DNA from: Telluria beijingensis
GTDB taxonomy: Bacteria; Pseudomonadota; Gammaproteobacteria; Burkholderiales; Burkholderiaceae_D
Length of the DNA stretch: 64,000 nucleotides
Assembly (NCBI RefSeq): GCF_030770395.1
Contig: NZ_CP132480.1
Span: 1,944,891 to 2,008,890 of the forward strand
Direction: 5' to 3'
Of this stretch, positions 1-64,000 are shown one piece after another (position 1 is the first letter of the stretch; each line of letters starts with the position of its first letter). The notes below the pieces were generated by a model. That model saw nothing but the letters and a program-made list of their open reading frames with translations, did no database searches and was not told the origin of the DNA. The translations under genes and the position numbers were made by a program.

Positions 1-1233
1 AGCTCCGGCGGACGCATCCTGCAACTGACGCCCGAAGGAGAGATGCGTCCGCTGCAGGACGTCGACCGCCCGCTCGACCCGCAAGGCTTCGGCAGCGACG
101 GCACGGTGCAGCTGTACGGCCCGCGCGGCATCGCGGTCGGCCGCGACGGCAGCCTGGTGGTGGCCGACGCCAACGCCCACCGCGTGCACCGGCTGGCGCC
201 GCCGCGCGAGGGCGAAGCGACGCCGATACTGGCGCGGCCGGCGCTCGCCACCCGCAGCGAGCCGATGCCGTGGCCGGTCGGCCCGCAAGACATGGTGCAC
301 GAAGTCGTCGGCGTGATGGGCGAAGTGCGCGGCGCCTACAACGGCGACAGCCGCCACCACTTCCACGCTGGCCTGGACGTGCGCGCCGACGTCGGCGCGA
401 AGGTGCTGGCCGTATTCCCGTCCAAGGTCACCGACCCGCACGCCAACTGGGGTTTCAATTCCCTCAGCGAAGGCTTGAGCGTGGGACCGCTGTCGTACAT
501 CCACATGCGCGTCGGGCGCGACCCGCAGGGCCGGCCGCTCGATCCGCGCTTCCAGATCCTGCGCGACGCCAAGGGCAAGGCCGAGCGCGTGCGGGTCCCG
601 CGCGGCACCCGCTTCGCGGTCGGCGATCCCCTCGGCACCATCAATGCCATGGCCCACGTCCACCTCGACTACTACCAGGGCGGCAACGTGGTCAATCCGC
701 TGACCCTGCCCTTCGTCGGCTTCCGGGATACCGTCCCACCCATCATCCAGCGCATCGCGCTGTACGACGCTGCCGGCAAGCGCATCGCGGCCAGGAAAGG
801 CCAGCCGATCCGCTTGGCGCGCAGCCTCGGCGAGATCCAGGTGGTCGTCAACGCCTACGACCAGGTCAACGGCAACCTGACGCGCCGCAAGCTGGGCCTG
901 TACAAGCTCGGTTACCAGCTGCTGCGCGCCGACGGCACGCCGCTGGCCGGCTACGAACAGCCGCTCGTCACCCAGGTCTACGACCGCCTGCCGCGCAACC
1001 AGGACGCCGTCAAGGCCGTCTATGCGCCGACCAGCGGCATCACGGTGTATGGCAGCAAGTCGACCCAGTTCGACTATGCGCTCAACAACCGCCTGCAGGA
1101 CGGCGAGATCGAAACCGGCAGCTGGCGCATCGGCGAGCTCGAACCTGGCTCCTACATCCTGCGCATCCACGCCGCCGACTTCGCCGGCAATCTGGCGCAG
1201 GAGGGACGTGACCTGGCCTTCGTCGTGGAGTAA
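1..1233 (+). CDS. NHL-repeat / M23 (LytM-like) peptidase protein, 5' end cut off
   Basis: The reading frame is open from base 1, so the start lies outside the window. The visible N-terminal part (about bases 1-210) has one NHL-type beta-propeller blade ending in VADANAHRVHRL. From about base 340 a metallopeptidase M23-like region follows: HFHAGLDVRADVG gives the HxxxD zinc motif and AHVHLDYY near base 655 gives the HxH motif. A C-terminal beta-rich, Ig-like part completes it. M23 enzymes cut peptidoglycan peptides or other glycine-rich peptides, and a cell-envelope location is expected. No signal peptide can be judged because the N-terminus is missing. The next gene starts 74 bases downstream, so co-transcription is possible but unproven. 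Confidence 0.7.
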   Translation, partial: SSGGRILQLTPEGEMRPLQDVDRPLDPQGFGSDGTVQLYGPRGIAVGRDGSLVVADANAHRVHRLAPPREGEATPILARPALATRSEPMPWPVGPQDMVHEVVGVMGEVRGAYNGDSRHHFHAGLDVRADVGAKVLAVFPSKVTDPHANWGFNSLSEGLSVGPLSYIHMRVGRDPQGRPLDPRFQILRDAKGKAERVRVPRGTRFAVGDPLGTINAMAHVHLDYYQGGNVVNPLTLPFVGFRDTVPPIIQRIALYDAAGKRIAARKGQPIRLARSLGEIQVVVNAYDQVNGNLTRRKLGLYKLGYQLLRADGTPLAGYEQPLVTQVYDRLPRNQDAVKAVYAPTSGITVYGSKSTQFDYALNNRLQDGEIETGSWRIGELEPGSYILRIHAADFAGNLAQEGRDLAFVVE

Positions 1234-1306
1234 GCTGACTGGGCTGACGCTCGATGAACCATTCCGCCGCGCCGGCATCTGAGAAGGATGGGCGTAGGAG
1301 GATGCG

Positions 1307-2842
1307 ATGGACAGGTACGACGTGCTCATCGCCGGCGCGGGGCCGACCGGCATGGTGCTGGCCCTGTGGCTGGCGCACCAGGGCGTCAAGGTCGCGATCG
1401 TCGACAAGGCGGCGCAGCCGGGCACCACCTCGCGCGCGATGGCGGTCCAGGCGCGCACGCTGGAGCTCTACCGCCAGCTCGGGCTGGCCGACGAGACGAT
1501 TGCCGCCGGCAAGCGCAACGTCGCCCTCAATATGTGGGTGCGGGGCAAGCGCCGCGCGCGGCTGTCGTTCCAGGACGCCGGCGAAAAACTCACGCCTTAC
1601 CCCTTCGTGCTGGTCTACCCGCAAGACCTGCACGAACAGCTGCTGCTGCGCCATCTCGAGCGCGCCGGGGTCCACGTCCAACGGCCGGTCGAGCTGGTCG
1701 CCTTCGAAGACCGCGACGACCATGTGGTGGCGCGCCTGCGCGACCCGGACGGCGGCCTGCGCGAATGCGAGGCGCGCTTCCTGGCCGGCTGCGACGGCGC
1801 CAACTCCGCCGTGCGCCAGGGGCTCGGCGCCGGTTTCCCCGGCGGCACCTATGACCATGTGTTCTACGTGGCCGACGTCCAGGCCGCCGGCGTCGCCGCC
1901 GATGGCGAGGTGCACGTGGCGCTCGAGACGTCCGACTTCGTGATCATGCTGCCCTATACCGATACCGGCCGCGGGCGCCTGGTCGGCACCGTGCACGGCG
2001 CGCGCGCCGCCGACAAGGGCGCGGCCCCCTACACCTTCGACGACGTCAGCCACAGCGCCCTGTCCAGCCTGGGCCTGCGGGTCGACCAGGTCCACTGGTT
2101 CTCGACCTACCGCGTGCACCACCGCGTCACCAATCATTACCGCAGCGGCCAGGTGTTCCTGGTCGGCGACGCCGCCCACGTGCACAGCCCGGCCGGCGGC
2201 CAGGGCATGAATACCGGCATCGGCGACGCCGTCAACCTGGCCTGGAAGCTGGCCGCCGTGGTGCGCCACGAGGCGCCCGACAGCCTGCTCGACAGCTACG
2301 AGACGGAGCGCCTGGCGTTCGCGCGCAAGCTGGTCGACACCACCGACCGCATGTTCAACTTCATCACTGCCGAAGGCAGCTTCGCCGACTTCGTGCGCAC
2401 CCGCATTGCCCCGCTGTTCGCCACGGTCGCCTATGGCGTCGATGCGGTGCGCGAACTGATCTTCAAGATCGTCTCGCAAATCACGATCAACTACCACGAC
2501 AGCCCGCTCAGCATCGGCAGCGCAGGGAGCATCAAGGCCGGCGACCGACTGCCCTGGGTCGAGCTTGATGGCCTCGACAACCATGCGCCGCTGGACAGGA
2601 TCGACTGGCAGGTGCAGGCCTATGGCGAGGCCGGCGACGGCCTGCGCGCCTGGTGCCTGCTGCACGGCATGCCCTTGCGCGAATTCCCCTGGAGCCGGCC
2701 GTACGAAGAAGCCGGCTTCGCGCGCAACGCCCACTACCTCGTCCGGCCGGACGGCCACGTCGCCCTGTGCGATCCGAGCGCTGGGCCGGATGCCGTCGCC
2801 CACTACTTCCGCGACCGGGCCTATCGCCGCTTCTGCGACTGA
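1307..2842 (+). CDS. FAD-dependent aromatic-ring monooxygenase (PheA/TfdB/MhpA type)
   Basis: A 511-residue flavoprotein hydroxylase of the FAD_binding_3 family. The N-terminal Rossmann motif is GAGPTGMVLA (about residues 10-19). A DG motif appears in GCDGANSAVR (about 164-173). The second FAD motif is GDAAHVHSPAGGQGMNTG (about 287-304). The last 120 residues fit the thioredoxin-like C-terminal domain of phenol hydroxylase-type enzymes. The family uses NAD(P)H and O2 to hydroxylate phenolic or polyketide substrates. The substrate cannot be read from the sequence. GGAGGATGCG just before the start is a reasonable ribosome site. There is no catabolic operon around it, so it stands alone. Confidence 0.85.
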   Translation: MDRYDVLIAGAGPTGMVLALWLAHQGVKVAIVDKAAQPGTTSRAMAVQARTLELYRQLGLADETIAAGKRNVALNMWVRGKRRARLSFQDAGEKLTPYPFVLVYPQDLHEQLLLRHLERAGVHVQRPVELVAFEDRDDHVVARLRDPDGGLRECEARFLAGCDGANSAVRQGLGAGFPGGTYDHVFYVADVQAAGVAADGEVHVALETSDFVIMLPYTDTGRGRLVGTVHGARAADKGAAPYTFDDVSHSALSSLGLRVDQVHWFSTYRVHHRVTNHYRSGQVFLVGDAAHVHSPAGGQGMNTGIGDAVNLAWKLAAVVRHEAPDSLLDSYETERLAFARKLVDTTDRMFNFITAEGSFADFVRTRIAPLFATVAYGVDAVRELIFKIVSQITINYHDSPLSIGSAGSIKAGDRLPWVELDGLDNHAPLDRIDWQVQAYGEAGDGLRAWCLLHGMPLREFPWSRPYEEAGFARNAHYLVRPDGHVALCDPSAGPDAVAHYFRDRAYRRFCD

Positions 2843-2877
2843 GCATCATGCGATGCGCATGGGATACCTCCTTAATG

Positions 2878-2893
2878 TAGACATCAATGTCTA
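2878..2893. promoter_or_regulatory. Perfect 7-bp inverted repeat upstream of the SIMPL gene
   Basis: TAGACAT-CA-ATGTCTA is a perfect palindrome lying 54 bases before the SIMPL start codon. Its size and place fit a dimeric repressor operator. A second hairpin, GGCGGGA-ATCG-TCCCGCC (2914-2931), sits between it and the ribosome site and would be in the leader. No regulator can be named. Confidence 0.4.
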
Positions 2894-2946
2894 GATAAAC
2901 TAAGCTGACCGTCGGCGGGAATCGTCCCGCCCTCATAAGGACCGTC

Positions 2947-3648
2947 ATGCTCAAGAAACTCGCCGCCGCATTCGCCGCCATTGCCGCCACCATCGTCGTC
3001 CCGGCGCAGGCCGCCGACCTGCCCTCCTATCCCTTCATCCACGTGAACGCCGCCGCCAGCCTGCACGTGATGCCGGATACGGGCGAGATCGATTTCGAGA
3101 TCGTCAGCCTCGATCCCGACCTGGAAGCCGCGTGGAAGCTGGTCGCCGAACGGCTGGAAGCGAGCCGCGCGCTGCTCGCCCGGCATGGCGTCGCGCTCGA
3201 GGACATCTCGGTGCAGGACCTGCTGCGCCGCCCGATCAAACAGGGCGACCAGGTCCAGGCGATCGAGACCCGCGCCGCGGTCCACGCCACGGTGCGCGAC
3301 CTGAATGGGTGGACGGCGCTGATCCAGGCCCTGATGACGACGCCGAACCTCGAGTCGCTGGCGGTGGCCTTCAGCCGCAGCGACGCCGACACGATCGAAG
3401 CGGAACTGGTGAAGCAGGCCCTGGGCTCGGCGCGCCTGAAGGCGCAGAACATCGCGCGCGGCATCAATGCCAGGCTGGGCCCGGCCAATGGCGTGGCGCT
3501 GGCGCCGCTGAAGAACCTGTCGAACGCGATGGGCCTGGCCAGCGACGGCCCACGCTACACGCCGGTCACGGCGCCCGGCGATCCGCTGCTGGTCACGGTG
3601 CAGAAGCTGGTGCAGGGGGTGGACGTCATCTATCGCATCGGTAAATAG
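2947..3648 (+). CDS. SIMPL (DUF541) domain protein, exported
   Basis: A 233-residue protein with a clear Sec signal peptide (MLKKLAAAFAAIAATIVV, cleavage after PAQA, about residue 22). The rest matches the SIMPL/DUF541 fold: an N-terminal strand region (INVNAAAS-like start, here HVNAAASLHV), a YGGT-like middle and the conserved C-terminal YRIGK-type strand (VDVIYRIGK). SIMPL proteins are periplasmic or outer-membrane-associated and of largely unknown function; some form oligomeric rings, and one is linked to oxidative stress. The start is supported by AAGG at 2937-2940. Length is normal for the family. Confidence 0.75.
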   Translation: MLKKLAAAFAAIAATIVVPAQAADLPSYPFIHVNAAASLHVMPDTGEIDFEIVSLDPDLEAAWKLVAERLEASRALLARHGVALEDISVQDLLRRPIKQGDQVQAIETRAAVHATVRDLNGWTALIQALMTTPNLESLAVAFSRSDADTIEAELVKQALGSARLKAQNIARGINARLGPANGVALAPLKNLSNAMGLASDGPRYTPVTAPGDPLLVTVQKLVQGVDVIYRIGK

Positions 3649-3750
3649 GATGGCGAGGCGCGATGTCACACAGCTGTCATGAAGCAGCGAACTCGGCGGT
3701 AAGCAGGAGTATGCTTGGCTCATCTACATTCTGTCAGCAGGAGGACCATC

Positions 3751-4809
3751 ATGGCCAAGCAACGCAAATCGTCGCCCGAGACCCCGGCCAGCGCCCTGGA
3801 ATCGTTCAAGGAACTCGACAAGGAAGTGCGCCAGGAGGCGGCTGAGATGTCGGCCGCGGCCGCGGCGCCGGTCGCGTCCGACGATCCGAAGGAAGACCAG
3901 CCGCTGCCGCAAGAAGAACCCATCCGCGCGACCAAGGCCGAACCGGTGCGCCTGCGCGGGCGCATGACGCTGGAAGACGCGTTCCAGTCTATTGGCCTCA
4001 ATTGTGTCCAGCAGATCGAGGCCAATGTGCCGGGCGTTCTCAAGCAGCACGTCGAAAGCCTGCACCAGATGCGGGTCGGCCTGCGGCGCCTGCGCGCGCT
4101 GCTCGCCATGTTCGAGGACCTGGCGCCGCCGCCAGTCGCCCTGCACGCCAGCATCGAGTGGCTGTCCGGCGAACTGGGGCCGGCGCGCGACTGGGACGTA
4201 CTCGCCGACTCCACCCTCGAGCGGGTGCAGGGCTTCGATTCCGCGGCGCTGCGCCAGGCCGCGCACGAACGCGCCAACGCCCATCACGCGCACATCCTCA
4301 ACGTGCTGCGCGAGCCGCGCTACCTTGAGCTGATGGCGCAGCTGAACGAATGGCTGGGCGAACGCCGCTGGCGCCCCGACGCTACGCTGGCCAAGGATTC
4401 GCCGCTGGCCGAACGCGCCGCGAAAGCCGCCCTGCCGCTGCTGCGCAAGGCCGAGAAGCGCCTGGCCAAACGCATCGACGGCCTGGAAGAAGGCGACGCG
4501 CCAGGCCGCCATCGGGTGCGCATCGCCGCCAAGAAGGCGCGCTACGCGGCCGAATTCTTCCGCGACCTGCTGCCGGCGCGCCGCGTCAAGCGCTACGTCG
4601 GCCACCTGGAAAAACTGCAGGACCGCCTGGGCCTCCTGAACGACCTGGCGGTGGCCGACCACCTGCTCGAGGAACTCAAGGGCGGCAGTAGCCAGGTATC
4701 GAAACAGGCCGCCTATGTGCGCGGCTACGTGGCGGCCAGCAGCGAAGCCCGGGTCCAGGGGCTGTCGAAGGCGCTGGCGGACGTCGCCCGGTGCCGCATC
4801 ACGCGCTGA
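3751..4809 (+). CDS. CHAD domain protein
   Basis: A 352-residue protein. The ATG at 3751 is chosen because AGGAGGA (3739-3745) precedes it by five bases; an upstream in-frame ATG at 3715 has no such site. Residues 1-75 are a charged, Ala/Pro-rich leader. The CHAD domain follows, with the two His-rich helices HQMRVGLRRLRALL and HRVRIAAKKARYAAEFF that mark the helical repeats. CHAD domains bind inorganic polyphosphate and can target proteins to polyphosphate granules. There is no CYTH triphosphatase domain fused or next to it, so an enzymatic role is not indicated. Confidence 0.85.
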   Translation: MAKQRKSSPETPASALESFKELDKEVRQEAAEMSAAAAAPVASDDPKEDQPLPQEEPIRATKAEPVRLRGRMTLEDAFQSIGLNCVQQIEANVPGVLKQHVESLHQMRVGLRRLRALLAMFEDLAPPPVALHASIEWLSGELGPARDWDVLADSTLERVQGFDSAALRQAAHERANAHHAHILNVLREPRYLELMAQLNEWLGERRWRPDATLAKDSPLAERAAKAALPLLRKAEKRLAKRIDGLEEGDAPGRHRVRIAAKKARYAAEFFRDLLPARRVKRYVGHLEKLQDRLGLLNDLAVADHLLEELKGGSSQVSKQAAYVRGYVAASSEARVQGLSKALADVARCRITR

Positions 4810-5001
4810 TCCTGCCCCGCGGCGGCGCATCCCGCCGCCGCCGGCGCACCACATCCCTTCAGCGCCGCACCACCCGGGTGCGGCCCGTCCTGTCCCTGTA
4901 TTTATCGCTTTCCGAAGCCTGTCATGTGCGGTAACGTTGCTCTGCAATTCATGATTCGCGACGCCCGTGCGACGACGCACATTACCCTTTCGGAGACGTT
5001 C

Positions 5002-6138
5002 ATGCGGTTCAGTACCAAGTCCATTGCCTTTGCCCTCGCCATCGCCGCCGCCGGCGGCGCCTTCGCCCAGCAGGTCGTCAAGATCGGCCATGTGGGGCCG
5101 GTCTCCGGCCCCAATTCCCACCTCGGCAAGGACAACGAAAACGCGGCGCGCATGGCGATCGATGAACTCAACGCCAAGGGCTTCACCATCAACGGCCAGA
5201 AGGTCAAACTGCAACTGCTGGCCGAGGACGATGCCAGCGATCCGAAGCAAGGCACGGCGGTGGCCCAGAAGCTGGTCGACGCCAAGGTAAATGGCGTGGT
5301 CGGCCACCTGAACTCGGGCACCAGCGTGCCAGCCTCGCGCATCTACCACAACGCCGGCCTCGTGCAGGTGTCGCCGGCCACCACCGCGACCCAGTTCACC
5401 AAACAGAAATTCCCCGGCGTGTTCCGCGTGGTCGCCAACGACGCCAAGCTGGGCGGCACCCTCGGCAAGTACGCGGTCGAGACGCTCAAGGTCAAGAACA
5501 TCGCCGTCATCGACGACCGCACCACCTACGGCCAGGGCGTGGCCGCCGAATTCGCGAAGGCCGCCAAGGGTCCTGGCGTGCGCATCGTCGACAAGCAGTT
5601 CACCAGCGCCACTGCCACCGACTTCACCGCCATCCTCACCGCGATCCGGGCCAAGAAGCCCGACCTGATCTTCTTCGGCGGGATGGACGCGGTGGCCGGC
5701 CCGATGCTCAAGCAGATGAAGGCGCTCGGCATCGACGCCCGCTTCATGGGCGGCGACGGCATGTGCACCACGGCGCTGGGCCGCCTGGCCGGCGACGCGG
5801 TCGGTGAAGGGAAGGTAGTGTGCGCCGAAGCGGGCGGCGTCAAGGGCGCGCAAGAACAGGTGATGGCCGATTTCCGCAGCCGCTTCAAGCAAAAGACCGG
5901 GAGCGAGGTGCAGCTGTATGCGCCGTATGTGTATGACTCGGTGATGGTGATGGCGGCCGCGATGCAGAACGCCAAATCGGCCGAGCCGGCCAAGTACCTG
6001 CCCGAGCTCAAGAAAATCAGGTACGAGGGCGTGACCGGCATCATCCAGTTCGATGCATCGGGCGACATCCTCGATGGCGCGTTGACCTTGTACACCTACA
6101 AGGGCGGCCAGCGCACGCGGATGGATGTGATTCGCTGA
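5002..6138 (+). CDS. Branched-chain amino-acid type ABC transporter substrate-binding protein (LivK family)
   Basis: A 378-residue periplasmic binding protein of type I fold. The start at 5002 gives a clean signal peptide, MRFSTKSIAFALAIAAAGG, with cleavage after AFA before QQVVKIG; the longer frame from 4924 would put 26 extra residues ahead of it. The mature start VKIGHVGPVSG and the SGTSVPASRIYHNAG segment are typical for LivK/LivJ and amide-binding relatives. It would deliver Leu/Ile/Val or a related ligand to a LivHMGF importer. No permease or ATPase gene is next to it, so it is an orphan binding protein, as often seen in Burkholderiales. Confidence 0.85.
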   Translation: MRFSTKSIAFALAIAAAGGAFAQQVVKIGHVGPVSGPNSHLGKDNENAARMAIDELNAKGFTINGQKVKLQLLAEDDASDPKQGTAVAQKLVDAKVNGVVGHLNSGTSVPASRIYHNAGLVQVSPATTATQFTKQKFPGVFRVVANDAKLGGTLGKYAVETLKVKNIAVIDDRTTYGQGVAAEFAKAAKGPGVRIVDKQFTSATATDFTAILTAIRAKKPDLIFFGGMDAVAGPMLKQMKALGIDARFMGGDGMCTTALGRLAGDAVGEGKVVCAEAGGVKGAQEQVMADFRSRFKQKTGSEVQLYAPYVYDSVMVMAAAMQNAKSAEPAKYLPELKKIRYEGVTGIIQFDASGDILDGALTLYTYKGGQRTRMDVIR

Positions 6139-6172
6139 CCGTCGCGTCGCCACACTGTCCGGGAGAAGACCG

Positions 6173-6568
6173 ATGGGCATCCTGGCTGCACCGCACGACC
6201 CGGTTCAACGCTCTTCCATGAATGGCCGCGACGGCATCGCGGCGCGCCTGCGTGCCTGGCATGACGAGGCCACGGCGCTGCGCTTCTTCTATTCGAGGTC
6301 GCTGGGCGGCCTGGTACAGTCGGGCCGCGGGAGCATTGCCATGCTCGATGAGACGGCGCTGACGATCGATGCGGGCGGCTCGACCCTGCTGGTCATGCTG
6401 GCCGGCGCCGCGTACGACGACACGCCGCAGATTTTCTTCACGCCCGACCTGGATAGCCACTTCCAGGTCGCCGGGATCAGCATCAGCCTCGGCAACCACG
6501 ACTGGCTGTTCTTCTTCCCCGACGAGGTGCCGCTGACGGCCCTGTCAGTGCGCAATGCGCTGCGCTAG
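6173..6568 (+). CDS. Hypothetical protein, 131 residues
   Basis: Not recognised. The frame has a good ribosome site (GGGAGAAG, 6161-6168) and normal codon usage for this genome. It starts 35 bases after the LivK-type gene on the same strand. The protein has no signal peptide and no clear membrane helix. Its second half alternates hydrophobic and polar residues (TLLVMLAGAAYDD, NHDWLFFFPDE), suggesting a small beta-rich domain. A second ATG at residue 16 could be the true start. No function is proposed. Confidence 0.55.
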   Translation: MGILAAPHDPVQRSSMNGRDGIAARLRAWHDEATALRFFYSRSLGGLVQSGRGSIAMLDETALTIDAGGSTLLVMLAGAAYDDTPQIFFTPDLDSHFQVAGISISLGNHDWLFFFPDEVPLTALSVRNALR

Positions 6569-6724
6569 TGGCCGAGCGTCGTGACATGCCTGAAAGAAGC
6601 CATACCAGCTTTCACACGCGGATAGTTGCTCCCGAACGGCAGGCCAACCCGTTCGCGAGCACCCTTGCATATCGCCCCCGTCGTGAAGCAGGCGATCGCC
6701 GGTTCACCACCGCGCCGAACGCAT

Positions 6725-7291
6725 TCATCCATTGCCAGACATCGGCGCGACATTGCCGCAATCGCTGCCAAGCCAAGTACCCGAGCCGCTGGTTTTCTGG
6801 CTCATCATCGCGCCGCCAGGCCCGGCCATGGCAGCAGTCGATTCGAAGGTATAGGCAGTCTCGCTCGGGGTCTTCACGACGGCATCGATTTTCACCTGCG
6901 GCTGGGTGCACTGCATGCTCACATTCATGCCGCCGGCGACCGGCGTCGTGTTCCTGGTGCAGCCGTCCGGCCCCTTCTTGCCGAATACGTCGAATTTCGC
7001 GATGTCCTCTTTGGTGATGCACTGTTTCGTACGCAAGCCATTATCAGTAAATTCCGTCCCACTGCCGCCCAGCCTTTTTTCTATCTCCGCACGCTGAGCC
7101 GGCGACATCGAGGCCATCTGACTCTTCATCAATGCGGCGACCGCCGCCATCTGATTGCCCCCTGCCTGGCCCGGCAGTGTCATGTCGATCTGCCACAGTC
7201 CAGGCTTGATATTGACTTGCTGTGCCAACGCATTCGTTGCGCACAGGGTTGCCATGCTCACAGCGATGCTCGCGATCCGAATCATTCTCAT
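6725..7291 (-). CDS. DUF3617 family exported protein
   Basis: A 188-residue protein. The start at 7291 follows AGGAG by five to six bases; the frame is open eight codons further upstream without a ribosome site. Residues 1-23 are a signal peptide (MRMIRIASIAVSMATLCATN, cleavage after ALA). The mature part begins with VNIKPGLWQIDMTLPG, the typical DUF3617 opening, has Cys residues in KQCIT and DGC, and ends with the conserved SGSGTWLGSDCG. The family is common in proteobacterial periplasms and has no assigned function. The end faces the end of the gene at 6173-6568, so the two are convergent. Confidence 0.75.
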   Translation of the reverse strand: MRMIRIASIAVSMATLCATNALAQQVNIKPGLWQIDMTLPGQAGGNQMAAVAALMKSQMASMSPAQRAEIEKRLGGSGTEFTDNGLRTKQCITKEDIAKFDVFGKKGPDGCTRNTTPVAGGMNVSMQCTQPQVKIDAVVKTPSETAYTFESTAAMAGPGGAMMSQKTSGSGTWLGSDCGNVAPMSGNG

Positions 7292-7381
7292 GGTTGCTCC
7301 TGTTAGGCGGGCCACCAGTGTAGCCCACCTGGCTCAGCACCCGCGCATGCAACCATTCCAGCCGCATCCCAGCCCCACCAT

Positions 7382-7718
7382 TAGGGTCAGAGTCAAATTA
7401 ATTGGCAATTTCCCCAAAACCTTACTAATCAATGAGGGTCAGAGTCGAATTATTGAGCAATTTCCCGGCTCGGGCGGCCTATGCAATGGCGCAGCGCGCT
7501 TGCCAGTTTGTCACCACCTGACTATGGTCAAGCGCCCGTTAAGCTGGACTTGATCTCGCTTAAGGCAAGCGTTTTCTGCCCGACGAGCTATGTCCTCACA
7601 ACAAACAAAATCAAAAGCGACTTTCGTCTACGCAAAAAGTTGTCAAAGAATTCGACTCTGACCCTAATTGGTTTGTAAGGTTTTGAGGCAATTTCTTATT
7701 AATTTAACTCTGACCCTA
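7382..7718. mobile_element. Non-coding element with 65-bp terminal inverted repeats (MITE-like)
   Basis: The 65-nt arms 7382-7446 and 7654-7718 are reverse complements with 56 of 65 positions matching. Each arm begins and ends with AGGGTCAGAGTC. The inner AGGGTCAGAGTCGAATT extends the match to about 70 nt. The 200-nt interior has lower GC than its surroundings and no credible gene. The region fills the gap between the DUF3617 gene and the cytochrome gene. No target duplication is obvious. The arrangement fits a MITE or a paired REP-like element mobilised by a transposase elsewhere; that origin is inference. Confidence 0.65.
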
Positions 7719-7749
7719 GCGGGTTTTGGGGGCTGTTGTCATGCTTTGC

Positions 7750-7786
7750 CAAAGAAAAAGCGCGCTGTGCTCACGCAGGCGCGCTT
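7750..7786 (-). terminator. Rho-independent terminator of the cytochrome c gene
   Basis: On the minus strand AAGCGCGC and GCGCGCTT pair around a 13-nt loop and are followed by TTTTTCTTT. It lies 20 bases after the stop codon at 7807. Confidence 0.8.
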
Positions 7787-7806
7787 CGTTTGCGACGTCG
7801 GTCGAC

Positions 7807-8115
7807 TTACTTGGTTGCCAGCACCCACTTGACCAGCGAGCGGGCTTCGGCCTCGCTCACTTGTGGATTGGCGGGCATCGGGATCGGGCCCCAGGTGCCT
7901 GAACCGCCCTTCAGCACCTTTTGTACCAGCTTGTCCTCGGCGCCCTTCTGGCCCGCGTATTTTTCCGCGACGTCCTTGTAGGCAGGACCGACCAGCTTGG
8001 TGGCGACGGTGTGGCAAGCCATGCAATTCTTGGCCTTGGCCAGGTCGGCCTGGGCGTAAGCACCCGACGATGCGACAACCGACAGCACCACACACAACAT
8101 CAGGGACCGCTTCAT
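7807..8115 (-). CDS. Small periplasmic cytochrome c (c551/c552 type)
   Basis: A 102-residue class I cytochrome c. The ATG at 8115 follows CGGAG and gives the signal peptide MKRSLMLCVVLSVVASSG ending AYA. The haem site is CMACH (about residues 31-35) and the axial methionine is in GPIPMPAN (about 79). The mature size of about 80 residues is that of c551/c552 electron carriers, which pass electrons to terminal oxidases or peroxidases. It is a single-gene unit with its own terminator and is divergent from the Trp-rich protein gene. Confidence 0.88.
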   Translation of the reverse strand: MKRSLMLCVVLSVVASSGAYAQADLAKAKNCMACHTVATKLVGPAYKDVAEKYAGQKGAEDKLVQKVLKGGSGTWGPIPMPANPQVSEAEARSLVKWVLATK

Positions 8116-8295
8116 TTGTTTCTCCGAGTTTATGACTGATTGGATTCTACCCCTTTCCCAGCAAGGCAAGGAGGGCGATACACTCTGTAACGCGATCGCC
8201 ACGTTTACCAATATCCTGTAACAAGAAACTGATAACTTTTGCCTGTTGGCACTTTTTTCTTTGTAAGATGCAGGGCTGGAAGGAAAACTCACACC

Positions 8296-8520
8296 ATGCC
8301 GCTCATTCTCCTGATCGTTGCCCTGGCCGCCCTGCGCTTCTTCGAGGTGTGGCGCTTTGCCGACCTTTCCTGGTGGGTCATCGCCGGGCTGGTCGTCGTC
8401 GCCTTCATCTGGTTCGAGTACATCGAGAAGATACTCGGGCTCGACAAGAAAAAAGAGCATCAGCTGCAGGACAAGCGCCGCAACGAGCGCGTCAAGAAGA
8501 CCCTCGACAAGCGCCGTTGA
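8296..8520 (+). CDS. Small Trp-rich membrane protein (TIGR04438 type)
   Basis: A 74-residue protein. Two hydrophobic segments (PLILLIVALAALRFF and WWVIAGLVVVAFIWF) carry four tryptophans and are followed by a highly charged tail rich in Lys, Arg and Glu. This matches the betaproteobacterial small Trp-rich protein family. It is predicted to sit in the inner membrane with the basic tail in the cytoplasm. GGAAGGAAA at 8277-8285 supports the ATG at 8296 over the longer frame from 8239. Function unknown. Confidence 0.75.
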   Translation: MPLILLIVALAALRFFEVWRFADLSWWVIAGLVVVAFIWFEYIEKILGLDKKKEHQLQDKRRNERVKKTLDKRR

Positions 8521-8594
8521 ACGTCCCGGCCGGGTCCTCCAGCCTGGCCCTGTGATACATTGGCCATATCACAGCCCTTGTATCGTCATCCCCC

Positions 8595-9500
8595 ATGCAT
8601 CCCGAACTGCGCCAGCTGCGCCATTTCGCCACCGTGGCCGAAGAGCTGCACTTCGGCCGCGCCGCGCGCCGCCTGCACATGACCCAGCCGCCGCTGTCGC
8701 AGAGCATCGCCAACCTCGAGGAACTGCTCGGCGCGCCGCTGTTCGTGCGCAACCGGCGCATGGTCGGGCTCACCGCGGCCGGCGCTGCCCTATTGCCCGA
8801 GGCGCGCCGCATCCTCGACGAGGCCGCCGCGCTGCCCGAACTCGTGCGGCGCGCGGCCAGCGGCGAGGCTGGCCGGCTGGCCCTGTCCTTCGTCTCGACC
8901 GCCGGCCTGGGGTTGCTGCCCGACGTGCTGCGCCGCTATCGCACCGCCTTCCCCGGCGTGCGCCTGGTGCTGCAGGAGGCGACCTCCGACGTCCAGTTCG
9001 AGGAACTGCTGTCCGGCCGCATCGACGCCGGCTTCGTGATCCCGCTACAACCGGGAGCATCCCACGTGGTGGCCGACGGCTCCCTCGACTACCTCAAGCT
9101 GGTCGACGAACCGCTGCTGGTGTGCGCGCCGAGCGGTCTCGCGGCGCTTGCCAAACCCGGCCCGGTGCGCCTGCGCGACCTGCCGCCGCTGCCGCTGGTG
9201 ATCTTCCCGCGCGCGGTGGCCCCCGGCCTGCACGATGCGATCCTCGCATGCTTCCGCGCGGCCGGGGTGGCGCCCACCATCGGCCAGGAGGCGATCCAGA
9301 TGCAGACCATCGTCAGCCTGGTTTCCGGCGGCATGGGCCTGGCACTTGTGCCACAATCCGTGTCGAACCTGATGCGTCCCGGCGTAGAATACCGTGCCCT
9401 GCACGACCCGGCGCCGCTGGCCGAAACCGGCCTGGCCTGGCGACGCGATAACGATTCGCCCGTATTGAAGGGCTTCCTGGAATGTTTGAAGAAAGACTGA
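8595..9500 (+). CDS. LysR-family transcriptional regulator
   Basis: A 301-residue LysR protein. The N-terminal winged helix-turn-helix spans residues 1-60 ([20 protein letters not shown], then [15 protein letters not shown]). The type II periplasmic-binding-like effector domain covers about 90-295. Size is typical. It lies 74 bases after the Trp-rich gene and only four bases before lgt, so it may be co-transcribed with lgt. LysR proteins usually act on a divergent neighbour, but none is adjacent, so the target is unknown. Confidence 0.88.
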
Positions 9501-9504
9501 CACT

Positions 9505-10314
9505 ATGCTGATTCATCCGCAACCGGACCCGATCGCGATTTCGCTCGGCCCGGTGCAAATCCACTGGTATGGCCTGATGTACGTGGTCGCCTTCGCCCTG
9601 TTCATCATCCTGGGCCGGGTGCGCATCCGCATGCCGCACGTGGCGGCCCATGGCTGGACCAAGGACGACCTGGACGACATGCTGTTCTACGGGATGCTGG
9701 GCGTGATCGTCGGCGGTCGCCTGGGCGAGGTGCTGTTTTATCAGCCGCTGTACTTCCTGGCGCATCCGCTCGAGATCTTCATGATCTGGCAGGGCGGGAT
9801 GTCCTTCCACGGCGGCTTCCTGGGCGTGCTGATCGCGATGGCGCTGTGGGCGCGCAAGCGCAAGCGCAACCTGCTCGACGTCTACGACTTCATCGCGCCG
9901 CTGGTGCCGCTCGGGTATGCGGCCGGCCGCATGGGCAACTTCATCAACGCCGAACTGCCGGGACGCCTGGCCGATCCGAGCCTGCCGTGGGCCATGCTGT
10001 GGCCCGGCGTGGCCGGCCCGCGCCATCCGTCGCCGCTGTACCAGGCGCTGGTCGACGGCATCCTGGTGTTCGTGATCCTGTGGATCTTCGCGCGCAAGGC
10101 GCGTCCGCGCCTGGCGGTCGGCGCCATGTTCACCCTGCTGTATGGCTGCGCGCGCTTCTTCACCGAGTGGTTCCGCGTGCCAGACTGGGAGACCACCGTG
10201 TTCGGCCTGCCGATCACCTCGGGCCAGGTGCTGTCGCTGCCGATGATCGTCGCCGCCCTGGCCATGCTGGCCTGGGCCTACCGCCAGCCGCCGGGCCGGC
10301 CGGTCACCGCCTGA
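9505..10314 (+). CDS. lgt: Prolipoprotein diacylglyceryl transferase
   Basis: A 269-residue polytopic inner-membrane enzyme. It transfers diacylglycerol from phosphatidylglycerol to the lipobox cysteine of prolipoproteins, the first step of lipoprotein maturation. Hallmarks are MSFHGGFLG around the essential His (about residue 96), [11 protein letters not shown] and the lgt signature [13 protein letters not shown] (about 136-148). Seven hydrophobic segments are visible. Length is normal. The start lies four bases after the LysR stop. Several lipoproteins in this window are likely clients. Confidence 0.95.
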
Positions 10315-10391
10315 TCGGCCTTTGAGTGGGCGAGCGCACAGAGCGCTCGTCCTTCACGCTCGACAATGAGGCTCCACGGATCGGAGCCCTC

Positions 10392-11690
10392 ATGGATCAA
10401 CGCAGGCGCAAGCGGCATACCGGATGGTGGCTGCTTCTTGCCGCCATCGTCGTATTGACAGGCATCGCCTTCGCCATCATGTGGCGCCCCGCGCTGGCGC
10501 CGCAGGCAAGCATCCCCACGTTCGACCAGGCCCGCATCGAGCGCGGCGCCAATCTCGCGCACCTGGGCATGTGCGCCTCCTGCCACACGGCCGACCTGGC
10601 GCGCCCCTTCGCCGGCGGCAAGCCGATGGAGACGCCGTTCGGCACCGTCCACAGCACCAATATCACGCCCGACCGCGACACCGGCATCGGCGCCTGGAGC
10701 CCTGAAGCTTTTGCCCGATCAATGCGCGAAGGCGTCTCGCGCGACGGCCACCTGCTGTATCCCGCCTTCCCCTACAACCACTACGTGCGCATGACGCAGG
10801 CCGATATCGACGACCTGTACGCGTACTTCATGACGCGGCCCGCGATCGCCGCCGCGGCGCCCGACAACGACATGACCTTCCCGTTCGGCTTCCGGCCGCT
10901 GGTCGGTTTCTGGAACGTGCTGTACCTGGACGATGCGCCGTGGCGGCCCGACCCGCGGCAGTCAAGCGAATGGAACCGCGGCGCCTACCTGGCCGACGCC
11001 GTCGCCCACTGCGCCGCCTGCCACACGCCGCGCACGAAACTGGGCGGTCCCGACCTCGAGCGCCAGCTCGACGGCGGCGAAGCCGAGGACTGGTACGCGC
11101 CCGCCCTGAACCGCAATTCGCCGTCGCCGCTGCCGTGGACGCGCGCGCAGCTGCATACTTACCTGCGCACCGGCATGGCCGAGGACCACGCGGTGGCCGG
11201 CGGCCCGATGCAGGACGTGGTGATGCACCTGGCGCAGGCCAATGAAGGCGACGTGGCCGCGCTGGCCGCCTGGACCCACAGCCACCTGGCGCAGGCGCCG
11301 GCCCGCGCGACGCCGGCGCAACGCGGCGGCCCGCTGCCGCCGCCGGCGGCCGACGATCCCGAGCTGCCGCGCATGCAGCTCGGCTACGCGCTGTACGCCA
11401 ACTCGTGCGCGCGCTGCCACGACGTCGGCCGCGCCCCGAGCTCCGGCACCGCGCTGCCGCTGCAGAAAGCGATCGCGCTGTACGATCCCGATCCGCGCAG
11501 CCTGATCCACATCGTCGACGACGGCATCCTGCCCCCAAGCGGCGAACCGGGACGCTGGATGCCCGGATTCAAGGCGATCCTGGACGACGGCCAGGCGAGC
11601 GCGCTGGCCGCCTACCTGCGCAAATACGGCGCCGGCCAGCCGGCCTGGCCGGAACTGGACGAGCAAGTCCGCAAAGCGAGAGCGCCATGA
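10392..11690 (+). CDS. Membrane-anchored tri-haem cytochrome c subunit of a molybdenum hydroxylase
   Basis: A 432-residue protein with three c-type haem sites: MCASCHT (about residue 58), HCAACHT (about 209) and SCARCHD (about 339). The N-terminus MDQRRRKRH followed by a 20-residue hydrophobic stretch is an uncleaved anchor or signal. The start at 10392 places the basic residues directly before this helix; the frame is open from 10326. It resembles the cytochrome subunit of PQQ alcohol dehydrogenases. Its stop overlaps the next start (ATGA), so it forms an operon with the 2Fe-2S and Mo subunits. It should carry electrons from that enzyme to the respiratory chain. Confidence 0.85.
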   Translation: MDQRRRKRHTGWWLLLAAIVVLTGIAFAIMWRPALAPQASIPTFDQARIERGANLAHLGMCASCHTADLARPFAGGKPMETPFGTVHSTNITPDRDTGIGAWSPEAFARSMREGVSRDGHLLYPAFPYNHYVRMTQADIDDLYAYFMTRPAIAAAAPDNDMTFPFGFRPLVGFWNVLYLDDAPWRPDPRQSSEWNRGAYLADAVAHCAACHTPRTKLGGPDLERQLDGGEAEDWYAPALNRNSPSPLPWTRAQLHTYLRTGMAEDHAVAGGPMQDVVMHLAQANEGDVAALAAWTHSHLAQAPARATPAQRGGPLPPPAADDPELPRMQLGYALYANSCARCHDVGRAPSSGTALPLQKAIALYDPDPRSLIHIVDDGILPPSGEPGRWMPGFKAILDDGQASALAAYLRKYGAGQPAWPELDEQVRKARAP

Positions 11691-12166
11691 CCACCTACCG
11701 CCTGCAGGTCAACGGCAAGCAGCATGCCGTCGATACCGATCCCGACACCCCGCTGCTGTACGTGCTGCGCAACGAGCTGGCGCTGAACGGCGCCAAGTTC
11801 GGCTGCGGCCTGGGCCAGTGCGGCTCCTGTACCGTGATCATGGACGGCAAACCGGCGATGTCCTGCCTGGTGCCGGTGTCCGCCGTCGGCGCGCGCGCCG
11901 TGCGCACCGTCGAAGGCCTGGGCGATGCGCGCACGCCGGGCGTGCTGCAGCAAGCCTTCATCGACGAGCAGGCGGCGCAATGCGGTTACTGCATCGCCGG
12001 GATGATCATGCAGGCCACGGCGCTGCTCGAGAAAACGCCGGCGCCGACCGACGCGCAAATCCGCGCCCACATGTCGCCAAACCTGTGCCGCTGCGGCACA
12101 CATATGCGCATCCTGCGCGCGGTGCGGCGCGCCGCCGACCGGCTGGCGGCGGGAGGCAAGCGATGA
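11687..12166 (+). CDS. 2Fe-2S subunit of an isoquinoline/aldehyde oxidoreductase-type enzyme (IorA-like)
   Basis: A 159-residue protein with two [2Fe-2S] domains. The plant-type ferredoxin cysteines are in GCGLGQCGSC (about residues 43-52), with the fourth in MSCLV. The C-terminal helical domain has CGYC (about 102-105) and NLCRCGTH (about 135-142). In the xanthine oxidase family this subunit passes electrons from the molybdenum site onward. The ATG overlaps the upstream stop by four bases, and its own stop overlaps the next start by four bases, so translation is probably coupled. Confidence 0.88.
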   Translation: MTTYRLQVNGKQHAVDTDPDTPLLYVLRNELALNGAKFGCGLGQCGSCTVIMDGKPAMSCLVPVSAVGARAVRTVEGLGDARTPGVLQQAFIDEQAAQCGYCIAGMIMQATALLEKTPAPTDAQIRAHMSPNLCRCGTHMRILRAVRRAADRLAAGGKR

Positions 12167-14352
12167 GCATCGATACGGACCGCCGCCGTTTTCTTGCTGC
12201 CGGTGGCGCGCTGACGCTGTCGTTCGCCATGCCGGCATGGTCGGCGCCGGGCGAATTGCCAAAGAGCCTGGATAAAACGCCGTGGCTCGACGCCTGGATC
12301 CGCATCGACGCCAATGAAGCTATCACGGTCTTCACCGGCAAGGCGGAGCTGGGACAGGGCATCAAGACCGCGCTGCTGCAGGTGGTGGCCGACGAGCTGC
12401 GCGTGGCGCCGACGCGCCTGCAACTGGTCACCGCCGACACCGCGCGCACGCCGGACGAAGGCATGACCGCCGGCAGCAATTCGATGAAGGACAGCGGCAC
12501 CGCCCTGCGCCACGCGGCCGGCCAGGTGCGCCTGCGCCTGTCGGAGCTGGCGGCGGCGCGCCTGGCGCTGCCCGCATCCAGCCTGGCGCTGAAGGATGGC
12601 GCGTTCTCCGCGCCCGATGGCCGCCGCGCCAGCTTCGGCCAGTTGGTGACCGGCCAGGAATTGCATGTGCGCGCCACGCCGGATGCGGCGCCGCCTGCAC
12701 CGGGCCCCAGGACCGCCATCGGCCAGTCGCTGCCGCGGGTAGACATCCCGGCCAAGGTCACGGGCGGCCGCGCCTATGTACAGGACCTGCGCCTGCCGGG
12801 CATGGTGCATGCGCGCGTGGTGCGTCCGCCTTCGCAGGCGGCGCGGCTGCTCGGGGTCGACGCTGCCGCCGTCATGCGCCTGCCCGGCGTATTGAAGGTG
12901 GTGCGCGACGGCCGCTTCCTGGCCGTGATCGCGGACGGCGAATACCGCGCCGTGAAAGCCGCAGCGCTTCTCGCGCGCGCGGCGCGCTGGGAGACGCCGG
13001 CCGCGCTGCCGGTCCATCCGAACGTCAACACGCTGATCCGCGCGCAACCGTCCACGCCGACGACCATTCTCGCGCGCGGATCAGCGGTCAAGGAAGGCCG
13101 GCGCCTGGAGGCCGTCTATACCCGTCCCTTCCAGCTGCATGCGTCCATCGGCCCATCCTGCGCCGTGGCCCAACTGGTGGACGGCCGCTACACCGTCTGG
13201 ACCCACTCGCAGGGCGTGTTCCCGCTGCGCGGCGCATTGGCCGAACTGCTGGCGGTGCAGGAAGACGCGATCCGCTGCATCCACGTGGAGGGTTCCGGCT
13301 GCTACGGCCACAATGCCGCCGACGACGCCGCAGCCGACGCCGCCCTGCTGGCGCGCGCCCTGCCCGGCCGCCCGGTGCGGGTGCAGTGGATGCGCGAGGA
13401 CGAACACGGCTGGGAGCCGTTCGGCGCGGCGATGGTGGCGCAGGTGGCGGCCACGCTCGGCCTCGATGGCCGCATCGCCGACTGGCAGTATGACGTGTTC
13501 ACGCCGCCGCACAATACCCGTCCGGGCAAGGCCGGCAACCTGCTGGCGGCCACGCATCTCGCCAAGCCGTTCACGCCGCCGGTGCCGAAACCCAGCCCGC
13601 AGCCCGAAGGCAGCGGCGACCGCAACGCGATCCCTTATTACGTCATTCCGAACGCCCGCGTGACCCACCAGTTCCAGCCGAAGGCGGTCCTGCGCACCTC
13701 GGCCATGCGCGGCCTGGGCGCCTACTGCAATGTGTTCGCGATCGAGAGCTTCATGGACGAACTGGCGCGCGCGGCGCGGGCCGATCCGGTCGCCTTCCGC
13801 CTGCGCCACCTGGACGATCCGCGCGCCGTCGATGTGGTCAAGCTGGCAGCGACGAAGTTCGGCTGGGACGGCTACCGGAAGCCTGCGCAGACTGGCCGCG
13901 GCCGCGGCTTCGCTTTCGCGCGTTATAAAAACCTGGCGTCCTACTGCGCGCTGGCGGTCGAAGTCGAGGTGGCGCGCGAGACGGGGCTGGTGCGCATCAC
14001 GCGCGCTGTCGGCGCGGTCGATTGCGGCGAGATCGTCAACCCGGACGGGGTGCGTAACCAGATCGAGGGCGGCATCATCCAGTCCGCCAGCTGGACCCTG
14101 CTGGAACAGGTGCGCTTCGACGCCACGCGCGTGCTCACCGTGGACTGGGCCGCGTATCCGATCCTGCGCTTCGGCCAGGTGCCCGACAAGCTCGAGGTGC
14201 ACCTGATCGACCGTCCCGGCCAGCCCTTCCTGGGCACCGGCGAGGCGGCGCAGGGGCCGGCCGCGGCGGCGATCGCGAATGCGGTGTTCGACGCCTGCGG
14301 CCTGCGCCTGCGCGACCTGCCGCTCGACCGCGCGCGGGTCAGGAAAGCCTAA
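12163..14352 (+). CDS. Molybdopterin-binding subunit of an isoquinoline/aldehyde oxidoreductase-type enzyme (IorB-like)
   Basis: A 729-residue Mo subunit of the xanthine dehydrogenase family. It begins with a twin-arginine-type signal (DRRRFLAAGG, residues 6-15), so the folded enzyme should be exported. GSNSMKDSG and GCYGHNAADDAA match the IorB-like branch, and GTGEAAQGPAAA near the C-terminus holds the active-site glutamate. The family hydroxylates N-heterocycles or oxidises aldehydes with water-derived oxygen. The substrate is not evident. No separate FAD subunit is present, which fits electron exit through the cytochrome encoded two genes upstream. GGGAGGC supports the start at 12163. Confidence 0.88.
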   Translation: MSIDTDRRRFLAAGGALTLSFAMPAWSAPGELPKSLDKTPWLDAWIRIDANEAITVFTGKAELGQGIKTALLQVVADELRVAPTRLQLVTADTARTPDEGMTAGSNSMKDSGTALRHAAGQVRLRLSELAAARLALPASSLALKDGAFSAPDGRRASFGQLVTGQELHVRATPDAAPPAPGPRTAIGQSLPRVDIPAKVTGGRAYVQDLRLPGMVHARVVRPPSQAARLLGVDAAAVMRLPGVLKVVRDGRFLAVIADGEYRAVKAAALLARAARWETPAALPVHPNVNTLIRAQPSTPTTILARGSAVKEGRRLEAVYTRPFQLHASIGPSCAVAQLVDGRYTVWTHSQGVFPLRGALAELLAVQEDAIRCIHVEGSGCYGHNAADDAAADAALLARALPGRPVRVQWMREDEHGWEPFGAAMVAQVAATLGLDGRIADWQYDVFTPPHNTRPGKAGNLLAATHLAKPFTPPVPKPSPQPEGSGDRNAIPYYVIPNARVTHQFQPKAVLRTSAMRGLGAYCNVFAIESFMDELARAARADPVAFRLRHLDDPRAVDVVKLAATKFGWDGYRKPAQTGRGRGFAFARYKNLASYCALAVEVEVARETGLVRITRAVGAVDCGEIVNPDGVRNQIEGGIIQSASWTLLEQVRFDATRVLTVDWAAYPILRFGQVPDKLEVHLIDRPGQPFLGTGEAAQGPAAAAIANAVFDACGLRLRDLPLDRARVRKA

Positions 14353-15152
14353 TTAAAGGCTTTCCAGAACATGTACGCCGCCAGCGCATACAGGATCACG
14401 CCGAAGATGCGCTGCAGCTGGCGCACCGGCATCTTGTGCGCGGTGCGGGCGCCGAGCGGCGCCATGGTCACGCTGGCCAGCACGATGATGGCCAGCGCCG
14501 GCAGGTAGATGAAGCCGAGCGACCACGCCGGCAATCCCGGCTCGCCCCAGCCATAATAGATATTCGACAGCGTGCCCGAGAGCGCGATCGGAAAGCCCAG
14601 CGCCGCGCTGGTGGCAACTGCGTTATGGATGCGCACATTACAGCGCGTCATGAACGGCACCGAGACGAAGCCACCGCCGGCGCCCACCAGGCCCGACAGG
14701 ATGCCGATGAAGCCGCCGGCCGCGAACATGCCCGGCTTGCCCGGCAGTTCGCGCGCCGCCGCCGGCTTCTTCCCGATCAGCATCTGCGTCGCCGAGAAGG
14801 CGACGAAGCAGCCGAAGAAGAAGGCCAGCAGCGCGGTGTTCATCTGCTTGCCGATCCAGGGCCCGATCCAGGAACCGATCAGGATGCCGGGGGCCAGCAG
14901 GCGCACCACGGGCCACAGCACGGCGCCGTGCTTGTGGTGGGCGCGCACCGAGGACAGCGAGGTAAACAGGATGGTGCCGAGCGAGGTGGCGATCGCCATG
15001 TGGACCACCAGTTCGTCGGCGAAGCCGCGCGCAGTGAAGATCATGGTGATGAAGGGCACCAGCACCATGCCGCCGCCGATGCCGAGCAGGCCGGCCGCGA
15101 AGCCGCCGAAGGTGCCCATCGCCAGCAGGGCCAGGATCAGCCACGGGTCCAT
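14349..15152 (-). CDS. TauE/SafE-family membrane transporter
   Basis: A 267-residue polytopic membrane protein with about eight hydrophobic segments. The glycine-rich start FGGFAAGLLGIGGGMVLVPF and its internal repeat LSGLVGAGGGFVSVPF are diagnostic for TauE/SafE (DUF81). Members export sulfite, sulfonates or other organic anions. Its ATG directly follows the stop of the EVE gene upstream, so the two are likely co-transcribed. Its stop overlaps the convergent Mo-subunit stop by a few bases. The substrate is unknown. Confidence 0.85.
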   Translation of the reverse strand: MDPWLILALLAMGTFGGFAAGLLGIGGGMVLVPFITMIFTARGFADELVVHMAIATSLGTILFTSLSSVRAHHKHGAVLWPVVRLLAPGILIGSWIGPWIGKQMNTALLAFFFGCFVAFSATQMLIGKKPAAARELPGKPGMFAAGGFIGILSGLVGAGGGFVSVPFMTRCNVRIHNAVATSAALGFPIALSGTLSNIYYGWGEPGLPAWSLGFIYLPALAIIVLASVTMAPLGARTAHKMPVRQLQRIFGVILYALAAYMFWKAFN

Positions 15153-15623
<471 letters not shown>

Positions 15624-15690
15624 CGCGCCGTTCTCCTGATGCACGTCGATTCGCATCATCGCGTGGGCGGCATCCCGCCAACCCAACACA

Positions 15691-15728
15691 CAAAAAAAGA
15701 GCGGCTGCGACAAAGTGCGCAACCGCTC
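15691..15728 (-). terminator. Rho-independent terminator after 6S RNA
   Basis: On the minus strand GAGCGGTTGCG pairs imperfectly with CGCAGCCGCTC and is followed by seven T. It lies just after the predicted 3' end of 6S RNA and before the EVE gene. Confidence 0.8.
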
Positions 15729-15734
15729 AGGTAT

Positions 15735-15917
15735 CCTAGCCCCCGCCAGTGCCGTTTTTGCCGGCATCCTGAACCAAAACGGTTCAAGGCGGTCACGGTC
15801 AGATCAATTTCGGGTTCGTCAAACGAGTGACGCTCACTCCCATCGAACTTGTTCCACGACCTATGCGTAAGAATGGTTCAAGGAATATATGGCAAATCTC
15901 GAACACCGCAGGGTAGA
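15735..15917 (-). ncRNA. ssrS: 6S RNA (RNA polymerase regulator)
   Basis: Read on the minus strand, the 5' part CTACCCTGCGGTGTTCG can pair with the 3' part CGGCACTGGCGGGGGCTAGG to close a long stem. Inside lie a large bubble and the conserved CCTTGAACC...GGTTCAGG hairpin seen in proteobacterial 6S RNA. The length of about 183 nt is typical. The place directly downstream of zapA is the same as in E. coli. 6S RNA binds sigma70 RNA polymerase and mimics an open promoter in stationary phase. Ends are estimated from the closing stem. Confidence 0.8.
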
Positions 15918-15963
15918 GCGCAGTTTACTCCTTTGAACCGTCATGTCAAACGGATTCGGCCTT

Positions 15964-16275
15964 TCAGAAAAGATTTTCCTGGGGCGCCAATGCCTTGTCG
16001 AGCACGGTATGCATCGCTTCCAGCTTTTGCTTGACCTCAAGGATCGACATGTCCGACAGCGGTCCCTGCGGCGACTTGACCGACAAGAATTCGGCGGCCA
16101 CGCTCAACGCTGCCATGACGGCGATGCGGTCGGTGCCCTTCACCTTGCCCGAATCGCGCAGCTGGCACATCTTGCCGTCGAGGTAGCTCACCGCTTCGCG
16201 CAGCGTGCGTTCTTCGCCATCGCGGCAGGCCAGGCGGTAGGGCTGGCCCATGATGGTGACGTCGAGATGGATCAT
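15964..16275 (-). CDS. zapA: Cell division protein ZapA
   Basis: A 103-residue protein. The N-terminal beta/alpha head (HLDVTIMGQPYRLACRDGEE) and the long C-terminal coiled-coil helix match ZapA, which binds FtsZ and bundles its filaments at the division ring. Its ATG overlaps the stop of the upstream coiled-coil gene. The 6S RNA gene follows directly. No dedicated terminator lies between zapA and ssrS, so 6S RNA could in part be processed from the zapA transcript. Confidence 0.9.
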   Translation of the reverse strand: MIHLDVTIMGQPYRLACRDGEERTLREAVSYLDGKMCQLRDSGKVKGTDRIAVMAALSVAAEFLSVKSPQGPLSDMSILEVKQKLEAMHTVLDKALAPQENLF

Positions 16276-16562
16276 CGTGCTGCCTCGCTATTGCCTGGTA
16301 CGCCACCCGGAGCCGGGACGTCGGTCGCCGCGGCGCCATCGCCCGCTTCGTCGCTCTCCCCGTCGTCCGGCGGCTTCGGCAGCTCGTCGAGCAGGGCCTC
16401 GACCCGGCGCTGGGCCTCGATCAGGCGCTCCTTGAACGCGAGGTTCTCCGCGCTGAGCAGGGTATTGGCCTGGCGCAGCAGATAGTTCTCGGCGCGCAGC
16501 GACTGGGTCAGCTGGGCGAGCCGGTCGATTTTGTCTGAGAGGTCTTGGAATTCGGAAATCAT
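16272..16562 (-). CDS. ZapB-like coiled-coil protein
   Basis: A 96-residue protein. Residues 1-60 form a heptad-patterned coiled coil (DKIDRLAQLTQSLRAENYLL), and the tail is acidic and Pro/Ala-rich. The place directly before zapA with a four-base overlap is typical for a ZapB-type (TIGR02449) protein in proteobacteria. It probably works with ZapA in Z-ring organisation. Sequence similarity in this family is weak, so the call rests on size, coiled coil and context. Confidence 0.7.
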   Translation of the reverse strand: MISEFQDLSDKIDRLAQLTQSLRAENYLLRQANTLLSAENLAFKERLIEAQRRVEALLDELPKPPDDGESDEAGDGAAATDVPAPGGVPGNSEAAR

Positions 16563-16804
16563 TCGACACTATAGGATCGAGATCGATTTTCCGTCAACCG
16601 AATCGCGCTGCAGTGCGGCACGCCGCGCCCGGCGCGCGCCGCCTTGGCGGCCTGGCGTGCGGCAGGAAAGCGCCAGTCGGTGTACGCTGCCCGCCTCTTG
16701 CCAGGTTCGCCATCGCTGGCAGGTGATGTTAAAAACACATTGGCCAAGGTCATGTCAGCCTTGTGCCAGCTCAAGCGCCTGAACGTATTTACCAATCTTG
16801 CTGC

Positions 16805-16833
16805 TTGAAATGGCAAATTATCGTCCCTATAAT
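16805..16833 (+). promoter_or_regulatory. Sigma70 promoter of groESL
   Basis: TTGAAA (16805-16810) and TATAAT (16828-16833) are separated by 17 bases, which is near-consensus. It overlaps the CIRCE operator by one base. The 16563-16800 stretch before it shows nothing clear beyond the divergent start of the zapB-like operon. Confidence 0.85.
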
Positions 16834-16859
16834 TAGCACTCGTTAGTAGAGAGTGCTAA
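16833..16859. promoter_or_regulatory. CIRCE operator (HrcA binding site)
   Basis: TTAGCACTC, nine bases, GAGTGCTAA: a perfect CIRCE inverted repeat, placed at the transcription start of groESL. HrcA represses here at normal temperature and releases on heat shock. The hrcA gene itself is not in the window. Confidence 0.95.
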
Positions 16860-16950
16860 CAACTCTTTGCAGATCGCCGCAGCGCTGCAGCCACAGACCG
16901 CGGCGATATCAAAAACGCTAGTTAAACCACTGAATATTAAGGAGTTTTGC

Positions 16951-17241
16951 ATGAACCTTCGTCCTCTGCACGATCGCGTTATCGTGAAGCGCCTCGACCA
17001 GGAAACCAAGACTGCGTCGGGCCTGATCATCCCTGATGCCGCGGCAGAGAAGCCAGACCAGGGCGAAGTCCTCGCCATCGGTAACGGCAAAGTGCAAGAC
17101 AACGGCCAGGTGCGTCCGCTGGAAGTCAAAGTCGGCGACCGCGTGCTGTTCGGTAAGTACTCCGGCCAGGCCGTCAAGGTCAACGGCGAAGAACTGCTCG
17201 TGATGCGCGAAGAAGACATCATGGCCGTCGTCCAGCAGTAA
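16951..17241 (+). CDS. groES: Co-chaperonin GroES
   Basis: A 96-residue protein beginning [15 protein letters not shown], with the mobile loop [18 protein letters not shown] (about residues 17-34) that contacts GroEL. It caps the GroEL folding chamber as a heptamer. AAGGAG at 16939-16944 sets the start. The gene is followed 40 bases later by groEL and is driven by the promoter and CIRCE site upstream. Confidence 0.98.
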
Positions 17242-17278
17242 TTCCCTGACCCCATTCACGATTCATTCGGAGAAATAA

Positions 17279-18928
<1,650 letters not shown>

Positions 18929-18992
18929 TTCACGCTGTCGCCGGGATTCGCGCCGATTGCAGCCACAGTCGGCGCGGGTCTTCCCCGATAAG

Positions 18993-19028
18993 AAAAAGCC
19001 CGCAAGGTTCACGCTTTGCGGGCTTTTT
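18993..19028. terminator. Bidirectional terminator between groEL and the PEP-CTERM gene
   Basis: AAAAAGCCCGCAA and TTTGCGGGCTTTTT pair around a short loop. T-tracts on both strands let it end groEL on the plus strand and the PEP-CTERM gene on the minus strand. Confidence 0.88.
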
Positions 19029-19062
19029 GCTGTCTGGCGCCTGGAAAAACCGACCCGGTGGA

Positions 19063-21027
19063 TCAGCCCTTCGCGCGTGCGCCCTTGCGGCGCAGCCACA
19101 GCATGGCCGCGAGGGCCGCGCCGCTGAGCCACAGGGTGCCCGGTTCAGGCACTTCGGTCGGCGGATCTTCCGGAATCTCGGGCAACTCCGGGTCTCCCGG
19201 CGGAACGACCGGTGGCAGCGGATCGACCGGTGGCTGCGGTGGCTGCGGTGGCTGCGGCGGCTGCGGTGGCTGCGGCGGCTGCGGTGGCGGATCGACCGGT
19301 GGCAGCGGATCGACCGGCGGCTGCGGCGGATTGACAGGTGGCTGCGGATCGACAGGCGGCTGCGGCGGCTGCGGCGGATTGACCGGTGGCTGCGGATCGA
19401 CAGGCGGCTGCGGTGGCTGCGGCGGATTGACCGGTGGCTGCGGATCGACAGGCGGCTGCGGTGGCTGCGGCGGATTGACCGGTGGCTGCGGATCGACAGG
19501 CGGCTGCGGTGGCTGCGGCGGATTGACCGGTGGCTGCGGATCGACAGGCGGCTGCGGTGGCTGCGGCGGATTGACCGGTGGCTGCGGATCGACAGGCGGC
19601 TGCGGTGGCTGCGGCGGATTGACCGGTGGCTGCGGATCGACAGGCGGCTGCGGTGGCTGCGGCGGATTGACCGGTGGCTGCGGATCGACAGGCGGCTGCG
19701 GTGGCTGCGGCGGATTGACCGGTGGCTGCGGATCGACAGGCGGCTGCGGTGGCTGCGGCGGATTGACCGGTGGCTGCGGATCGACAGGCGGCTGCGGTGG
19801 CTGCGGCGGATTGACCGGTGGCTGCGGATCGACAGGCGGCTGCGGTGGCTGCGGCGGATTGACCGGTGGCTGCGGATCGACAGGCGGCTGCGGTGGCTGC
19901 GGCGGATTGACCGGTGGCTGCGGATCGACAGGCGGCTGCGGTGGCTGCGGCGGATTGACCGGTGGCTGCGGATCGACAGGCGGCTGCGGTGGCTGCGGCG
20001 GATTGACCGGTGGCTGCGGATCGACAGGCGGCTGCGGCGGCTGCGGCGGATTGACCGGTGGCTGCGGATCGACAGGCGGCTGCGGCGGCTGCGGCGGATT
20101 GACTGGTGGCAGCGGATCGGCCGGCGGCGTGATCGTCGTCGGCGGCGTGGTCGTCGGCGGCGTGATGGTCGTCGGCGGCGTCGTCGGCGGCGGCGGAGTG
20201 CCGGTTTCGGCGCCCGGATCGTCGATCCTGCCGCCGCCATAGATGGGCGGAATCCCCGGCGAGTTGGCGACCGGCATGAAACCGCGCCCGGCCGGCGCGG
20301 GCACACCCGCGGTCGGCGCCACCAGGCCGGCGCCGTACGGGAAGCTCGCGGTCTGGAAGCGCTGCCCCGGCGCGCCGTCATCCAGCCCGTCCACCGCGGC
20401 CGCCACGGCCATCGGGCCGCCGCCGCCCTCGACCACGAAGGAGTCGAGCTCGCTCTCGGCCGGGCCGTGGGCTTCGACCGGGAACATGGGAACGTCGGAA
20501 ATCCGGTTGGCGCAGCGCGCCCGCATTTCGTTCTCGCCGTCGGTCAACAGGGTTTCGCCCGGCGCCAGCATGAGTTTTTTACGGGTCCAGTACACCTGGT
20601 CGCCCTTGCGGTACGACACGTACACGGCGCGCGGCGCGGTGACGGTCACCGCGCGGGCATTTGCGACATTGAAGCCCGCATAGTGCGCCGCGACCACGGC
20701 ATCAGCCTGGATGACGCGCGCCAGTTCGGCCTTGTCCGCCACGCCGCCGGGAATGATCGAGTACGGATAGATGCGCCGCGCCGCGCCCTGTTCGGCGCCG
20801 GGCGCCGGATTTCCGGCAGCCGGCGCCAGCAGCATCTGTGCGTTGCCGCCAACATGGGTGACCTCGTCGAGCTGACGCCGCAGCTTCGGCCAGTCGATGT
20901 CTAACGGTGGCGCCAATACGCCCGCCACGCCGGCGGCGACGCCGAAAACGGCGAGCACGGCCATGCGCTTCTCGCGCTGCGAGGCCTTTTCCAGGCGACG
21001 GGTATAAGCAGAGTGGCGGCGGTCCAT
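19063..21027 (-). CDS. PEP-CTERM anchored protein with long Pro-rich 16-residue repeats
   Basis: A 654-residue surface-type protein. An N-terminal hydrophobic segment (MAVLAVFGVAAGVAGVLA, about residues 22-39) follows a basic start. A globular part covers about 40-270 and is not recognised. Then a Thr/Pro linker leads into about 16 copies of PPVNPPQPPQPPVDPQ. The C-terminus has VPEPGTLWLSGAALAAMLWL followed by RRKGA, a canonical PEP-CTERM sorting signal that exosortase (EpsH) should cleave. It is probably exported to the envelope or extracellular matrix. Met22 is an alternative start. No exosortase gene is in the window. Confidence 0.8.
   Translation of the reverse strand: MDRRHSAYTRRLEKASQREKRMAVLAVFGVAAGVAGVLAPPLDIDWPKLRRQLDEVTHVGGNAQMLLAPAAGNPAPGAEQGAARRIYPYSIIPGGVADKAELARVIQADAVVAAHYAGFNVANARAVTVTAPRAVYVSYRKGDQVYWTRKKLMLAPGETLLTDGENEMRARCANRISDVPMFPVEAHGPAESELDSFVVEGGGGPMAVAAAVDGLDDGAPGQRFQTASFPYGAGLVAPTAGVPAPAGRGFMPVANSPGIPPIYGGGRIDDPGAETGTPPPPTTPPTTITPPTTTPPTTITPPADPLPPVNPPQPPQPPVDPQPPVNPPQPPQPPVDPQPPVNPPQPPQPPVDPQPPVNPPQPPQPPVDPQPPVNPPQPPQPPVDPQPPVNPPQPPQPPVDPQPPVNPPQPPQPPVDPQPPVNPPQPPQPPVDPQPPVNPPQPPQPPVDPQPPVNPPQPPQPPVDPQPPVNPPQPPQPPVDPQPPVNPPQPPQPPVDPQPPVNPPQPPQPPVDPQPPVNPPQPPQPPVDPQPPVNPPQPPQPPVDPQPPVNPPQPPQPPVDPQPPVNPPQPPVDPLPPVDPPPQPPQPPQPPQPPQPPQPPVDPLPPVVPPGDPELPEIPEDPPTEVPEPGTLWLSGAALAAMLWLRRKGARAKG
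19325..20105 (-). repeat. 48-nt tandem repeat array within the PEP-CTERM gene
   Basis: The motif GGCGGATTGAC recurs at an exact 48-nt period from about 19326 to 20094, 17 occurrences and 16 full units. Most units look identical, with single-base variants only near the ends. Each unit encodes 16 residues in frame. The homogeneity suggests recent expansion or gene conversion. Confidence 0.9.
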
Positions 21028-21285
21028 GCTGTGCTTCTGGTAGGAGTGATCCTACAGAATAGCATTATTTCTACAAATAAATTCCAGTTCTGTGGTGAAA
21101 AATGTGATTTCGTGGCGAAAACCACGAATTACTTTCCGTACAGAAATAACTCTTAAACGCAGCACAAGCTGGCGTTGCAATGGCCTTGATTTTCACCCGG
21201 TTCATGCTGGCCGCTACCCGGCGTGCCGTGTTGCTGGTCGAACACGCATGGTTTACCATGACCGCCTGCCACCACGAGACCCGCC

Positions 21286-21744
21286 ATGTTTCCACGCGCC
21301 GCCATTACCTCTCCCCTGCGCCTGACCATCGCCGCACTCGCACTATGCTGCGCCGTCGCCGGCTGCAAGCGCGCCGAACGCGACACGCCGCCGCCGGCGC
21401 CGCCCGTACCAGCCGCCCAGGCGCCAGTGCAGACGAAAGAAGAAGCGATGGCTTCGCTGCTGGCGCTGCCGGAACTGCAGGCCTGGTCGCAACAGATCGA
21501 ACGGCGCAGCCAGGGCGCGGCGCATGGCGCCGTGATCGAGGACGATCCGATACCGCGCGAAATCAATGGCAAGAAGTATTACCAGCTGAGTTTCGTGGAG
21601 AACCGCGCCGAAGACGCGCGCCGCCGCGAGAGCTTCCTGGTGGCCCAGGACGGTAGCGAGATCCTGGTCGACGACACCGGGTCCGATAACCTGCTCAGCC
21701 TCCAGGAATGGCGCCGCACGATCGAGCGCGTCGACATCAAGTGA
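21286..21744 (+). CDS. Hypothetical lipoprotein
   Basis: A 152-residue protein with a lipoprotein signal: LTIAALALCCAVAGC with the lipid-modified Cys at about residue 27. A Pro/Ala linker (TPPPAPPVPAAQAPVQ) follows, then a small domain rich in charged residues with the segment NGKKYYQLSFVENR. No family is recognised. It should be processed by Lgt/Lsp and reside in the outer or inner membrane facing the periplasm. The gap 21028-21285 before it holds two perfect stem-loops and is described under findings. Confidence 0.65.
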   Translation: MFPRAAITSPLRLTIAALALCCAVAGCKRAERDTPPPAPPVPAAQAPVQTKEEAMASLLALPELQAWSQQIERRSQGAAHGAVIEDDPIPREINGKKYYQLSFVENRAEDARRRESFLVAQDGSEILVDDTGSDNLLSLQEWRRTIERVDIK

Positions 21745-21775
21745 ATCGCTGACCAGCCGCTGAAGGACGCATGCA

Positions 21776-22204
21776 ATGACGACTGTCGATGTGAACGACC
21801 TTGAAACCGCAATGACCTTGACTGACGCCGGCACGGGCGCCGAAGCCTGGGTTTGCCGTGACACTGGCGCGGTACTGATCCGGTCGGACGAGGTTGGCGA
21901 GCCTGCAGGCCCTGTCCCCGCGGATGTTGACGATGGCGACCGCTACGTGCCCGTCCCTTCGGCTCGCGACCTGCACCTGGGACAGGCGCTGGTCTTCGAC
22001 TTCGTCCGAGCCGAGATCCCGAGCGAGTACGATGCGGTGCGTGAGATCTTTCGCCGACCCGGCGCCTACGGGCGCTATTCGCGGCTTCTGGACGGCCTCG
22101 GTCTGCGCGATCGCTGGCACCAATACCGCGATGAACGAACCAGGGCGGCACTGAATGCCTGGTGCGACGATAACGGGTTCACGTTGGCAGGATTGCCGGC
22201 TTAG
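21776..22204 (+). CDS. UPF0158-like protein
   Basis: A 142-residue soluble protein. The opening VDVNDLETAMTLTD, then AWVCRDTGAVLI, and the later LGQALVFDFVRAEIP and DRWHQYRDERTRAALNAWC resemble the UPF0158 family of small proteins of unknown function. AAGGA lies about ten bases before the ATG. It follows the lipoprotein gene by 31 bases on the same strand. The family call is moderate because it was made by eye. Confidence 0.55.
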   Translation: MTTVDVNDLETAMTLTDAGTGAEAWVCRDTGAVLIRSDEVGEPAGPVPADVDDGDRYVPVPSARDLHLGQALVFDFVRAEIPSEYDAVREIFRRPGAYGRYSRLLDGLGLRDRWHQYRDERTRAALNAWCDDNGFTLAGLPA

Positions 22205-22221
22205 CCATCCACCCCGTTCAT

Positions 22222-24075
22222 TCAGCTGTCCAGGTGAGAAATCAGCAGCCGGCGCGGGTCTTGCCCCGACTCCGGCCCATGCTGGCCATCGACCGAGATC
22301 CCCACCGCCATGATGTCGATCAGCAGCAGCTGCAGGATGCGCGAGATCATCGACAGGAAGCTGGTGCTGTCCTCGGAGTGATCCACCGCCAGGCACACGC
22401 TGGCCTTGCGCGCCAGCGGCGACTGGCTGTTGCTGATCGCGATCACGTCGGCGCCGGCGGCGCGCGCGATGTCCACCGCCTGCAGCAGCTCGGGCAGGCC
22501 GCCCGAATTCGAGACCGCGATCACCACGTCGCCCGGCCCCAGCAGGCCGGCGGCCAAGGTGAACAGGTGGGCATCGCCATACAGCGCGGTCGGAATGCGA
22601 AAGCGGAAGAACTTGTGCTGGCCATCCAGCGCCACCGCGCGTGAATTACCGAGCGCGTAGAACTCGACCCGGCGCGCCTTGCTCACCAGTTCGATCGCGC
22701 GGTCGAGCGAGCGCACGTCCAGCTGGTCGCGGAAGCGCAGGATCGCCGACACCGTGTTGTCGATCACCTTGGCCGACAGGTCGTGGGTACTGTCGCTCAT
22801 CCGCACCTGGCTGTGGCGCACCGGGATGGCGCCGGTCAGGCTGCTGGCGAACTTCAGCTTGAATTCGGCCAGGCCCTGGAAGCCCAGCGAACGGCAGAAG
22901 CGGATCACGGTCGGCTGGCTCACATCCGCCAGGCGCGCGATCTCGGCGATCGGCTCGTTGAGCACCGTGCGCGGATGCTCGAGCACGAGCGTCGCCACGC
23001 GCGCCTCGGCCGGCGACAGCTCTTGCCGCAGCTGGCCGATGCGCTCCATCAGCGTGTTGGCGCCGCTGCGGCCGCGCAGGTGCTCGGCCAGAATGGTCGC
23101 CACGCCGTGGAAGGCGGGGTTCGGCGTGACGATCACATAGGTCGGGATGTTCGCCAGGTAGTCCGAGAACCGCCCCTTGGCCTCGAAGCGGGTGCGGAAC
23201 GGCGAACGCGCGAACCATTCGCCGAGGCGCGGCACGATGCCGCCGCCGATGTACACGCCGCCGAAGGCGCCCAGCGTCACCGCCAGGTTGGCGGCGGCGC
23301 CGCCCAGCATGCCGCAGAAGCATTCCAGCGTCTCCAGGCACAGCGGGTCATTGGCGTCGAGCGCGCCGGCCACGATAGCGGCCGCGCTGCGAGCCTCGGC
23401 ATCGACGCCGTTGCGGTCGGCCAGCGCGCGGTAGATCACTTCCATGCCCGGCCCCGAGATCAGGCGCTCGTTCGAGACGTGCGGCCATTCGCGCCACGCG
23501 TACTGCAGGATGGCGAACTCGCGCTCGTCGGCCGGCGCGAAATTGACGTGGCCCCCTTCGCTGCCCAGGGTCACGAAACCGTCCGCGGTCGGGATCCCGC
23601 CCGACACGCCCAGGCCCGTGCCCGGCCCCAGCACGCCGATCACGGCGCCGGGGACCGGCGTGCCCGGCCCGACCTGCATCAGGTCTTCGCTCGCGAAGCC
23701 CGGCAGCGCAGTGGCCAGCGCGGTGAAGTCGTTGACGATCAGGAGGGTCGACAGGCCCAGCTCGCGCCGCACCGCGTCGGTCGAGAACTCCCAGGCGCGG
23801 TTGGTCATGCGCACGTAGTCGCCATTGATCGGGTTGGCGACCGCGAACGCGCCGTGGTGCATCCGCACGTCTTCATGGTCGCGCAGGTAATGGCGCAGCA
23901 GCGGGACAATGCCCGCGAAGTCGTCGCAGCGCAGCACCTGGACCGAGCGGAATACGCCCGGCGCGGTCTGCAGCGCGAAGCGCGCATGGGTCGCGCCGAT
24001 GTCGGCCAGCAGGCGCGGTCCGTCGGCGAACGCGGTGCGCGCGAACTTTTCCGGCTCCTGCTGGCCGCCCATCAT
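22222..24075 (-). CDS. Glucokinase-RpiR (HexR-type) fusion protein, copy 1
   Basis: A 617-residue bifunctional protein. Residues 23-334 are a bacterial glucokinase: phosphate loop DIGATHARF (25-33), catalytic Asp in LIVNDFTAL (Asp116) and GPGTGLGVSGG. Residues 340-415 are an RpiR-type helix-turn-helix (EPIAEIARLADVSQPTVIRF). Residues 465-595 are a SIS sugar-phosphate sensor domain. It would phosphorylate cytoplasmic glucose and also bind DNA in response to a phosphorylated sugar. Its start overlaps the stop of the alpha-glucosidase gene (ATGA), so enzyme and kinase are translationally coupled. A paralogue lies at 34298-36163. Confidence 0.92.
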   Translation of the reverse strand: MMGGQQEPEKFARTAFADGPRLLADIGATHARFALQTAPGVFRSVQVLRCDDFAGIVPLLRHYLRDHEDVRMHHGAFAVANPINGDYVRMTNRAWEFSTDAVRRELGLSTLLIVNDFTALATALPGFASEDLMQVGPGTPVPGAVIGVLGPGTGLGVSGGIPTADGFVTLGSEGGHVNFAPADEREFAILQYAWREWPHVSNERLISGPGMEVIYRALADRNGVDAEARSAAAIVAGALDANDPLCLETLECFCGMLGGAAANLAVTLGAFGGVYIGGGIVPRLGEWFARSPFRTRFEAKGRFSDYLANIPTYVIVTPNPAFHGVATILAEHLRGRSGANTLMERIGQLRQELSPAEARVATLVLEHPRTVLNEPIAEIARLADVSQPTVIRFCRSLGFQGLAEFKLKFASSLTGAIPVRHSQVRMSDSTHDLSAKVIDNTVSAILRFRDQLDVRSLDRAIELVSKARRVEFYALGNSRAVALDGQHKFFRFRIPTALYGDAHLFTLAAGLLGPGDVVIAVSNSGGLPELLQAVDIARAAGADVIAISNSQSPLARKASVCLAVDHSEDSTSFLSMISRILQLLLIDIMAVGISVDGQHGPESGQDPRRLLISHLDS

Positions 24076-25709
24076 GCGGCCCTCGGCAAGGTGCCGAACC
24101 AGGCGCCGTAAGGCGGCAGGGTCACGCGGCCGGCCTGGGCGCTGCCTGGCAGGCCGACGTCCAGCTGCGATGCGCCATCGCTTGCCGGCCAGTCGAAGCT
24201 CACTGGCGCGTTCGACAGGTTGAAGGCGGCCAGCACGCCCGGATGGCCATCGAGGTCGCGCCGCAGCGCCAGCACCGGTTCCGGCGCATCGATGAAGGCG
24301 ATCTCGCCGCGCGTCAGCTGCGGCATGGTGCGGCGCAGGGCGATGAAGCGGCGCTGGAAGTTCAGCATCGAGTCCGGATCGCGGTCTTGCAGGTCGACCG
24401 CCGCGGCGGCGTGCGAGGGTTCCACCGGCAGCCATGGCTTGCCCTCGGTGAAGCCGGCGTGGGGGGCGTCGGCCTGCCACGGCATCGGAGTGCGGCAGCC
24501 GTCGCGGCCCTTGAACTCGGGCCAGAAGGTGATGCCGTACGGGTCCTGCAGCAGTTCGAACGGCACGTCGGCTTCGTGCAGCGCCAGCTCGTCGCCCTGG
24601 TACAGGCAGGGCGTGCCCTTGAGCGACAGCTGCATCGCCAGCACCATCTTGGCGAAGTCGCGGGTGGCCTGCGGGCCGCCCCAGCGGGTCATCACGCGGA
24701 TCGCGTCGTGGTTGCCGACCGACCAGGAAGCCCAGCCCTCTTCGACGCGGCGTTCGAAGTCTTCGACCTGGGCGCGGATATGGGCGGCCGTGAACACCGG
24801 GGTCAGGAAGTTGAAGCTGTAGGCCATGTGCAGCTTGTTCCCGCCCGCCATGTACTCGTTCATCTGGGCCAGCGCATCGTCCGAGCTGATCTCGCCGATC
24901 GAGACGGCGCCGAATTCGTCCAGCTGCGCGCGCAGCTTTTCCATGAAGGCGACGTTCTCTGGCTGGGTCTTGTCGTAGATGTGGGCCTGCATGCCGTACG
25001 GGTTCACGTCGGTCACGGTCGAAGTGTCGCGCACCAGCGCCGGCGGATTGCTGCGCAGCTGGCGGTCGTGGAAGTGGAAAACGCAGGCATCCATGCGCAC
25101 GCCGTCGACGCCGCGCTCGAGCCAGAAACGCTGGGCCGCCAGGTGGGCCTTCTGCACGTCCGGGTTGTGGAAGTTCAGCTGCGGCTGGCTCACCAGGAAG
25201 TTGTGCATATAGTACTGCTTGCGGCGGGTATCCCATTGCCAGGCCGAGCCGCCGAACACCGACAGCCAGTTATTCGGCGGATTGCCGTCCGGGAGCGGAT
25301 CGGACCAGACATACCAGTCCGATTTCGGATTGTCGCGGTTCGAGCGGCTCTCGACGAACCAGGGGTGGGTGTCGGCAGTGTGCGACATCACCTGGTCGAT
25401 CATGATCTTCAGGCCCAGGCCGTGCGCCTTGGCGACCAGGCGGTCGAAGTCGTCCAGCGTGCCGAACATCGGATCGACGTCGCAGTAGTCGGCGATGTCG
25501 TAGCCGAAGTCGCGCATTGGCGAGGTGAAGAACGGCGACAGCCAGACGATGTCCACGCCCAGGCTCGCGATGTAGTCGAGCTTCTCGGTGATGCCGGCCA
25601 GGTCGCCGATGCCGTCGCCATTGCTGTCATAGTAGCTGCGCGGGTAAACCTGGTAGATGATGGCGTCGCGCCACCAGTTCGGATTCGTCGTCGTCGAGAT
25701 CTGGGTCAT
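24072..25709 (-). CDS. Cytoplasmic alpha-glucosidase (GH13, oligo-1,6-glucosidase type)
   Basis: A 545-residue GH13 enzyme without signal peptide. It opens with NWWRDAIIYQVYPRSYYDSN. Conserved regions are DQVMSH (105-110), GVRMDACVF with the nucleophile Asp (about 205), IGEISSD with the acid Glu (about 270) and SVGNHDAIR. It should release glucose from maltose, maltodextrins or isomaltose in the cytoplasm; the linkage preference cannot be read. The ATG at 25709 is used because the 34 extra upstream residues do not fit the family. The glucokinase-RpiR gene follows with a four-base overlap. The divergent region upstream carries candidate operators. Confidence 0.92.
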   Translation of the reverse strand: MTQISTTTNPNWWRDAIIYQVYPRSYYDSNGDGIGDLAGITEKLDYIASLGVDIVWLSPFFTSPMRDFGYDIADYCDVDPMFGTLDDFDRLVAKAHGLGLKIMIDQVMSHTADTHPWFVESRSNRDNPKSDWYVWSDPLPDGNPPNNWLSVFGGSAWQWDTRRKQYYMHNFLVSQPQLNFHNPDVQKAHLAAQRFWLERGVDGVRMDACVFHFHDRQLRSNPPALVRDTSTVTDVNPYGMQAHIYDKTQPENVAFMEKLRAQLDEFGAVSIGEISSDDALAQMNEYMAGGNKLHMAYSFNFLTPVFTAAHIRAQVEDFERRVEEGWASWSVGNHDAIRVMTRWGGPQATRDFAKMVLAMQLSLKGTPCLYQGDELALHEADVPFELLQDPYGITFWPEFKGRDGCRTPMPWQADAPHAGFTEGKPWLPVEPSHAAAAVDLQDRDPDSMLNFQRRFIALRRTMPQLTRGEIAFIDAPEPVLALRRDLDGHPGVLAAFNLSNAPVSFDWPASDGASQLDVGLPGSAQAGRVTLPPYGAWFGTLPRAA

Positions 25710-25825
25710 GGCTGGTCCGTGGTTTGGAATTCTAGGCAATATACAGGACGCAACAAAACTTGACAATTCCGCCGGATTTCCCATTTTTCGCCTTTTATTC
25801 TTCTCTTTCAAAGACTTAAGAGGAC

Positions 25826-25837
25826 GAAAACGTTTCC
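25826..25837. promoter_or_regulatory. LacI-family-like palindrome in the divergent promoter
   Basis: GAAAACGTTTCC has the AAACGTTT core typical of LacI/GalR operators. It lies 117 bases before the alpha-glucosidase start and 130 before the transporter start. The rest of 25710-25966 is AT-richer than the genome and holds the TGTAGT-type site at 25852. Confidence 0.4.
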
Positions 25838-25851
25838 ACCGGCGAAGTCTT

Positions 25852-25866
25852 CGTAACTAAACTACG
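25852..25866. promoter_or_regulatory. TGTAGT-N3-ACTACA type operator candidate
   Basis: CGTAACTAAACTACG matches the pseudo-palindrome at 9 of 12 defined positions. It lies between the divergent alpha-glucosidase and POT transporter genes. Confidence 0.4.
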
Positions 25867-25966
25867 TCGATATGTTTCTCATTTGTTTCGCAACAATATT
25901 TTTATTGCAAAGACATACGCCCTCGTCATAGCATCGCGTCTGTTTGACATTTCAAGGAAGCGGTCG

Positions 25967-27547
25967 ATGACTGATCTAGCAAAACCAGGCTCCGGGCGCA
26001 TGCCGCGGCAGATCCCCTACATCATTGCCAACGAAGGCTGCGAGCGCTTCAGCTTCTACGGGATGCGCAACATCCTGACGCCCTTCCTGATCACGACGCT
26101 GCTGATGTTCCTGCCGGAAGACATGCGCACCGGCGAAGCCAAGCACGTGTTCCACACCTTCGTCATCGGCGTGTATTTCTTCCCGCTGCTGGGCGGCTGG
26201 CTGGCCGACCGCTACTTCGGCAAGTACAACACGGTGTTCTGGCTCAGCCTCGTGTACTGCGCGGGCCACGCCTGCCTGGCCATCTTCGAGGACAACGTCA
26301 ACGGCTTTTACTTCGGCCTGTTCCTGATCGCACTCGGCTCGGGCGGCATCAAGCCGCTGGTGGCTTCTTTCGTCGGCGACCAGTTCGACCAGACCAACAA
26401 GGACAAGGCGAAGGTCGTGTTCGACGCCTTCTACTGGATCATCAACTTCGGCTCCTTCTTCGCCTCGCTCCTGATGCCGCTGCTGCTGCGCGACTACGGT
26501 CCGGCCTGGGCCTTCGGCGTGCCCGGCATCCTGATGTTCATCGCCACCATGGTGTTCTGGAGCGGCAAGAAGAAATACGTACACGTGCCGCCGTCGCCGC
26601 CGAATCCGCACTCGTTCATGCAGGTGGCGAAGACCGCCCTGCTGGCGAAGGCGCCGGGCCAGGGCCGTCCGGGCCTGAACGTCGCCCTGGTCGGCGCCGC
26701 GGGCGCCGTGGTGTCGCTGGCGATGTCCGTGCAGTGGGGCTTCGTGATCGGCGCCTGCACCGCGCTGGTGCTCCTGATGGCTTTTGGCGGCATCGGCGCC
26801 TCGATGCAACTGGACCGCGCGCGCGGCGTGCATCCGCAAGAAGCGGTGGACGGCGTGCGCGCCGTGCTGCGCATCCTGATCGTGTTCGCGCTGGTGACGC
26901 CGTTCTGGTCGCTGTTCGACCAGAAGGCCTCGACCTGGATCGTGCAGGCCAATGCCATGACCACCCAGGTATCGATCCTGGGCTGGAGCTTCGACGTGAT
27001 CCCGGCCCAGATGCAGGCGCTGAACCCGCTGCTGGTGATGATCCTGATCCCGGTGAACAACCTGCTGCTGTTCCCGCTGCTGCGCAAGCTCGGCATCGAA
27101 CCGTCGCCGCTGCGCCGCATGACCGCCGGCATCGTGCTGTCGGCCGCCGCCTGGATCGTGGTCGGCAACCTGCAGGTCGCACTCGACGCCGGCGATCCGG
27201 TCTCGATCGCCTGGCAGATCGCGCCGTATGCGCTCTTGACCCTGGGCGAGGTGCTGGTCTCGGCGACCGGCCTTGAATTCGCCTACAGCCAGGCCCCGGC
27301 CTCGATGAAGGGCGTGATCATGGCCCTGTGGTACCTGGCCGTCACGGTCGGCAACCTGTGGGTGCTGATCGTGAACGCGAGCGTCAAGAACGAAGCGGTG
27401 GTCGGGTATATCGAAGGCACCGGCATGGGCGTCATGGCCGCGCAGATGTATTTCTTCGCCGGCTTTGCACTGCTGTCGGCGCTGGTGTTCGGCTGGTATG
27501 CGACGCGCTACAAGATGGTCGATCACTATCGCGGGACTGCCGCGTAA
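25967..27547 (+). CDS. POT/PTR-family proton-dependent oligopeptide transporter
   Basis: A 526-residue inner-membrane protein with about 14 hydrophobic segments. The POT signature is visible: ERFSFYGMRNILTPFL (helix 1), GGWLADRYFGKYNTVFW and SGGIKPLVASFVGDQF. These transporters import di- and tripeptides, and some relatives import other small solutes, with protons. AAGGAAG at 25954-25960 sets the start at 25967; the frame is open to 25883. It is divergent from the alpha-glucosidase gene and shares its regulatory region, so control with the glucan genes is plausible. Confidence 0.88.
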   Translation: MTDLAKPGSGRMPRQIPYIIANEGCERFSFYGMRNILTPFLITTLLMFLPEDMRTGEAKHVFHTFVIGVYFFPLLGGWLADRYFGKYNTVFWLSLVYCAGHACLAIFEDNVNGFYFGLFLIALGSGGIKPLVASFVGDQFDQTNKDKAKVVFDAFYWIINFGSFFASLLMPLLLRDYGPAWAFGVPGILMFIATMVFWSGKKKYVHVPPSPPNPHSFMQVAKTALLAKAPGQGRPGLNVALVGAAGAVVSLAMSVQWGFVIGACTALVLLMAFGGIGASMQLDRARGVHPQEAVDGVRAVLRILIVFALVTPFWSLFDQKASTWIVQANAMTTQVSILGWSFDVIPAQMQALNPLLVMILIPVNNLLLFPLLRKLGIEPSPLRRMTAGIVLSAAAWIVVGNLQVALDAGDPVSIAWQIAPYALLTLGEVLVSATGLEFAYSQAPASMKGVIMALWYLAVTVGNLWVLIVNASVKNEAVVGYIEGTGMGVMAAQMYFFAGFALLSALVFGWYATRYKMVDHYRGTAA

Positions 27548-27563
27548 TCCTGCTGCATTGAAC

Positions 27564-27668
27564 GTGGGGTGGACGGCTTGCCGTCCACGCGTTCAACTCC
27601 CTTTCAACTGCCAACCATGGCGGTATTCGCCTGGCGCCTGAACGCGTGGACGGCGAAGCCGTCCACCC
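27564..27668. repeat. REP-like inverted pair before the pullulanase gene
   Basis: GGGTGGACGGC-TTGCCGTCCACGCGTTC at 27567-27595 and its inverted copy ending GAAGCCGTCCACCC at 27640-27668 face each other. The second copy ends one base before the pullulanase ATG. The same pair flanks the other side of that gene at 30406-30512. Confidence 0.75.
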
Positions 27669-30389
27669 ATGCGCAAACTTCATCTCGCCCTCGTGGCGGC
27701 TTCTTTCTCCACGACCGCCTACGCGGCCGTTCCTCTCGACACCTGCGACAGCACCGGCTTCCAGCAGATCCTGCACGCCAACGGCGAACAGCTCGACGCG
27801 CGCGCCGTCTGGCTCGATGCGCGCCTGGTGCGCTGGCCCGGCGCCGCGCTTGATGCGCGCTATCGCCTGTACCACTCCCCTACCGGCGCGATTGTCGCCA
27901 AGGCAGGCGGCAAGGTCGCCGGCGCCGCGGGTTCGCTGAAACTGGACATCTCCACCACCGCCGTGCCGCAAGCCGCGGCCGAGCGCTTCAAGTGGGTCGC
28001 GCCTGGTCCGACCCTGCGCGTGGCGGACGGCGACGTCGCCCGCCTGCCCGCCCTGCACCGCGAACAGCTGGTGCTGGTGCAGGAAGACGCCAGCGGCGTC
28101 GTGCTCGCCGCCACCCGCATCCAGTCGGCCGGCGCGCTCGACGCGCTGTACGCCGCCGCCGAAGGCATTCCCGACCTCGGCGCCACCCCAGGCGCGAACA
28201 AGACCGGCTTCAAGCTGTGGGCGCCGACCGCGCGCCAGGTGGCGGTGTGCACCTATGATGGCCCGACAGCCAAGGCGAATGCCGTGCACGCGATGAAGCT
28301 CGACGACAAGACCGGCGCCTGGATTACGGGCCTGCCGCGCGACCTCTCTGGCAGCTACTACAAGTACGCGGTCGACGTCGTGGTTCCGGGCGCGGGCCTG
28401 GTGCGCAACCTGGTCACCGATCCGTATTCGGTGAGCCTGAATGCCGACTCGAAGCGCAGCTACGTCGCCGACCTCGACGCGCCGAACCTCAAGCCGGCCG
28501 GCTGGGACCAGACCCGTCCCCCGGCCACGGTGCAGGCCCAGACAGATATGGTGATCTACGAGCTGCACGTGCGCGACTTTTCGCTGATCGACGAGACCGT
28601 GCCTGGCCCCAAGCGTGGCAAGTACACCGCCTTCTCCGAGACGAACTCGAACGGCATGAAACACCTGCGGACGTTGGCGCAGGCCGGCCTGACCGACGTG
28701 CACCTGCTGCCGGTGTACGACATCGGCAGCATCCCCGAAATTGGCTGCGCGCAGCCGCAGCCGAGCGGCGCACCGGACGGCGAAAGCCAGCAGGCGCTGA
28801 TCGGCAAAACGGCCCACACCGACTGCTTCAACTGGGGCTACGACCCGCAGCACTTCAATGCGGTCGAGGGCAGCTACGCCAGCGACCCGCAGGATGGCGC
28901 GCGCCGCATCGTCGAGTTCCGCGAAATGGTGATGAACCTGCACCAGGCCGGCCTGCGCGTCGGCACCGACGTGGTGTACAACCACACCTTCATCGCCGGC
29001 CAGGAAGAAAAATCGATCCTCGACCGCGTGGTGCCGGGCTACTACCACCGCCTGGACGCGAAAGGCGCCATCGAGACCTCGACCTGCTGCTTCAACACGG
29101 CCACCGAGAACACGATGATGGCCAAGCTGATGATCGATTCGTCGGTGCTGTGGACCCGCCACTACAAGATCGATTCCTACCGCTTCGACCTGATGGGCCA
29201 CCAGCCGCGCGCGGCGATGGAGCGCCTGCAGAAAGAAGTGAACCAGGTCGCCGGCCGCCACGTGCAGCTGATCGGTGAAGGCTGGAATTTTGGTGAAGTA
29301 GCCGATGGCGCGCGCTTCGTGCAGGCCTCGCAGCTGTCGCTGAACGGCACCGGCATCGGCACCTTCAGCGACCGCGGACGCGACGCCGTGCGCGGCGGCT
29401 CGCCGGGCGACTCGGGCGAGATCGTGATCCGCCAGCAGGGCTATATCAACGGCCTGGTGTACGACCCGAACGCTCTCGGCGGCGAAGCCAGGCCCGAGGC
29501 GCTGCTGCGCGCGGCCGACCTGGTCCGCGTCGGCCTGGCCGGCTCGGTGCGCAGCTATCCGCTGCAGACTTACGACGGCAAGGTGCGCCAGTTGCAGGAC
29601 ATCGTCTACGGCGGTAATCAACCGGCCGGCTATGCCAGCCAGCCGGCAGAAAGCGTGAACTACGTCGAGAACCACGACAACCAGACGCTGTACGACATCA
29701 ACGCGCTCAAGCTGCCGGTGGCAACCACCGCCAATGAACGCGCGCGGGTGCAGGTGCTGGGCATGGCGATCAACGCGTTCAGCCAGGGTGTGGCCTATTA
29801 CCACGCCGGCACCGAAGTGCTGCGCTCGAAGTCCCTGGACCGCAACAGCTTCAATTCGGGCGACTGGTTCAACCGCCTCGACTGGACCTACCAGGACAAC
29901 TTCTTCGGCACCGGCCTGCCGCCCGCCGCCGACAATGCCAAGGACTGGCCGCTATTCAAGCCGCTGCTGGCCAATGCCGCGCTCAAGCCGGCGCCAAGCG
30001 ACATCGCATTCGCGCGCGACGCCTTCCGCGACCTCTTGACCATCCGCAGCAGCTCGACCCTGCTGCGCCTGCGCAGCACCGACGACATCAACGGGCGCCT
30101 GCGCTTCTTCAACACCGGCCCGGAGCAGGTGCCGACCGTGCTGGCGGCCTGGATCGACGGCCAGGGTTATCCGGGCGCGAACTTCGCCGGCCTGGGTTAT
30201 CTGGTGAATGTGGACAAGAAGGAGCACGTCATCAAGGACGCGACTTTGCGCGGCAAGAAGCTGCGCCTGCATCCGGCGCATACCGCAACGGGCGCGGCCG
30301 ACAAACGCGCGCTCGAGGCGCGTTTCGATAGCGCCAGCGGGGCCTTCACGGTGCCGGCGCGTACGGCCGTGGTGTTCGTGGACGACTAG
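27669..30389 (+). CDS. pulA: Pullulanase-type alpha-1,6-glucosidase (GH13)
   Basis: A 906-residue secreted debranching enzyme. Residues 1-19 are a signal peptide ([19 protein letters not shown]). A pullulanase N-terminal module precedes a CBM48-type domain ([19 protein letters not shown], about 180-198). GH13 motifs follow: DVVYNHT (about 434), YRFDLMGHQ with the nucleophile (about 504), IGEGWNFGE (about 535) and ENHDNQT (about 667). A C-terminal beta domain ends the protein. It should cut alpha-1,6 branches in pullulan, amylopectin or branched dextrins in the periplasm or outside. Oddly, no ribosome site precedes the ATG, because a REP-like repeat abuts it. Confidence 0.92.
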
Positions 30390-30405
30390 GACCGACCCGC
30401 CACTC

Positions 30406-30512
30406 GTGGGGTGGACGGCTCCGCCGTCCACGCGTTCAAACGGCGTTGACCGGCCCGTGCGCGGCTTATCAACCGTCAACCATCACCGCGTGGACGGCGA
30501 AGCCGTCCACCC
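30406..30512. repeat. REP-like inverted pair after the pullulanase gene
   Basis: GGGTGGACGGC-TCCGCCGTCCACGCGTTC (30408-30437) and the inverted CGCGTGGACGGC-GAAGCCGTCCACCC (30487-30512) repeat the arrangement found upstream at 27564-27668. Each half forms a hairpin, and the two halves can pair with each other. It may act as the 3' end stabiliser of the pullulanase mRNA. Confidence 0.75.
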
Positions 30513-30553
30513 TACTTCGTGACGACCGCGGCCAGGCCGGCCGCATCACCGCA

Positions 30554-32347
<1,794 letters not shown>

Positions 32348-32691
32348 CGCGGCGAGCCGGGTGAAGCGGTCGAAGCGCGTCTCGGCGGGCGTGTCGAGGA
32401 TTTGGAGCGCGGCCAGCGCGGCGAGGCGGGCCTGTTCGGTGTGTGCGTAAGTGACGATGATGGTGCTCTTCCAGTAACCGGGTCCAGGGCGGCGGGTCGA
32501 GGCCGGGATAGTCGACAGGGACGCCGGGAGTGGGGGCGACCACGGCGAAATCTTACATTGGGTTCCTAGCGGAAACTACTGTTTCCGGAGCGAGCGTTGC
32601 GTGGCGCAGACGCTTTTATGCCGAGGCACGATGAATCGTCCTTACAAGCGTGTCATAAGATTTCCGTACGGCATTTAGTGATGAAAATCGG

Positions 32692-33831
32692 TCATCGCCT
32701 ATGTTGCCTTATGGCATCCACAGCCTTCCGTCCGGTCGCCGGATCGTCGGTGAAGATGGCGTCCACGCCCGCCTCCAGGTAGGCGCGAATCTCGCCTGCG
32801 GCATCGCCGCGCTGGCTGGGCGAGTCGGCCGGCGCAGCGCGTAGCGCGGGCGGCAGGAAGGGATTCTCGGGCCGCATGGTCCACACATGCACCGCCAGGC
32901 CGGCGGCGCGCGCATCGTGCACGAAGCGCGTCGGCGATCCCAGCTCGCCGGCCGCGTCGCGTGGGATGACGATGGTCTTGTACGGCGCCACCACGTCGGC
33001 ATAGCGTGCGATCTCGCGCAGGCCGTGCGGCGTGATCATGTCGGCATACGTCAGGCCGCTGCCGGCGGCAAGCGCGTCGTACGGCGCCTCGGACGGCATG
33101 CTGACCAGCTGCACCAGGCGGTAGCCGGCCAGCGCGCGCAACTCCTTCAGATTGCCCACTTCGAAGGACTGGATGAACACGGCCGCGTCCCGCCCCCGGT
33201 AGCCGTTCGCCGCCAGCACCTCCACCAGGCGCGGCTCGAGCGCCAGGCCGATCGACTTGAAGTAGCTCGGGTGCTTGAGTTCTGGGACCAGGCCGATGGT
33301 CTTGTTGCGCGCGCGGCCTTCGCTGTCGACCAGGTCGACGATCTCCTGCAGGGTCGGGATGGCGTATTTGCCATCGTGCGCCGCGTTGGCCGGGCGGTTG
33401 GCAGGAATCCGTTCGCGGGCGCGCAACTGCCGCAGTTCGGCCAGCGTGAAGTCTCCGGTGAACCAGCCGATCACCGCCACGCCGTCGATGGTCTTGCTGG
33501 TCTTGCGGTCGGCGAACCGGGCGAGGTCGGCGACATTGGTGGTGCCCGAGATCTCGTTCTCGTGGCGCGCTACCAGCACGCCGTCGCGGGTCGCGACCAG
33601 GTCGGGCTCGATGCTGTCGGCGCCGTCCTCGATCGCCTTGCGGTAGGCGGCCAGCGTGTGTTCGGGACGCAGGGCCGAGGCGCCGCGGTGGGCGATGACG
33701 CTGGGCGAAGCGGGCCAGGACGGGCCCGGGTTCTTCAGGTCGTGACCAATGCTGGCGCAGCCGCTTGCCAGGATCGCCGCGAAGATGCAGCCGACGATAC
33801 GCAGCGATAGTGCATTGACAGGAACCAGCAT
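32692..33831 (-). CDS. Glycerophosphodiester phosphodiesterase, lipoprotein
   Basis: A 379-residue GlpQ-type enzyme that splits glycerophosphodiesters to glycerol-3-phosphate and an alcohol. The start at 33831 follows GGAGG. The signal MLVPVNALSLRIVGCIFAAI ends in the lipobox LASGC, so it is probably a lipoprotein. Active-site blocks are IAHRGASALRPEHTLAAY (about 48-65) and EPDLVATRDGVLVARHE (about 77-93), with VPELKHP carrying the third metal-site Glu. The periplasmic-type long form fits GlpQ rather than cytoplasmic UgpQ. Confidence 0.9.
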   Translation of the reverse strand: MLVPVNALSLRIVGCIFAAILASGCASIGHDLKNPGPSWPASPSVIAHRGASALRPEHTLAAYRKAIEDGADSIEPDLVATRDGVLVARHENEISGTTNVADLARFADRKTSKTIDGVAVIGWFTGDFTLAELRQLRARERIPANRPANAAHDGKYAIPTLQEIVDLVDSEGRARNKTIGLVPELKHPSYFKSIGLALEPRLVEVLAANGYRGRDAAVFIQSFEVGNLKELRALAGYRLVQLVSMPSEAPYDALAAGSGLTYADMITPHGLREIARYADVVAPYKTIVIPRDAAGELGSPTRFVHDARAAGLAVHVWTMRPENPFLPPALRAAPADSPSQRGDAAGEIRAYLEAGVDAIFTDDPATGRKAVDAIRQHRR

Positions 33832-33903
33832 GGAATACCTCCGATCGTCAGGCTTGACCGCATTGTCATGGCCTGGCATGACACCGGCATGACACTTGAC
33901 GTT

Positions 33904-34287
33904 TCAGATGGTGGCCGGTCCCTTGGCCACGGCCTCGATCCGATGTCCATCCGGATCGACCAGGAAGGAGGCGTAGTAGTGCGGGCCGTAGTCTTCGCGC
34001 AGTCCGGGCCTGCCGTTATCGGCGCCGCCGGCCAGCAGGCCGCCCGCATGGAAGGCATCGACCGCCGCCCGCGTCGGCGCGGCGAAGGCAAGATGGAAAC
34101 CGGCGCCGGGCGGCGCGGCATCGTCGCGCTGCTTCAGGCACAGGATGTCTTCGTCGTCCGCCACACCGTAGCCGATCGCCTCGTCGTCTTCGAACACGCG
34201 CCGCCATCCCAGCGCGCCAAGCGCACCGTCGTAGAAGCGCGCGCTGGCATGCAAGTCGCGCACGCCCAGCGACAGGTGATGGATCAT
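33904..34287 (-). CDS. VOC family (glyoxalase/bleomycin-resistance fold) protein
   Basis: A 127-residue single VOC module pair: MIHHLSLGVRDLHASARFYD (first beta-alpha-beta unit), AFAAPTRAAVDAFHAGGLLAGG and the C-terminal ASFLVDPDGHRIEAV, whose Glu is a usual metal ligand. Such proteins are lactoylglutathione lyase-like enzymes, dioxygenases or drug-binding proteins; the sequence does not decide. It lies ten bases upstream of the glucokinase-RpiR copy 2 end on the same strand order, being the gene after it when read on the minus strand. Confidence 0.8.
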   Translation of the reverse strand: MIHHLSLGVRDLHASARFYDGALGALGWRRVFEDDEAIGYGVADDEDILCLKQRDDAAPPGAGFHLAFAAPTRAAVDAFHAGGLLAGGADNGRPGLREDYGPHYYASFLVDPDGHRIEAVAKGPATI

Positions 34288-34297
34288 GATGGCCCCT

Positions 34298-36163
34298 CTA
34301 GATATCGAGGTGCGAGATCAAGAGCCGGCGCTGCTCGATGTCGGCCTGGCTGCCCTGGCTGCCCTCCCCTTGCGCGCCGAGCGAGATCCCGACCGACATG
34401 ATGTCGATCAGCAGCAGTTGCAGGATGCGCGAGATCATCGACAGGAAGGTGGTGCTGTCCTCGCTGTGGTCGACCGACAGGCAGACGCTGGCCTTCTTCG
34501 CCAGCGGCGACTTGCTGCTGGTGATGGCGATGACGTCGGCGCCTTGCGCGCGCGCGGTGTCGACCGCCTCCAGCAGGTCGGGCAGCTGGCCGCCGGTGGA
34601 GATCGCGATCACCACGTCGCCCGGTCCCAGCAGGCCGGCGGCCAGGTTCAGCAGGTGCGAATCGCCATACAGCGCGGCCGGGATCCGAAAGCGGAAGAAC
34701 TTGTGCTGGCCGTCCAGCGCCACCGCGCGCGAATTGCCCATCGCGTAGAACTCGACCCGGCGTGCGCGCCGCAGCAGCTCGATCGCGCGGTCGATCGCAT
34801 GCACGTCGAGCGCGTCGCGGAACTTCAGGATCGCCGACACCGTGTTGTCGATCACCTTGGCCGACAGGTCATGCGTGCTGTCGGTGACCCGCACCTGGCT
34901 GTGGCGCACGGGAATGGTGCCGGTCAGGCTGCCGGCGAATTTCAGCTTGAACTCGGCCAGGCCCTGGAAGCCCAGCGAGCGGCAGAAGCGGATCACGGTC
35001 GGCTGGCTGACATCGGCCAGGCGCGCGATCTCCGCGATCGGTTCGGACAACACCTTGCGCGGATGGTCGACCACCAGGCTCGCCACGCGCTGCTCGGCCG
35101 GCGACAGCTCATGGCGCAGCTGCTGCACCCGGTCCATCAGCGTGTTGGCGCCGCTGCGGCCGCGCAGGTGCTCGAGCAGGATCGCCGAGACGCCGTACAG
35201 GGCCGGATTCGGCGTCATGATCACATAGGTCGGGATCTGGGCGATGTAGTCGGTGAAGCGGCCCTTGGCCTCGAAGCGGGCCCGGAACGGCGATCGTGCG
35301 AACCACTCGCCCATGCGCGGCACGATGCCGCCGCCGATGAAGATGCCGCCAAAGGCGCCCAGGGTCACCGCCAGGTTGGCGGCGGCGCTGCCCAGCATGC
35401 CGGCGAAGGTTTCCAGCACCTCGAGGCAGAGCGCATCGCCTGCGTCCAGCGCGGCGGCCATGATCTCGGCGGTGCTGCGCGGCGGCGCTTCGACACCGTT
35501 GCGTTGCGCCAGCGCGCGGTAGATCAGTTCGACGCCGGGGCCAGAGATCAGGCGTTCGTTCGACACGTGCTTCCATTCGCGCCAGGCGTATTGCAGGATC
35601 GCGAATTCGCGCTCGTCGCTCGGCGCGAAGTTGACGTGGCCGCCCTCGCTGCCGAGGGTCACGAAACCATCGATGGTCGGGATCACGCCCGACACGCCCA
35701 GGCCGGTGCCGGGACCGAGCACGCCCGACACCGCATGCGTCTGCGCCTCGCCACCGCCGACCTGCAGCAGGTCCCTGGCCTGGAAGCCGGGCAGCGCCAT
35801 CGCCAGCGCGGTGAAGTCGTTCACGATCAGCAGCGTCGACAGGCCGAGTGCGCGGCGCACCTCGTCGGTCGAGAACTGCCAGTCGCGGTTGGTCATGCGG
35901 ATGAAATCGCCGCTGATCGGATTGGCCAGCGCGAAAGCGGCGTGATTGATGCGCTGGTTCGGGTGCCCGGCCAGGTAGGCGTGCAGCAGCGGCACGATGC
36001 CGTCGTAGTCGTCGCAGCGCAGGACGGTAACCTGGCTCAGGACGCCGGGCCCGGTCTCGAGACCGAAGCGCGCGTGGGTGGCGCCGATGTCGGCCAGCAG
36101 GCGCGGACCGTCGGCGAAGGCGGCCCGCGTGGGTTTCGGTTTGGTGTCTGGATCAACGGTCAT
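34298..36163 (-). CDS. Glucokinase-RpiR (HexR-type) fusion protein, copy 2
   Basis: A 621-residue paralogue of the protein at 22222-24075 with the same layout: glucokinase (DIGATHARFGLETGPG; catalytic Asp in VNDFTAL, about 116), RpiR helix-turn-helix (EPIAEIARLADVSQPTVIRF) and SIS domain (about 465-595). The DNA-recognition helix region is identical in both copies, so they should read the same operator. The N-termini and C-terminal tails differ. The start at 36163 matches the paralogue; upstream in-frame sequence to 36232 is not family-like. It is a stand-alone gene, unlike copy 1, and so may be the general regulator of glucose catabolism. Confidence 0.92.
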   Translation of the reverse strand: MTVDPDTKPKPTRAAFADGPRLLADIGATHARFGLETGPGVLSQVTVLRCDDYDGIVPLLHAYLAGHPNQRINHAAFALANPISGDFIRMTNRDWQFSTDEVRRALGLSTLLIVNDFTALAMALPGFQARDLLQVGGGEAQTHAVSGVLGPGTGLGVSGVIPTIDGFVTLGSEGGHVNFAPSDEREFAILQYAWREWKHVSNERLISGPGVELIYRALAQRNGVEAPPRSTAEIMAAALDAGDALCLEVLETFAGMLGSAAANLAVTLGAFGGIFIGGGIVPRMGEWFARSPFRARFEAKGRFTDYIAQIPTYVIMTPNPALYGVSAILLEHLRGRSGANTLMDRVQQLRHELSPAEQRVASLVVDHPRKVLSEPIAEIARLADVSQPTVIRFCRSLGFQGLAEFKLKFAGSLTGTIPVRHSQVRVTDSTHDLSAKVIDNTVSAILKFRDALDVHAIDRAIELLRRARRVEFYAMGNSRAVALDGQHKFFRFRIPAALYGDSHLLNLAAGLLGPGDVVIAISTGGQLPDLLEAVDTARAQGADVIAITSSKSPLAKKASVCLSVDHSEDSTTFLSMISRILQLLLIDIMSVGISLGAQGEGSQGSQADIEQRRLLISHLDI

Positions 36164-36234
36164 CGTGTAAGGATACCATTGAACGAATTGCAAGAGAATG
36201 GGGTTGCCGGTAGCGCCCTGGGTAGTGAGCAAGC

Positions 36235-36340
36235 CTTGGGTACCCGCCTTCGCGGGTACGACGTATCAGGGTTGCGGCTGATGGAAACCATCGCGGTCCG
36301 CTACCCAACAACGTCGTACCCGCGAAGGCGGGTACCCAAG
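36235..36340. repeat. Long perfect inverted repeat (30-bp arms)
   Basis: Arms 36235-36264 and 36311-36340 are exact reverse complements, each built on GGGTACCCGCCTTCGCGGGTAC, separated by 46 bases. Each arm is itself palindromic. It lies between glucokinase-RpiR copy 2 and the alpha/beta hydrolase gene. A related unit occurs inside the MITE-like element at 62689-62854. Confidence 0.8.
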
Positions 36341-36368
36341 TTCTTTCACTGAAGCCGCAGCGCCGCGA

Positions 36369-37421
36369 TCAGCGCACCAGCCCCTCCAGCAGCGCCTTGT
36401 GGAACTGCGCCGGTTCCTGCATCTGTGGCGCATGTCCCATCTCGGGGAAGGTCACCAGCTTCGATCCGGGAATCGCCTGCTTCGTCTGCTGCGCCAGCAC
36501 CGTGTAGTTGCCGAGTTTCGGCCGGATCTCGGCCGGCGCCGCATCCTTGCCGATCGCCGTCGTGTCCTTCAGTCCCATCAACAGGAAGGTCGGCGTCCTG
36601 ATCAACGGGAATTCATGGATCACCGGCTGGGTATAGATCATGTCGTAGATCAGCGCCGAATTCCAGGCCACGATCTCCTTGCCCTTGCCGCGGTACATAC
36701 CGGCCAGCATCTGCACCCAGACTTCGTATTCAGGCTTCCACTGGCCGTTGTAATAGGTAGTGCGCGAATATTCGCGCAGGCGCTCGGCCGAGGTCTTGAG
36801 CTCGCGCTCGTACCACTTGTCGACGCCCAGCGACGGCACGCCCAGGTTCTTCCAGTCTTCCAGGCCGATCGGGTTGATCATCACCAGCTGGTCGGTCAGC
36901 TCGGGATACATCAGCGCATAGCGCGTGGCCAGCATGCCGCCGGTCGAATGGCCGATGACGATCGCCTTCTTCACGCCGATGGATGCCAGCAGCTTGCGGG
37001 TATTGTCCGCCAGTTGCTGGAAGCTGTACTGGTAGTGGCGCGGCTTGGTCGACTTGCAGAAGCCGACCTGGTCGGGCACCACGACGCGGTAGCCGGCCTG
37101 GCTCAGCGCCTTGATGGTGCCGTCCCAGGTCGCGCCGCAGAAGTTCTTGCCGTGCATGAGCACCGCGGTGCGGCCGTTCGGCTTGGCCGGCTTGACGTCC
37201 ATATACGTCATCTGCATGTCGACGCCCTGGGATGTGAAGCGGTATTGCTGCGTCGGTTCAGGGTATTTGAACTCTTCGAGCTCAGGTCCGTAGACCGGCT
37301 CGGTCGACGCCTGCGCGAGGACGGATGCGGGCAGCAGCGCGAAGGCTAGACTCATTCCCGCGACAGCGCGCATGAAACCAATGCCCGCGTCCGGGCGGGC
37401 AAGGCGTGTAAAGACTGGCAT
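36369..37421 (-). CDS. Exported alpha/beta hydrolase
   Basis: A 350-residue protein with an N-terminal hydrophobic export signal (AVAGMSLAFALLPASVLAQ, about residues 20-36, cleavage after LAQ or ALA-like site). The alpha/beta hydrolase fold shows the oxyanion motif LMHGKNFCGATWDG and the nucleophile elbow VIGHSTGGMLATRYAL (Ser about residue 159). The catalytic His is in EMGHAPQMQEP near the end. It may be an esterase, haloalkane dehalogenase-like or lactonase-like enzyme; the substrate is unknown. No operon partner is evident. Confidence 0.8.
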   Translation of the reverse strand: MPVFTRLARPDAGIGFMRAVAGMSLAFALLPASVLAQASTEPVYGPELEEFKYPEPTQQYRFTSQGVDMQMTYMDVKPAKPNGRTAVLMHGKNFCGATWDGTIKALSQAGYRVVVPDQVGFCKSTKPRHYQYSFQQLADNTRKLLASIGVKKAIVIGHSTGGMLATRYALMYPELTDQLVMINPIGLEDWKNLGVPSLGVDKWYERELKTSAERLREYSRTTYYNGQWKPEYEVWVQMLAGMYRGKGKEIVAWNSALIYDMIYTQPVIHEFPLIRTPTFLLMGLKDTTAIGKDAAPAEIRPKLGNYTVLAQQTKQAIPGSKLVTFPEMGHAPQMQEPAQFHKALLEGLVR

Positions 37422-37490
37422 GGCAATCTATGCAAAGTTGACGGAAGGTCCAGTCTAGCGCAGTTTACCGACGATTCGATACCCCAAAAG

Positions 37491-39362
37491 TCAGGCCAGC
37501 AGCGCGCGCATCTCCGGCACCGACAACGGCGCCGCCTGCGCCTCCTGGAAGCGCCGCAGCACCTGTTCGATCGCCGGCGCCGGCTGCGCGCGGCTGAAGT
37601 ACCAGCCCTGCACGCAATGCACGCCGCGCTCGGCCAGCCACGACAGGTCGGCTTCGTCTTCCAGCCCTTCGCACAGCAACTCGGCGTCGAACACGGCGGC
37701 GATGCCCTGGATCAGGGCAAACACGCCGGCGGTGCGGGCGTCGCTGGCCACGCCGTGCACGAAGCGGCGGTCGGCCTTGAGCCGGTCGAACGGAAAACTG
37801 GTGAGCGCATCGAGGTTCGAGTAACCGGTGCCGAAGTCGTCGACCGCCACCCGTACCCCGAGCGCGCGCAGCGCCGAGATACGCTGGTGCAGCAGGGTCG
37901 GCGAGTCGAGCAGCTGGCTTTCGGTGACCTCGAATTCGAGCAGGTCGCCCGGCACGCCGGTGGCCTCCAGCACCTCGGCCAGGCGCGCGAAGACCTGGCT
38001 GTGCATCAGCGAGGCGCGCGAGAAGTTGAGCGCCACCGGCGGCACCGACAGGCCGCGTGCGCGCCAGTCCATCAGGTCGCGGCACACCAGTTCGAGCACG
38101 TGGATATCGAGCTCGAAGATGCGGCCCGAACTCTCGGCCTGCGGCACGAACATCCCCGGCCCCACCATGCCGTAGGCCGGATGGCGCCAGCGCACCAGCG
38201 CCTCGAGCCCGATCAGGCGGCCATGCGCGACGTCGACCTGCGGCTGGTAATGCACCTCGAGCCGGCCGAAGCGCGGCGCGCCGCGGATCGCTTCGCGCAG
38301 CTCGTAGCGCAGGCGGGCGCGCGCCATCAGCGCCGCATCGTACTCGTGCACGACGCTCACGCCCTGCTGCTGGCGGATCGCGGTGGCGGCGATATCGGCG
38401 GCATCGAGCAGGCCGCCGGCGCTTTCCTCGCACGGCGCCTGCTGGCGCCGGATGCCGATGCGCGCATTGAGCGTGTGCATGCAGTCCTGCTCGACCTCGA
38501 ATGGCTGGTCGATGGCTGCGCACAGGCGGCGCATGCAGGCATCGTGCTCGTGCGGCGGCGAGACCAGCGCGAACGCGAACTGGTCGGCGCCGAGATGGCC
38601 CAGCAGCGCGCCATCGGCCCAGTCCTCGAGGCGCTTGCCCATCAGGCGCAGGATTCGGTCGCCCGTCTCGCGCCGAAACAGGTCGTTCACCTGGCGGAAT
38701 CCGATCAGGTCGACCATGCCGACCGACAGCGTGGCGCCCGGCCGCTCGTCCAGCATGCGCTGCAGGTGGTGCAGGAACACGGCGCGGTTGAACATCCCGG
38801 TGACGGCATCGCAGTAGCGCAGTTCGAGCATATCGACGACGATGCGCGCCATCAGCCGCAATTGCGCGGCCTGGGCAACGTCGAGCCGGCGCGGCGTACG
38901 GCTCATGACCCACAAGGTGCCTAGCAGGTGTTCGCTCTCGCCCTTGAGCGCCACGCCAGCATAGTGGCGGTAGTGCGGGGCCTGGCTCACCAGCGGATTG
39001 TCGGCGAAGCGGACATCGCGGCTGGCATCGTCGATCTCGAACCAGTCGACGCCTTCTTCCAGCGCGCTGTGGCAGAACGAACCGGTGCGCGGCAGGATGC
39101 AATCCTGGATGCCGATGCGCGAGGGCAGCCAGATCTGCGACTGGAACATCAGGCTGATGCCGCCAATGTCGGCGCCGGTAGCCTGCACCGCGAGGCGCGT
39201 AATGTAGTCGAGCTTGGGGTCGGCCGGATCGGTGAGCACATCGTGACCGACTTCTTCGTCGCCGACGAACAGGACTTCTTTTCGCGCGCCTGGCCTGACG
39301 CGCCGCGCCCGCCCGCGCACCAGCCGATAGATCATTCTCGCTCTTGCGATGCCGCTGACCAT
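37491..39362 (-). CDS. GAF-GGDEF(degenerate)-EAL c-di-GMP phosphodiesterase
   Basis: A 623-residue signalling protein. A GAF domain (about 35-180), a GGDEF-like domain whose signature is LGADQF, so cyclase activity is unlikely, and an EAL domain. EAL hallmarks are present: GLEALVRWRHP, FEVTESQ, VDDFGTGYSNL and LKADRRFV, so it probably hydrolyses c-di-GMP, with the degenerate GGDEF possibly sensing GTP. The start at 39362 follows GGAGAGGGAG; the frame is open to 39401. It counters the cyclase encoded at 30554-32347, but no direct link between them is visible. Confidence 0.88.
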   Translation of the reverse strand: MVSGIARARMIYRLVRGRARRVRPGARKEVLFVGDEEVGHDVLTDPADPKLDYITRLAVQATGADIGGISLMFQSQIWLPSRIGIQDCILPRTGSFCHSALEEGVDWFEIDDASRDVRFADNPLVSQAPHYRHYAGVALKGESEHLLGTLWVMSRTPRRLDVAQAAQLRLMARIVVDMLELRYCDAVTGMFNRAVFLHHLQRMLDERPGATLSVGMVDLIGFRQVNDLFRRETGDRILRLMGKRLEDWADGALLGHLGADQFAFALVSPPHEHDACMRRLCAAIDQPFEVEQDCMHTLNARIGIRRQQAPCEESAGGLLDAADIAATAIRQQQGVSVVHEYDAALMARARLRYELREAIRGAPRFGRLEVHYQPQVDVAHGRLIGLEALVRWRHPAYGMVGPGMFVPQAESSGRIFELDIHVLELVCRDLMDWRARGLSVPPVALNFSRASLMHSQVFARLAEVLEATGVPGDLLEFEVTESQLLDSPTLLHQRISALRALGVRVAVDDFGTGYSNLDALTSFPFDRLKADRRFVHGVASDARTAGVFALIQGIAAVFDAELLCEGLEDEADLSWLAERGVHCVQGWYFSRAQPAPAIEQVLRRFQEAQAAPLSVPEMRALLA

Positions 39363-39588
39363 GCTCCCTCTCCTTCGCGCCAACGCACGCCGGCGCGCCA
39401 CGGCCGCGCGCTCCGTTGGCGCCCGGTTCCGTACAACATGTATGCGTAGACAGCTTATCAGCGTTCGAGCGAACGCTGCGGACGCGTGGACGGGGATTCC
39501 GCGCGGCAGGAAATCATGCGCCCGGCATGGAAAGATGCACCAGCATGGCGCATGGCAGCGAGCGCCGCCATGCGCCGGTCGGACGCGC

Positions 39589-41262
39589 TCAGTCCTGGGC
39601 GATCAGCGCCACCGGCGCCGCGGTGTCGAAGCGCACCTTGCCGCCCTTGACCACGGCGCTCTTGCCGGTGTACCAGTCGCGCACGGTGGCGCCGTCGTGG
39701 AACACGCCGCCGACCTGGATGTCCGCCGGCGCGCCGCCCGGCAGGTCGAGCGCCACCACCACGCGGTCGCTGACGCCGTTCTTTTCCCAGGTGCGCTTGA
39801 AGGTGTAGGGGCTGTGGCTGATCATCTGGTGCACGCCTGCCCCGACCGCCGGATGGGCGGCGCGGAAGCGGCCCAGGCGCGCCCAGTGGTCGCGAATGTC
39901 GGCGACGCGGTGCGCGCCGCGTGCGGCATTGGACTTCAGCTCGTCCCAGTTCATGAACGAGCGCAGCGTGGCGTCGCCTGCCGCGCCGTCGACGCGCAGG
40001 ATGCGCGCCGTCTCGTCGCCATAATAGATCTGGGCCGCGCCCGGCGCCAGCAGCAGCTTGTTGGCCGATTCGAACGGGCGCTCGCGCAGCGGGTCGAAGG
40101 GGCTGCCGTCGTCGTGCGAACTGATGTAGTTGAGCACGGAATAACCCTTCATCTCTCCCTGCAGGATGGTCGAGTAATCCGAGAAGATTTTTTCGTAGGG
40201 CTGCTTGGCGTCGCTGCGCAGGCTGAAGCTGATCATGCTGTCGAAGCCCTGGTCCAGGTAATCGACGAAGTCGCCGCCGCCCAGGTCGAACTTGCGCGCA
40301 TGCCTGATCTCGTAGTTGTACACCTCGGAGACCATCCAGAACTTGTCCTCACCCAGGCGCTGCTTCGGATTGGCGCGCTTCCAGTCCTCGAAAGCGAGGC
40401 TGGCTTCCTGCTTGAGTTCCTTCCACAGGCCCGGTTCGGTGTGCTTGACCGTGTCGGCGCGGAAGCCGTCGATGCCGTACTTGCGCACCCAGTCGGCGTG
40501 CCACTTCATCAGGTAGTAGCGCGGCGCGCGCGGATAGCCGGTGCGCTTGAAGAACTCGTCCAGCTCCTTCACCTCGCGCTCGTAGCGACCCTCCTTCTTC
40601 CACTTCGCCACCAGGTGCGGCGGCAGGTCGACGTTGGCGTCGCTATTGGTGAGGAAGTCCGGCAGATTGGCCACCAGCGTGCAGTCGATCGTGGTGCGCG
40701 CATCTTTATAGGTGCACTGCGGGCCGGTACGCACCCACGACTTCGGCCATACCGGATCCTGCTTTGTTACCGGGCCGGTGTGGTTCATCACCACGTCGAA
40801 CACGATGCGGATGCCGCGCGCGTGGGCGGTGTCGACCAGCTCCTTCAGCTCGGCCTCGGTGCCGAAGGCGGCGTCGAGCGCCGTAAAATCCTTGGCCCAG
40901 TAGCCGTGGAAGCCATAGCTCTTGCCGGTGCCTTCATCGGTCGAGCCGTGGATCTGCTCGACGACCGGCGTGAACCAGATCGCGTTCACGCCCAGGTCGG
41001 TGAAATACCCTTCCTTGACCTTCGCCGTGATGCCGGCGATGTCGCCGCCCATGAAGCCGCGCAGCTTGGCGGCATCGTCCTTGCGGCCATACGCCTTGTC
41101 GTTGGCCGGATTGCCGTTGTTGAAGCGGTCCGTCAGCAGGAAGTAGACGGTCGCGTTCTCCCAGACGAAAGGCTTGCCGGCGGGCGCCGTGGTGTGCGCG
41201 GCGGCGGACGACAGCGCGCCGAAGGCGAGCAGCATGGAGGCGGCAAGGACGGGTAGTTTCAT
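39589..41262 (-). CDS. Secreted alpha-amylase (GH13)
   Basis: A 557-residue enzyme with signal peptide MKLPVLAASMLLAFGALS, cleaved after SAAA. GH13 motifs: FDVVMNHTG (about 157), GFRADTVKHTEP with nucleophile Asp (about 270), MVSEVYNYE with acid Glu (about 311) and ISSHDDGSPF (about 378). A C-terminal beta domain follows. It should cut alpha-1,4 bonds of starch or maltodextrin in the periplasm or outside. It starts 37 bases after the pgm stop on the same strand, so it is the last gene of an MFS-pgm-amylase operon. Confidence 0.92.
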   Translation of the reverse strand: MKLPVLAASMLLAFGALSSAAAHTTAPAGKPFVWENATVYFLLTDRFNNGNPANDKAYGRKDDAAKLRGFMGGDIAGITAKVKEGYFTDLGVNAIWFTPVVEQIHGSTDEGTGKSYGFHGYWAKDFTALDAAFGTEAELKELVDTAHARGIRIVFDVVMNHTGPVTKQDPVWPKSWVRTGPQCTYKDARTTIDCTLVANLPDFLTNSDANVDLPPHLVAKWKKEGRYEREVKELDEFFKRTGYPRAPRYYLMKWHADWVRKYGIDGFRADTVKHTEPGLWKELKQEASLAFEDWKRANPKQRLGEDKFWMVSEVYNYEIRHARKFDLGGGDFVDYLDQGFDSMISFSLRSDAKQPYEKIFSDYSTILQGEMKGYSVLNYISSHDDGSPFDPLRERPFESANKLLLAPGAAQIYYGDETARILRVDGAAGDATLRSFMNWDELKSNAARGAHRVADIRDHWARLGRFRAAHPAVGAGVHQMISHSPYTFKRTWEKNGVSDRVVVALDLPGGAPADIQVGGVFHDGATVRDWYTGKSAVVKGGKVRFDTAAPVALIAQD

Positions 41263-41298
41263 GCGGTTTCCTGTGTTGTGGTGTGGCGAGGTGGGTGA

Positions 41299-43050
<1,752 letters not shown>

Positions 43051-44382
43051 TCAAGCCTTGACCGGGGCCGCCTTGTCGGTGACGAACAGGGTCAGCACCG
43101 CCGCGACCAGCATGCAGCCGCCGCCCAGCACCAGGGTCTGGACCGCATGGCCGCCGAACAGGTGCTTGGTGACGCTGCCCAGCAGCAGGCCGCTGACGAT
43201 TTGCGGGATCACGACGAAGAAGTTGAACAGGCCCATGAAGTAACCCATGCGCTTGGCCGGCAGCGAGCCGGCCAGGATCGCGTACGGCATGGTCAGGATC
43301 GAGGCCCAGGCGATGCCGATGCCGATCATCGGCAGCACCAGGGTCTGCTTGTCGGTGATCAGGAACATGCTGGCCAGCGACAGGCCGCCGATGGTCAGGC
43401 ACGTGGCGTGCACGATCTTGCGGCTGGTGGCGCGGGCGAACACCGGCAGGATGAAGGCGGCCAGCGCCGACACGCCGCTGTACACCGCGAACATGATGCC
43501 GACCCAGTTGCCGGCGTCCTGGTAGGCGCTCGATTGCGCATCGGTGGTGCCGTAGACGTTGTCGGCGATCGCGGTGCCGGTGTAGATCCACATCGCGAAC
43601 AGCGCGATCCAGGTGAAGAACTGCACGAAGGCCAGTTGCACCATGGTGCGCGGCATCTTGCCGAAGCCGCCGAGGATCTCGACGAACATCGTGCCCACGC
43701 CGCGCGAGGCCTTACGCTCCTTATGGAAGGCCTCCATGTCGGGCGGCGGCAGTTCGTCGGCGAATAGCACGGTCCAGCTTACCGCCAGGAAGAACACCAG
43801 GCCGCCGGCATAGAAGGAGTAGCGCACGGTGTCCGGGATCACGCCGCCGACGGCAGCGTTGGACACGCCCATGCTCTCGAAGAAGGTCGGCAAGAGCGAT
43901 GCGATGACGGCGCCGCAGCCGATGAAGAAGGTCTGCATCGCATAGCCCGCGGTCTGCTGGGCCGGATCGAGCTTGTCGCCGACAAAGGCGCGGAACGGTT
44001 CCATCGATACGTTGATGGCGGCGTCCATCATCCACAGCACGGCGACCGCCATCCACAGCGCGGTGGAGTTCGGCATCAGGAATAGCGCGATCGCGGCCAG
44101 CACGGCGCCGATGAAGAAGAACGGACGGCGGCGGCCCCATTTCGGGTGCCAGGTATTGTCGCTCAGGTAGCCGATGATCGGCTGGACCAGCAGGCCGGTG
44201 ACCGGCGCGGCCAGCCAGTACAGGGCCAGGTTGTCGGGATCGGCGCCGAGGGTGGCGAAGATGCGGCTGGTATTGGCGTTCTGCAGCGCGAAGCCGAACT
44301 GGATGCCGAAGAAACCGAAGCTCATGTTCCACAGCTGCCAGAACGACAGGCGCGGCTTGAGCACGGTCGATTGCATATCCAT
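43051..44382 (-). CDS. MFS sugar transporter of SLC45/GPH type (probable maltose/maltodextrin importer)
   Basis: A 443-residue inner-membrane protein with twelve hydrophobic segments. The opening LSFWQLWNMSFGFFGIQFGF and the loop IGYLSDNTWHPKWGRRRPF are characteristic of the sucrose/maltose SLC45-like branch known from Xanthomonas and Caulobacter. It should import maltose or maltodextrins with protons or sodium. It is first in a run with pgm and amylase (120 and 37 bases apart). Two TGTAGT-type sites lie 150-280 bases upstream. No maltose ABC importer is in the window, so this is the likely inner-membrane route. Confidence 0.85.
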   Translation of the reverse strand: MDMQSTVLKPRLSFWQLWNMSFGFFGIQFGFALQNANTSRIFATLGADPDNLALYWLAAPVTGLLVQPIIGYLSDNTWHPKWGRRRPFFFIGAVLAAIALFLMPNSTALWMAVAVLWMMDAAINVSMEPFRAFVGDKLDPAQQTAGYAMQTFFIGCGAVIASLLPTFFESMGVSNAAVGGVIPDTVRYSFYAGGLVFFLAVSWTVLFADELPPPDMEAFHKERKASRGVGTMFVEILGGFGKMPRTMVQLAFVQFFTWIALFAMWIYTGTAIADNVYGTTDAQSSAYQDAGNWVGIMFAVYSGVSALAAFILPVFARATSRKIVHATCLTIGGLSLASMFLITDKQTLVLPMIGIGIAWASILTMPYAILAGSLPAKRMGYFMGLFNFFVVIPQIVSGLLLGSVTKHLFGGHAVQTLVLGGGCMLVAAVLTLFVTDKAAPVKA

Positions 44383-44534
44383 TGTGTGTCCCCAATCTGG
44401 CCCGGACGCGACCGGGCTTCTCTCGTGTGTGATTGCACGGCCGCTCGTTCGAGCGTGCCGTCAGTGCCTTGTGCAGGATGCGGTGCGAAGCCGGAAGGGA
44501 CGAAAAGAGACGACCACAGTCCGGCTAGCGTATC

Positions 44535-44549
44535 TGTAGCAAAATAACA
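44535..44549. promoter_or_regulatory. TGTAGT-N3-ACTACA type operator candidate upstream of the MFS transporter
   Basis: TGTAGCAAAATAACA: left half 5 of 6, right half weaker. It lies 153 bases upstream of the transporter start. Confidence 0.35.
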
Positions 44550-44624
44550 TGGTGGTTTCTAGGTGTCAATCGCGGCGTTCCCATAGTAGGACAGCCGCGA
44601 CAACCCAGTGTAAACACGGATTTT

Positions 44625-44662
44625 TGTAGTCAAACAACAGCGTGCACCGTCGTTTGACTACC
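44625..44662. promoter_or_regulatory. Paired operator candidates in inverted orientation
   Basis: TGTAGTCAAACAACA (44625-44639) and, inverted, CGTCGTTTGACTACC (44648-44662). The inner GTAGTCAAAC and GTTTGACTAC are perfect 10-bp inverted repeats 16 bases apart. It sits between the helicase stop (44666) and the MFS transporter. There is no T-tract on either side, so it is not a standard terminator. The rest of 44383-44624 shows only the site at 44535. Confidence 0.45.
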
Positions 44663-44665
44663 TGC

Positions 44666-46504
44666 TTACGCCTGCCCTTTGCGGTGCGGCTTCTTGCCCG
44701 GCGCCGGCTTTTCGCTCAGGCGGCGTTCGACGCCCTTCTTGGCGGCGTACGGTTTCTTCGCAGCGGGCGTGGCCGGCGTTTCGCCATCGCGCGTGATATC
44801 GAGCTGGCGCCCTGCCACCCACACGGTCTTGAGGTGGTCGACCAGGTCCTTCGGCATGTCGTCCGGCAGGTCCAGCGTCGAATAGTCGTCATAGATCTCG
44901 ATGCGGCCGATGTGCTTCGACGGGATATTGGCTTCGTTGGCGATCGCGCCGACGATATTGCCCGGCTTGGCGCCGTGCACATAGCCGACTTCGATGCGGA
45001 AGGTGGCCATGCCCGGCTCCGGCTCGCGCGCCACGCGCTCTTTCTTGAAGCCCGGCTCGCGCGGCGGACGCGCGGGACGGTCTTCCCACTCGCCGCGCGG
45101 CGGACGCTCCTGGAAGCCGCGCTCGGCGCCGCCGCCAAACTCGCGCTGCGACGGCACGCCTTCCGGACGCGCCTCGCGATCCGGCTTGGTCAGCAGCAGC
45201 GGCTCGTCGCCGCGCGCCAGCTTGGCCAGCGCAGCCGCGATCTCGATCGCCGGCACGTTGTCTTCACGCTCTATCTCTTCGATCAGCGAGCGGAACACTT
45301 CCAGCCCGCCTTCGGCCAGCGTGGTGCGGATCTGGTCCTTGAAGCGGCTGATGCGCACTTCGTTGACTTCCTTGATCGTCGGCAGCGACAGCGGCGCCAC
45401 CGGCTGGCGCGTGGCGCGCTCGATCGCCTTCAGCAGGCCGCGTTCGCGCGGGGTGATGAACAGGATCGCGTCGCCGCTGCGGCCCGCGCGGCCGGTGCGG
45501 CCGATGCGGTGGGTATAGCTCTCGGGATCGGACGGCACGTCGTAGTTGATCACGTGGCTGATGCGCTCCACGTCCAGGCCGCGGGCGGCGACGTCGGTCG
45601 CCACCAGGATGTCGATCTTGCCGTTCTTGAGCTGCTCGATGGTGCGCTCGCGCTGTTGCTGGGCCATGTCGCCGTTGATGGCGGTGGCGGCGAAGCCGCG
45701 CGCCTGCAGCTTGGTCGCCAGTTCCTCGGTGCCCAGCTTGGTGCGGGCGAAGATGATCATGCCATCGAACGGTTCGGCCTCGAGGATGCGGGTCAGCGCG
45801 TCGAGCTTGTGCATGCCCGACACCAGCCAGTAGCGCTGGGTGATGTTCTCGGCGGTGCCGGTCTTGGCCGCGACGGTCACTTCGGCCGGATCGCGCAGAT
45901 AGGTCTTGGCGATGCGCTTGATCGCCGGCGGCATGGTGGCCGAGAACAGCGTGGTCTGGCGGCCTTCCGGGGTCTGCTGCAGGATGTGTTCGACGTCGTC
46001 GATGAAGCCCATGCGCAGCATTTCGTCGGCTTCGTCGAGCACCAGCGTGGTCAGCTGCGACAGGTCGAGCGAACCTTTTTCGATATGGTCGATGACCCGG
46101 CCCGGGGTGCCGACGACGACGTGCACGCCGCGGCGCAGGCTCGACAGCTGCGGGCCGTAGCTCTGGCCGCCGTAGATCGGCAGCACGTGGAAGCCCTTGA
46201 TGTGGGCGGCATAGCTCTGGAAGGCTTCGGCCACCTGGATCGCGAGCTCGCGCGTGGGCGCCAGCACCAGCGCCTGCGGGGTGGTCTGCTTGATGTCGAT
46301 GCGCGACAGGATCGGCAGGGCGAAGGCGGCGGTCTTGCCGGTGCCGGTCTGGGCCTGTCCCAGCACGTCGCGCCCTTCCAGCAGCAAAGGAATGGTGGCG
46401 GCCTGGATCGGCGACGGCGTTTCGTAGCCGACGTCCTTCAGCGCTTTCAGGACGGGCGCCGAGATGGAAAGGTCGGAGAACGATGGGATGGGGGTGTCGG
46501 ACAT
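44666..46504 (-). CDS. deaD: DEAD-box RNA helicase (DeaD/CsdA type)
   Basis: A 612-residue ATP-dependent RNA helicase. N-terminal Q motif (PTPIQAATIPLLL-like SPIQAATIPLLL), Walker A AQTGTGKT (about 53-60), PTRELAIQ, DEADEML (about 159-165), SAT and the C-domain motif HRIGRTGRAGRSG. Residues about 480-570 form a DbpA-type RNA-binding domain (FRIEVGYVHGAKPGNIVGAI). The tail is basic. DeaD unwinds structured RNA in cold-shock and ribosome assembly. It stands apart from the glucan genes in function and is probably transcribed from its own promoter. Confidence 0.93.
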   Translation of the reverse strand: MSDTPIPSFSDLSISAPVLKALKDVGYETPSPIQAATIPLLLEGRDVLGQAQTGTGKTAAFALPILSRIDIKQTTPQALVLAPTRELAIQVAEAFQSYAAHIKGFHVLPIYGGQSYGPQLSSLRRGVHVVVGTPGRVIDHIEKGSLDLSQLTTLVLDEADEMLRMGFIDDVEHILQQTPEGRQTTLFSATMPPAIKRIAKTYLRDPAEVTVAAKTGTAENITQRYWLVSGMHKLDALTRILEAEPFDGMIIFARTKLGTEELATKLQARGFAATAINGDMAQQQRERTIEQLKNGKIDILVATDVAARGLDVERISHVINYDVPSDPESYTHRIGRTGRAGRSGDAILFITPRERGLLKAIERATRQPVAPLSLPTIKEVNEVRISRFKDQIRTTLAEGGLEVFRSLIEEIEREDNVPAIEIAAALAKLARGDEPLLLTKPDREARPEGVPSQREFGGGAERGFQERPPRGEWEDRPARPPREPGFKKERVAREPEPGMATFRIEVGYVHGAKPGNIVGAIANEANIPSKHIGRIEIYDDYSTLDLPDDMPKDLVDHLKTVWVAGRQLDITRDGETPATPAAKKPYAAKKGVERRLSEKPAPGKKPHRKGQA

Positions 46505-46618
46505 AAAAGAATTGCTCTTGAAATAAGTAGAAACGAAACCGACAGTTTACACCGTCGTCTCGTCCGGGGCGCTAAATAGGATGGATGCGGGGGTCAAAAC
46601 CACAGAATCCGGAAAAAC

Positions 46619-46652
46619 AAAAAAGCCCTTGCAGGCAAAAACCTGCAAGGGC
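46619..46652 (-). terminator. Rho-independent terminator of TonB receptor 1
   Basis: On the minus strand GCCCTTGCAGG and CCTGCAAGGGC pair around a six-base loop, followed by six T. It lies 57 bases after the receptor stop. The remaining 46505-46708 bases show nothing else except the helicase leader. Confidence 0.9.
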
Positions 46653-46708
46653 CCCGATGAGGGCAGGCGCTGCCGCCGTGGCGGCGCGCCGGTATTACGG
46701 CGTGAAAC

Positions 46709-49378
46709 TTACAGCTTGTAGTTCAGGCCGAGCAGCATCTGGCGGCCATACTTGCTGTAGCCGCGCGGACGGTCTTCGGTGCCGGCGTAGCTGCGGAACG
46801 CGGTATCGGTCAGGTTGTTCACCTGGAACAGCACCGACAGGCCTTCGATCTGCTTGAAGTCGTAACCCAGCTGCAGGTCGACCACTTTATCAGCTTTCAC
46901 GTAGGTCAGCTCGGTAGCGCCGCCGATGCCGCCGATCTCGCCCACGAAATCGCTGCGGTAACGCTGGCTGACGCGGGCCGAGAAACCGTCTTTTTCATAG
47001 TAGGCGGTGACGTTGAACACGCGCTTGGACAGGCCCGGCAGCGGGATCGCGAGGCTGCCGAAGCGCTGGTCGACGATCGAGATTTCGCTGGCGGTGAACG
47101 AGGCGTTGGCGGTGATGCCGAAGCCGTCGAGCATCGGGTGGATCATGTCGAGCGGGGTCGAGGCCGCGAATTCCAGGCCTTTCAGGTTGCCGCCTTCGCC
47201 GTTCATCGGCTGGGTCATGGTGCCGATATTGGTCAGCGCGCCCTGCAGGTTAAACTCGGAGAAGTCACGCGGCACCGTCACGCTGTAGATGTACGAGGAC
47301 AGGTCCTTGTAGAAGCCGGCAGCCGAGACATAGCCCTTGTTGCCGAAGTATTTTTCGTACGACAGGTCGACCTGCTTGGCGCGCCATGGATCGAGCTGGG
47401 CGTTGCCGCCATTGCCCCACGGGGTGCCGGTGGTCTGCGCGGTCAGGCCCACTTCGAGGGCGGCGTTCAGCTGGTTCAGCTTGGCGCGCGCCAGGGTCTT
47501 GCCGGCGCCGAAGCGGATGAATTGCTGGTCAGGCAGGGCCCAGGACAGGTTCACGCTCGGCAGGTAGTCGGTGTATTTCTTGCCGTCGGTCAGCGGGACC
47601 AGGTCGGCGAACGGCCAGGCGCGCAGGGTGTTCGCGGTCGAGCTCTGGTCGGTCTCGATCACTTGCATGCCGATATTGCCGCGCAGTGGCATCGACATCA
47701 GTTCCGTGTCGATGTTCAGCTTGGCGTAGCCGGTCTTGACCTTTTCTTCGATCGACCAGTTCTTGGTCGCGCCCCATGGCACCAGGATGGCCGGGGTGAA
47801 CGGGCCGAAGTTATTCGCCAGCACGGCGTCGATGTCCCAGCTCAGCGAATTCTGCAGCCCATACAGGCCTTGCGAACCGTTGATCACGCCAGGTGCGAAG
47901 GTACCGGCGCCGATCTTCGAGAAGCCGGTTTCCAGGTGCTCTTTCTCTTTTTCGCGCTTGGAGTGGTTGTAGCCGACTTCCAGGCTGCTGAACGGACCGT
48001 CGGCGAACTTGCGCTCGAGGCTGACGCGGAACGACGTCATCTTGTCGGTCATGTTCGGGGCATTCACATAACCTTCGCCGAACTGGCCGCCGATGGCGAT
48101 CTGCGACGGATCGTCGTACACGCCCGACAGCGACAGTTGCGGGATGGTGCCGCCGTTGTAGCTGTAGCCCAGGGTCTGGCGCGCGGCGCGGCCGGCGTTG
48201 ATCTCGATCAGCTGTTCCTTGTGGTCGGCCTTCGAGCGGCTGATGTCGACGATACCGACCCAGTCGCCATTGGTGTAGCGGTTGTTCCAGCCGAAGGCGG
48301 TCAGCTTGTCGTCGCGCGTCATGCGGTTGTTACGCACGACCGGATTGACGTTGTTGGCGGTGCCGGCGATGGCGACGCCATTGACCACGCTCGACGGCGC
48401 GAAGCGCACTTCGCCGTCGTCCTTCAGTGGAATCTCGATGCCGCGGCGGATTTCTTCCTGGTCGAAGCGCGAGTGGTAGACGTCGAAGGTCGAGCTGAAG
48501 TTGCGGTTCGGACGCCATTCCAGCACGCCCATCAGGCCGTCGCGCACCTGGTCGCCGGTGGTGGCCATCGACTTGATGCCCTTCGGCACCTTGACGGTCG
48601 TGCCCGGCACGGCATTAGTGTCGTCCACCCAGTCCCAGGTCTCGAACTGCTGGTGCACGTTCGGTTTGTCCTGGCGCGCATAGCCGATCGCCACGCCGAT
48701 GGTGCGGTCGGCGAACTGGTCGATGTAGGAGGCGCTGATGCGGCTGCCGGTGTCCGGCGAACCGGCGCTGATCGAGCCCTTCGAATTCTTTTCGCCGCGC
48801 ACGTTGACGCTGATGGTGCGCTCGCGCAGTGACAGCGGCTTGATGGTCTGCAGGTCGACCGTGCCCGACAGGCCCTGGCCGATCACGCTGGCGTCGCCGG
48901 TCTTGTACACGGTGACGGCATTGATCAGTTCGGATGGGTACTGGTCGTATTCGACGGTACGGTCGGAGCTGGTGGTGACCTGCTCGCGGCCGTTCAGCAG
49001 CGCGGTCGACAGGTCGCCCGAGGTGCCGCGGATGCTGATCGACTGGGCCTGGCCGTTGACGCGCTGGGCCGACAGGCCCGGCAGGCGGGCCAGCGATTCG
49101 GCGATCGACACGTCCGGCAGCTTGCCGATGTCTTCCGAGGAGATCGCTTCGACGATGCCGGTCGATTCGCGCTTGACGGCGATCGCGTCCTCGATCGCGC
49201 GGCGGATGCCGGTCACGGTCACGGTGGTGACGGGCGCGTCGGGATTCAGGGTGGCGGCTTCGGAGGTGGCGGCGGTTTGCGCGTGTGCGCTGCCGGCCAG
49301 AACCGTGACGAAGATGGCGCAGCCGGCGGCAACCGGGCTCAACTGGAATGCGGCGCGCTTGGTGGCGATGTTTTTCAT
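46709..49378 (-). CDS. TonB-dependent outer-membrane receptor 1 (TonB_Xanth_Caul type)
   Basis: An 889-residue receptor. The signal peptide is residues 1-33 (SPVAAGCAIFVTVLAGSAHA). A TonB-box-like VTTVTVTGIRRAI follows, then the plug domain (SAESLARLPG-like AESLARLPGLSAQ, IRGTSGD) and the barrel ending in NYKL with a C-terminal aromatic-rich strand (GRQMLLGLNYKL). The IGKLPDVSIAESL plug motif marks the carbohydrate-linked Xanthomonas/Caulobacter type. It should import malto-oligosaccharides with energy from TonB/ExbBD. GAGGGGACAC precedes the ATG. A promoter and operator candidates lie within 300 bases upstream. Confidence 0.9.
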   Translation of the reverse strand: MKNIATKRAAFQLSPVAAGCAIFVTVLAGSAHAQTAATSEAATLNPDAPVTTVTVTGIRRAIEDAIAVKRESTGIVEAISSEDIGKLPDVSIAESLARLPGLSAQRVNGQAQSISIRGTSGDLSTALLNGREQVTTSSDRTVEYDQYPSELINAVTVYKTGDASVIGQGLSGTVDLQTIKPLSLRERTISVNVRGEKNSKGSISAGSPDTGSRISASYIDQFADRTIGVAIGYARQDKPNVHQQFETWDWVDDTNAVPGTTVKVPKGIKSMATTGDQVRDGLMGVLEWRPNRNFSSTFDVYHSRFDQEEIRRGIEIPLKDDGEVRFAPSSVVNGVAIAGTANNVNPVVRNNRMTRDDKLTAFGWNNRYTNGDWVGIVDISRSKADHKEQLIEINAGRAARQTLGYSYNGGTIPQLSLSGVYDDPSQIAIGGQFGEGYVNAPNMTDKMTSFRVSLERKFADGPFSSLEVGYNHSKREKEKEHLETGFSKIGAGTFAPGVINGSQGLYGLQNSLSWDIDAVLANNFGPFTPAILVPWGATKNWSIEEKVKTGYAKLNIDTELMSMPLRGNIGMQVIETDQSSTANTLRAWPFADLVPLTDGKKYTDYLPSVNLSWALPDQQFIRFGAGKTLARAKLNQLNAALEVGLTAQTTGTPWGNGGNAQLDPWRAKQVDLSYEKYFGNKGYVSAAGFYKDLSSYIYSVTVPRDFSEFNLQGALTNIGTMTQPMNGEGGNLKGLEFAASTPLDMIHPMLDGFGITANASFTASEISIVDQRFGSLAIPLPGLSKRVFNVTAYYEKDGFSARVSQRYRSDFVGEIGGIGGATELTYVKADKVVDLQLGYDFKQIEGLSVLFQVNNLTDTAFRSYAGTEDRPRGYSKYGRQMLLGLNYKL

Positions 49379-49471
49379 GTGTCCCCTCAGATAGAACGAT
49401 GTGGTCCCGAAATCAGCTGGCTGGCCGGACCGGGATCGGCTTTTTGCGACAAAATCAACGTTGGGCGGAAT

Positions 49472-49499
49472 TTTGTATTAAAACTAGATGCACTGTCAA
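49472..49499 (-). promoter_or_regulatory. Sigma70-like promoter of TonB receptor 1
   Basis: On the minus strand TTGACA (49499-49494), 16 bases, TACAAA (49477-49472), about 94 bases before the start codon. The operator candidate 49474-49488 lies in the spacer and over the -10 box. Confidence 0.55.
49474..49488. promoter_or_regulatory. Operator candidate over the TonB receptor 1 promoter
   Basis: TGTATTAAAACTAGA. The 11-base core AAAACTAGATN with TGTANT before it is shared with 54384-54398 in front of receptor 2. A regulator bound here would cover the promoter. Confidence 0.5.
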
Positions 49500-49569
49500 C
49501 GGGAGTTATTTGCAGCAAGGATCATCGCAGGTTTTTCGCTAATTCATTGTAAATGAACGAGTTTTTCGT

Positions 49570-49584
49570 TGTTAAAGCGCTACA
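49570..49584. promoter_or_regulatory. Operator candidate (TGTTAA-AGC-GCTACA)
   Basis: Right half GCTACA matches the strong site at 49602-49616 exactly; left half is partial. It lies 18 bases from that site, so cooperative binding is conceivable. Confidence 0.35.
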
Positions 49585-49601
49585 TGGCGATTTTCCCGGT
49601 C

Positions 49602-49616
49602 TGTAGTCAGGCTACA
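49602..49616. promoter_or_regulatory. Strong operator candidate upstream of TonB receptor 1
   Basis: TGTAGTCAGGCTACA, a near-perfect palindrome with one mismatched pair. An almost identical copy, TGTACTCAGGCTACA, lies at 54469-54483. Confidence 0.55.
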
Positions 49617-49670
49617 AATGCCTTAAAAACCAGCATGATTTTCTTGCTTTGCACCATCGTGGTGCACTTA

Positions 49671-49685
49671 TGTAGTAAAACAACC
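49671..49685. promoter_or_regulatory. Operator candidate (TGTAGT-AAA-ACAACC)
   Basis: Left half is perfect, right half partial. The neighbouring GCACCA-TCG-TGGTGC (49651-49665) is an unrelated perfect 15-nt palindrome. The 49379-49815 gap thus contains the receptor promoter, four operator candidates, this palindrome and the halogenase terminator. Confidence 0.4.
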
Positions 49686-49766
49686 AGATCAGAAGCGAGG
49701 CGTTCAAACGCATGAAAAATTGCTACATGCAAATGATCGGACCCTGATGTGTCGTTACAACAGGCG

Positions 49767-49790
49767 AAAAAAAAGCCGCCCGAAGGCGGC
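49767..49790 (-). terminator. Rho-independent terminator of the halogenase gene
   Basis: On the minus strand GCCGCC-TTCG-GGCGGC with a stable tetraloop, followed by eight T. It lies 26 bases after the stop. Confidence 0.92.
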
Positions 49791-49815
49791 CGCGTGACGC
49801 AGGAATGACGGTCGA

Positions 49816-51327
49816 TCAGCCTTTGCGCACCGCGCAATGCTTGGCGATGTACTCGTCATGCGTTGGCATCACATCCACGCATTTGCGGATTACATCGCGC
49901 ACGCTGCCCATATAGTCGGCGATGTCCGCCTCGGACTGGGTATCGGCCAGCGGGTGGTAGCCGTCGACCGGCATGTTCTGCCCTTCCAATACCTGCAACC
50001 AGCCGACTTCCGAAAACAGCTCGTTATCGACCCGCACGATCTTGCCGCGCGAGCGGTACAGGTCCATCTTCTGGCGCAGGGTATCGGGAATCGCCATATT
50101 GGCGCATTCGGTCCAGTAGGCCGAATCGGTGCGCTGGTTCAGGTGGTAGTGCAGGATGATGAAGTCGCGCACGCGCTCGTACTCGAAGCGCGACTGGCGG
50201 TTGAATTCGATCCGGTCGGTATCGCTGAAACGGCGGTCCGGGAAAAATTCGACCAGGCGCGCGATCGCTGACTGGATCAGGTGGATGCTGGTCGACTCGA
50301 TCGGCTCCAGGAAACCACCGGCCAGGCCCATCGCGACCACGTTGCGGTTCCAGGCCTGCTTGCGCATGCCGGTACGGAACCTGATCAGGCGCGGTTCGGC
50401 CAGCGCGCGGCCGTCGAGATTCGACAGCAGGGTCGCCGTCGCCTCGTCGTCGCTGATGAAGCGGCTGCAGTAGACGTGGCCGTTGCCGGTGCGGTGCTGC
50501 AGCGGGATGCGCCACTGCCAGCCCGACTTGTGCGCGGTCGCGCGCGTGAACGGCGTCAGCGCCGGCACCGATTCGCAGGGCACGGCCAGCGCGCGGTCGG
50601 CCGGCAGCCAGTGGTGCCAGTCTTCGTAGCCGGTCTCCAGGGTTTGCTCGATCAGCAGGCCGCGGAAGCCCGAGCAGTCGATGAACAGTTCGCCCTCGAC
50701 GCGCTGGCCGCCTTCCAGCTCGACCGCCTCGATGAACCCGTCCGGCTCGCGCTGGATGGCGCGGGTGATCTTGCCTTCGATGCGCGTCACGCCGCGCTGT
50801 TCGGACAGTTTTCTCAGGTATTTCGCATACAGGCTGGCGTCGAAGTGGTAGGCGTAGGCGATGTCGCCCAGCGGCGAATTCGGTACATCGGTACGGGCCG
50901 GCATGAACTTGCCAGCCTTGGCCGCCATGCGCGTGATCGAATACTCCTCGAGCGGCGCGGCCTTGCCCAGCGCGCGCATCTTGTGCCAGTACTGTTCGAA
51001 CGGCACCGTGGCCAGGTCCTGGCCCATGCGGCCGAAGCCGTGCATGTAGCGCTCGCCCAGCTTGCCCCAGTTGACGAACTCGACGCCCAGCTTGAAGGTG
51101 CCCATCGTCTCGCGCATGAATTCGTTCTCGTCGATCCCGACCACGCGGTTGAAGCGCTGGATCATCGGGATGGTCGCCTCGCCCACGCCGACGATGCCGA
51201 TCTCGTCCGACTCGACGAGCCGGATGTTGTAGCGGCCGTTCAGCATGCTCGAAAGCGCCGCCGCCGTCATCCAGCCCGCGGTGCCGCCGCCCACGATGAC
51301 GATGTCCTTGATTGCCTGGTTTTCCAT
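49816..51327 (-). CDS. Flavin-dependent halogenase (tryptophan halogenase family)
   Basis: A 503-residue protein. The FAD motif GGGTAGW is at 13-19, the catalytic lysine at Lys79 in TFKLGVEF (same number as in PrnA), the diagnostic WxWxIP at 270-275 (WQWRIP) and EPIESTS at 341-347 with the conserved Glu-Ser. All residues needed for FADH2/HOCl chemistry are thus present. The family halogenates tryptophan or other indoles and phenols; the substrate here is unknown. A flavin reductase partner is not in the window. The gene lies between two TonB receptors on one strand, a context known for halogenases such as BrvH. Confidence 0.88.
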   Translation of the reverse strand: MENQAIKDIVIVGGGTAGWMTAAALSSMLNGRYNIRLVESDEIGIVGVGEATIPMIQRFNRVVGIDENEFMRETMGTFKLGVEFVNWGKLGERYMHGFGRMGQDLATVPFEQYWHKMRALGKAAPLEEYSITRMAAKAGKFMPARTDVPNSPLGDIAYAYHFDASLYAKYLRKLSEQRGVTRIEGKITRAIQREPDGFIEAVELEGGQRVEGELFIDCSGFRGLLIEQTLETGYEDWHHWLPADRALAVPCESVPALTPFTRATAHKSGWQWRIPLQHRTGNGHVYCSRFISDDEATATLLSNLDGRALAEPRLIRFRTGMRKQAWNRNVVAMGLAGGFLEPIESTSIHLIQSAIARLVEFFPDRRFSDTDRIEFNRQSRFEYERVRDFIILHYHLNQRTDSAYWTECANMAIPDTLRQKMDLYRSRGKIVRVDNELFSEVGWLQVLEGQNMPVDGYHPLADTQSEADIADYMGSVRDVIRKCVDVMPTHDEYIAKHCAVRKG

Positions 51328-51350
51328 GTTTTCTGCCCTAGTCTCTTCCA

Positions 51351-51380
51351 ACGAAAAACAACCCCCGGGGCCGGGGGCCG
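51351..51380 (-). terminator. GC-rich hairpin with T-tract between TonB receptor 2 and the halogenase gene
   Basis: On the minus strand GGCCCCCGGCCCCGGGGG is followed by TTGTTTTT. It may end or attenuate receptor 2 transcripts before the halogenase. A half-site TGTAGT (51393-51398) lies next to it. Confidence 0.5.
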
Positions 51381-51409
51381 CGAGGGTTGCATTGTAGTCC
51401 GGCTTGCTA

Positions 51410-54295
51410 TCAGAACTTGTAGTTGGCGCCGAACTGGTAAGTGCGGCCGTACACGACGCGACGGGTAATCGAATCCGGATTATCCGTGTACTCCTGGTAT
51501 GGCGCGTTGTTCCAGTTGTTCGCCTGGGCGAACACCGACAGGCCCTTGGCGAAGCCCGACTGGATCTCGTACGAGACCTGGAAGTCGACGATGGTCTCGC
51601 CCTTGACGAAGGTGTACTGCAGCGTGTCCGAGAAGTCCGGCGACTGGCCCAGGAAGTCCGAACGCTTGCGCGCCGCGGCGGCGATCTGGAAGCCGTTCTT
51701 TTCGTAGTACAGGCGCAGATTGCTGACCTTGCGCGACAGGCCCGGCAGCGGAATCGACTGCGCCGCGGTCTGCACGTTGCCGAAGCCCAGCGCCGGGATG
51801 TCGATCGCGGAACTGGTGTACGAGTGGTTGGCCAGCACGCCGAAGCCATCCAGCCACGAATGCACCATGTTCAGCGGGACGTTCACCGCCAGCTCGTAAC
51901 CGCGGATGCGGCCGCCTTCGCCGTTTTCAGGACGGTTCAGCACGCCGATGGTCGAGCCTTCGAACGTGCCCGAAGTCGGCAGCGGCGTGGTCGACGTGAC
52001 CCATGGCGCGAAGTCGTATTCCGACGGCGTGCGCAGGATGAAGCTGTCGAGCTTCTTGTAGAAGCCGGCCACGCTGACATAACCCTTCTTGGCGAAGTAT
52101 TTTTCGTACGACAGGTCGAACGATTTCGCTTCGAACGGCTTCAGGAGCGGGTTGCCGCCGCCGCCGCTGATGAACGGGTTGGCGACGCTGGTGTTCACGC
52201 CGAAGCCGATGCCGCCGCGCAGGTCGTCCAGGCTCGGACGCGACAGCACCTTGGCCACGCCCATGCGCAGCACCTGGTCGTTGTTCAGGTCGAACGACAG
52301 GTTCAGGCTCGGCAGCACGTTCCAGTAATCGGCGGTGTCTTCCGCGCGCACCACCGGGCACGAGGCCGCCGTCTCGCCGGTGCAGTTGCCGCTGTTGTAG
52401 CCGCCGCCGGTCTGCTTGGTGTGCACGAACTGGGTGCCCACGTTGCCGCGGTAATCGAAGCCGAACAGCTGGCCGTTCAGGTCGCCCATCACGTAGGCGG
52501 TCTGCACGGTTTCCTTGACGTCCCACAGCTTGGTCAGGATGTCGGCATTGACCTTCTCGGCCAGTTCGTACACGGTGCCCAGCGAACCGAGCGGGTTCCA
52601 GGATGCGACCGGGATGCCGGTGGTGCCGGCCGTGTTCGGGGTGCTGTCCGGCATCGGCACGGCGCCGTACAGGTCGCCGCCGACGATCATCAGGCGGCCT
52701 TCTTCGCCGGTGCGGCGTTTTTCGCGGTCGGTGAAGTTGTAGCCGAACTGGAGGGCCGATACCGGACCCCACTCAGTGTCGCGCTTGGCGTTCAGGCGGA
52801 TCGCCTTGAGCGTGTCCGCGATATGGGGCTGGGCCAGGTAGCCGGCCTGCGCCAGCGGCTCGGCCGCGGTGCCCGACCAGCCGTTCACGTCGGTCAGGCG
52901 GGCGATGTTCGGATCCGAATAATCCAGGCCGGTGCGGTAGGCGACATCGGCGTAGTTCAGGCCATTGAAGCCGGTCCACGAGATGGTGTCCAGGTTGGTG
53001 GCGTTGCCCGGCAGGCCGGCGGTGGTTTCGTAGCGCGAGCTCAGCTTGGTCGCCTTGGACCAGGTGATGTCGGCGCTGGTATCCCACTCGCCCAGTTTCA
53101 GCTCGTTCTTCCAGCCGACCGTCTTCAGGTCGTCCTCGGCCGCTTCGATGTGGTTGCGGATGACGGCCTTGTAGTTGGTCAGGGTGCCGCTGGTGGCGAT
53201 GCCGTTCGATACGGTGACGTCCTGCAGCACGCCGACCGGGTCATAGCGGCCCGATTCGTTGTTGCCGATCGCACCTTCCAGGCCGGTACGCTTGAAGCCC
53301 GTTTCGCCGGCCGAATAGAACAGGTCGACGGTGGAGCGGAAGTTGCGGTTCGGACGCCATTGCAGCGAGGCGAAGGCGCCGTCGCGGTTGTGGTAGCCGG
53401 TCTCGGTGTCGGCGGTGAAGCCGGTCGGTACGCGCACGTTCTGGCCGTTGTACGGCAGTTCGGCCGTGTTGCCGCCCCATGCGTCGAACTTGCGCTGTTC
53501 GCCGCCGGTCTCGTCGTACGAGGTCAGGCCGACCGCGAGGCCGATGGTGCGGTTGGCGAACTGGTCGATGTACGACAGCGAGAAGCGGTCGCCATCGCCT
53601 TCTTCGTTGGTGCGCACGCCCAGGCGGCTCTTCTTGTAGTTGACGGCGACCACGCGCTTGCCGAAGTCGAGCGGCTGCACGGTCTTGAGGTCGATGGTCG
53701 CGGCCAGGCCCGAACCGATCACGCTCGCGTCCGGGGTTTTATAGATCACGACGCCGCCCATCAGCTCGGACGGGAACAGGTCGAATTCGGGGTTGCGGGC
53801 GTTGCCCGTCGAGGCCATTTCGCGGCCGTTGAGCAGGGTGCCGTTGAAGCTCGGCGACAAGCCGCGCACCGAGATTTCGGACGCGCGTCCCGAACCGCGG
53901 CTGCGCTGGGCGGTCACGCCCGGCAGACGTGCGATCGATTCGGCTACCGAGGAGTCGGGCAGTTTGCCGATGTCTTCGGCCGAAATCGCTTCGACGATGG
54001 AATTGGAGTTGCGCTTGACCGAGATCGCCGCTTCGATGCCCTGGCGGATGCCGGTCACGGTGACGGTGGAGACGTTCGGGGTCGGCGCCGCTGCCGGCGT
54101 CGCGATGACTTCGCTAGTGGCGGCCGCGGTCGGGGTGTTCGGTGCGACGGCGGTTTGCTCCGCGCTGCCCGAGGCCTGGGCGAAGGCCTGGCCGGCCAGC
54201 GCCGACAGCAGGACGGCGCAGCCCGCGGCGAACGGGTTCAAGGGGAATGCGGTACGCGCCGACTTGCCGGCGCGCCTGGTGGCGGTAGCTTTCAT
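51410..54295 (-). CDS. TonB-dependent outer-membrane receptor 2 (TonB_Xanth_Caul type)
   Basis: A 961-residue receptor. The start at 54295 follows GAGGAG and gives the signal LNPFAAGCAVLLSALAGQ ending AFA. A Pro/Ala/Thr linker leads to the TonB-box-like VSTVTVTGIRQGI. The plug has IGKLPDSSVAESIARLPG and VRGLSPSFNGTLLNGREM. The barrel ends with the aromatic strand YQFGANYKF. It is clearly related to receptor 1 but not a recent duplicate. It should take up alpha-glucan oligosaccharides. Its promoter region carries the same AAAACTAGAT element as receptor 1. The halogenase gene follows 82 bases downstream. Confidence 0.9.
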   Translation of the reverse strand: MKATATRRAGKSARTAFPLNPFAAGCAVLLSALAGQAFAQASGSAEQTAVAPNTPTAAATSEVIATPAAAPTPNVSTVTVTGIRQGIEAAISVKRNSNSIVEAISAEDIGKLPDSSVAESIARLPGVTAQRSRGSGRASEISVRGLSPSFNGTLLNGREMASTGNARNPEFDLFPSELMGGVVIYKTPDASVIGSGLAATIDLKTVQPLDFGKRVVAVNYKKSRLGVRTNEEGDGDRFSLSYIDQFANRTIGLAVGLTSYDETGGEQRKFDAWGGNTAELPYNGQNVRVPTGFTADTETGYHNRDGAFASLQWRPNRNFRSTVDLFYSAGETGFKRTGLEGAIGNNESGRYDPVGVLQDVTVSNGIATSGTLTNYKAVIRNHIEAAEDDLKTVGWKNELKLGEWDTSADITWSKATKLSSRYETTAGLPGNATNLDTISWTGFNGLNYADVAYRTGLDYSDPNIARLTDVNGWSGTAAEPLAQAGYLAQPHIADTLKAIRLNAKRDTEWGPVSALQFGYNFTDREKRRTGEEGRLMIVGGDLYGAVPMPDSTPNTAGTTGIPVASWNPLGSLGTVYELAEKVNADILTKLWDVKETVQTAYVMGDLNGQLFGFDYRGNVGTQFVHTKQTGGGYNSGNCTGETAASCPVVRAEDTADYWNVLPSLNLSFDLNNDQVLRMGVAKVLSRPSLDDLRGGIGFGVNTSVANPFISGGGGNPLLKPFEAKSFDLSYEKYFAKKGYVSVAGFYKKLDSFILRTPSEYDFAPWVTSTTPLPTSGTFEGSTIGVLNRPENGEGGRIRGYELAVNVPLNMVHSWLDGFGVLANHSYTSSAIDIPALGFGNVQTAAQSIPLPGLSRKVSNLRLYYEKNGFQIAAAARKRSDFLGQSPDFSDTLQYTFVKGETIVDFQVSYEIQSGFAKGLSVFAQANNWNNAPYQEYTDNPDSITRRVVYGRTYQFGANYKF

Positions 54296-54383
54296 GGGTC
54301 TCCTCGATGGAAGGCTCGTCCCCTCCACGGCTCGGGCCGGGTGGTCTCGCCTCAACAATTTTTATCAGCTTCCGACTGCCTAC

Positions 54384-54398
54384 TGTACTAAAACTAGA
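54384..54398. promoter_or_regulatory. Operator candidate upstream of TonB receptor 2
   Basis: TGTACTAAAACTAGA, 89 bases before the start codon, the counterpart of 49474-49488 in front of receptor 1. Confidence 0.5.
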
Positions 54399-54468
54399 TT
54401 CTTGCAATCGGAAAACTGTGTCTATTGACAATGATGGCAGGTTTCAACAAAAACAGTTTCGCGCTCGT

Positions 54469-54483
54469 TGTACTCAGGCTACA
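54469..54483. promoter_or_regulatory. Strong operator candidate in the receptor 2 / GH13 divergent region
   Basis: TGTACTCAGGCTACA, one base different from the palindrome at 49602-49616. Confidence 0.55.
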
Positions 54484-54565
54484 GAATTCGGCCTCATTTG
54501 CCGTCGTCATACGACAATCGCTCTGTTTCTGAAGGAAATCTGAAGATTCCATATGAGGCAAAAGA

Positions 54566-54580
54566 AGTAGTTCCACTAGA
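54566..54580. promoter_or_regulatory. Operator candidate (AGTAGT-TCC-ACTAGA)
   Basis: Ten of twelve half-site positions match the consensus. The ACTAGATGCA that spans its end recurs at 49483-49492. Confidence 0.4.
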
Positions 54581-54682
54581 TGCAGTGCCAGGTGTATTGA
54601 TTGTTTGCACCAGATTTCTATAGTAATCTTCGGCCAACACAACAACATTTTGCGCCTTATCGCTACCCATCAAGCATGGTTT

Positions 54683-54697
54683 TGTAGTCTTACTACC
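54683..54697. promoter_or_regulatory. Strong operator candidate before the GH13 / six-hairpin operon
   Basis: TGTAGTCTTACTACC, 11 of 12 half-site positions, 33 bases upstream of the GH13 start codon. Together with the sites at 54384, 54469 and 54566 it makes four in the 434-base divergent region. Confidence 0.55.
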
Positions 54698-54729
54698 TTG
54701 CTGCATGAGGAGCGACGACGCCCTACATC

Positions 54730-56583
54730 ATGAGACAACTCCTCGCCAGCATCGTGCTCGGCAGCGCCTCGTTCGCCGCCTGTGCCCAGCCCACCGCCAT
54801 CGCCCACATGGAGCCGCCGTTCTGGTGGGCCGGCATGCAGCATCCCCAGGTCCAGCTGATGGTCCATGGCGACAAGATCGCCGAACTGCAGCCGCAACTG
54901 GCCTATCCCGGCGTGCGCATCGCCAGCGTGACCCGCACCCCGAACCCCAACTACCTGTTCATCGACCTGGCGCTCGATCCGGCGGTCAAGCCGGGCAGCT
55001 TCGACATCGCCTTCAACGGCGCTGGCCGCACGGCCAGCTACACCTACCGCCTGCTCGAGCGCGAACCCGGCTCGGCCAAGCGCCAGGGCTTTTCCAGCAA
55101 GGATGCGATCTACCAGATCATGCCGGACCGCTTCGCCAACGGCGACCCGTCCAATGACAGTGTCGACGGCATGCCGGACAAGCTCGACCGCAAGGGCGGC
55201 CTGGGCCGCCATGGCGGCGACATCAAGGGCATCATCGACCGCCTGGATTACGTCGCCGGCCTGGGCTTCACCCAGCTGTGGCCAACGCCGCTCGTCGAAA
55301 ACAATATGCCGGGCTACTCGTACCACGGCTATGCGGCGACCGACCTGTACAAGATCGACCCGCGCTACGGCAGCAACGAGGATTTCAAGCGCCTGTCGCA
55401 GGAAGCGAAGAAGCACGGCATCGGCATCATCCAGGACGTGGTGCTGTCGCACATCGGCAGCCACCACTGGTGGATGAAGGACATGCCGGCCCCGGACTGG
55501 ATCAACTACAACGACAAGTTCGTGCCGACCCACCACTACCACACGGCGGTGCAGGACCCGTACGGCTCGAAGGAAGACGCCGACAACTTCACGCGCGGCT
55601 GGTTCGTCAAGAGCATGCCCGACATGAACCAGTCCAATCCGCTGGTGGCGAATTACCTCATCCAGAACAATATCTGGTGGATCGAGTACGCCGGCCTGTC
55701 GGGCCTGCGGATCGACACCTTCGGCTATTCGGACAAGCCGTTCCTGGCGGAGTACACCAGGCGCCTGATGGCCGAATACCCGAACCTGAACCTGGTCGGC
55801 GAGGAGTGGAGCACCAAGGTGCCGGTGGTGGCCTACTGGCAGCGCGGCAAGCAGAACTTCGACGGCTACCAGGCCTATACGCCGAGCCTGATGGACTTCC
55901 CGGTCGCCGAGGCGATGCGCAAGGCGCTGGCCGACAAGAAGGGCGGCAACGTATTCACCGACGTCTACGAGACGCTGTCGCTGGACTACCTGTATCCGGA
56001 GCCGGGCAACCTGGTCCTGTTCGCCGACAACCACGACATGTCGCGCATCTACAGCGAAGTGGGCGAGGACTTCGACAAGTACCGCATGGCGATGATCTTC
56101 ATGATGACGGCGCCGCGCATCCCGCAGTTCTACACCGGCGACGAGATCCTGATGACCAGCGCCGTCGGCGAGCGCAACGACGCCACCTACCGCACCCCGT
56201 TCCCGGGCGGCTGGGCCGGCGACAAGGTCGATGCTTTCAAGGGCGTCGGCCTGAACGCGAAACAGCGCGCGGCGCAGGACTTCGTGCGCAAGCTGGCCAA
56301 CTGGCGCAAGGGCCAGCCGGTCATCCATCACGGCAAGATGATGCACTACGGGCCGCAAGACAACACCTGGGTCTACTTCCGCTACGACGACGAGAAGAAG
56401 GTGCTGGTCGCCTTCAACAACAATACGAAGGAAAAGGCGCTGGACGTCGACCGCTTCCGCGAGATGCTCACGGGCGTGACGAGCGGCGTCGATGCCCTGA
56501 CCGGCAAGACCTATGACCTGCGCGAAAAACTGACCCTGGCGCCGCGCGCGGCCATCGTCCTCGAACTGGCGGCGCCCCAATGA
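54730..56583 (+). CDS. Exported GH13 cyclomaltodextrinase/neopullulanase-like enzyme (SusA type)
   Basis: A 617-residue enzyme. Signal MRQLLASIVLGSASFAACA, with cleavage after ACA or lipidation of Cys17 as a less likely option. A cyclomaltodextrinase N-terminal beta domain (PPFWWAGMQHPQVQLMVHG) precedes the barrel. Motifs: QDVVLSHIGSHHWW, GLRIDTFGYSD with the nucleophile, VGEEWST with the acid and FADNHDMSRIY. It should cut cyclodextrins, pullulan or maltodextrins in the periplasm, as SusA does in Bacteroides. Its stop overlaps the next start by four bases. It is divergent from receptor 2. Confidence 0.9.
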   Translation: MRQLLASIVLGSASFAACAQPTAIAHMEPPFWWAGMQHPQVQLMVHGDKIAELQPQLAYPGVRIASVTRTPNPNYLFIDLALDPAVKPGSFDIAFNGAGRTASYTYRLLEREPGSAKRQGFSSKDAIYQIMPDRFANGDPSNDSVDGMPDKLDRKGGLGRHGGDIKGIIDRLDYVAGLGFTQLWPTPLVENNMPGYSYHGYAATDLYKIDPRYGSNEDFKRLSQEAKKHGIGIIQDVVLSHIGSHHWWMKDMPAPDWINYNDKFVPTHHYHTAVQDPYGSKEDADNFTRGWFVKSMPDMNQSNPLVANYLIQNNIWWIEYAGLSGLRIDTFGYSDKPFLAEYTRRLMAEYPNLNLVGEEWSTKVPVVAYWQRGKQNFDGYQAYTPSLMDFPVAEAMRKALADKKGGNVFTDVYETLSLDYLYPEPGNLVLFADNHDMSRIYSEVGEDFDKYRMAMIFMMTAPRIPQFYTGDEILMTSAVGERNDATYRTPFPGGWAGDKVDAFKGVGLNAKQRAAQDFVRKLANWRKGQPVIHHGKMMHYGPQDNTWVYFRYDDEKKVLVAFNNNTKEKALDVDRFREMLTGVTSGVDALTGKTYDLREKLTLAPRAAIVLELAAPQ

Positions 56584-59468
56584 AGCGCCATGCCATCGCC
56601 CTGGCCGCCCTGCTCTCCTGCGGGGCCGCCGTAGCGCAGGACGGCCTGTACGTGCGCGGCGCCTTCAATGGCTGGGGCACCGCCGCCCCGCTCGCGGCCA
56701 AGGGCGATGGCATTTACCAGGCCGACGTCGAGGTCATGCCCGGCAACCATGCCTTCAAGCTGGGTACCGGCGACTGGAGCGCGGAATGGGTGATCGATCC
56801 CGACAAGAGCACCAGCGTCAAGCCCGATACCGATTACCGGCTGGAGCGGCAGTCCGGTCCCGAGACCTTCCTGTTCGTGCGCCAGCCGGGCACCTACCGC
56901 TTCACGATCGATACGCGCGACAAGGCGGCCCCAAGGCTCAGGGTGGCGCGCATCGCCGACGCCAGGCGCGATACCGGTATCGACCCGCATGCCGGCCACG
57001 CGGCCCAGGCCAGCCAGCAATGGCCGACCTGGGACGGCAAGGTGGAAACCGTGCGCTACTCGACGCCGGATGCGAACGCGCCGCTGCGTCGCTACGTCCA
57101 GTCGAGCACCATGCTGCTGCGCGATCCCGGTCCGCAGCACGTCGCCTACGCCGAAGAGGACGGGCTGCCGCGCGTACGCAGCGGCAACCTGGCCTTCGAC
57201 GCCCTGTTCGCCATGGCGGGCCGCGAGATGCGCCAGAATTCGGTCAGCCAGATCAACGACGGCAACTACAACGGCGGCAACGCGATCGACTGCGCCTGCT
57301 TCGCCACCGGCGAGAAATGGGCCTATGTCTGGACCCGCGACCTGTCGTACGCGGCCGACCTTGGGCTGGCGATGCTCGACCCGCAGCGGGTGCGCAATTC
57401 ACTGGATTTCAAGCTCTCGGGCTGGCGTCCCGATATCAAGGTGGCGCCGCAGGTTCCCGGCTCGCCAGACGGCCTGCAGGTCGTGCAGGATACCGGTAGC
57501 GGCGGCAGCTGGCCGGTCAGCACCGACAGGCTGACGTGGGCGCTGGCGGCCGAGGAGACGCTGCGCACCCTGCCCGCGCTAGAGCGCGCGCCGTTCGCCG
57601 CGCGCGCATTGAAAGCGCTGTCGAACACGATCGAGATCGACCGCGTGGCCGCTTTCGATTCGGTCACGGGCCTGTACACGGGAGAAGAATCCTTCCTCGA
57701 CTGGCGCGACCAGAGCTATGCCGCCTGGATCCCGGGCGACCTGGCGTCGATGGCAAGTTCGAAAGCGCTGTCGACCAATGTCGTCTATTACCAGGCGCTG
57801 AACCTGGCGGCGAAGCTGGCGCGCGAACACAAAGATACGCAAAAGGCGCAGCGCTATGCAGGCTGGGCGCTAGACCTGAAGCGGGCGATCAACACGCATC
57901 TGTGGCTTCCGGACACAGGCATGTACAGCAGCCTCACCGCCGGCCACCTGGACAACGCACCGCTGCATAAATTCGACTGGCTGGGCCAGGCGCTGGCCAT
58001 CGTCAGCGGCGTGGCCGACGAGCGCCAGGCGCGCGCGATCCTGGCGCACTATCCACATGGCCCGCTGGGCGCGCCGATGATCTGGCCGCAGCAGATTGGC
58101 GCCCCGGTCTACCACAACCGTTCGAGCTGGCCGTTCGTGACCGCCTATGGCTTGCGCGCGGCGGCGCAGGGCAGGAACGTGGCGGTAGCCGACGTCGCCT
58201 ACGCCTCGCTGATGCGCGGCGCGGCGGTCAACCTGTCGAATATGGAAAACCTCGAGTGGCTGTCCGGCCAGCCGCTGCTGCTCGACGAGAACAATCCCGA
58301 CCTGAGCGGCCCGGTGATCAACTCGCGCCGCCAGCTATGGTCGGTCGGCGGCTACCTCGGCATGGTGATCGGGAATGTGTTTGGCGTGCAGACGCTGGAC
58401 GACGCCATCGCACTGCGCCCCTTCATCACTTCGAAGCTGCGCCGCGACACCTTCGGCGGCACGAACGAGATCGCGCTGCACGACCTGCGCCTGCACGGCA
58501 AGCGCATCGACGTGCGCCTGCAGTTGCCGGCAGCGAGCGAGCAGGACGGCTATTACACCGTCGAGCGCATCGTCCTGAATGGCAAGCCGGTCAAGGACAC
58601 GATCCGCCTGCCTGAGCTGGCCGACACCAACCGCATCGAGATCGTGCTGGGCAAACTGGTGGCGGGCCAGCAGGACATCCGCCGCGTGAACGCCAATCCC
58701 TACGAGGAGGCAAGCGCAGTCTTTGGGCCGCGCGAGCCAAGCATCGACCGCCTGGAACGTGCATCTTCCGGCCCGGTCACCCTGCAGATCGGCGCCAACG
58801 GCAACGCCGCCAACGTGCGCTACCGCGTCTATCGCGACGGCAAGCTGGTTGCCGACGAGCTGCCAGCCGGGGCCTGGCGCGATCCCAAGGCGAGTGCGAC
58901 GTCCTGCTACGCGGTCGAAGCGCAGTTCACCGACAGCGGCAACGTCAGCCACCACAGCCAGCCGCGCTGCGTCGATGCGGGAATCGAGATTCCCGTGACG
59001 GATGCGCGCGTGCAGTCGAACCTGCAGGCGACGGCGCCCGATGCGCGCTTCACCCGGCCACACCTGAAGGACTGGGGCCAGCCGGAAGACCGCTTCGCCA
59101 TCGACGGCATCCGCATCGAGCAGGCTGGCGACTACCGGCTCCAGGTGCGCTACCACAACGGCGCCAACCAGGTGAACCTGGGCATCAGCGGCGGCGTGAA
59201 GTGGCTGGCGCTCAAGGACAGCACCGGCAAGGTCGTGGCCCAGGGCGTGATCCAGTTGCCGCATGCGCCGCTGCTCAAGCAGGACACGCCGAGCGTGTAC
59301 TCGACGCCGCTGGCGGCGCGCGTCAAGGCGGGCAGCTACCGCCTCGAGATGACGGACTTCTACAATATGAGTTATCTCGAGAGTAACCGCAGCTTCACCG
59401 GCGCCGGTGGCGCCGAGCCGTCGAACCGCTTCGACATCTACGGCGTGCGCCTGCTGCGTGTGAAGTGA
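56580..59468 (+). CDS. Large exported six-hairpin (alpha/alpha)6 glycosidase with pullulanase-like N-terminal domain
   Basis: A 962-residue protein. Signal MKRHAIALAALLSCGAAVAQ. Residues 22-100 (LYVRGAFNGWGTAAPL, then GNHAFKLGTGDWSAEW) resemble the starch-linked N-terminal E-set of pullulanases. About 150-620 is a six-hairpin catalytic region with KWAYVWTRDLSYAADLGLAM, typical of glucoamylase or debranching folds. About 730-790 is an Ig-like module, and about 810-962 a jelly-roll CBM-like module (DYRLQVRYHNGANQVNLGI). It probably releases glucose or debranches dextrins in the periplasm. It is translationally coupled to the GH13 gene. Exact GH family and activity are not settled. Confidence 0.75.
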   Translation: MKRHAIALAALLSCGAAVAQDGLYVRGAFNGWGTAAPLAAKGDGIYQADVEVMPGNHAFKLGTGDWSAEWVIDPDKSTSVKPDTDYRLERQSGPETFLFVRQPGTYRFTIDTRDKAAPRLRVARIADARRDTGIDPHAGHAAQASQQWPTWDGKVETVRYSTPDANAPLRRYVQSSTMLLRDPGPQHVAYAEEDGLPRVRSGNLAFDALFAMAGREMRQNSVSQINDGNYNGGNAIDCACFATGEKWAYVWTRDLSYAADLGLAMLDPQRVRNSLDFKLSGWRPDIKVAPQVPGSPDGLQVVQDTGSGGSWPVSTDRLTWALAAEETLRTLPALERAPFAARALKALSNTIEIDRVAAFDSVTGLYTGEESFLDWRDQSYAAWIPGDLASMASSKALSTNVVYYQALNLAAKLAREHKDTQKAQRYAGWALDLKRAINTHLWLPDTGMYSSLTAGHLDNAPLHKFDWLGQALAIVSGVADERQARAILAHYPHGPLGAPMIWPQQIGAPVYHNRSSWPFVTAYGLRAAAQGRNVAVADVAYASLMRGAAVNLSNMENLEWLSGQPLLLDENNPDLSGPVINSRRQLWSVGGYLGMVIGNVFGVQTLDDAIALRPFITSKLRRDTFGGTNEIALHDLRLHGKRIDVRLQLPAASEQDGYYTVERIVLNGKPVKDTIRLPELADTNRIEIVLGKLVAGQQDIRRVNANPYEEASAVFGPREPSIDRLERASSGPVTLQIGANGNAANVRYRVYRDGKLVADELPAGAWRDPKASATSCYAVEAQFTDSGNVSHHSQPRCVDAGIEIPVTDARVQSNLQATAPDARFTRPHLKDWGQPEDRFAIDGIRIEQAGDYRLQVRYHNGANQVNLGISGGVKWLALKDSTGKVVAQGVIQLPHAPLLKQDTPSVYSTPLAARVKAGSYRLEMTDFYNMSYLESNRSFTGAGGAEPSNRFDIYGVRLLRVK

Positions 59469-59480
59469 GAGGCCGACCGC

Positions 59481-60467
59481 TTACGCGGTCTCGAACGTCC
59501 CGTTGATGGGGCGCGGATCGCCGCGCCCCTTTTCCGACACCAGCAACTTGAGCCGCCCTTCAAGCACGCGGAACTCGAACGGCGTCGCCATCTTGCTCAC
59601 TTCCCCATCGGCAGCCACCTTCAGCCGCTTGCGTCCATAGAACGATGGCGTGCGCACGGTCATGCTCTTGAACGGGAACGCGATCACGTCGCCGCCCGCA
59701 CCGAGCTTGCCGAAGGCGCCGCGGATTAGCAAACCCAGCAGCCCGAGTTTACCCATCGGCTTGGGCGCCAGCGCCACCAACTGCCCTTCTTCGACCGCCT
59801 CGGTCAGGTCTTCCATGCCGACCTGCTCCATCTGCAGCCGATTATTGCCAACGAACAAGGTCGTGGTGCGCAGGCGTTGTTCCTTGCCGTCGAGCTCGAG
59901 CGTGATGCGCAGGTGGCGGTGCGGGCGCAAGGCCATCTTGATCGCCGACAGGAAGGCCACGACACGGCTGCGGCCATACTCGCGCTTGTCGTGTTCGCGT
60001 TCCTCCAGCAGCGCCGGATACAGGCCCACGCTGGCATTGACCAGGAAGATCTTGTTGTTGAGCATGCCGATCTGCACCGGCCTGACCTCGGCGCGCAGCA
60101 TCGCATACACCGCCTCGGCCAGGTCTTCCGGAATGCCGTGGGTGCGGCCGAAGTAGTTAAATGTTCCCTGCGGCAGCACGCCGAACAGGCAACCGGCCAG
60201 CACCGCCTGGTGCGCCACCGTGTTGATGGTGCCGTCGCCGCCGGCCGCGACCAGCACGCCGTCGCTGGCGACCGCCTTGCCTGCCATCTCGCGCGCAATG
60301 TCTTCCAGCCGCTCCGGCTTGTCGACCACCTCCAAATGACAGACCCGGCCCGACCTGTCCATGACCTCGCGGATCGTCGAGATGCGTTCTTCGGTCTCGG
60401 AATGCCCGGAACCGGCATTCAAGACGATGTAGAAATGGGCGTCGGGCAGCAGCTCGGTGGGTGGCAT
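59481..60467 (-). CDS. Diacylglycerol/lipid kinase family protein (YegS/BmrU type)
   Basis: A 328-residue cytoplasmic or membrane-associated lipid kinase. The nucleotide site is VAAGGDGTINTVAHQAV (about 72-88), and PQGTFNYFGRTHGIPEDLAEAV (about 99-120) matches the conserved PLGT block. NAGSGHSETEE near the N-terminus is the first conserved motif. The family phosphorylates diacylglycerol or related lipids. It is convergent with the six-hairpin gene, with only 12 bases between the stops. Confidence 0.88.
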   Translation of the reverse strand: MPPTELLPDAHFYIVLNAGSGHSETEERISTIREVMDRSGRVCHLEVVDKPERLEDIAREMAGKAVASDGVLVAAGGDGTINTVAHQAVLAGCLFGVLPQGTFNYFGRTHGIPEDLAEAVYAMLRAEVRPVQIGMLNNKIFLVNASVGLYPALLEEREHDKREYGRSRVVAFLSAIKMALRPHRHLRITLELDGKEQRLRTTTLFVGNNRLQMEQVGMEDLTEAVEEGQLVALAPKPMGKLGLLGLLIRGAFGKLGAGGDVIAFPFKSMTVRTPSFYGRKRLKVAADGEVSKMATPFEFRVLEGRLKLLVSEKGRGDPRPINGTFETA

Positions 60468-60544
60468 CGCAGGGTCGATTCGATCAGGTGGCGTTGAGGA
60501 TGCGCCATCGTATCACCGTCAATACCGCGCGCAAGGTGCGCTAC

Positions 60545-61060
60545 TCAACCATCCAGCTCCGTCAGATAGACGTCGACCGGCGGCTGGCCCGGCGCCAGGG
60601 TGGCGCGGCGCGTGAAGCGCAGGCCGAGGCGCTGCAGCAGCGCGATGGAGGGGGCGTTGCCGGGCGCGACGATCGCCGCCAGGCGCCGGATGCCCAGCGC
60701 CGCCGCATGGCGCACCGCCGCCTGCCCCGCCTCGAGGGCGTAGCCGTGGCCGCGATGCGCGGGCAGGAAGGCATAGCCGATGTCGACGTCGTCCAGCGTA
60801 TCGCGCTTGACCAGGCCGGAGAGACCCAGCGGCATGCCGTCTTCCAGCCGCTCGACCAGGTATAGCGAATGCCCGTGTTTCGCCTGCATCGCGATCGGCC
60901 CGTCGCGCAGCCCGCGCCGCGCGGCGTCGACGCTGCGCAGCTGGCGGTCGCCGATATGCTCGATGAAGGCGGGGTCGTTCACCAGCGCCAGGTAGAAGGG
61001 CGCGTCGTCCTCGGTCACGAGGCGCAGGCGCAGGCGGTCGGTGCGGAGGATGTCGGTCAT
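60545..61060 (-). CDS. GNAT N-acetyltransferase (RimJ/RimL-like)
   Basis: A 171-residue GNAT protein. It opens with TDRLRLRLVTEDDAPFYLAL, the usual RimJ/RimL-like start. The acetyl-CoA loop is FLPAHRGHGYALEAGQA (about 97-113). The C-terminal part ALLQRLGLRF is the standard last helix and strand. The substrate is unknown; relatives modify ribosomal protein N-termini or small molecules. Another GNAT gene lies 15 bases upstream on the same strand. Confidence 0.87.
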   Translation of the reverse strand: MTDILRTDRLRLRLVTEDDAPFYLALVNDPAFIEHIGDRQLRSVDAARRGLRDGPIAMQAKHGHSLYLVERLEDGMPLGLSGLVKRDTLDDVDIGYAFLPAHRGHGYALEAGQAAVRHAAALGIRRLAAIVAPGNAPSIALLQRLGLRFTRRATLAPGQPPVDVYLTELDG

Positions 61061-61075
61061 CCCCCGATCATACGC

Positions 61076-61603
61076 CTACTCGTCCGCGGTCGGCCAGTGG
61101 TCGGGATCCTGCAGCAGCTGGTACATCACATAGGCGTCGACGTGGCCCAGGCGCTTGTGGCGGAAGGCCTTGGGCAGGGTGCCGACGATGGCGAAACCCA
61201 GCTTCTTCCACAGCCCGATGGCGGCGGCATTGGTGCTCACCACGTGGTTGAACTGCATCGCCAGGTAGCCCTGGCCGCGCGCTTCGTCAAGGCTGTGCTC
61301 GCCCATCAGGCGGCCGATGCCCGCGCCCTGCGCCGACGGGCTGACCATGTACGAGGCATTGGCCACGTGGTGGCCGCGCCCGACCTGGTTCGGCACCAGG
61401 CGGTACATGCCCAGCACGCGCCCGCCGGTGCTCACGGCGACGAAGCTGCGCACGCCCTGGCCCAGCCAGTAATGGTGACCGGCCTCGCGCGAGGTCGCAG
61501 TGGTGAATACATAGCTCTCGCCGGCCACGACATGGGCACAAAAAATGGTCCAGATCGCCTCGAAGTCGGCTTCGGCGGCGGGACGGATTTCAATATCTCT
61601 CAC
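61076..61603 (-). CDS. GNAT N-acetyltransferase
   Basis: A 175-residue GNAT protein. MRDIEIRPAAEADFEAIWTI is a typical first strand and helix. The acetyl-CoA loop is VSPSAQGAGIGRLMGEHSLD (about 107-126), and NAAAIGLWKKLGFAIVGTLP (about 149-168) is the conserved final block. Relatives include phosphinothricin-type and MarR-linked acetyltransferases, but no substrate can be assigned. It is 15 bases upstream of the RimJ-like gene, forming a probable two-gene unit. Confidence 0.87.
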   Translation of the reverse strand: MRDIEIRPAAEADFEAIWTIFCAHVVAGESYVFTTATSREAGHHYWLGQGVRSFVAVSTGGRVLGMYRLVPNQVGRGHHVANASYMVSPSAQGAGIGRLMGEHSLDEARGQGYLAMQFNHVVSTNAAAIGLWKKLGFAIVGTLPKAFRHKRLGHVDAYVMYQLLQDPDHWPTADE

Positions 61604-61820
61604 GACTATCTTAATACGAATGCCAACAATGGCAATCAGCTATTTTGCCTGAATTCTCACGAATTTTCACACACCCACCGAAATCGCCGAACCGCTGCTG
61701 CGCCTCATGCTCACGCCAGTGGACCACCAAAACGTAGCAATTTTGGCACAAGTGGCATGAGGCCAAACAAACAATGCTGCGATGCAATATTACCCGTTAT
61801 AAATAAGGCACGGTTGTGCG

Positions 61821-61849
61821 TTGCAACACCCGCCAATCGTGGTTACACT
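61821..61849 (+). promoter_or_regulatory. Sigma70-like promoter of the phasin gene
   Basis: TTGCAA (61821-61826), 17 bases, TACACT (61844-61849), ending 44 bases before the start codon. The rest of 61604-61892 shows no gene. Confidence 0.5.
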
Positions 61850-61892
61850 GGCAGATATTGCAGCGCGCCATACTTGACCGATAGGAAACCCG

Positions 61893-62612
61893 ATGACCTC
61901 ACTTCCCGAGCAATTGTCCGCAGCATCTACCAGGCAACTGAGCGCCCAGCTGGATGCGCAGTTCCGCATTTTCCATACCTTTGCCGCCCAAGCGCTGGAC
62001 AACGTCAGCCGCCTCGCCTCGCTCAACCTGTCCGCCTCGCGCGCGTCGGTCGAGCGCTCGTCGCAGACCCTGCGCCAGCTGGCCGAAGCGACCCAGCCGC
62101 GCGACCTGCTGGTGCTGCGCACCCACGCCGAGCAGCAGGTGCGCGGCCTGGTCGACTACGGCCGCGAACTGTTCAACATCACCGCCAATGCCCAGCCCTA
62201 CGGCTTGCGCACGATCGCGGCGCCAGCGGCGCCAGCAGCCGCGTCGCCAGTCGCGGTTGCGGAGATCGTCCACGAAACGCCGGTTGCCGAGGCGCCGCCG
62301 GAAGCCCAGCAAGCTGCGGCTGCGGCCGCGGAACCTGCACCGGAACCGGCCGCGGAACCAGCGCCGGCGCCAGTGCCGACGCCTGAAGCCTTCGTGGTCG
62401 AGCAGGCCGAACCGATTGCCACCGCGGCCGAGGTACAGGCGACCATCCTCGAGGAGCCGGTGCCCGTGTCCGAGCCGAAGCCGATCGCCAAGGCCGTCGG
62501 CAAGGGCGCCCCGAAGGCCGCCGCCGCGCCGCAACCGCTCGCGGCCCCGGTCGAGGACAAGGATTCGGCCACCGTCACCCGCATCGGCGCGCCGCCGAAG
62601 CGCCGCAAGTAG
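61893..62612 (+). CDS. Phasin family protein
   Basis: A 239-residue protein. Residues 1-110 are the phasin helical domain (FRIFHTFAAQALDNVSRLAS and LDVRQLAEATQP-like TLRQLAEATQPRDLLVLRTH) that coats polyhydroxyalkanoate granules. Residues 115-230 are an Ala/Pro/Glu-rich tail ending in a basic PPKRRK. Tails of this type vary widely among Burkholderiales phasins. AGGAAA precedes the start. A hairpin that was its terminator is interrupted by the insertion described next. Confidence 0.85.
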   Translation: MTSLPEQLSAASTRQLSAQLDAQFRIFHTFAAQALDNVSRLASLNLSASRASVERSSQTLRQLAEATQPRDLLVLRTHAEQQVRGLVDYGRELFNITANAQPYGLRTIAAPAAPAAASPVAVAEIVHETPVAEAPPEAQQAAAAAAEPAPEPAAEPAPAPVPTPEAFVVEQAEPIATAAEVQATILEEPVPVSEPKPIAKAVGKGAPKAAAAPQPLAAPVEDKDSATVTRIGAPPKRRK

Positions 62613-62688
62613 GCCGCGCACGCTGCGGCGAACGAGGCCGCGGAATGCGCCGGACTGGCAAAACGACTACACTAGCGGGCTCTGGCCC

Positions 62689-62854
62689 TAATGCCGTTAA
62701 GTTAGCGTAAAAACCGTCGTTCCCGCTAAGGCGGGAACCTAATTCTGCGAGCGTTTCGACGACGTTAGCAGAACTTGGGTTCCCGCCTTCGCGGGAAGTC
62801 GTTACCTCCAGTGGAGGTAACGACGTGGTGGCTACTCTTAACTTAACGGCATTA
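62689..62854. mobile_element. 166-bp MITE-like element with IS4-type ends and 11-bp target duplication
   Basis: The ends are the 16-bp inverted repeat TAATGCCGTTAAGTTA / TAACTTAACGGCATTA. Flanks are the direct repeat GGCTCTGGCCC at 62678-62688 and 62855-62865. The ends resemble those of IS4-family elements, which make 10-13-bp duplications. The interior is a set of hairpins (GTTCCCGC...GCGGGAAC and TTACCTCC-AGT-GGAGGTAA) with no gene. The stretch 62613-62900 otherwise holds only the split terminator and the ABC leader. Confidence 0.85.
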
Positions 62855-62900
62855 GGCTCTGGCCCGCTTTTTTTTCGGGGCCCATTTCCAAGGATCTCGA

Positions 62901-64000
62901 ATGAGTTTGTCCAGGCTGATCGGCGGCTTCGTGCGCCGGCATTGGCAATCCTATGCCTCGTCGGCGGTCATGCTGGTCGGCGTGGCGATCTGCACCGTCC
63001 TCATCCCGCGCACGGTCGGCGCGCTGGTCGACGCCCTCGCCGCCAACCGCCTCGGCCAGCACGAACTGCTGGTCGGGATCGCCGAGCTGCTCGCGCTCGG
63101 CGTGGCGATCTACGTGCTGCGGGTCTGCTGGCGCATCCGCCTGTACTCGGCCGCCTACCAGCTGGGCGTCGAGCTGCGCACCCGGCTCTACGCGCGCCTG
63201 GCCGCGCAAGGCCCGGCCTTCTACCAGCGCCAGCGCACCGGCGACCTGATGGCGCTGGCCACCAACGACATCGACGCCATCGAGATGGCGGCCGGCGAAG
63301 CGCTGCTGGCCGCCTTCGACGGTACGCTGACCCTGGTCATGGTGCTGGGCATCATGATGCTGGGAGTCGACTGGCGCCTGGCCCTGGTCGCGCTGCTGCC
63401 GTTCCCGCTGATGGGCCTCGCGTTCTGGTATATCTCGACCCACATCCACACCGCCGAAGGCGATGCGCTCAAGCGCTTCTCCGCGCTCAACGACCATGTA
63501 CAGGAATCGCTGTCCGGCGTACGTACCCTGCGCGCCCTCGGCCTGGAAGGCCGCAGCGCGGCGCAGTTCGGTGAACTGGCCGGCAATGCCGCGCGGGCCA
63601 GCCTGACGGCGCAGAAATGGGAAGCCGCCTATGAACCGGCGGTCGGCCTCACGCTCACCGCCGCCACCGGCCTCACGCTCGGCCTGGGCGGCTACCTGGT
63701 GTGGCAAAACGAACTGACAGTCGGCGCCCTGACCAGCTTCACGATGTACCTGGGCCAGCTGATCTGGCCGATGTTCGCGGCCGGCTGGGTGCTGGCCCTG
63801 ATCGAACGCGGCCGCGCCGGCCTGGCGCGCCTGCAGCCCCTGCTCGACGCCCCGCTGTCGGTCGAGGACACCGGCACCATCGACAAGGTCGGCCAGGGCC
63901 CGCTGGTGTTCGATGGCGTCACCTTCGCCTACGGCGGCGCCGACGCGAACCTGCAGAAGCCGGCGCTCGATCGCGTGTCGCTGACCTTGGCCCCTGGCCA
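62901..64000 (+). CDS. ABC exporter, fused permease-ATPase, 3' end cut off
   Basis: The frame runs from ATG at 62901 (AAGGA at 62890-62894) off the window edge; 366 codons are visible. Residues 1-310 hold six hydrophobic segments of a type I ABC exporter membrane domain (SYASSAVMLVGVAICTVLIP, then RTGDLMALATNDIDAIEMAA and the coupling-helix region VQESLSGVRTLRALGLE). The ATPase domain has just begun (GPLVFDGVTFAYGG), before Walker A. It resembles MdlA/MdlB and lipid or drug exporters. The substrate is unknown. Confidence 0.88.
   Translation, partial: MSLSRLIGGFVRRHWQSYASSAVMLVGVAICTVLIPRTVGALVDALAANRLGQHELLVGIAELLALGVAIYVLRVCWRIRLYSAAYQLGVELRTRLYARLAAQGPAFYQRQRTGDLMALATNDIDAIEMAAGEALLAAFDGTLTLVMVLGIMMLGVDWRLALVALLPFPLMGLAFWYISTHIHTAEGDALKRFSALNDHVQESLSGVRTLRALGLEGRSAAQFGELAGNAARASLTAQKWEAAYEPAVGLTLTAATGLTLGLGGYLVWQNELTVGALTSFTMYLGQLIWPMFAAGWVLALIERGRAGLARLQPLLDAPLSVEDTGTIDKVGQGPLVFDGVTFAYGGADANLQKPALDRVSLTLAPG

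Follow-up and report, generated by a model that had tools for sequence, protein, structure and literature searches.

A conserved TGTAGT-N3-ACTACA operator of alpha-glucan genes in Massilia and its relatives, with glucokinase-RpiR fusions as its candidate readers

Related regulatory systems

RccR of Pseudomonas is a KDPG-responsive, free-standing protein of the RpiR family with an HTH-SIS architecture, which controls aceEF, the glyoxylate shunt and gluconeogenesis. The published account (PMC5489143) describes its binding to a 15-bp TGTAGT/ACTACA sequence, with TGTAGTTTTACTACT and TGTAGTAAAACTACA as bound sites; such TGTAGT-N3-ACTACA operators are often paired, and a 28-bp site is used additionally. 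HexR, an RpiR-type repressor of sugar catabolism in Proteobacteria, is assigned the consensus TTGT-N7-8-ACAA in Pseudomonas by the same source. Proteins in which a glucokinase precedes an RpiR regulator are represented by PRK14101 / NF010701, and a bifunctional glucokinase-HexR of Paraburkholderia xenovorans is mentioned in PMC12568896. The LacI-type maltose regulators MalR and MalI serve a similar target pathway but belong to another protein family. A paper on a glucokinase-RpiR alpha-glucan regulon was not found in the mostly open literature, and RegPrecise or Leyn et al. 2011 may contain related predictions.

The window analyzed here, a 64,000-nucleotide stretch of the Telluria beijingensis genome, carries two glucokinase-RpiR fusion genes together with genes for alpha-glucan uptake and digestion. 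The genes for uptake and digestion of starch-type sugars in Massilia and relatives share one strongly conserved DNA switch, of which, judging from many genomes, the fusions are the probable readers. The preliminary description of this DNA had pointed to HexR and its TGTAAT-N3-ATTACA-like palindromes; as closest model, HexR was dropped in favor of RccR, whose operator (PMC5489143) matches the motif. The glucan-type fusions resemble RccR in architecture, in their predicted operator and in retaining most KDPG-contact residues, but differ in carrying a glucokinase domain and in sitting on alpha-glucan genes.

Operator sites in the window

All twelve 15-bp operator-like repeats listed in the preliminary description were recovered when the window sequence was read directly, with one to four mismatches to TGTAGT-N3-ACTACA, and an additional site absent from that list was recognized at 54502 (Table 1). 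At up to three mismatches the window contains 25 sites against 4.25 expected, a number reached by 0 of 100 shuffles. Eleven of the 25 fall in four intergenic stretches totaling 1,400 bp, where 0.55 would be expected by length and 1,000 dinucleotide shuffles of the same stretches gave a mean of 0.38 and a maximum of 4. These shuffles exclude chance or base composition as the origin of the window sites. Two sites, at 25852 and at 49570, are so degenerate that they would not count by themselves; they are credited because better sites occupy the equivalent place in relatives.

Across the whole genome (6.02 Mb), five sites have at most one mismatch, three of them in the window and the remaining two within long ORFs; at up to two mismatches there are 86, at least eight of which are in the window. 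As further regulon members within the genome, sites at 5959154, 584881 and 534722 were considered and set aside; they were called intergenic, with no recognizable glucan genes adjoining, by an ORF heuristic that is a rough guide only, because over-long ORF starts led it to label the zwf and glk3 promoter sites as coding. Two genes separate glkR2 from the genes of the MFS operon.

Table 1. Genes and operator sites of the window; mismatches are counted against TGTAGT-N3-ACTACA.
Feature	Position	Strand	Remarks
glkR1, glucokinase-RpiR (HTH-SIS) fusion	22222..24040	-	Pfam Glucokinase, HTH_6, SIS; first ORF start far upstream, start codon not fixed
agl, GH13 alpha-glucosidase-like, immediately upstream of glkR1	24072..25709	-	orthologues in 29/30 genomes searched
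Degenerate operator CGTAACTAAACTACG, agl-glkR1 / POT divergent region	25852..25866	.	4 mismatches; relatives have TGTAGTTTGACTACT or CGTAGTTTAGCTACT there
POT-family transporter, divergent from agl-glkR1	25967..27547	+	start inferred
glkR2, second glucokinase-RpiR fusion	34298..36232	-	true start probably near 36120
GH13 alpha-amylase-like enzyme	39589..41262	-	
Phosphoglucomutase	41299..43020	-	coordinates of the listed ORF; start not fixed
MFS sugar transporter, sucrose/proton symporter-like	43051..44382	-	
Operator TGTAGCAAAATAACA	44535..44549	.	3 mismatches
Operator TGTAGTCAAACAACA of MFS operon	44625..44639	.	1 mismatch; conserved upstream of MFS in relatives
Operator CGTCGTTTGACTACC	44648..44662	.	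3 mismatches
tonB1, TonB-dependent receptor	46709..49378	-	
O1 of tonB1, TGTATTAAAACTAGA	49474..49488	.	2 mismatches; flanked by TTGACA and TACAAA hexamers
Degenerate O2 of tonB1, TGTTAAAGCGCTACA	49570..49584	.	4 mismatches; 32 bp from O3
O3 of tonB1, TGTAGTCAGGCTACA	49602..49616	.	1 mismatch
Operator TGTAGTAAAACAACC	49671..49685	.	2 mismatches
Tryptophan-halogenase-like gene, downstream of tonB2	49816..51306	-	start inferred from Pfam match
tonB2, TonB-dependent receptor	51410..54295	-	start inferred
O1 of tonB2, TGTACTAAAACTAGA	54384..54398	.	2 mismatches
O2 of tonB2/cyclomaltodextrinase region, TGTACTCAGGCTACA	54469..54483	.	2 mismatches
Degenerate O3 of tonB2/cyclomaltodextrinase region, CGTCGTCATACGACA	54502..54516	.	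3 mismatches; 33 bp from O2
O4 of tonB2/cyclomaltodextrinase region, AGTAGTTCCACTAGA	54566..54580	.	2 mismatches
O5, TGTAGTCTTACTACC, shortly upstream of cyclomaltodextrinase	54683..54697	.	1 mismatch
GH13 cyclomaltodextrinase-type enzyme	54730..56583	+	
Six-hairpin glycosidase	56580..59468	+	4-bp overlap with cyclomaltodextrinase gene

Conservation of the operator in relatives

In relatives, the intergenic region between the TonB and cyclomaltodextrinase genes contains the exact palindrome in 28 of 30 cases, the partner site at 33 bp in 29 of 30 and O1 in all 30. With up to three mismatches allowed, 149 sites occur in 18.9 kb, compared with 7.0 in mononucleotide shuffles. At least one near-exact site was found in every named Massilia/Duganella-type locus (67/67) and in none of 11 Arenicella/Bacteroidota loci having the same enzyme. 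Upstream of the MFS gene, a site with at most two mismatches occurs in 26/26 relatives with an MFS match, and the agl-glkR1 operator is degenerate in T. beijingensis itself and in seven close relatives. A set of 35 loci totaling 664 kb holds 64 sites with at most one mismatch, and all but one of these (63) lie within glucan-gene promoter windows, which make up 55 kb. Exact sites unconnected with glucan genes were seen at L265 (within an ORF), at L266 (the end of a short contig) and at L272 and L273 (behind hemE-like ORFs). Because of this footprinting across relatives, we judge TGTAGT-N3-ACTACA to be a real operator, a prediction drawn from conservation, and the same comparison strongly supports the earlier proposal of an alpha-glucan regulon marked by this motif.

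O1 lies between promoter hexamers: TTGACA stands 5 nt before it in 29 of 30 relatives; in the window it holds this position at tonB1 and is missing at tonB2, and one locus of a relative (L046) also lacks it. Inspection of the hexamers at the MFS promoter gave no convincing -35/-10 pair at conserved spacing, and repression is therefore argued for the TonB promoters only.

HexR and the two operator classes

Sites of the TGTAGT-N3-ACTACA type are referred to here as class A and those of the TGTAGTAAATTTACA type as class B; the TGTAGT half-site is common to both. Class B sites occupy the zwf-hexR promoter in 30/30 genomes and the edd promoter in 30/30, and class A prevails at the alpha-glucosidase-fusion (agl-glkR1) promoter in 27/29, with two ties, a count that is partly circular because these same zwf/edd sites supplied the class B pattern, although the raw sequences nonetheless show the split. 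In Massilia-type genomes, zwf-hexR goes with free HexR, and class A sites precede the fusions. The recognition helices of HexR (SEPTVVRFCRTLG) and the fusions (SQPTVIRFCRSLG) differ little, which, together with the common half-site, makes cross-binding likely. HexR and the fusions are also related at the profile level, the NCBIfam HexR model giving the latter 219 and 223 bits, but these scores are under its cut-off of 296, and a true HexR orthologue that owns the zwf/edd operator class exists separately in the same genome.

Glucokinase-RpiR fusion proteins

Three RpiR-type (HTH_6) proteins are encoded in the T. beijingensis genome, namely free HexR and the two fusions, in both of which an N-terminal HTH_6 and a SIS domain of the RpiR family score above the Pfam cut-offs. 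Matches to NF010701 span positions 15-596 and 11-597 of its 638, so that both fusions have the full glucokinase-HTH-SIS order of that family; the scores (826.7 bits for glkR1, 812 for the other fusion) are below the curated cut-off of 920, which may be strict, since 0/195 family genomes pass it. They also differ from PRK14101 / NF010701 in gene neighborhood and in the phosphate-binding loop, which in glucan-type fusions reads DIGATH, not DxGGTN. In an alignment to 1q18, compared at what we take to be the glucose-site residues of E. coli Glk, glkR2 retains the IxNDFTA, EGGHV and ER(L/V)(I/L)SGPG stretches. Among 25 glucan-type fusions, the RccR contacts to KDPG are kept at S139 (21), H148, R152, H164 and S183 (25 each) and S185 (20); S188 is lost (L in 24/25), and the C-terminal contacts K270 and R277 are not reliably alignable.

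In the phylogenetic tree, the fusion clade comprises 58 rows (57 fusions and one flagged single) with support of 100/100; RccR and the g32-type singles are on long branches, where their exact placement is unsure, and one very long branch (L278_1429) is a false regex catch. The exact motif is found in 40 of 195 genomes; each of these 40 belongs to the 94 whose fusion match exceeds 600 bits, leaving 54 with a fusion and no exact motif; these counts ignore phylogeny. In seven loci from five further genera (L242-L248), the fusion follows a second zwf gene, and the pair is preceded by two class A sites spaced 71-72 bp from each other. In 4 of 14 fusion loci outside Massilia-type glucan clusters (L249, L250, L251 and L253), no site with at most one mismatch lies near the fusion. 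The suggestion that the fusions are the readers receives indirect support, from the small number of RpiR proteins, from the position of the fusion genes in or behind operator-bearing operons and from the association of HexR with the other class.

Proposed mechanism and alternative explanations

A model of operator, fusion repressor and sugar-phosphate release, taken as a whole, appears quite probable. TGTAGT-N3-ACTACA would be the operator of the glucokinase-RpiR fusions, two of which would have arisen by duplication in Massilia and relatives. The fusions would repress the promoters of the TonB receptors, cyclomaltodextrinase/six-hairpin glycosidase, MFS transporter-phosphoglucomutase-amylase and alpha-glucosidase, as well as the operons encoding themselves. 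Glucose derived from glucans would be phosphorylated, and a sugar phosphate, with KDPG or a near relative as the first guess and glucose 6-phosphate as the second, would bind the SIS domain and lift repression. Free HexR, a paralogue, would keep the Entner-Doudoroff genes through the sister operator. More doubtfully, the fusions may be trigger-enzyme repressors, whose GATH-loop glucokinase domain acts as a glucose sensor or passes its product on to SIS and thereby sets DNA binding, with bulk catalysis left to glk3, a separate glucokinase gene that lies behind two class-A-like sites in the genome; the final enzyme of the glucan pathway would then be its own repressor.

Under this model, sugar kinases joined to a repressor, a kind of protein that is widespread but has received little study, would gain a probable role and probable targets. 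A single ancestral half-site would be shared by two paralogous RpiR regulators, one serving glucan uptake and the other the Entner-Doudoroff pathway, and TonB-dependent alpha-glucan use in Massilia-type bacteria could be switched without a neighboring LacI or MalT regulator.

Free HexR might instead read the glucan operators besides its Entner-Doudoroff ones, leaving the fusions a minor role or none there. HexR is present in the genome, shares the RFCR recognition motif with the fusions and has sites with the same TGTAGT half, but we regard this reading as unlikely, since the classes separate (60/60 HexR-type promoters against 27/29 fusion-type ones, with the partly circular class B pattern). 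Moreover, G022 and G030 combine HexR and class B-like sites with no fusion above 600 bits and no exact class A site, and exact class A sites occur in four g32 genomes (G132, G165, G176 and G154) that have a fusion and a HexR relative of only 41-42%.

Readers other than RpiR proteins are still less probable. A regulator of another family encoded elsewhere, such as a LacI protein or a response regulator, could be proposed given that maltose regulation by LacI proteins is frequent in other bacteria (PMC4052901) and that locus L048 has a two-component pair within the cluster. The earlier statement that the window has no LacI gene holds by position, yet the genome encodes 14 LacI proteins and the separate HexR. 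Against such a reader, the unusual 15-bp N3 palindrome is a published RpiR operator (PMC5489143); a LacI signature scan, weak in that it recovers 8/12 known LacI loci, found none in 105 loci; and among ten unassigned ORFs of five cluster loci (L048, L050, L055, L062 and L070) the sole transcription factor is the L048 response regulator. Least probable of all is the reading of the repeats as hairpins in RNA or DNA, as terminators or as copies of a mobile repeat. In its favor are the perfect inverted-repeat structure of the motif and the two exact copies at L272 and L273, directly behind hemE-like ORFs and away from glucan genes, but the 6-bp arms with 3-nt loops are located in AT-rich promoters, the 33-bp spacing between sites is helical, and O1, lying between promoter hexamers, is not transcribed from that promoter.

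The pullulanase gene of the window (27669-30389) was rejected as a regulon member, its upstream region containing no site under four mismatches; the pullulanase genes of two relatives (L080 and L084) do have a good upstream site.

Genes and operator sites of the window

Both glucokinase-RpiR fusion genes of the window, glkR1 and glkR2, encode proteins with glucokinase, HTH_6 and SIS domains and, as the preliminary description held, an identical recognition helix, VSQPTVIRFCRSLGFQGL. The CDase, a GH13 cyclomaltodextrinase-type enzyme, shows 93% identity to the CDases of M. timonae CCUG 45783 and Massilia sp. HP4. The tryptophan-halogenase-like gene comes immediately after the TonB receptor gene, an order shared by many relatives. 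GGGTACCCGCCTTCGCGGGTACGACG and its complement form a long inverted repeat just upstream of glkR2.

Genes, repeats and operator sites of the window
Feature	Position	Strand	Remark
LysR gene	8595-9500		far from the glucan cluster
agl (alpha-glucosidase-like) then glkR1	22222-25709	minus	
glkR1	22222-24040		glucan-type fusion
glkR2	34298-36232	minus	second, glucan-type fusion
Inverted repeat	36239-36350		
GGDEF-EAL gene	37491-39401		between amylase and glkR2
GH13 amylase, phosphoglucomutase, MFS transporter	39589-44382	minus	
tonB1 (TonB-dependent receptor)	46709-49378		
Sites of the tonB1 region	49474, 49570, 49602, 49671		
tonB2 (TonB-dependent receptor) then tryptophan-halogenase-like gene	54295 down to 49816		
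Tryptophan-halogenase-like gene	49816-51306		
tonB2/CDase sites O1, O2, O3, O4, O5	54384, 54469, 54502, 54566, 54683		O3 degenerate
CDase and six-hairpin glycosidase	54730-59468	plus	

All twelve class A sites (TGTAGT-N3-ACTACA-type operators) reported previously could be read as described, and the degenerate O3 of the tonB2/CDase region, 33 bp from O2, was found in addition. At ≤3 mismatches, the window holds 25 sites against 4.25 expected; 11 of these fall within four intergenic stretches totalling 1,400 bp, for which 1,000 dinucleotide shuffles gave a mean of 0.38 and a maximum of 4 sites. The genome of T. beijingensis (6.02 Mb, single contig) contains five sites at ≤1 mismatch, three in the window and two outside it, both in long ORFs. 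A random spread of the motif, named earlier as an outcome that would speak against a regulon, is not what these scans showed. The operator scheme recurs in the tonB1 region, and in the window it is less perfect than in relatives.

Conservation of the operators in relatives

CDase orthologues (E ≤ 1e-60) were identified in 44 of 195 family genomes, and the surroundings were fetched for 35 of them. From 30 loci the TonB receptor-CDase region, or 700 bp next to the receptor, was cut out, while five were dropped because the adjacent receptor was not recognised. O1, TGTA[C/T]TAAAACTAGA, is present in all 30 regions, O3 is an exact TGTAGT-N3-ACTACA in 28, and a site pair exactly 33 bp apart occurs in 29; the O1-O3 distance is 129-133 bp (129 in 19/28), and further sites lie closer to CDase. 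Together these regions (18.9 kb) contain 149 sites at ≤3 mismatches versus 7.0 in mononucleotide shuffles. All 26 relatives with an MFS match have a site with ≤2 mismatches in front of the MFS gene. Of the 64 sites with ≤1 mismatch in the 35 loci (664 kb), 63 are located inside glucan-gene promoter windows, which make up 55 kb.

Among named Massilia/Duganella/Rugamonas/Pseudoduganella-type loci, which are not independent of the numbered genomes because many belong to the same species, all 67 carry a site at ≤1 mismatch, located ≤1.2 kb upstream of CDase in 61, with 51 exact. No such site was present in two short betaproteobacterial fragments outside this count (L381, L384) or in any of 11 loci from Arenicella and Bacteroidota that carry a CDase relative. 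Exact copies also occur in two close species directly behind a hemE-like ORF (L272 2018, L273 2023), with no glucan genes nearby.

Proposed assignment of regulators to operator classes

The genome encodes three RpiR helix-turn-helix (HTH_6) proteins, the two fusions and the free-standing repressor HexR. HexR could cross-bind at class A sites. The HexR gene is located behind zwf, and a second type of site (class B) lies upstream of zwf (TGTAGTAAATTTACA or a near variant) and edd (TGTAGTAAAATTTCA or a near variant), each in 30/30 genomes. Upstream of agl-glkR1, a class A site at ≤1 mismatch, mostly TGTAGTTTGACTACT, is present in 21 of 29 genomes, and the remaining eight, including T. beijingensis, have a degenerate form in the same place, e.g., CGTAGTTTAGCTACT. 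Assignment by fewer mismatches gave 30 B for zwf, 30 B for edd, and 27 A with two ties for agl-glkR1, a tally that is partly circular because the class B pattern was drawn from the same zwf and edd sites. Among 15 loci of free HexR orthologues (73-87% identity), 14 have class B-like sites at ≤2 mismatches in pgi, zwf or edd promoters, and the 15th (L409) has a weak one only. A tree built from the RpiR parts separates the fusions from HexR as a single clade (100/100); nested in this clade, the glucan-type fusions form another (100/99), made up of two paralogue lineages.

Less probably, a maltose-type LacI protein encoded elsewhere might read the sites; 14 LacI proteins are encoded in the genome. 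None of them lies in the window, in agreement with the preliminary description; no LacI signature was detected in 105 loci by a scan that recovers 8 of 12 known cases, and no maltose-type LacI, the other finding named as contrary to control by the fusions, was found at the sites. A check for other regulators in five loci yielded one response regulator, in one locus.

The exact class A site occurs in 40/195 genomes, each of them one of the 94 in which a fusion was matched at >600 bits (Fisher p = 9e-16, kinship ignored); two of the 94 are partial. Six of the 40 yielded no CDase match at the chosen cut-off. In 17 loci, glkR2 follows the MFS-operon amylase gene on the same strand, at ≤300 bp in 12; in T. 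beijingensis two genes, one GGDEF-EAL, separate them. In seven loci from five genera (g15, g23, g26, g28, g33), a second zwf precedes a fusion, and this zwf is itself preceded by two class A sites spaced 71-72 bp, e.g., TGTAGTAATGCTACA and TGTAGTTTTACTAGC. Of 14 fusion loci lacking a Massilia-type cluster, these seven included, L252, L254 and L255 also have a site before the fusion at ≤1 mismatch to TGTARTN3AYTACA, and L249, L250, L251 and L253 have none at that threshold. One genome (G028) contains both the class A zwf-fusion and the class B free-HexR arrangements.

Promoter architecture and candidate effector

TTGACA lies 5 nt before O1 in 29/30 relatives and at tonB1 of the window, and a -10-like hexamer starts 16 bp further on with the TACA that ends O1; O1 therefore fills the promoter spacer, a position that would be consistent with repression. 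No TTGACA precedes O1 at tonB2 of the window or in L046. The 33-bp spacing corresponds to three helical turns and would fit cooperative dimers.

RccR, a KDPG-responsive RpiR protein of Pseudomonas, recognises the 15-bp sites TGTAGTTTTACTACT and TGTAGTAAAACTACA in vitro and binds them less strongly in the presence of KDPG (PMC5489143). Of the KDPG contacts of RccR described in PMC10810197, H148, R152, H164 and S183 are kept in all 25 glucan-type fusions, S139 in 21 and S185 in 20; S188 is not kept. In DVGGTNARF-type fusions of other genera (n=15), S139 is replaced by C in 14, and H148 and H164 by Q in all 15. Since most contacts are kept in the glucan-type fusions, our first guess for the Massilia effector would be a KDPG-like acidic sugar phosphate, followed by glucose 6-phosphate. 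Aligned with E. coli Glk, the fusion kinase domain retains that enzyme's glucose-site stretches. In the kinase phosphate loop, the glucan-type fusions have the sequence DIGATHARF and the fusions of several other genera D[IV]GGTNARF; the free glucokinase of T. beijingensis and other fusions have GGTN or GGT in place of GATH.

The fusion type is already known from annotation (NF010701; PMC12568896), and the operator type is known through RccR. Neither an alpha-glucan regulon of the fusions nor the HexR/fusion operator split was found in the literature searched, mostly non-subscription papers.

Additional candidate targets

Upstream of a free-standing third glucokinase gene outside the window (about G000:C1:1308439-1308516; L075 1940-2017), two class A-like sites, AGTAGTTCGACTACG and TGTACCTAAACTACA, lie 63 bp apart, and this gene is likely a further regulon member. 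Two class A sites of G028, each with 1 mismatch (TGTAGTTTTACTATA, TGTATTTTTACTACA; L398 1240-1403), lie between a porin-like ORF and a gene that resembles a sugar kinase, as judged by eye, and may mark another target of the zwf-linked fusion. An intergenic TGTAGCAATAACACA of T. beijingensis (L430, G000:C1:1526628) lies upstream of a secreted-protein-like ORF, which may encode another receptor.
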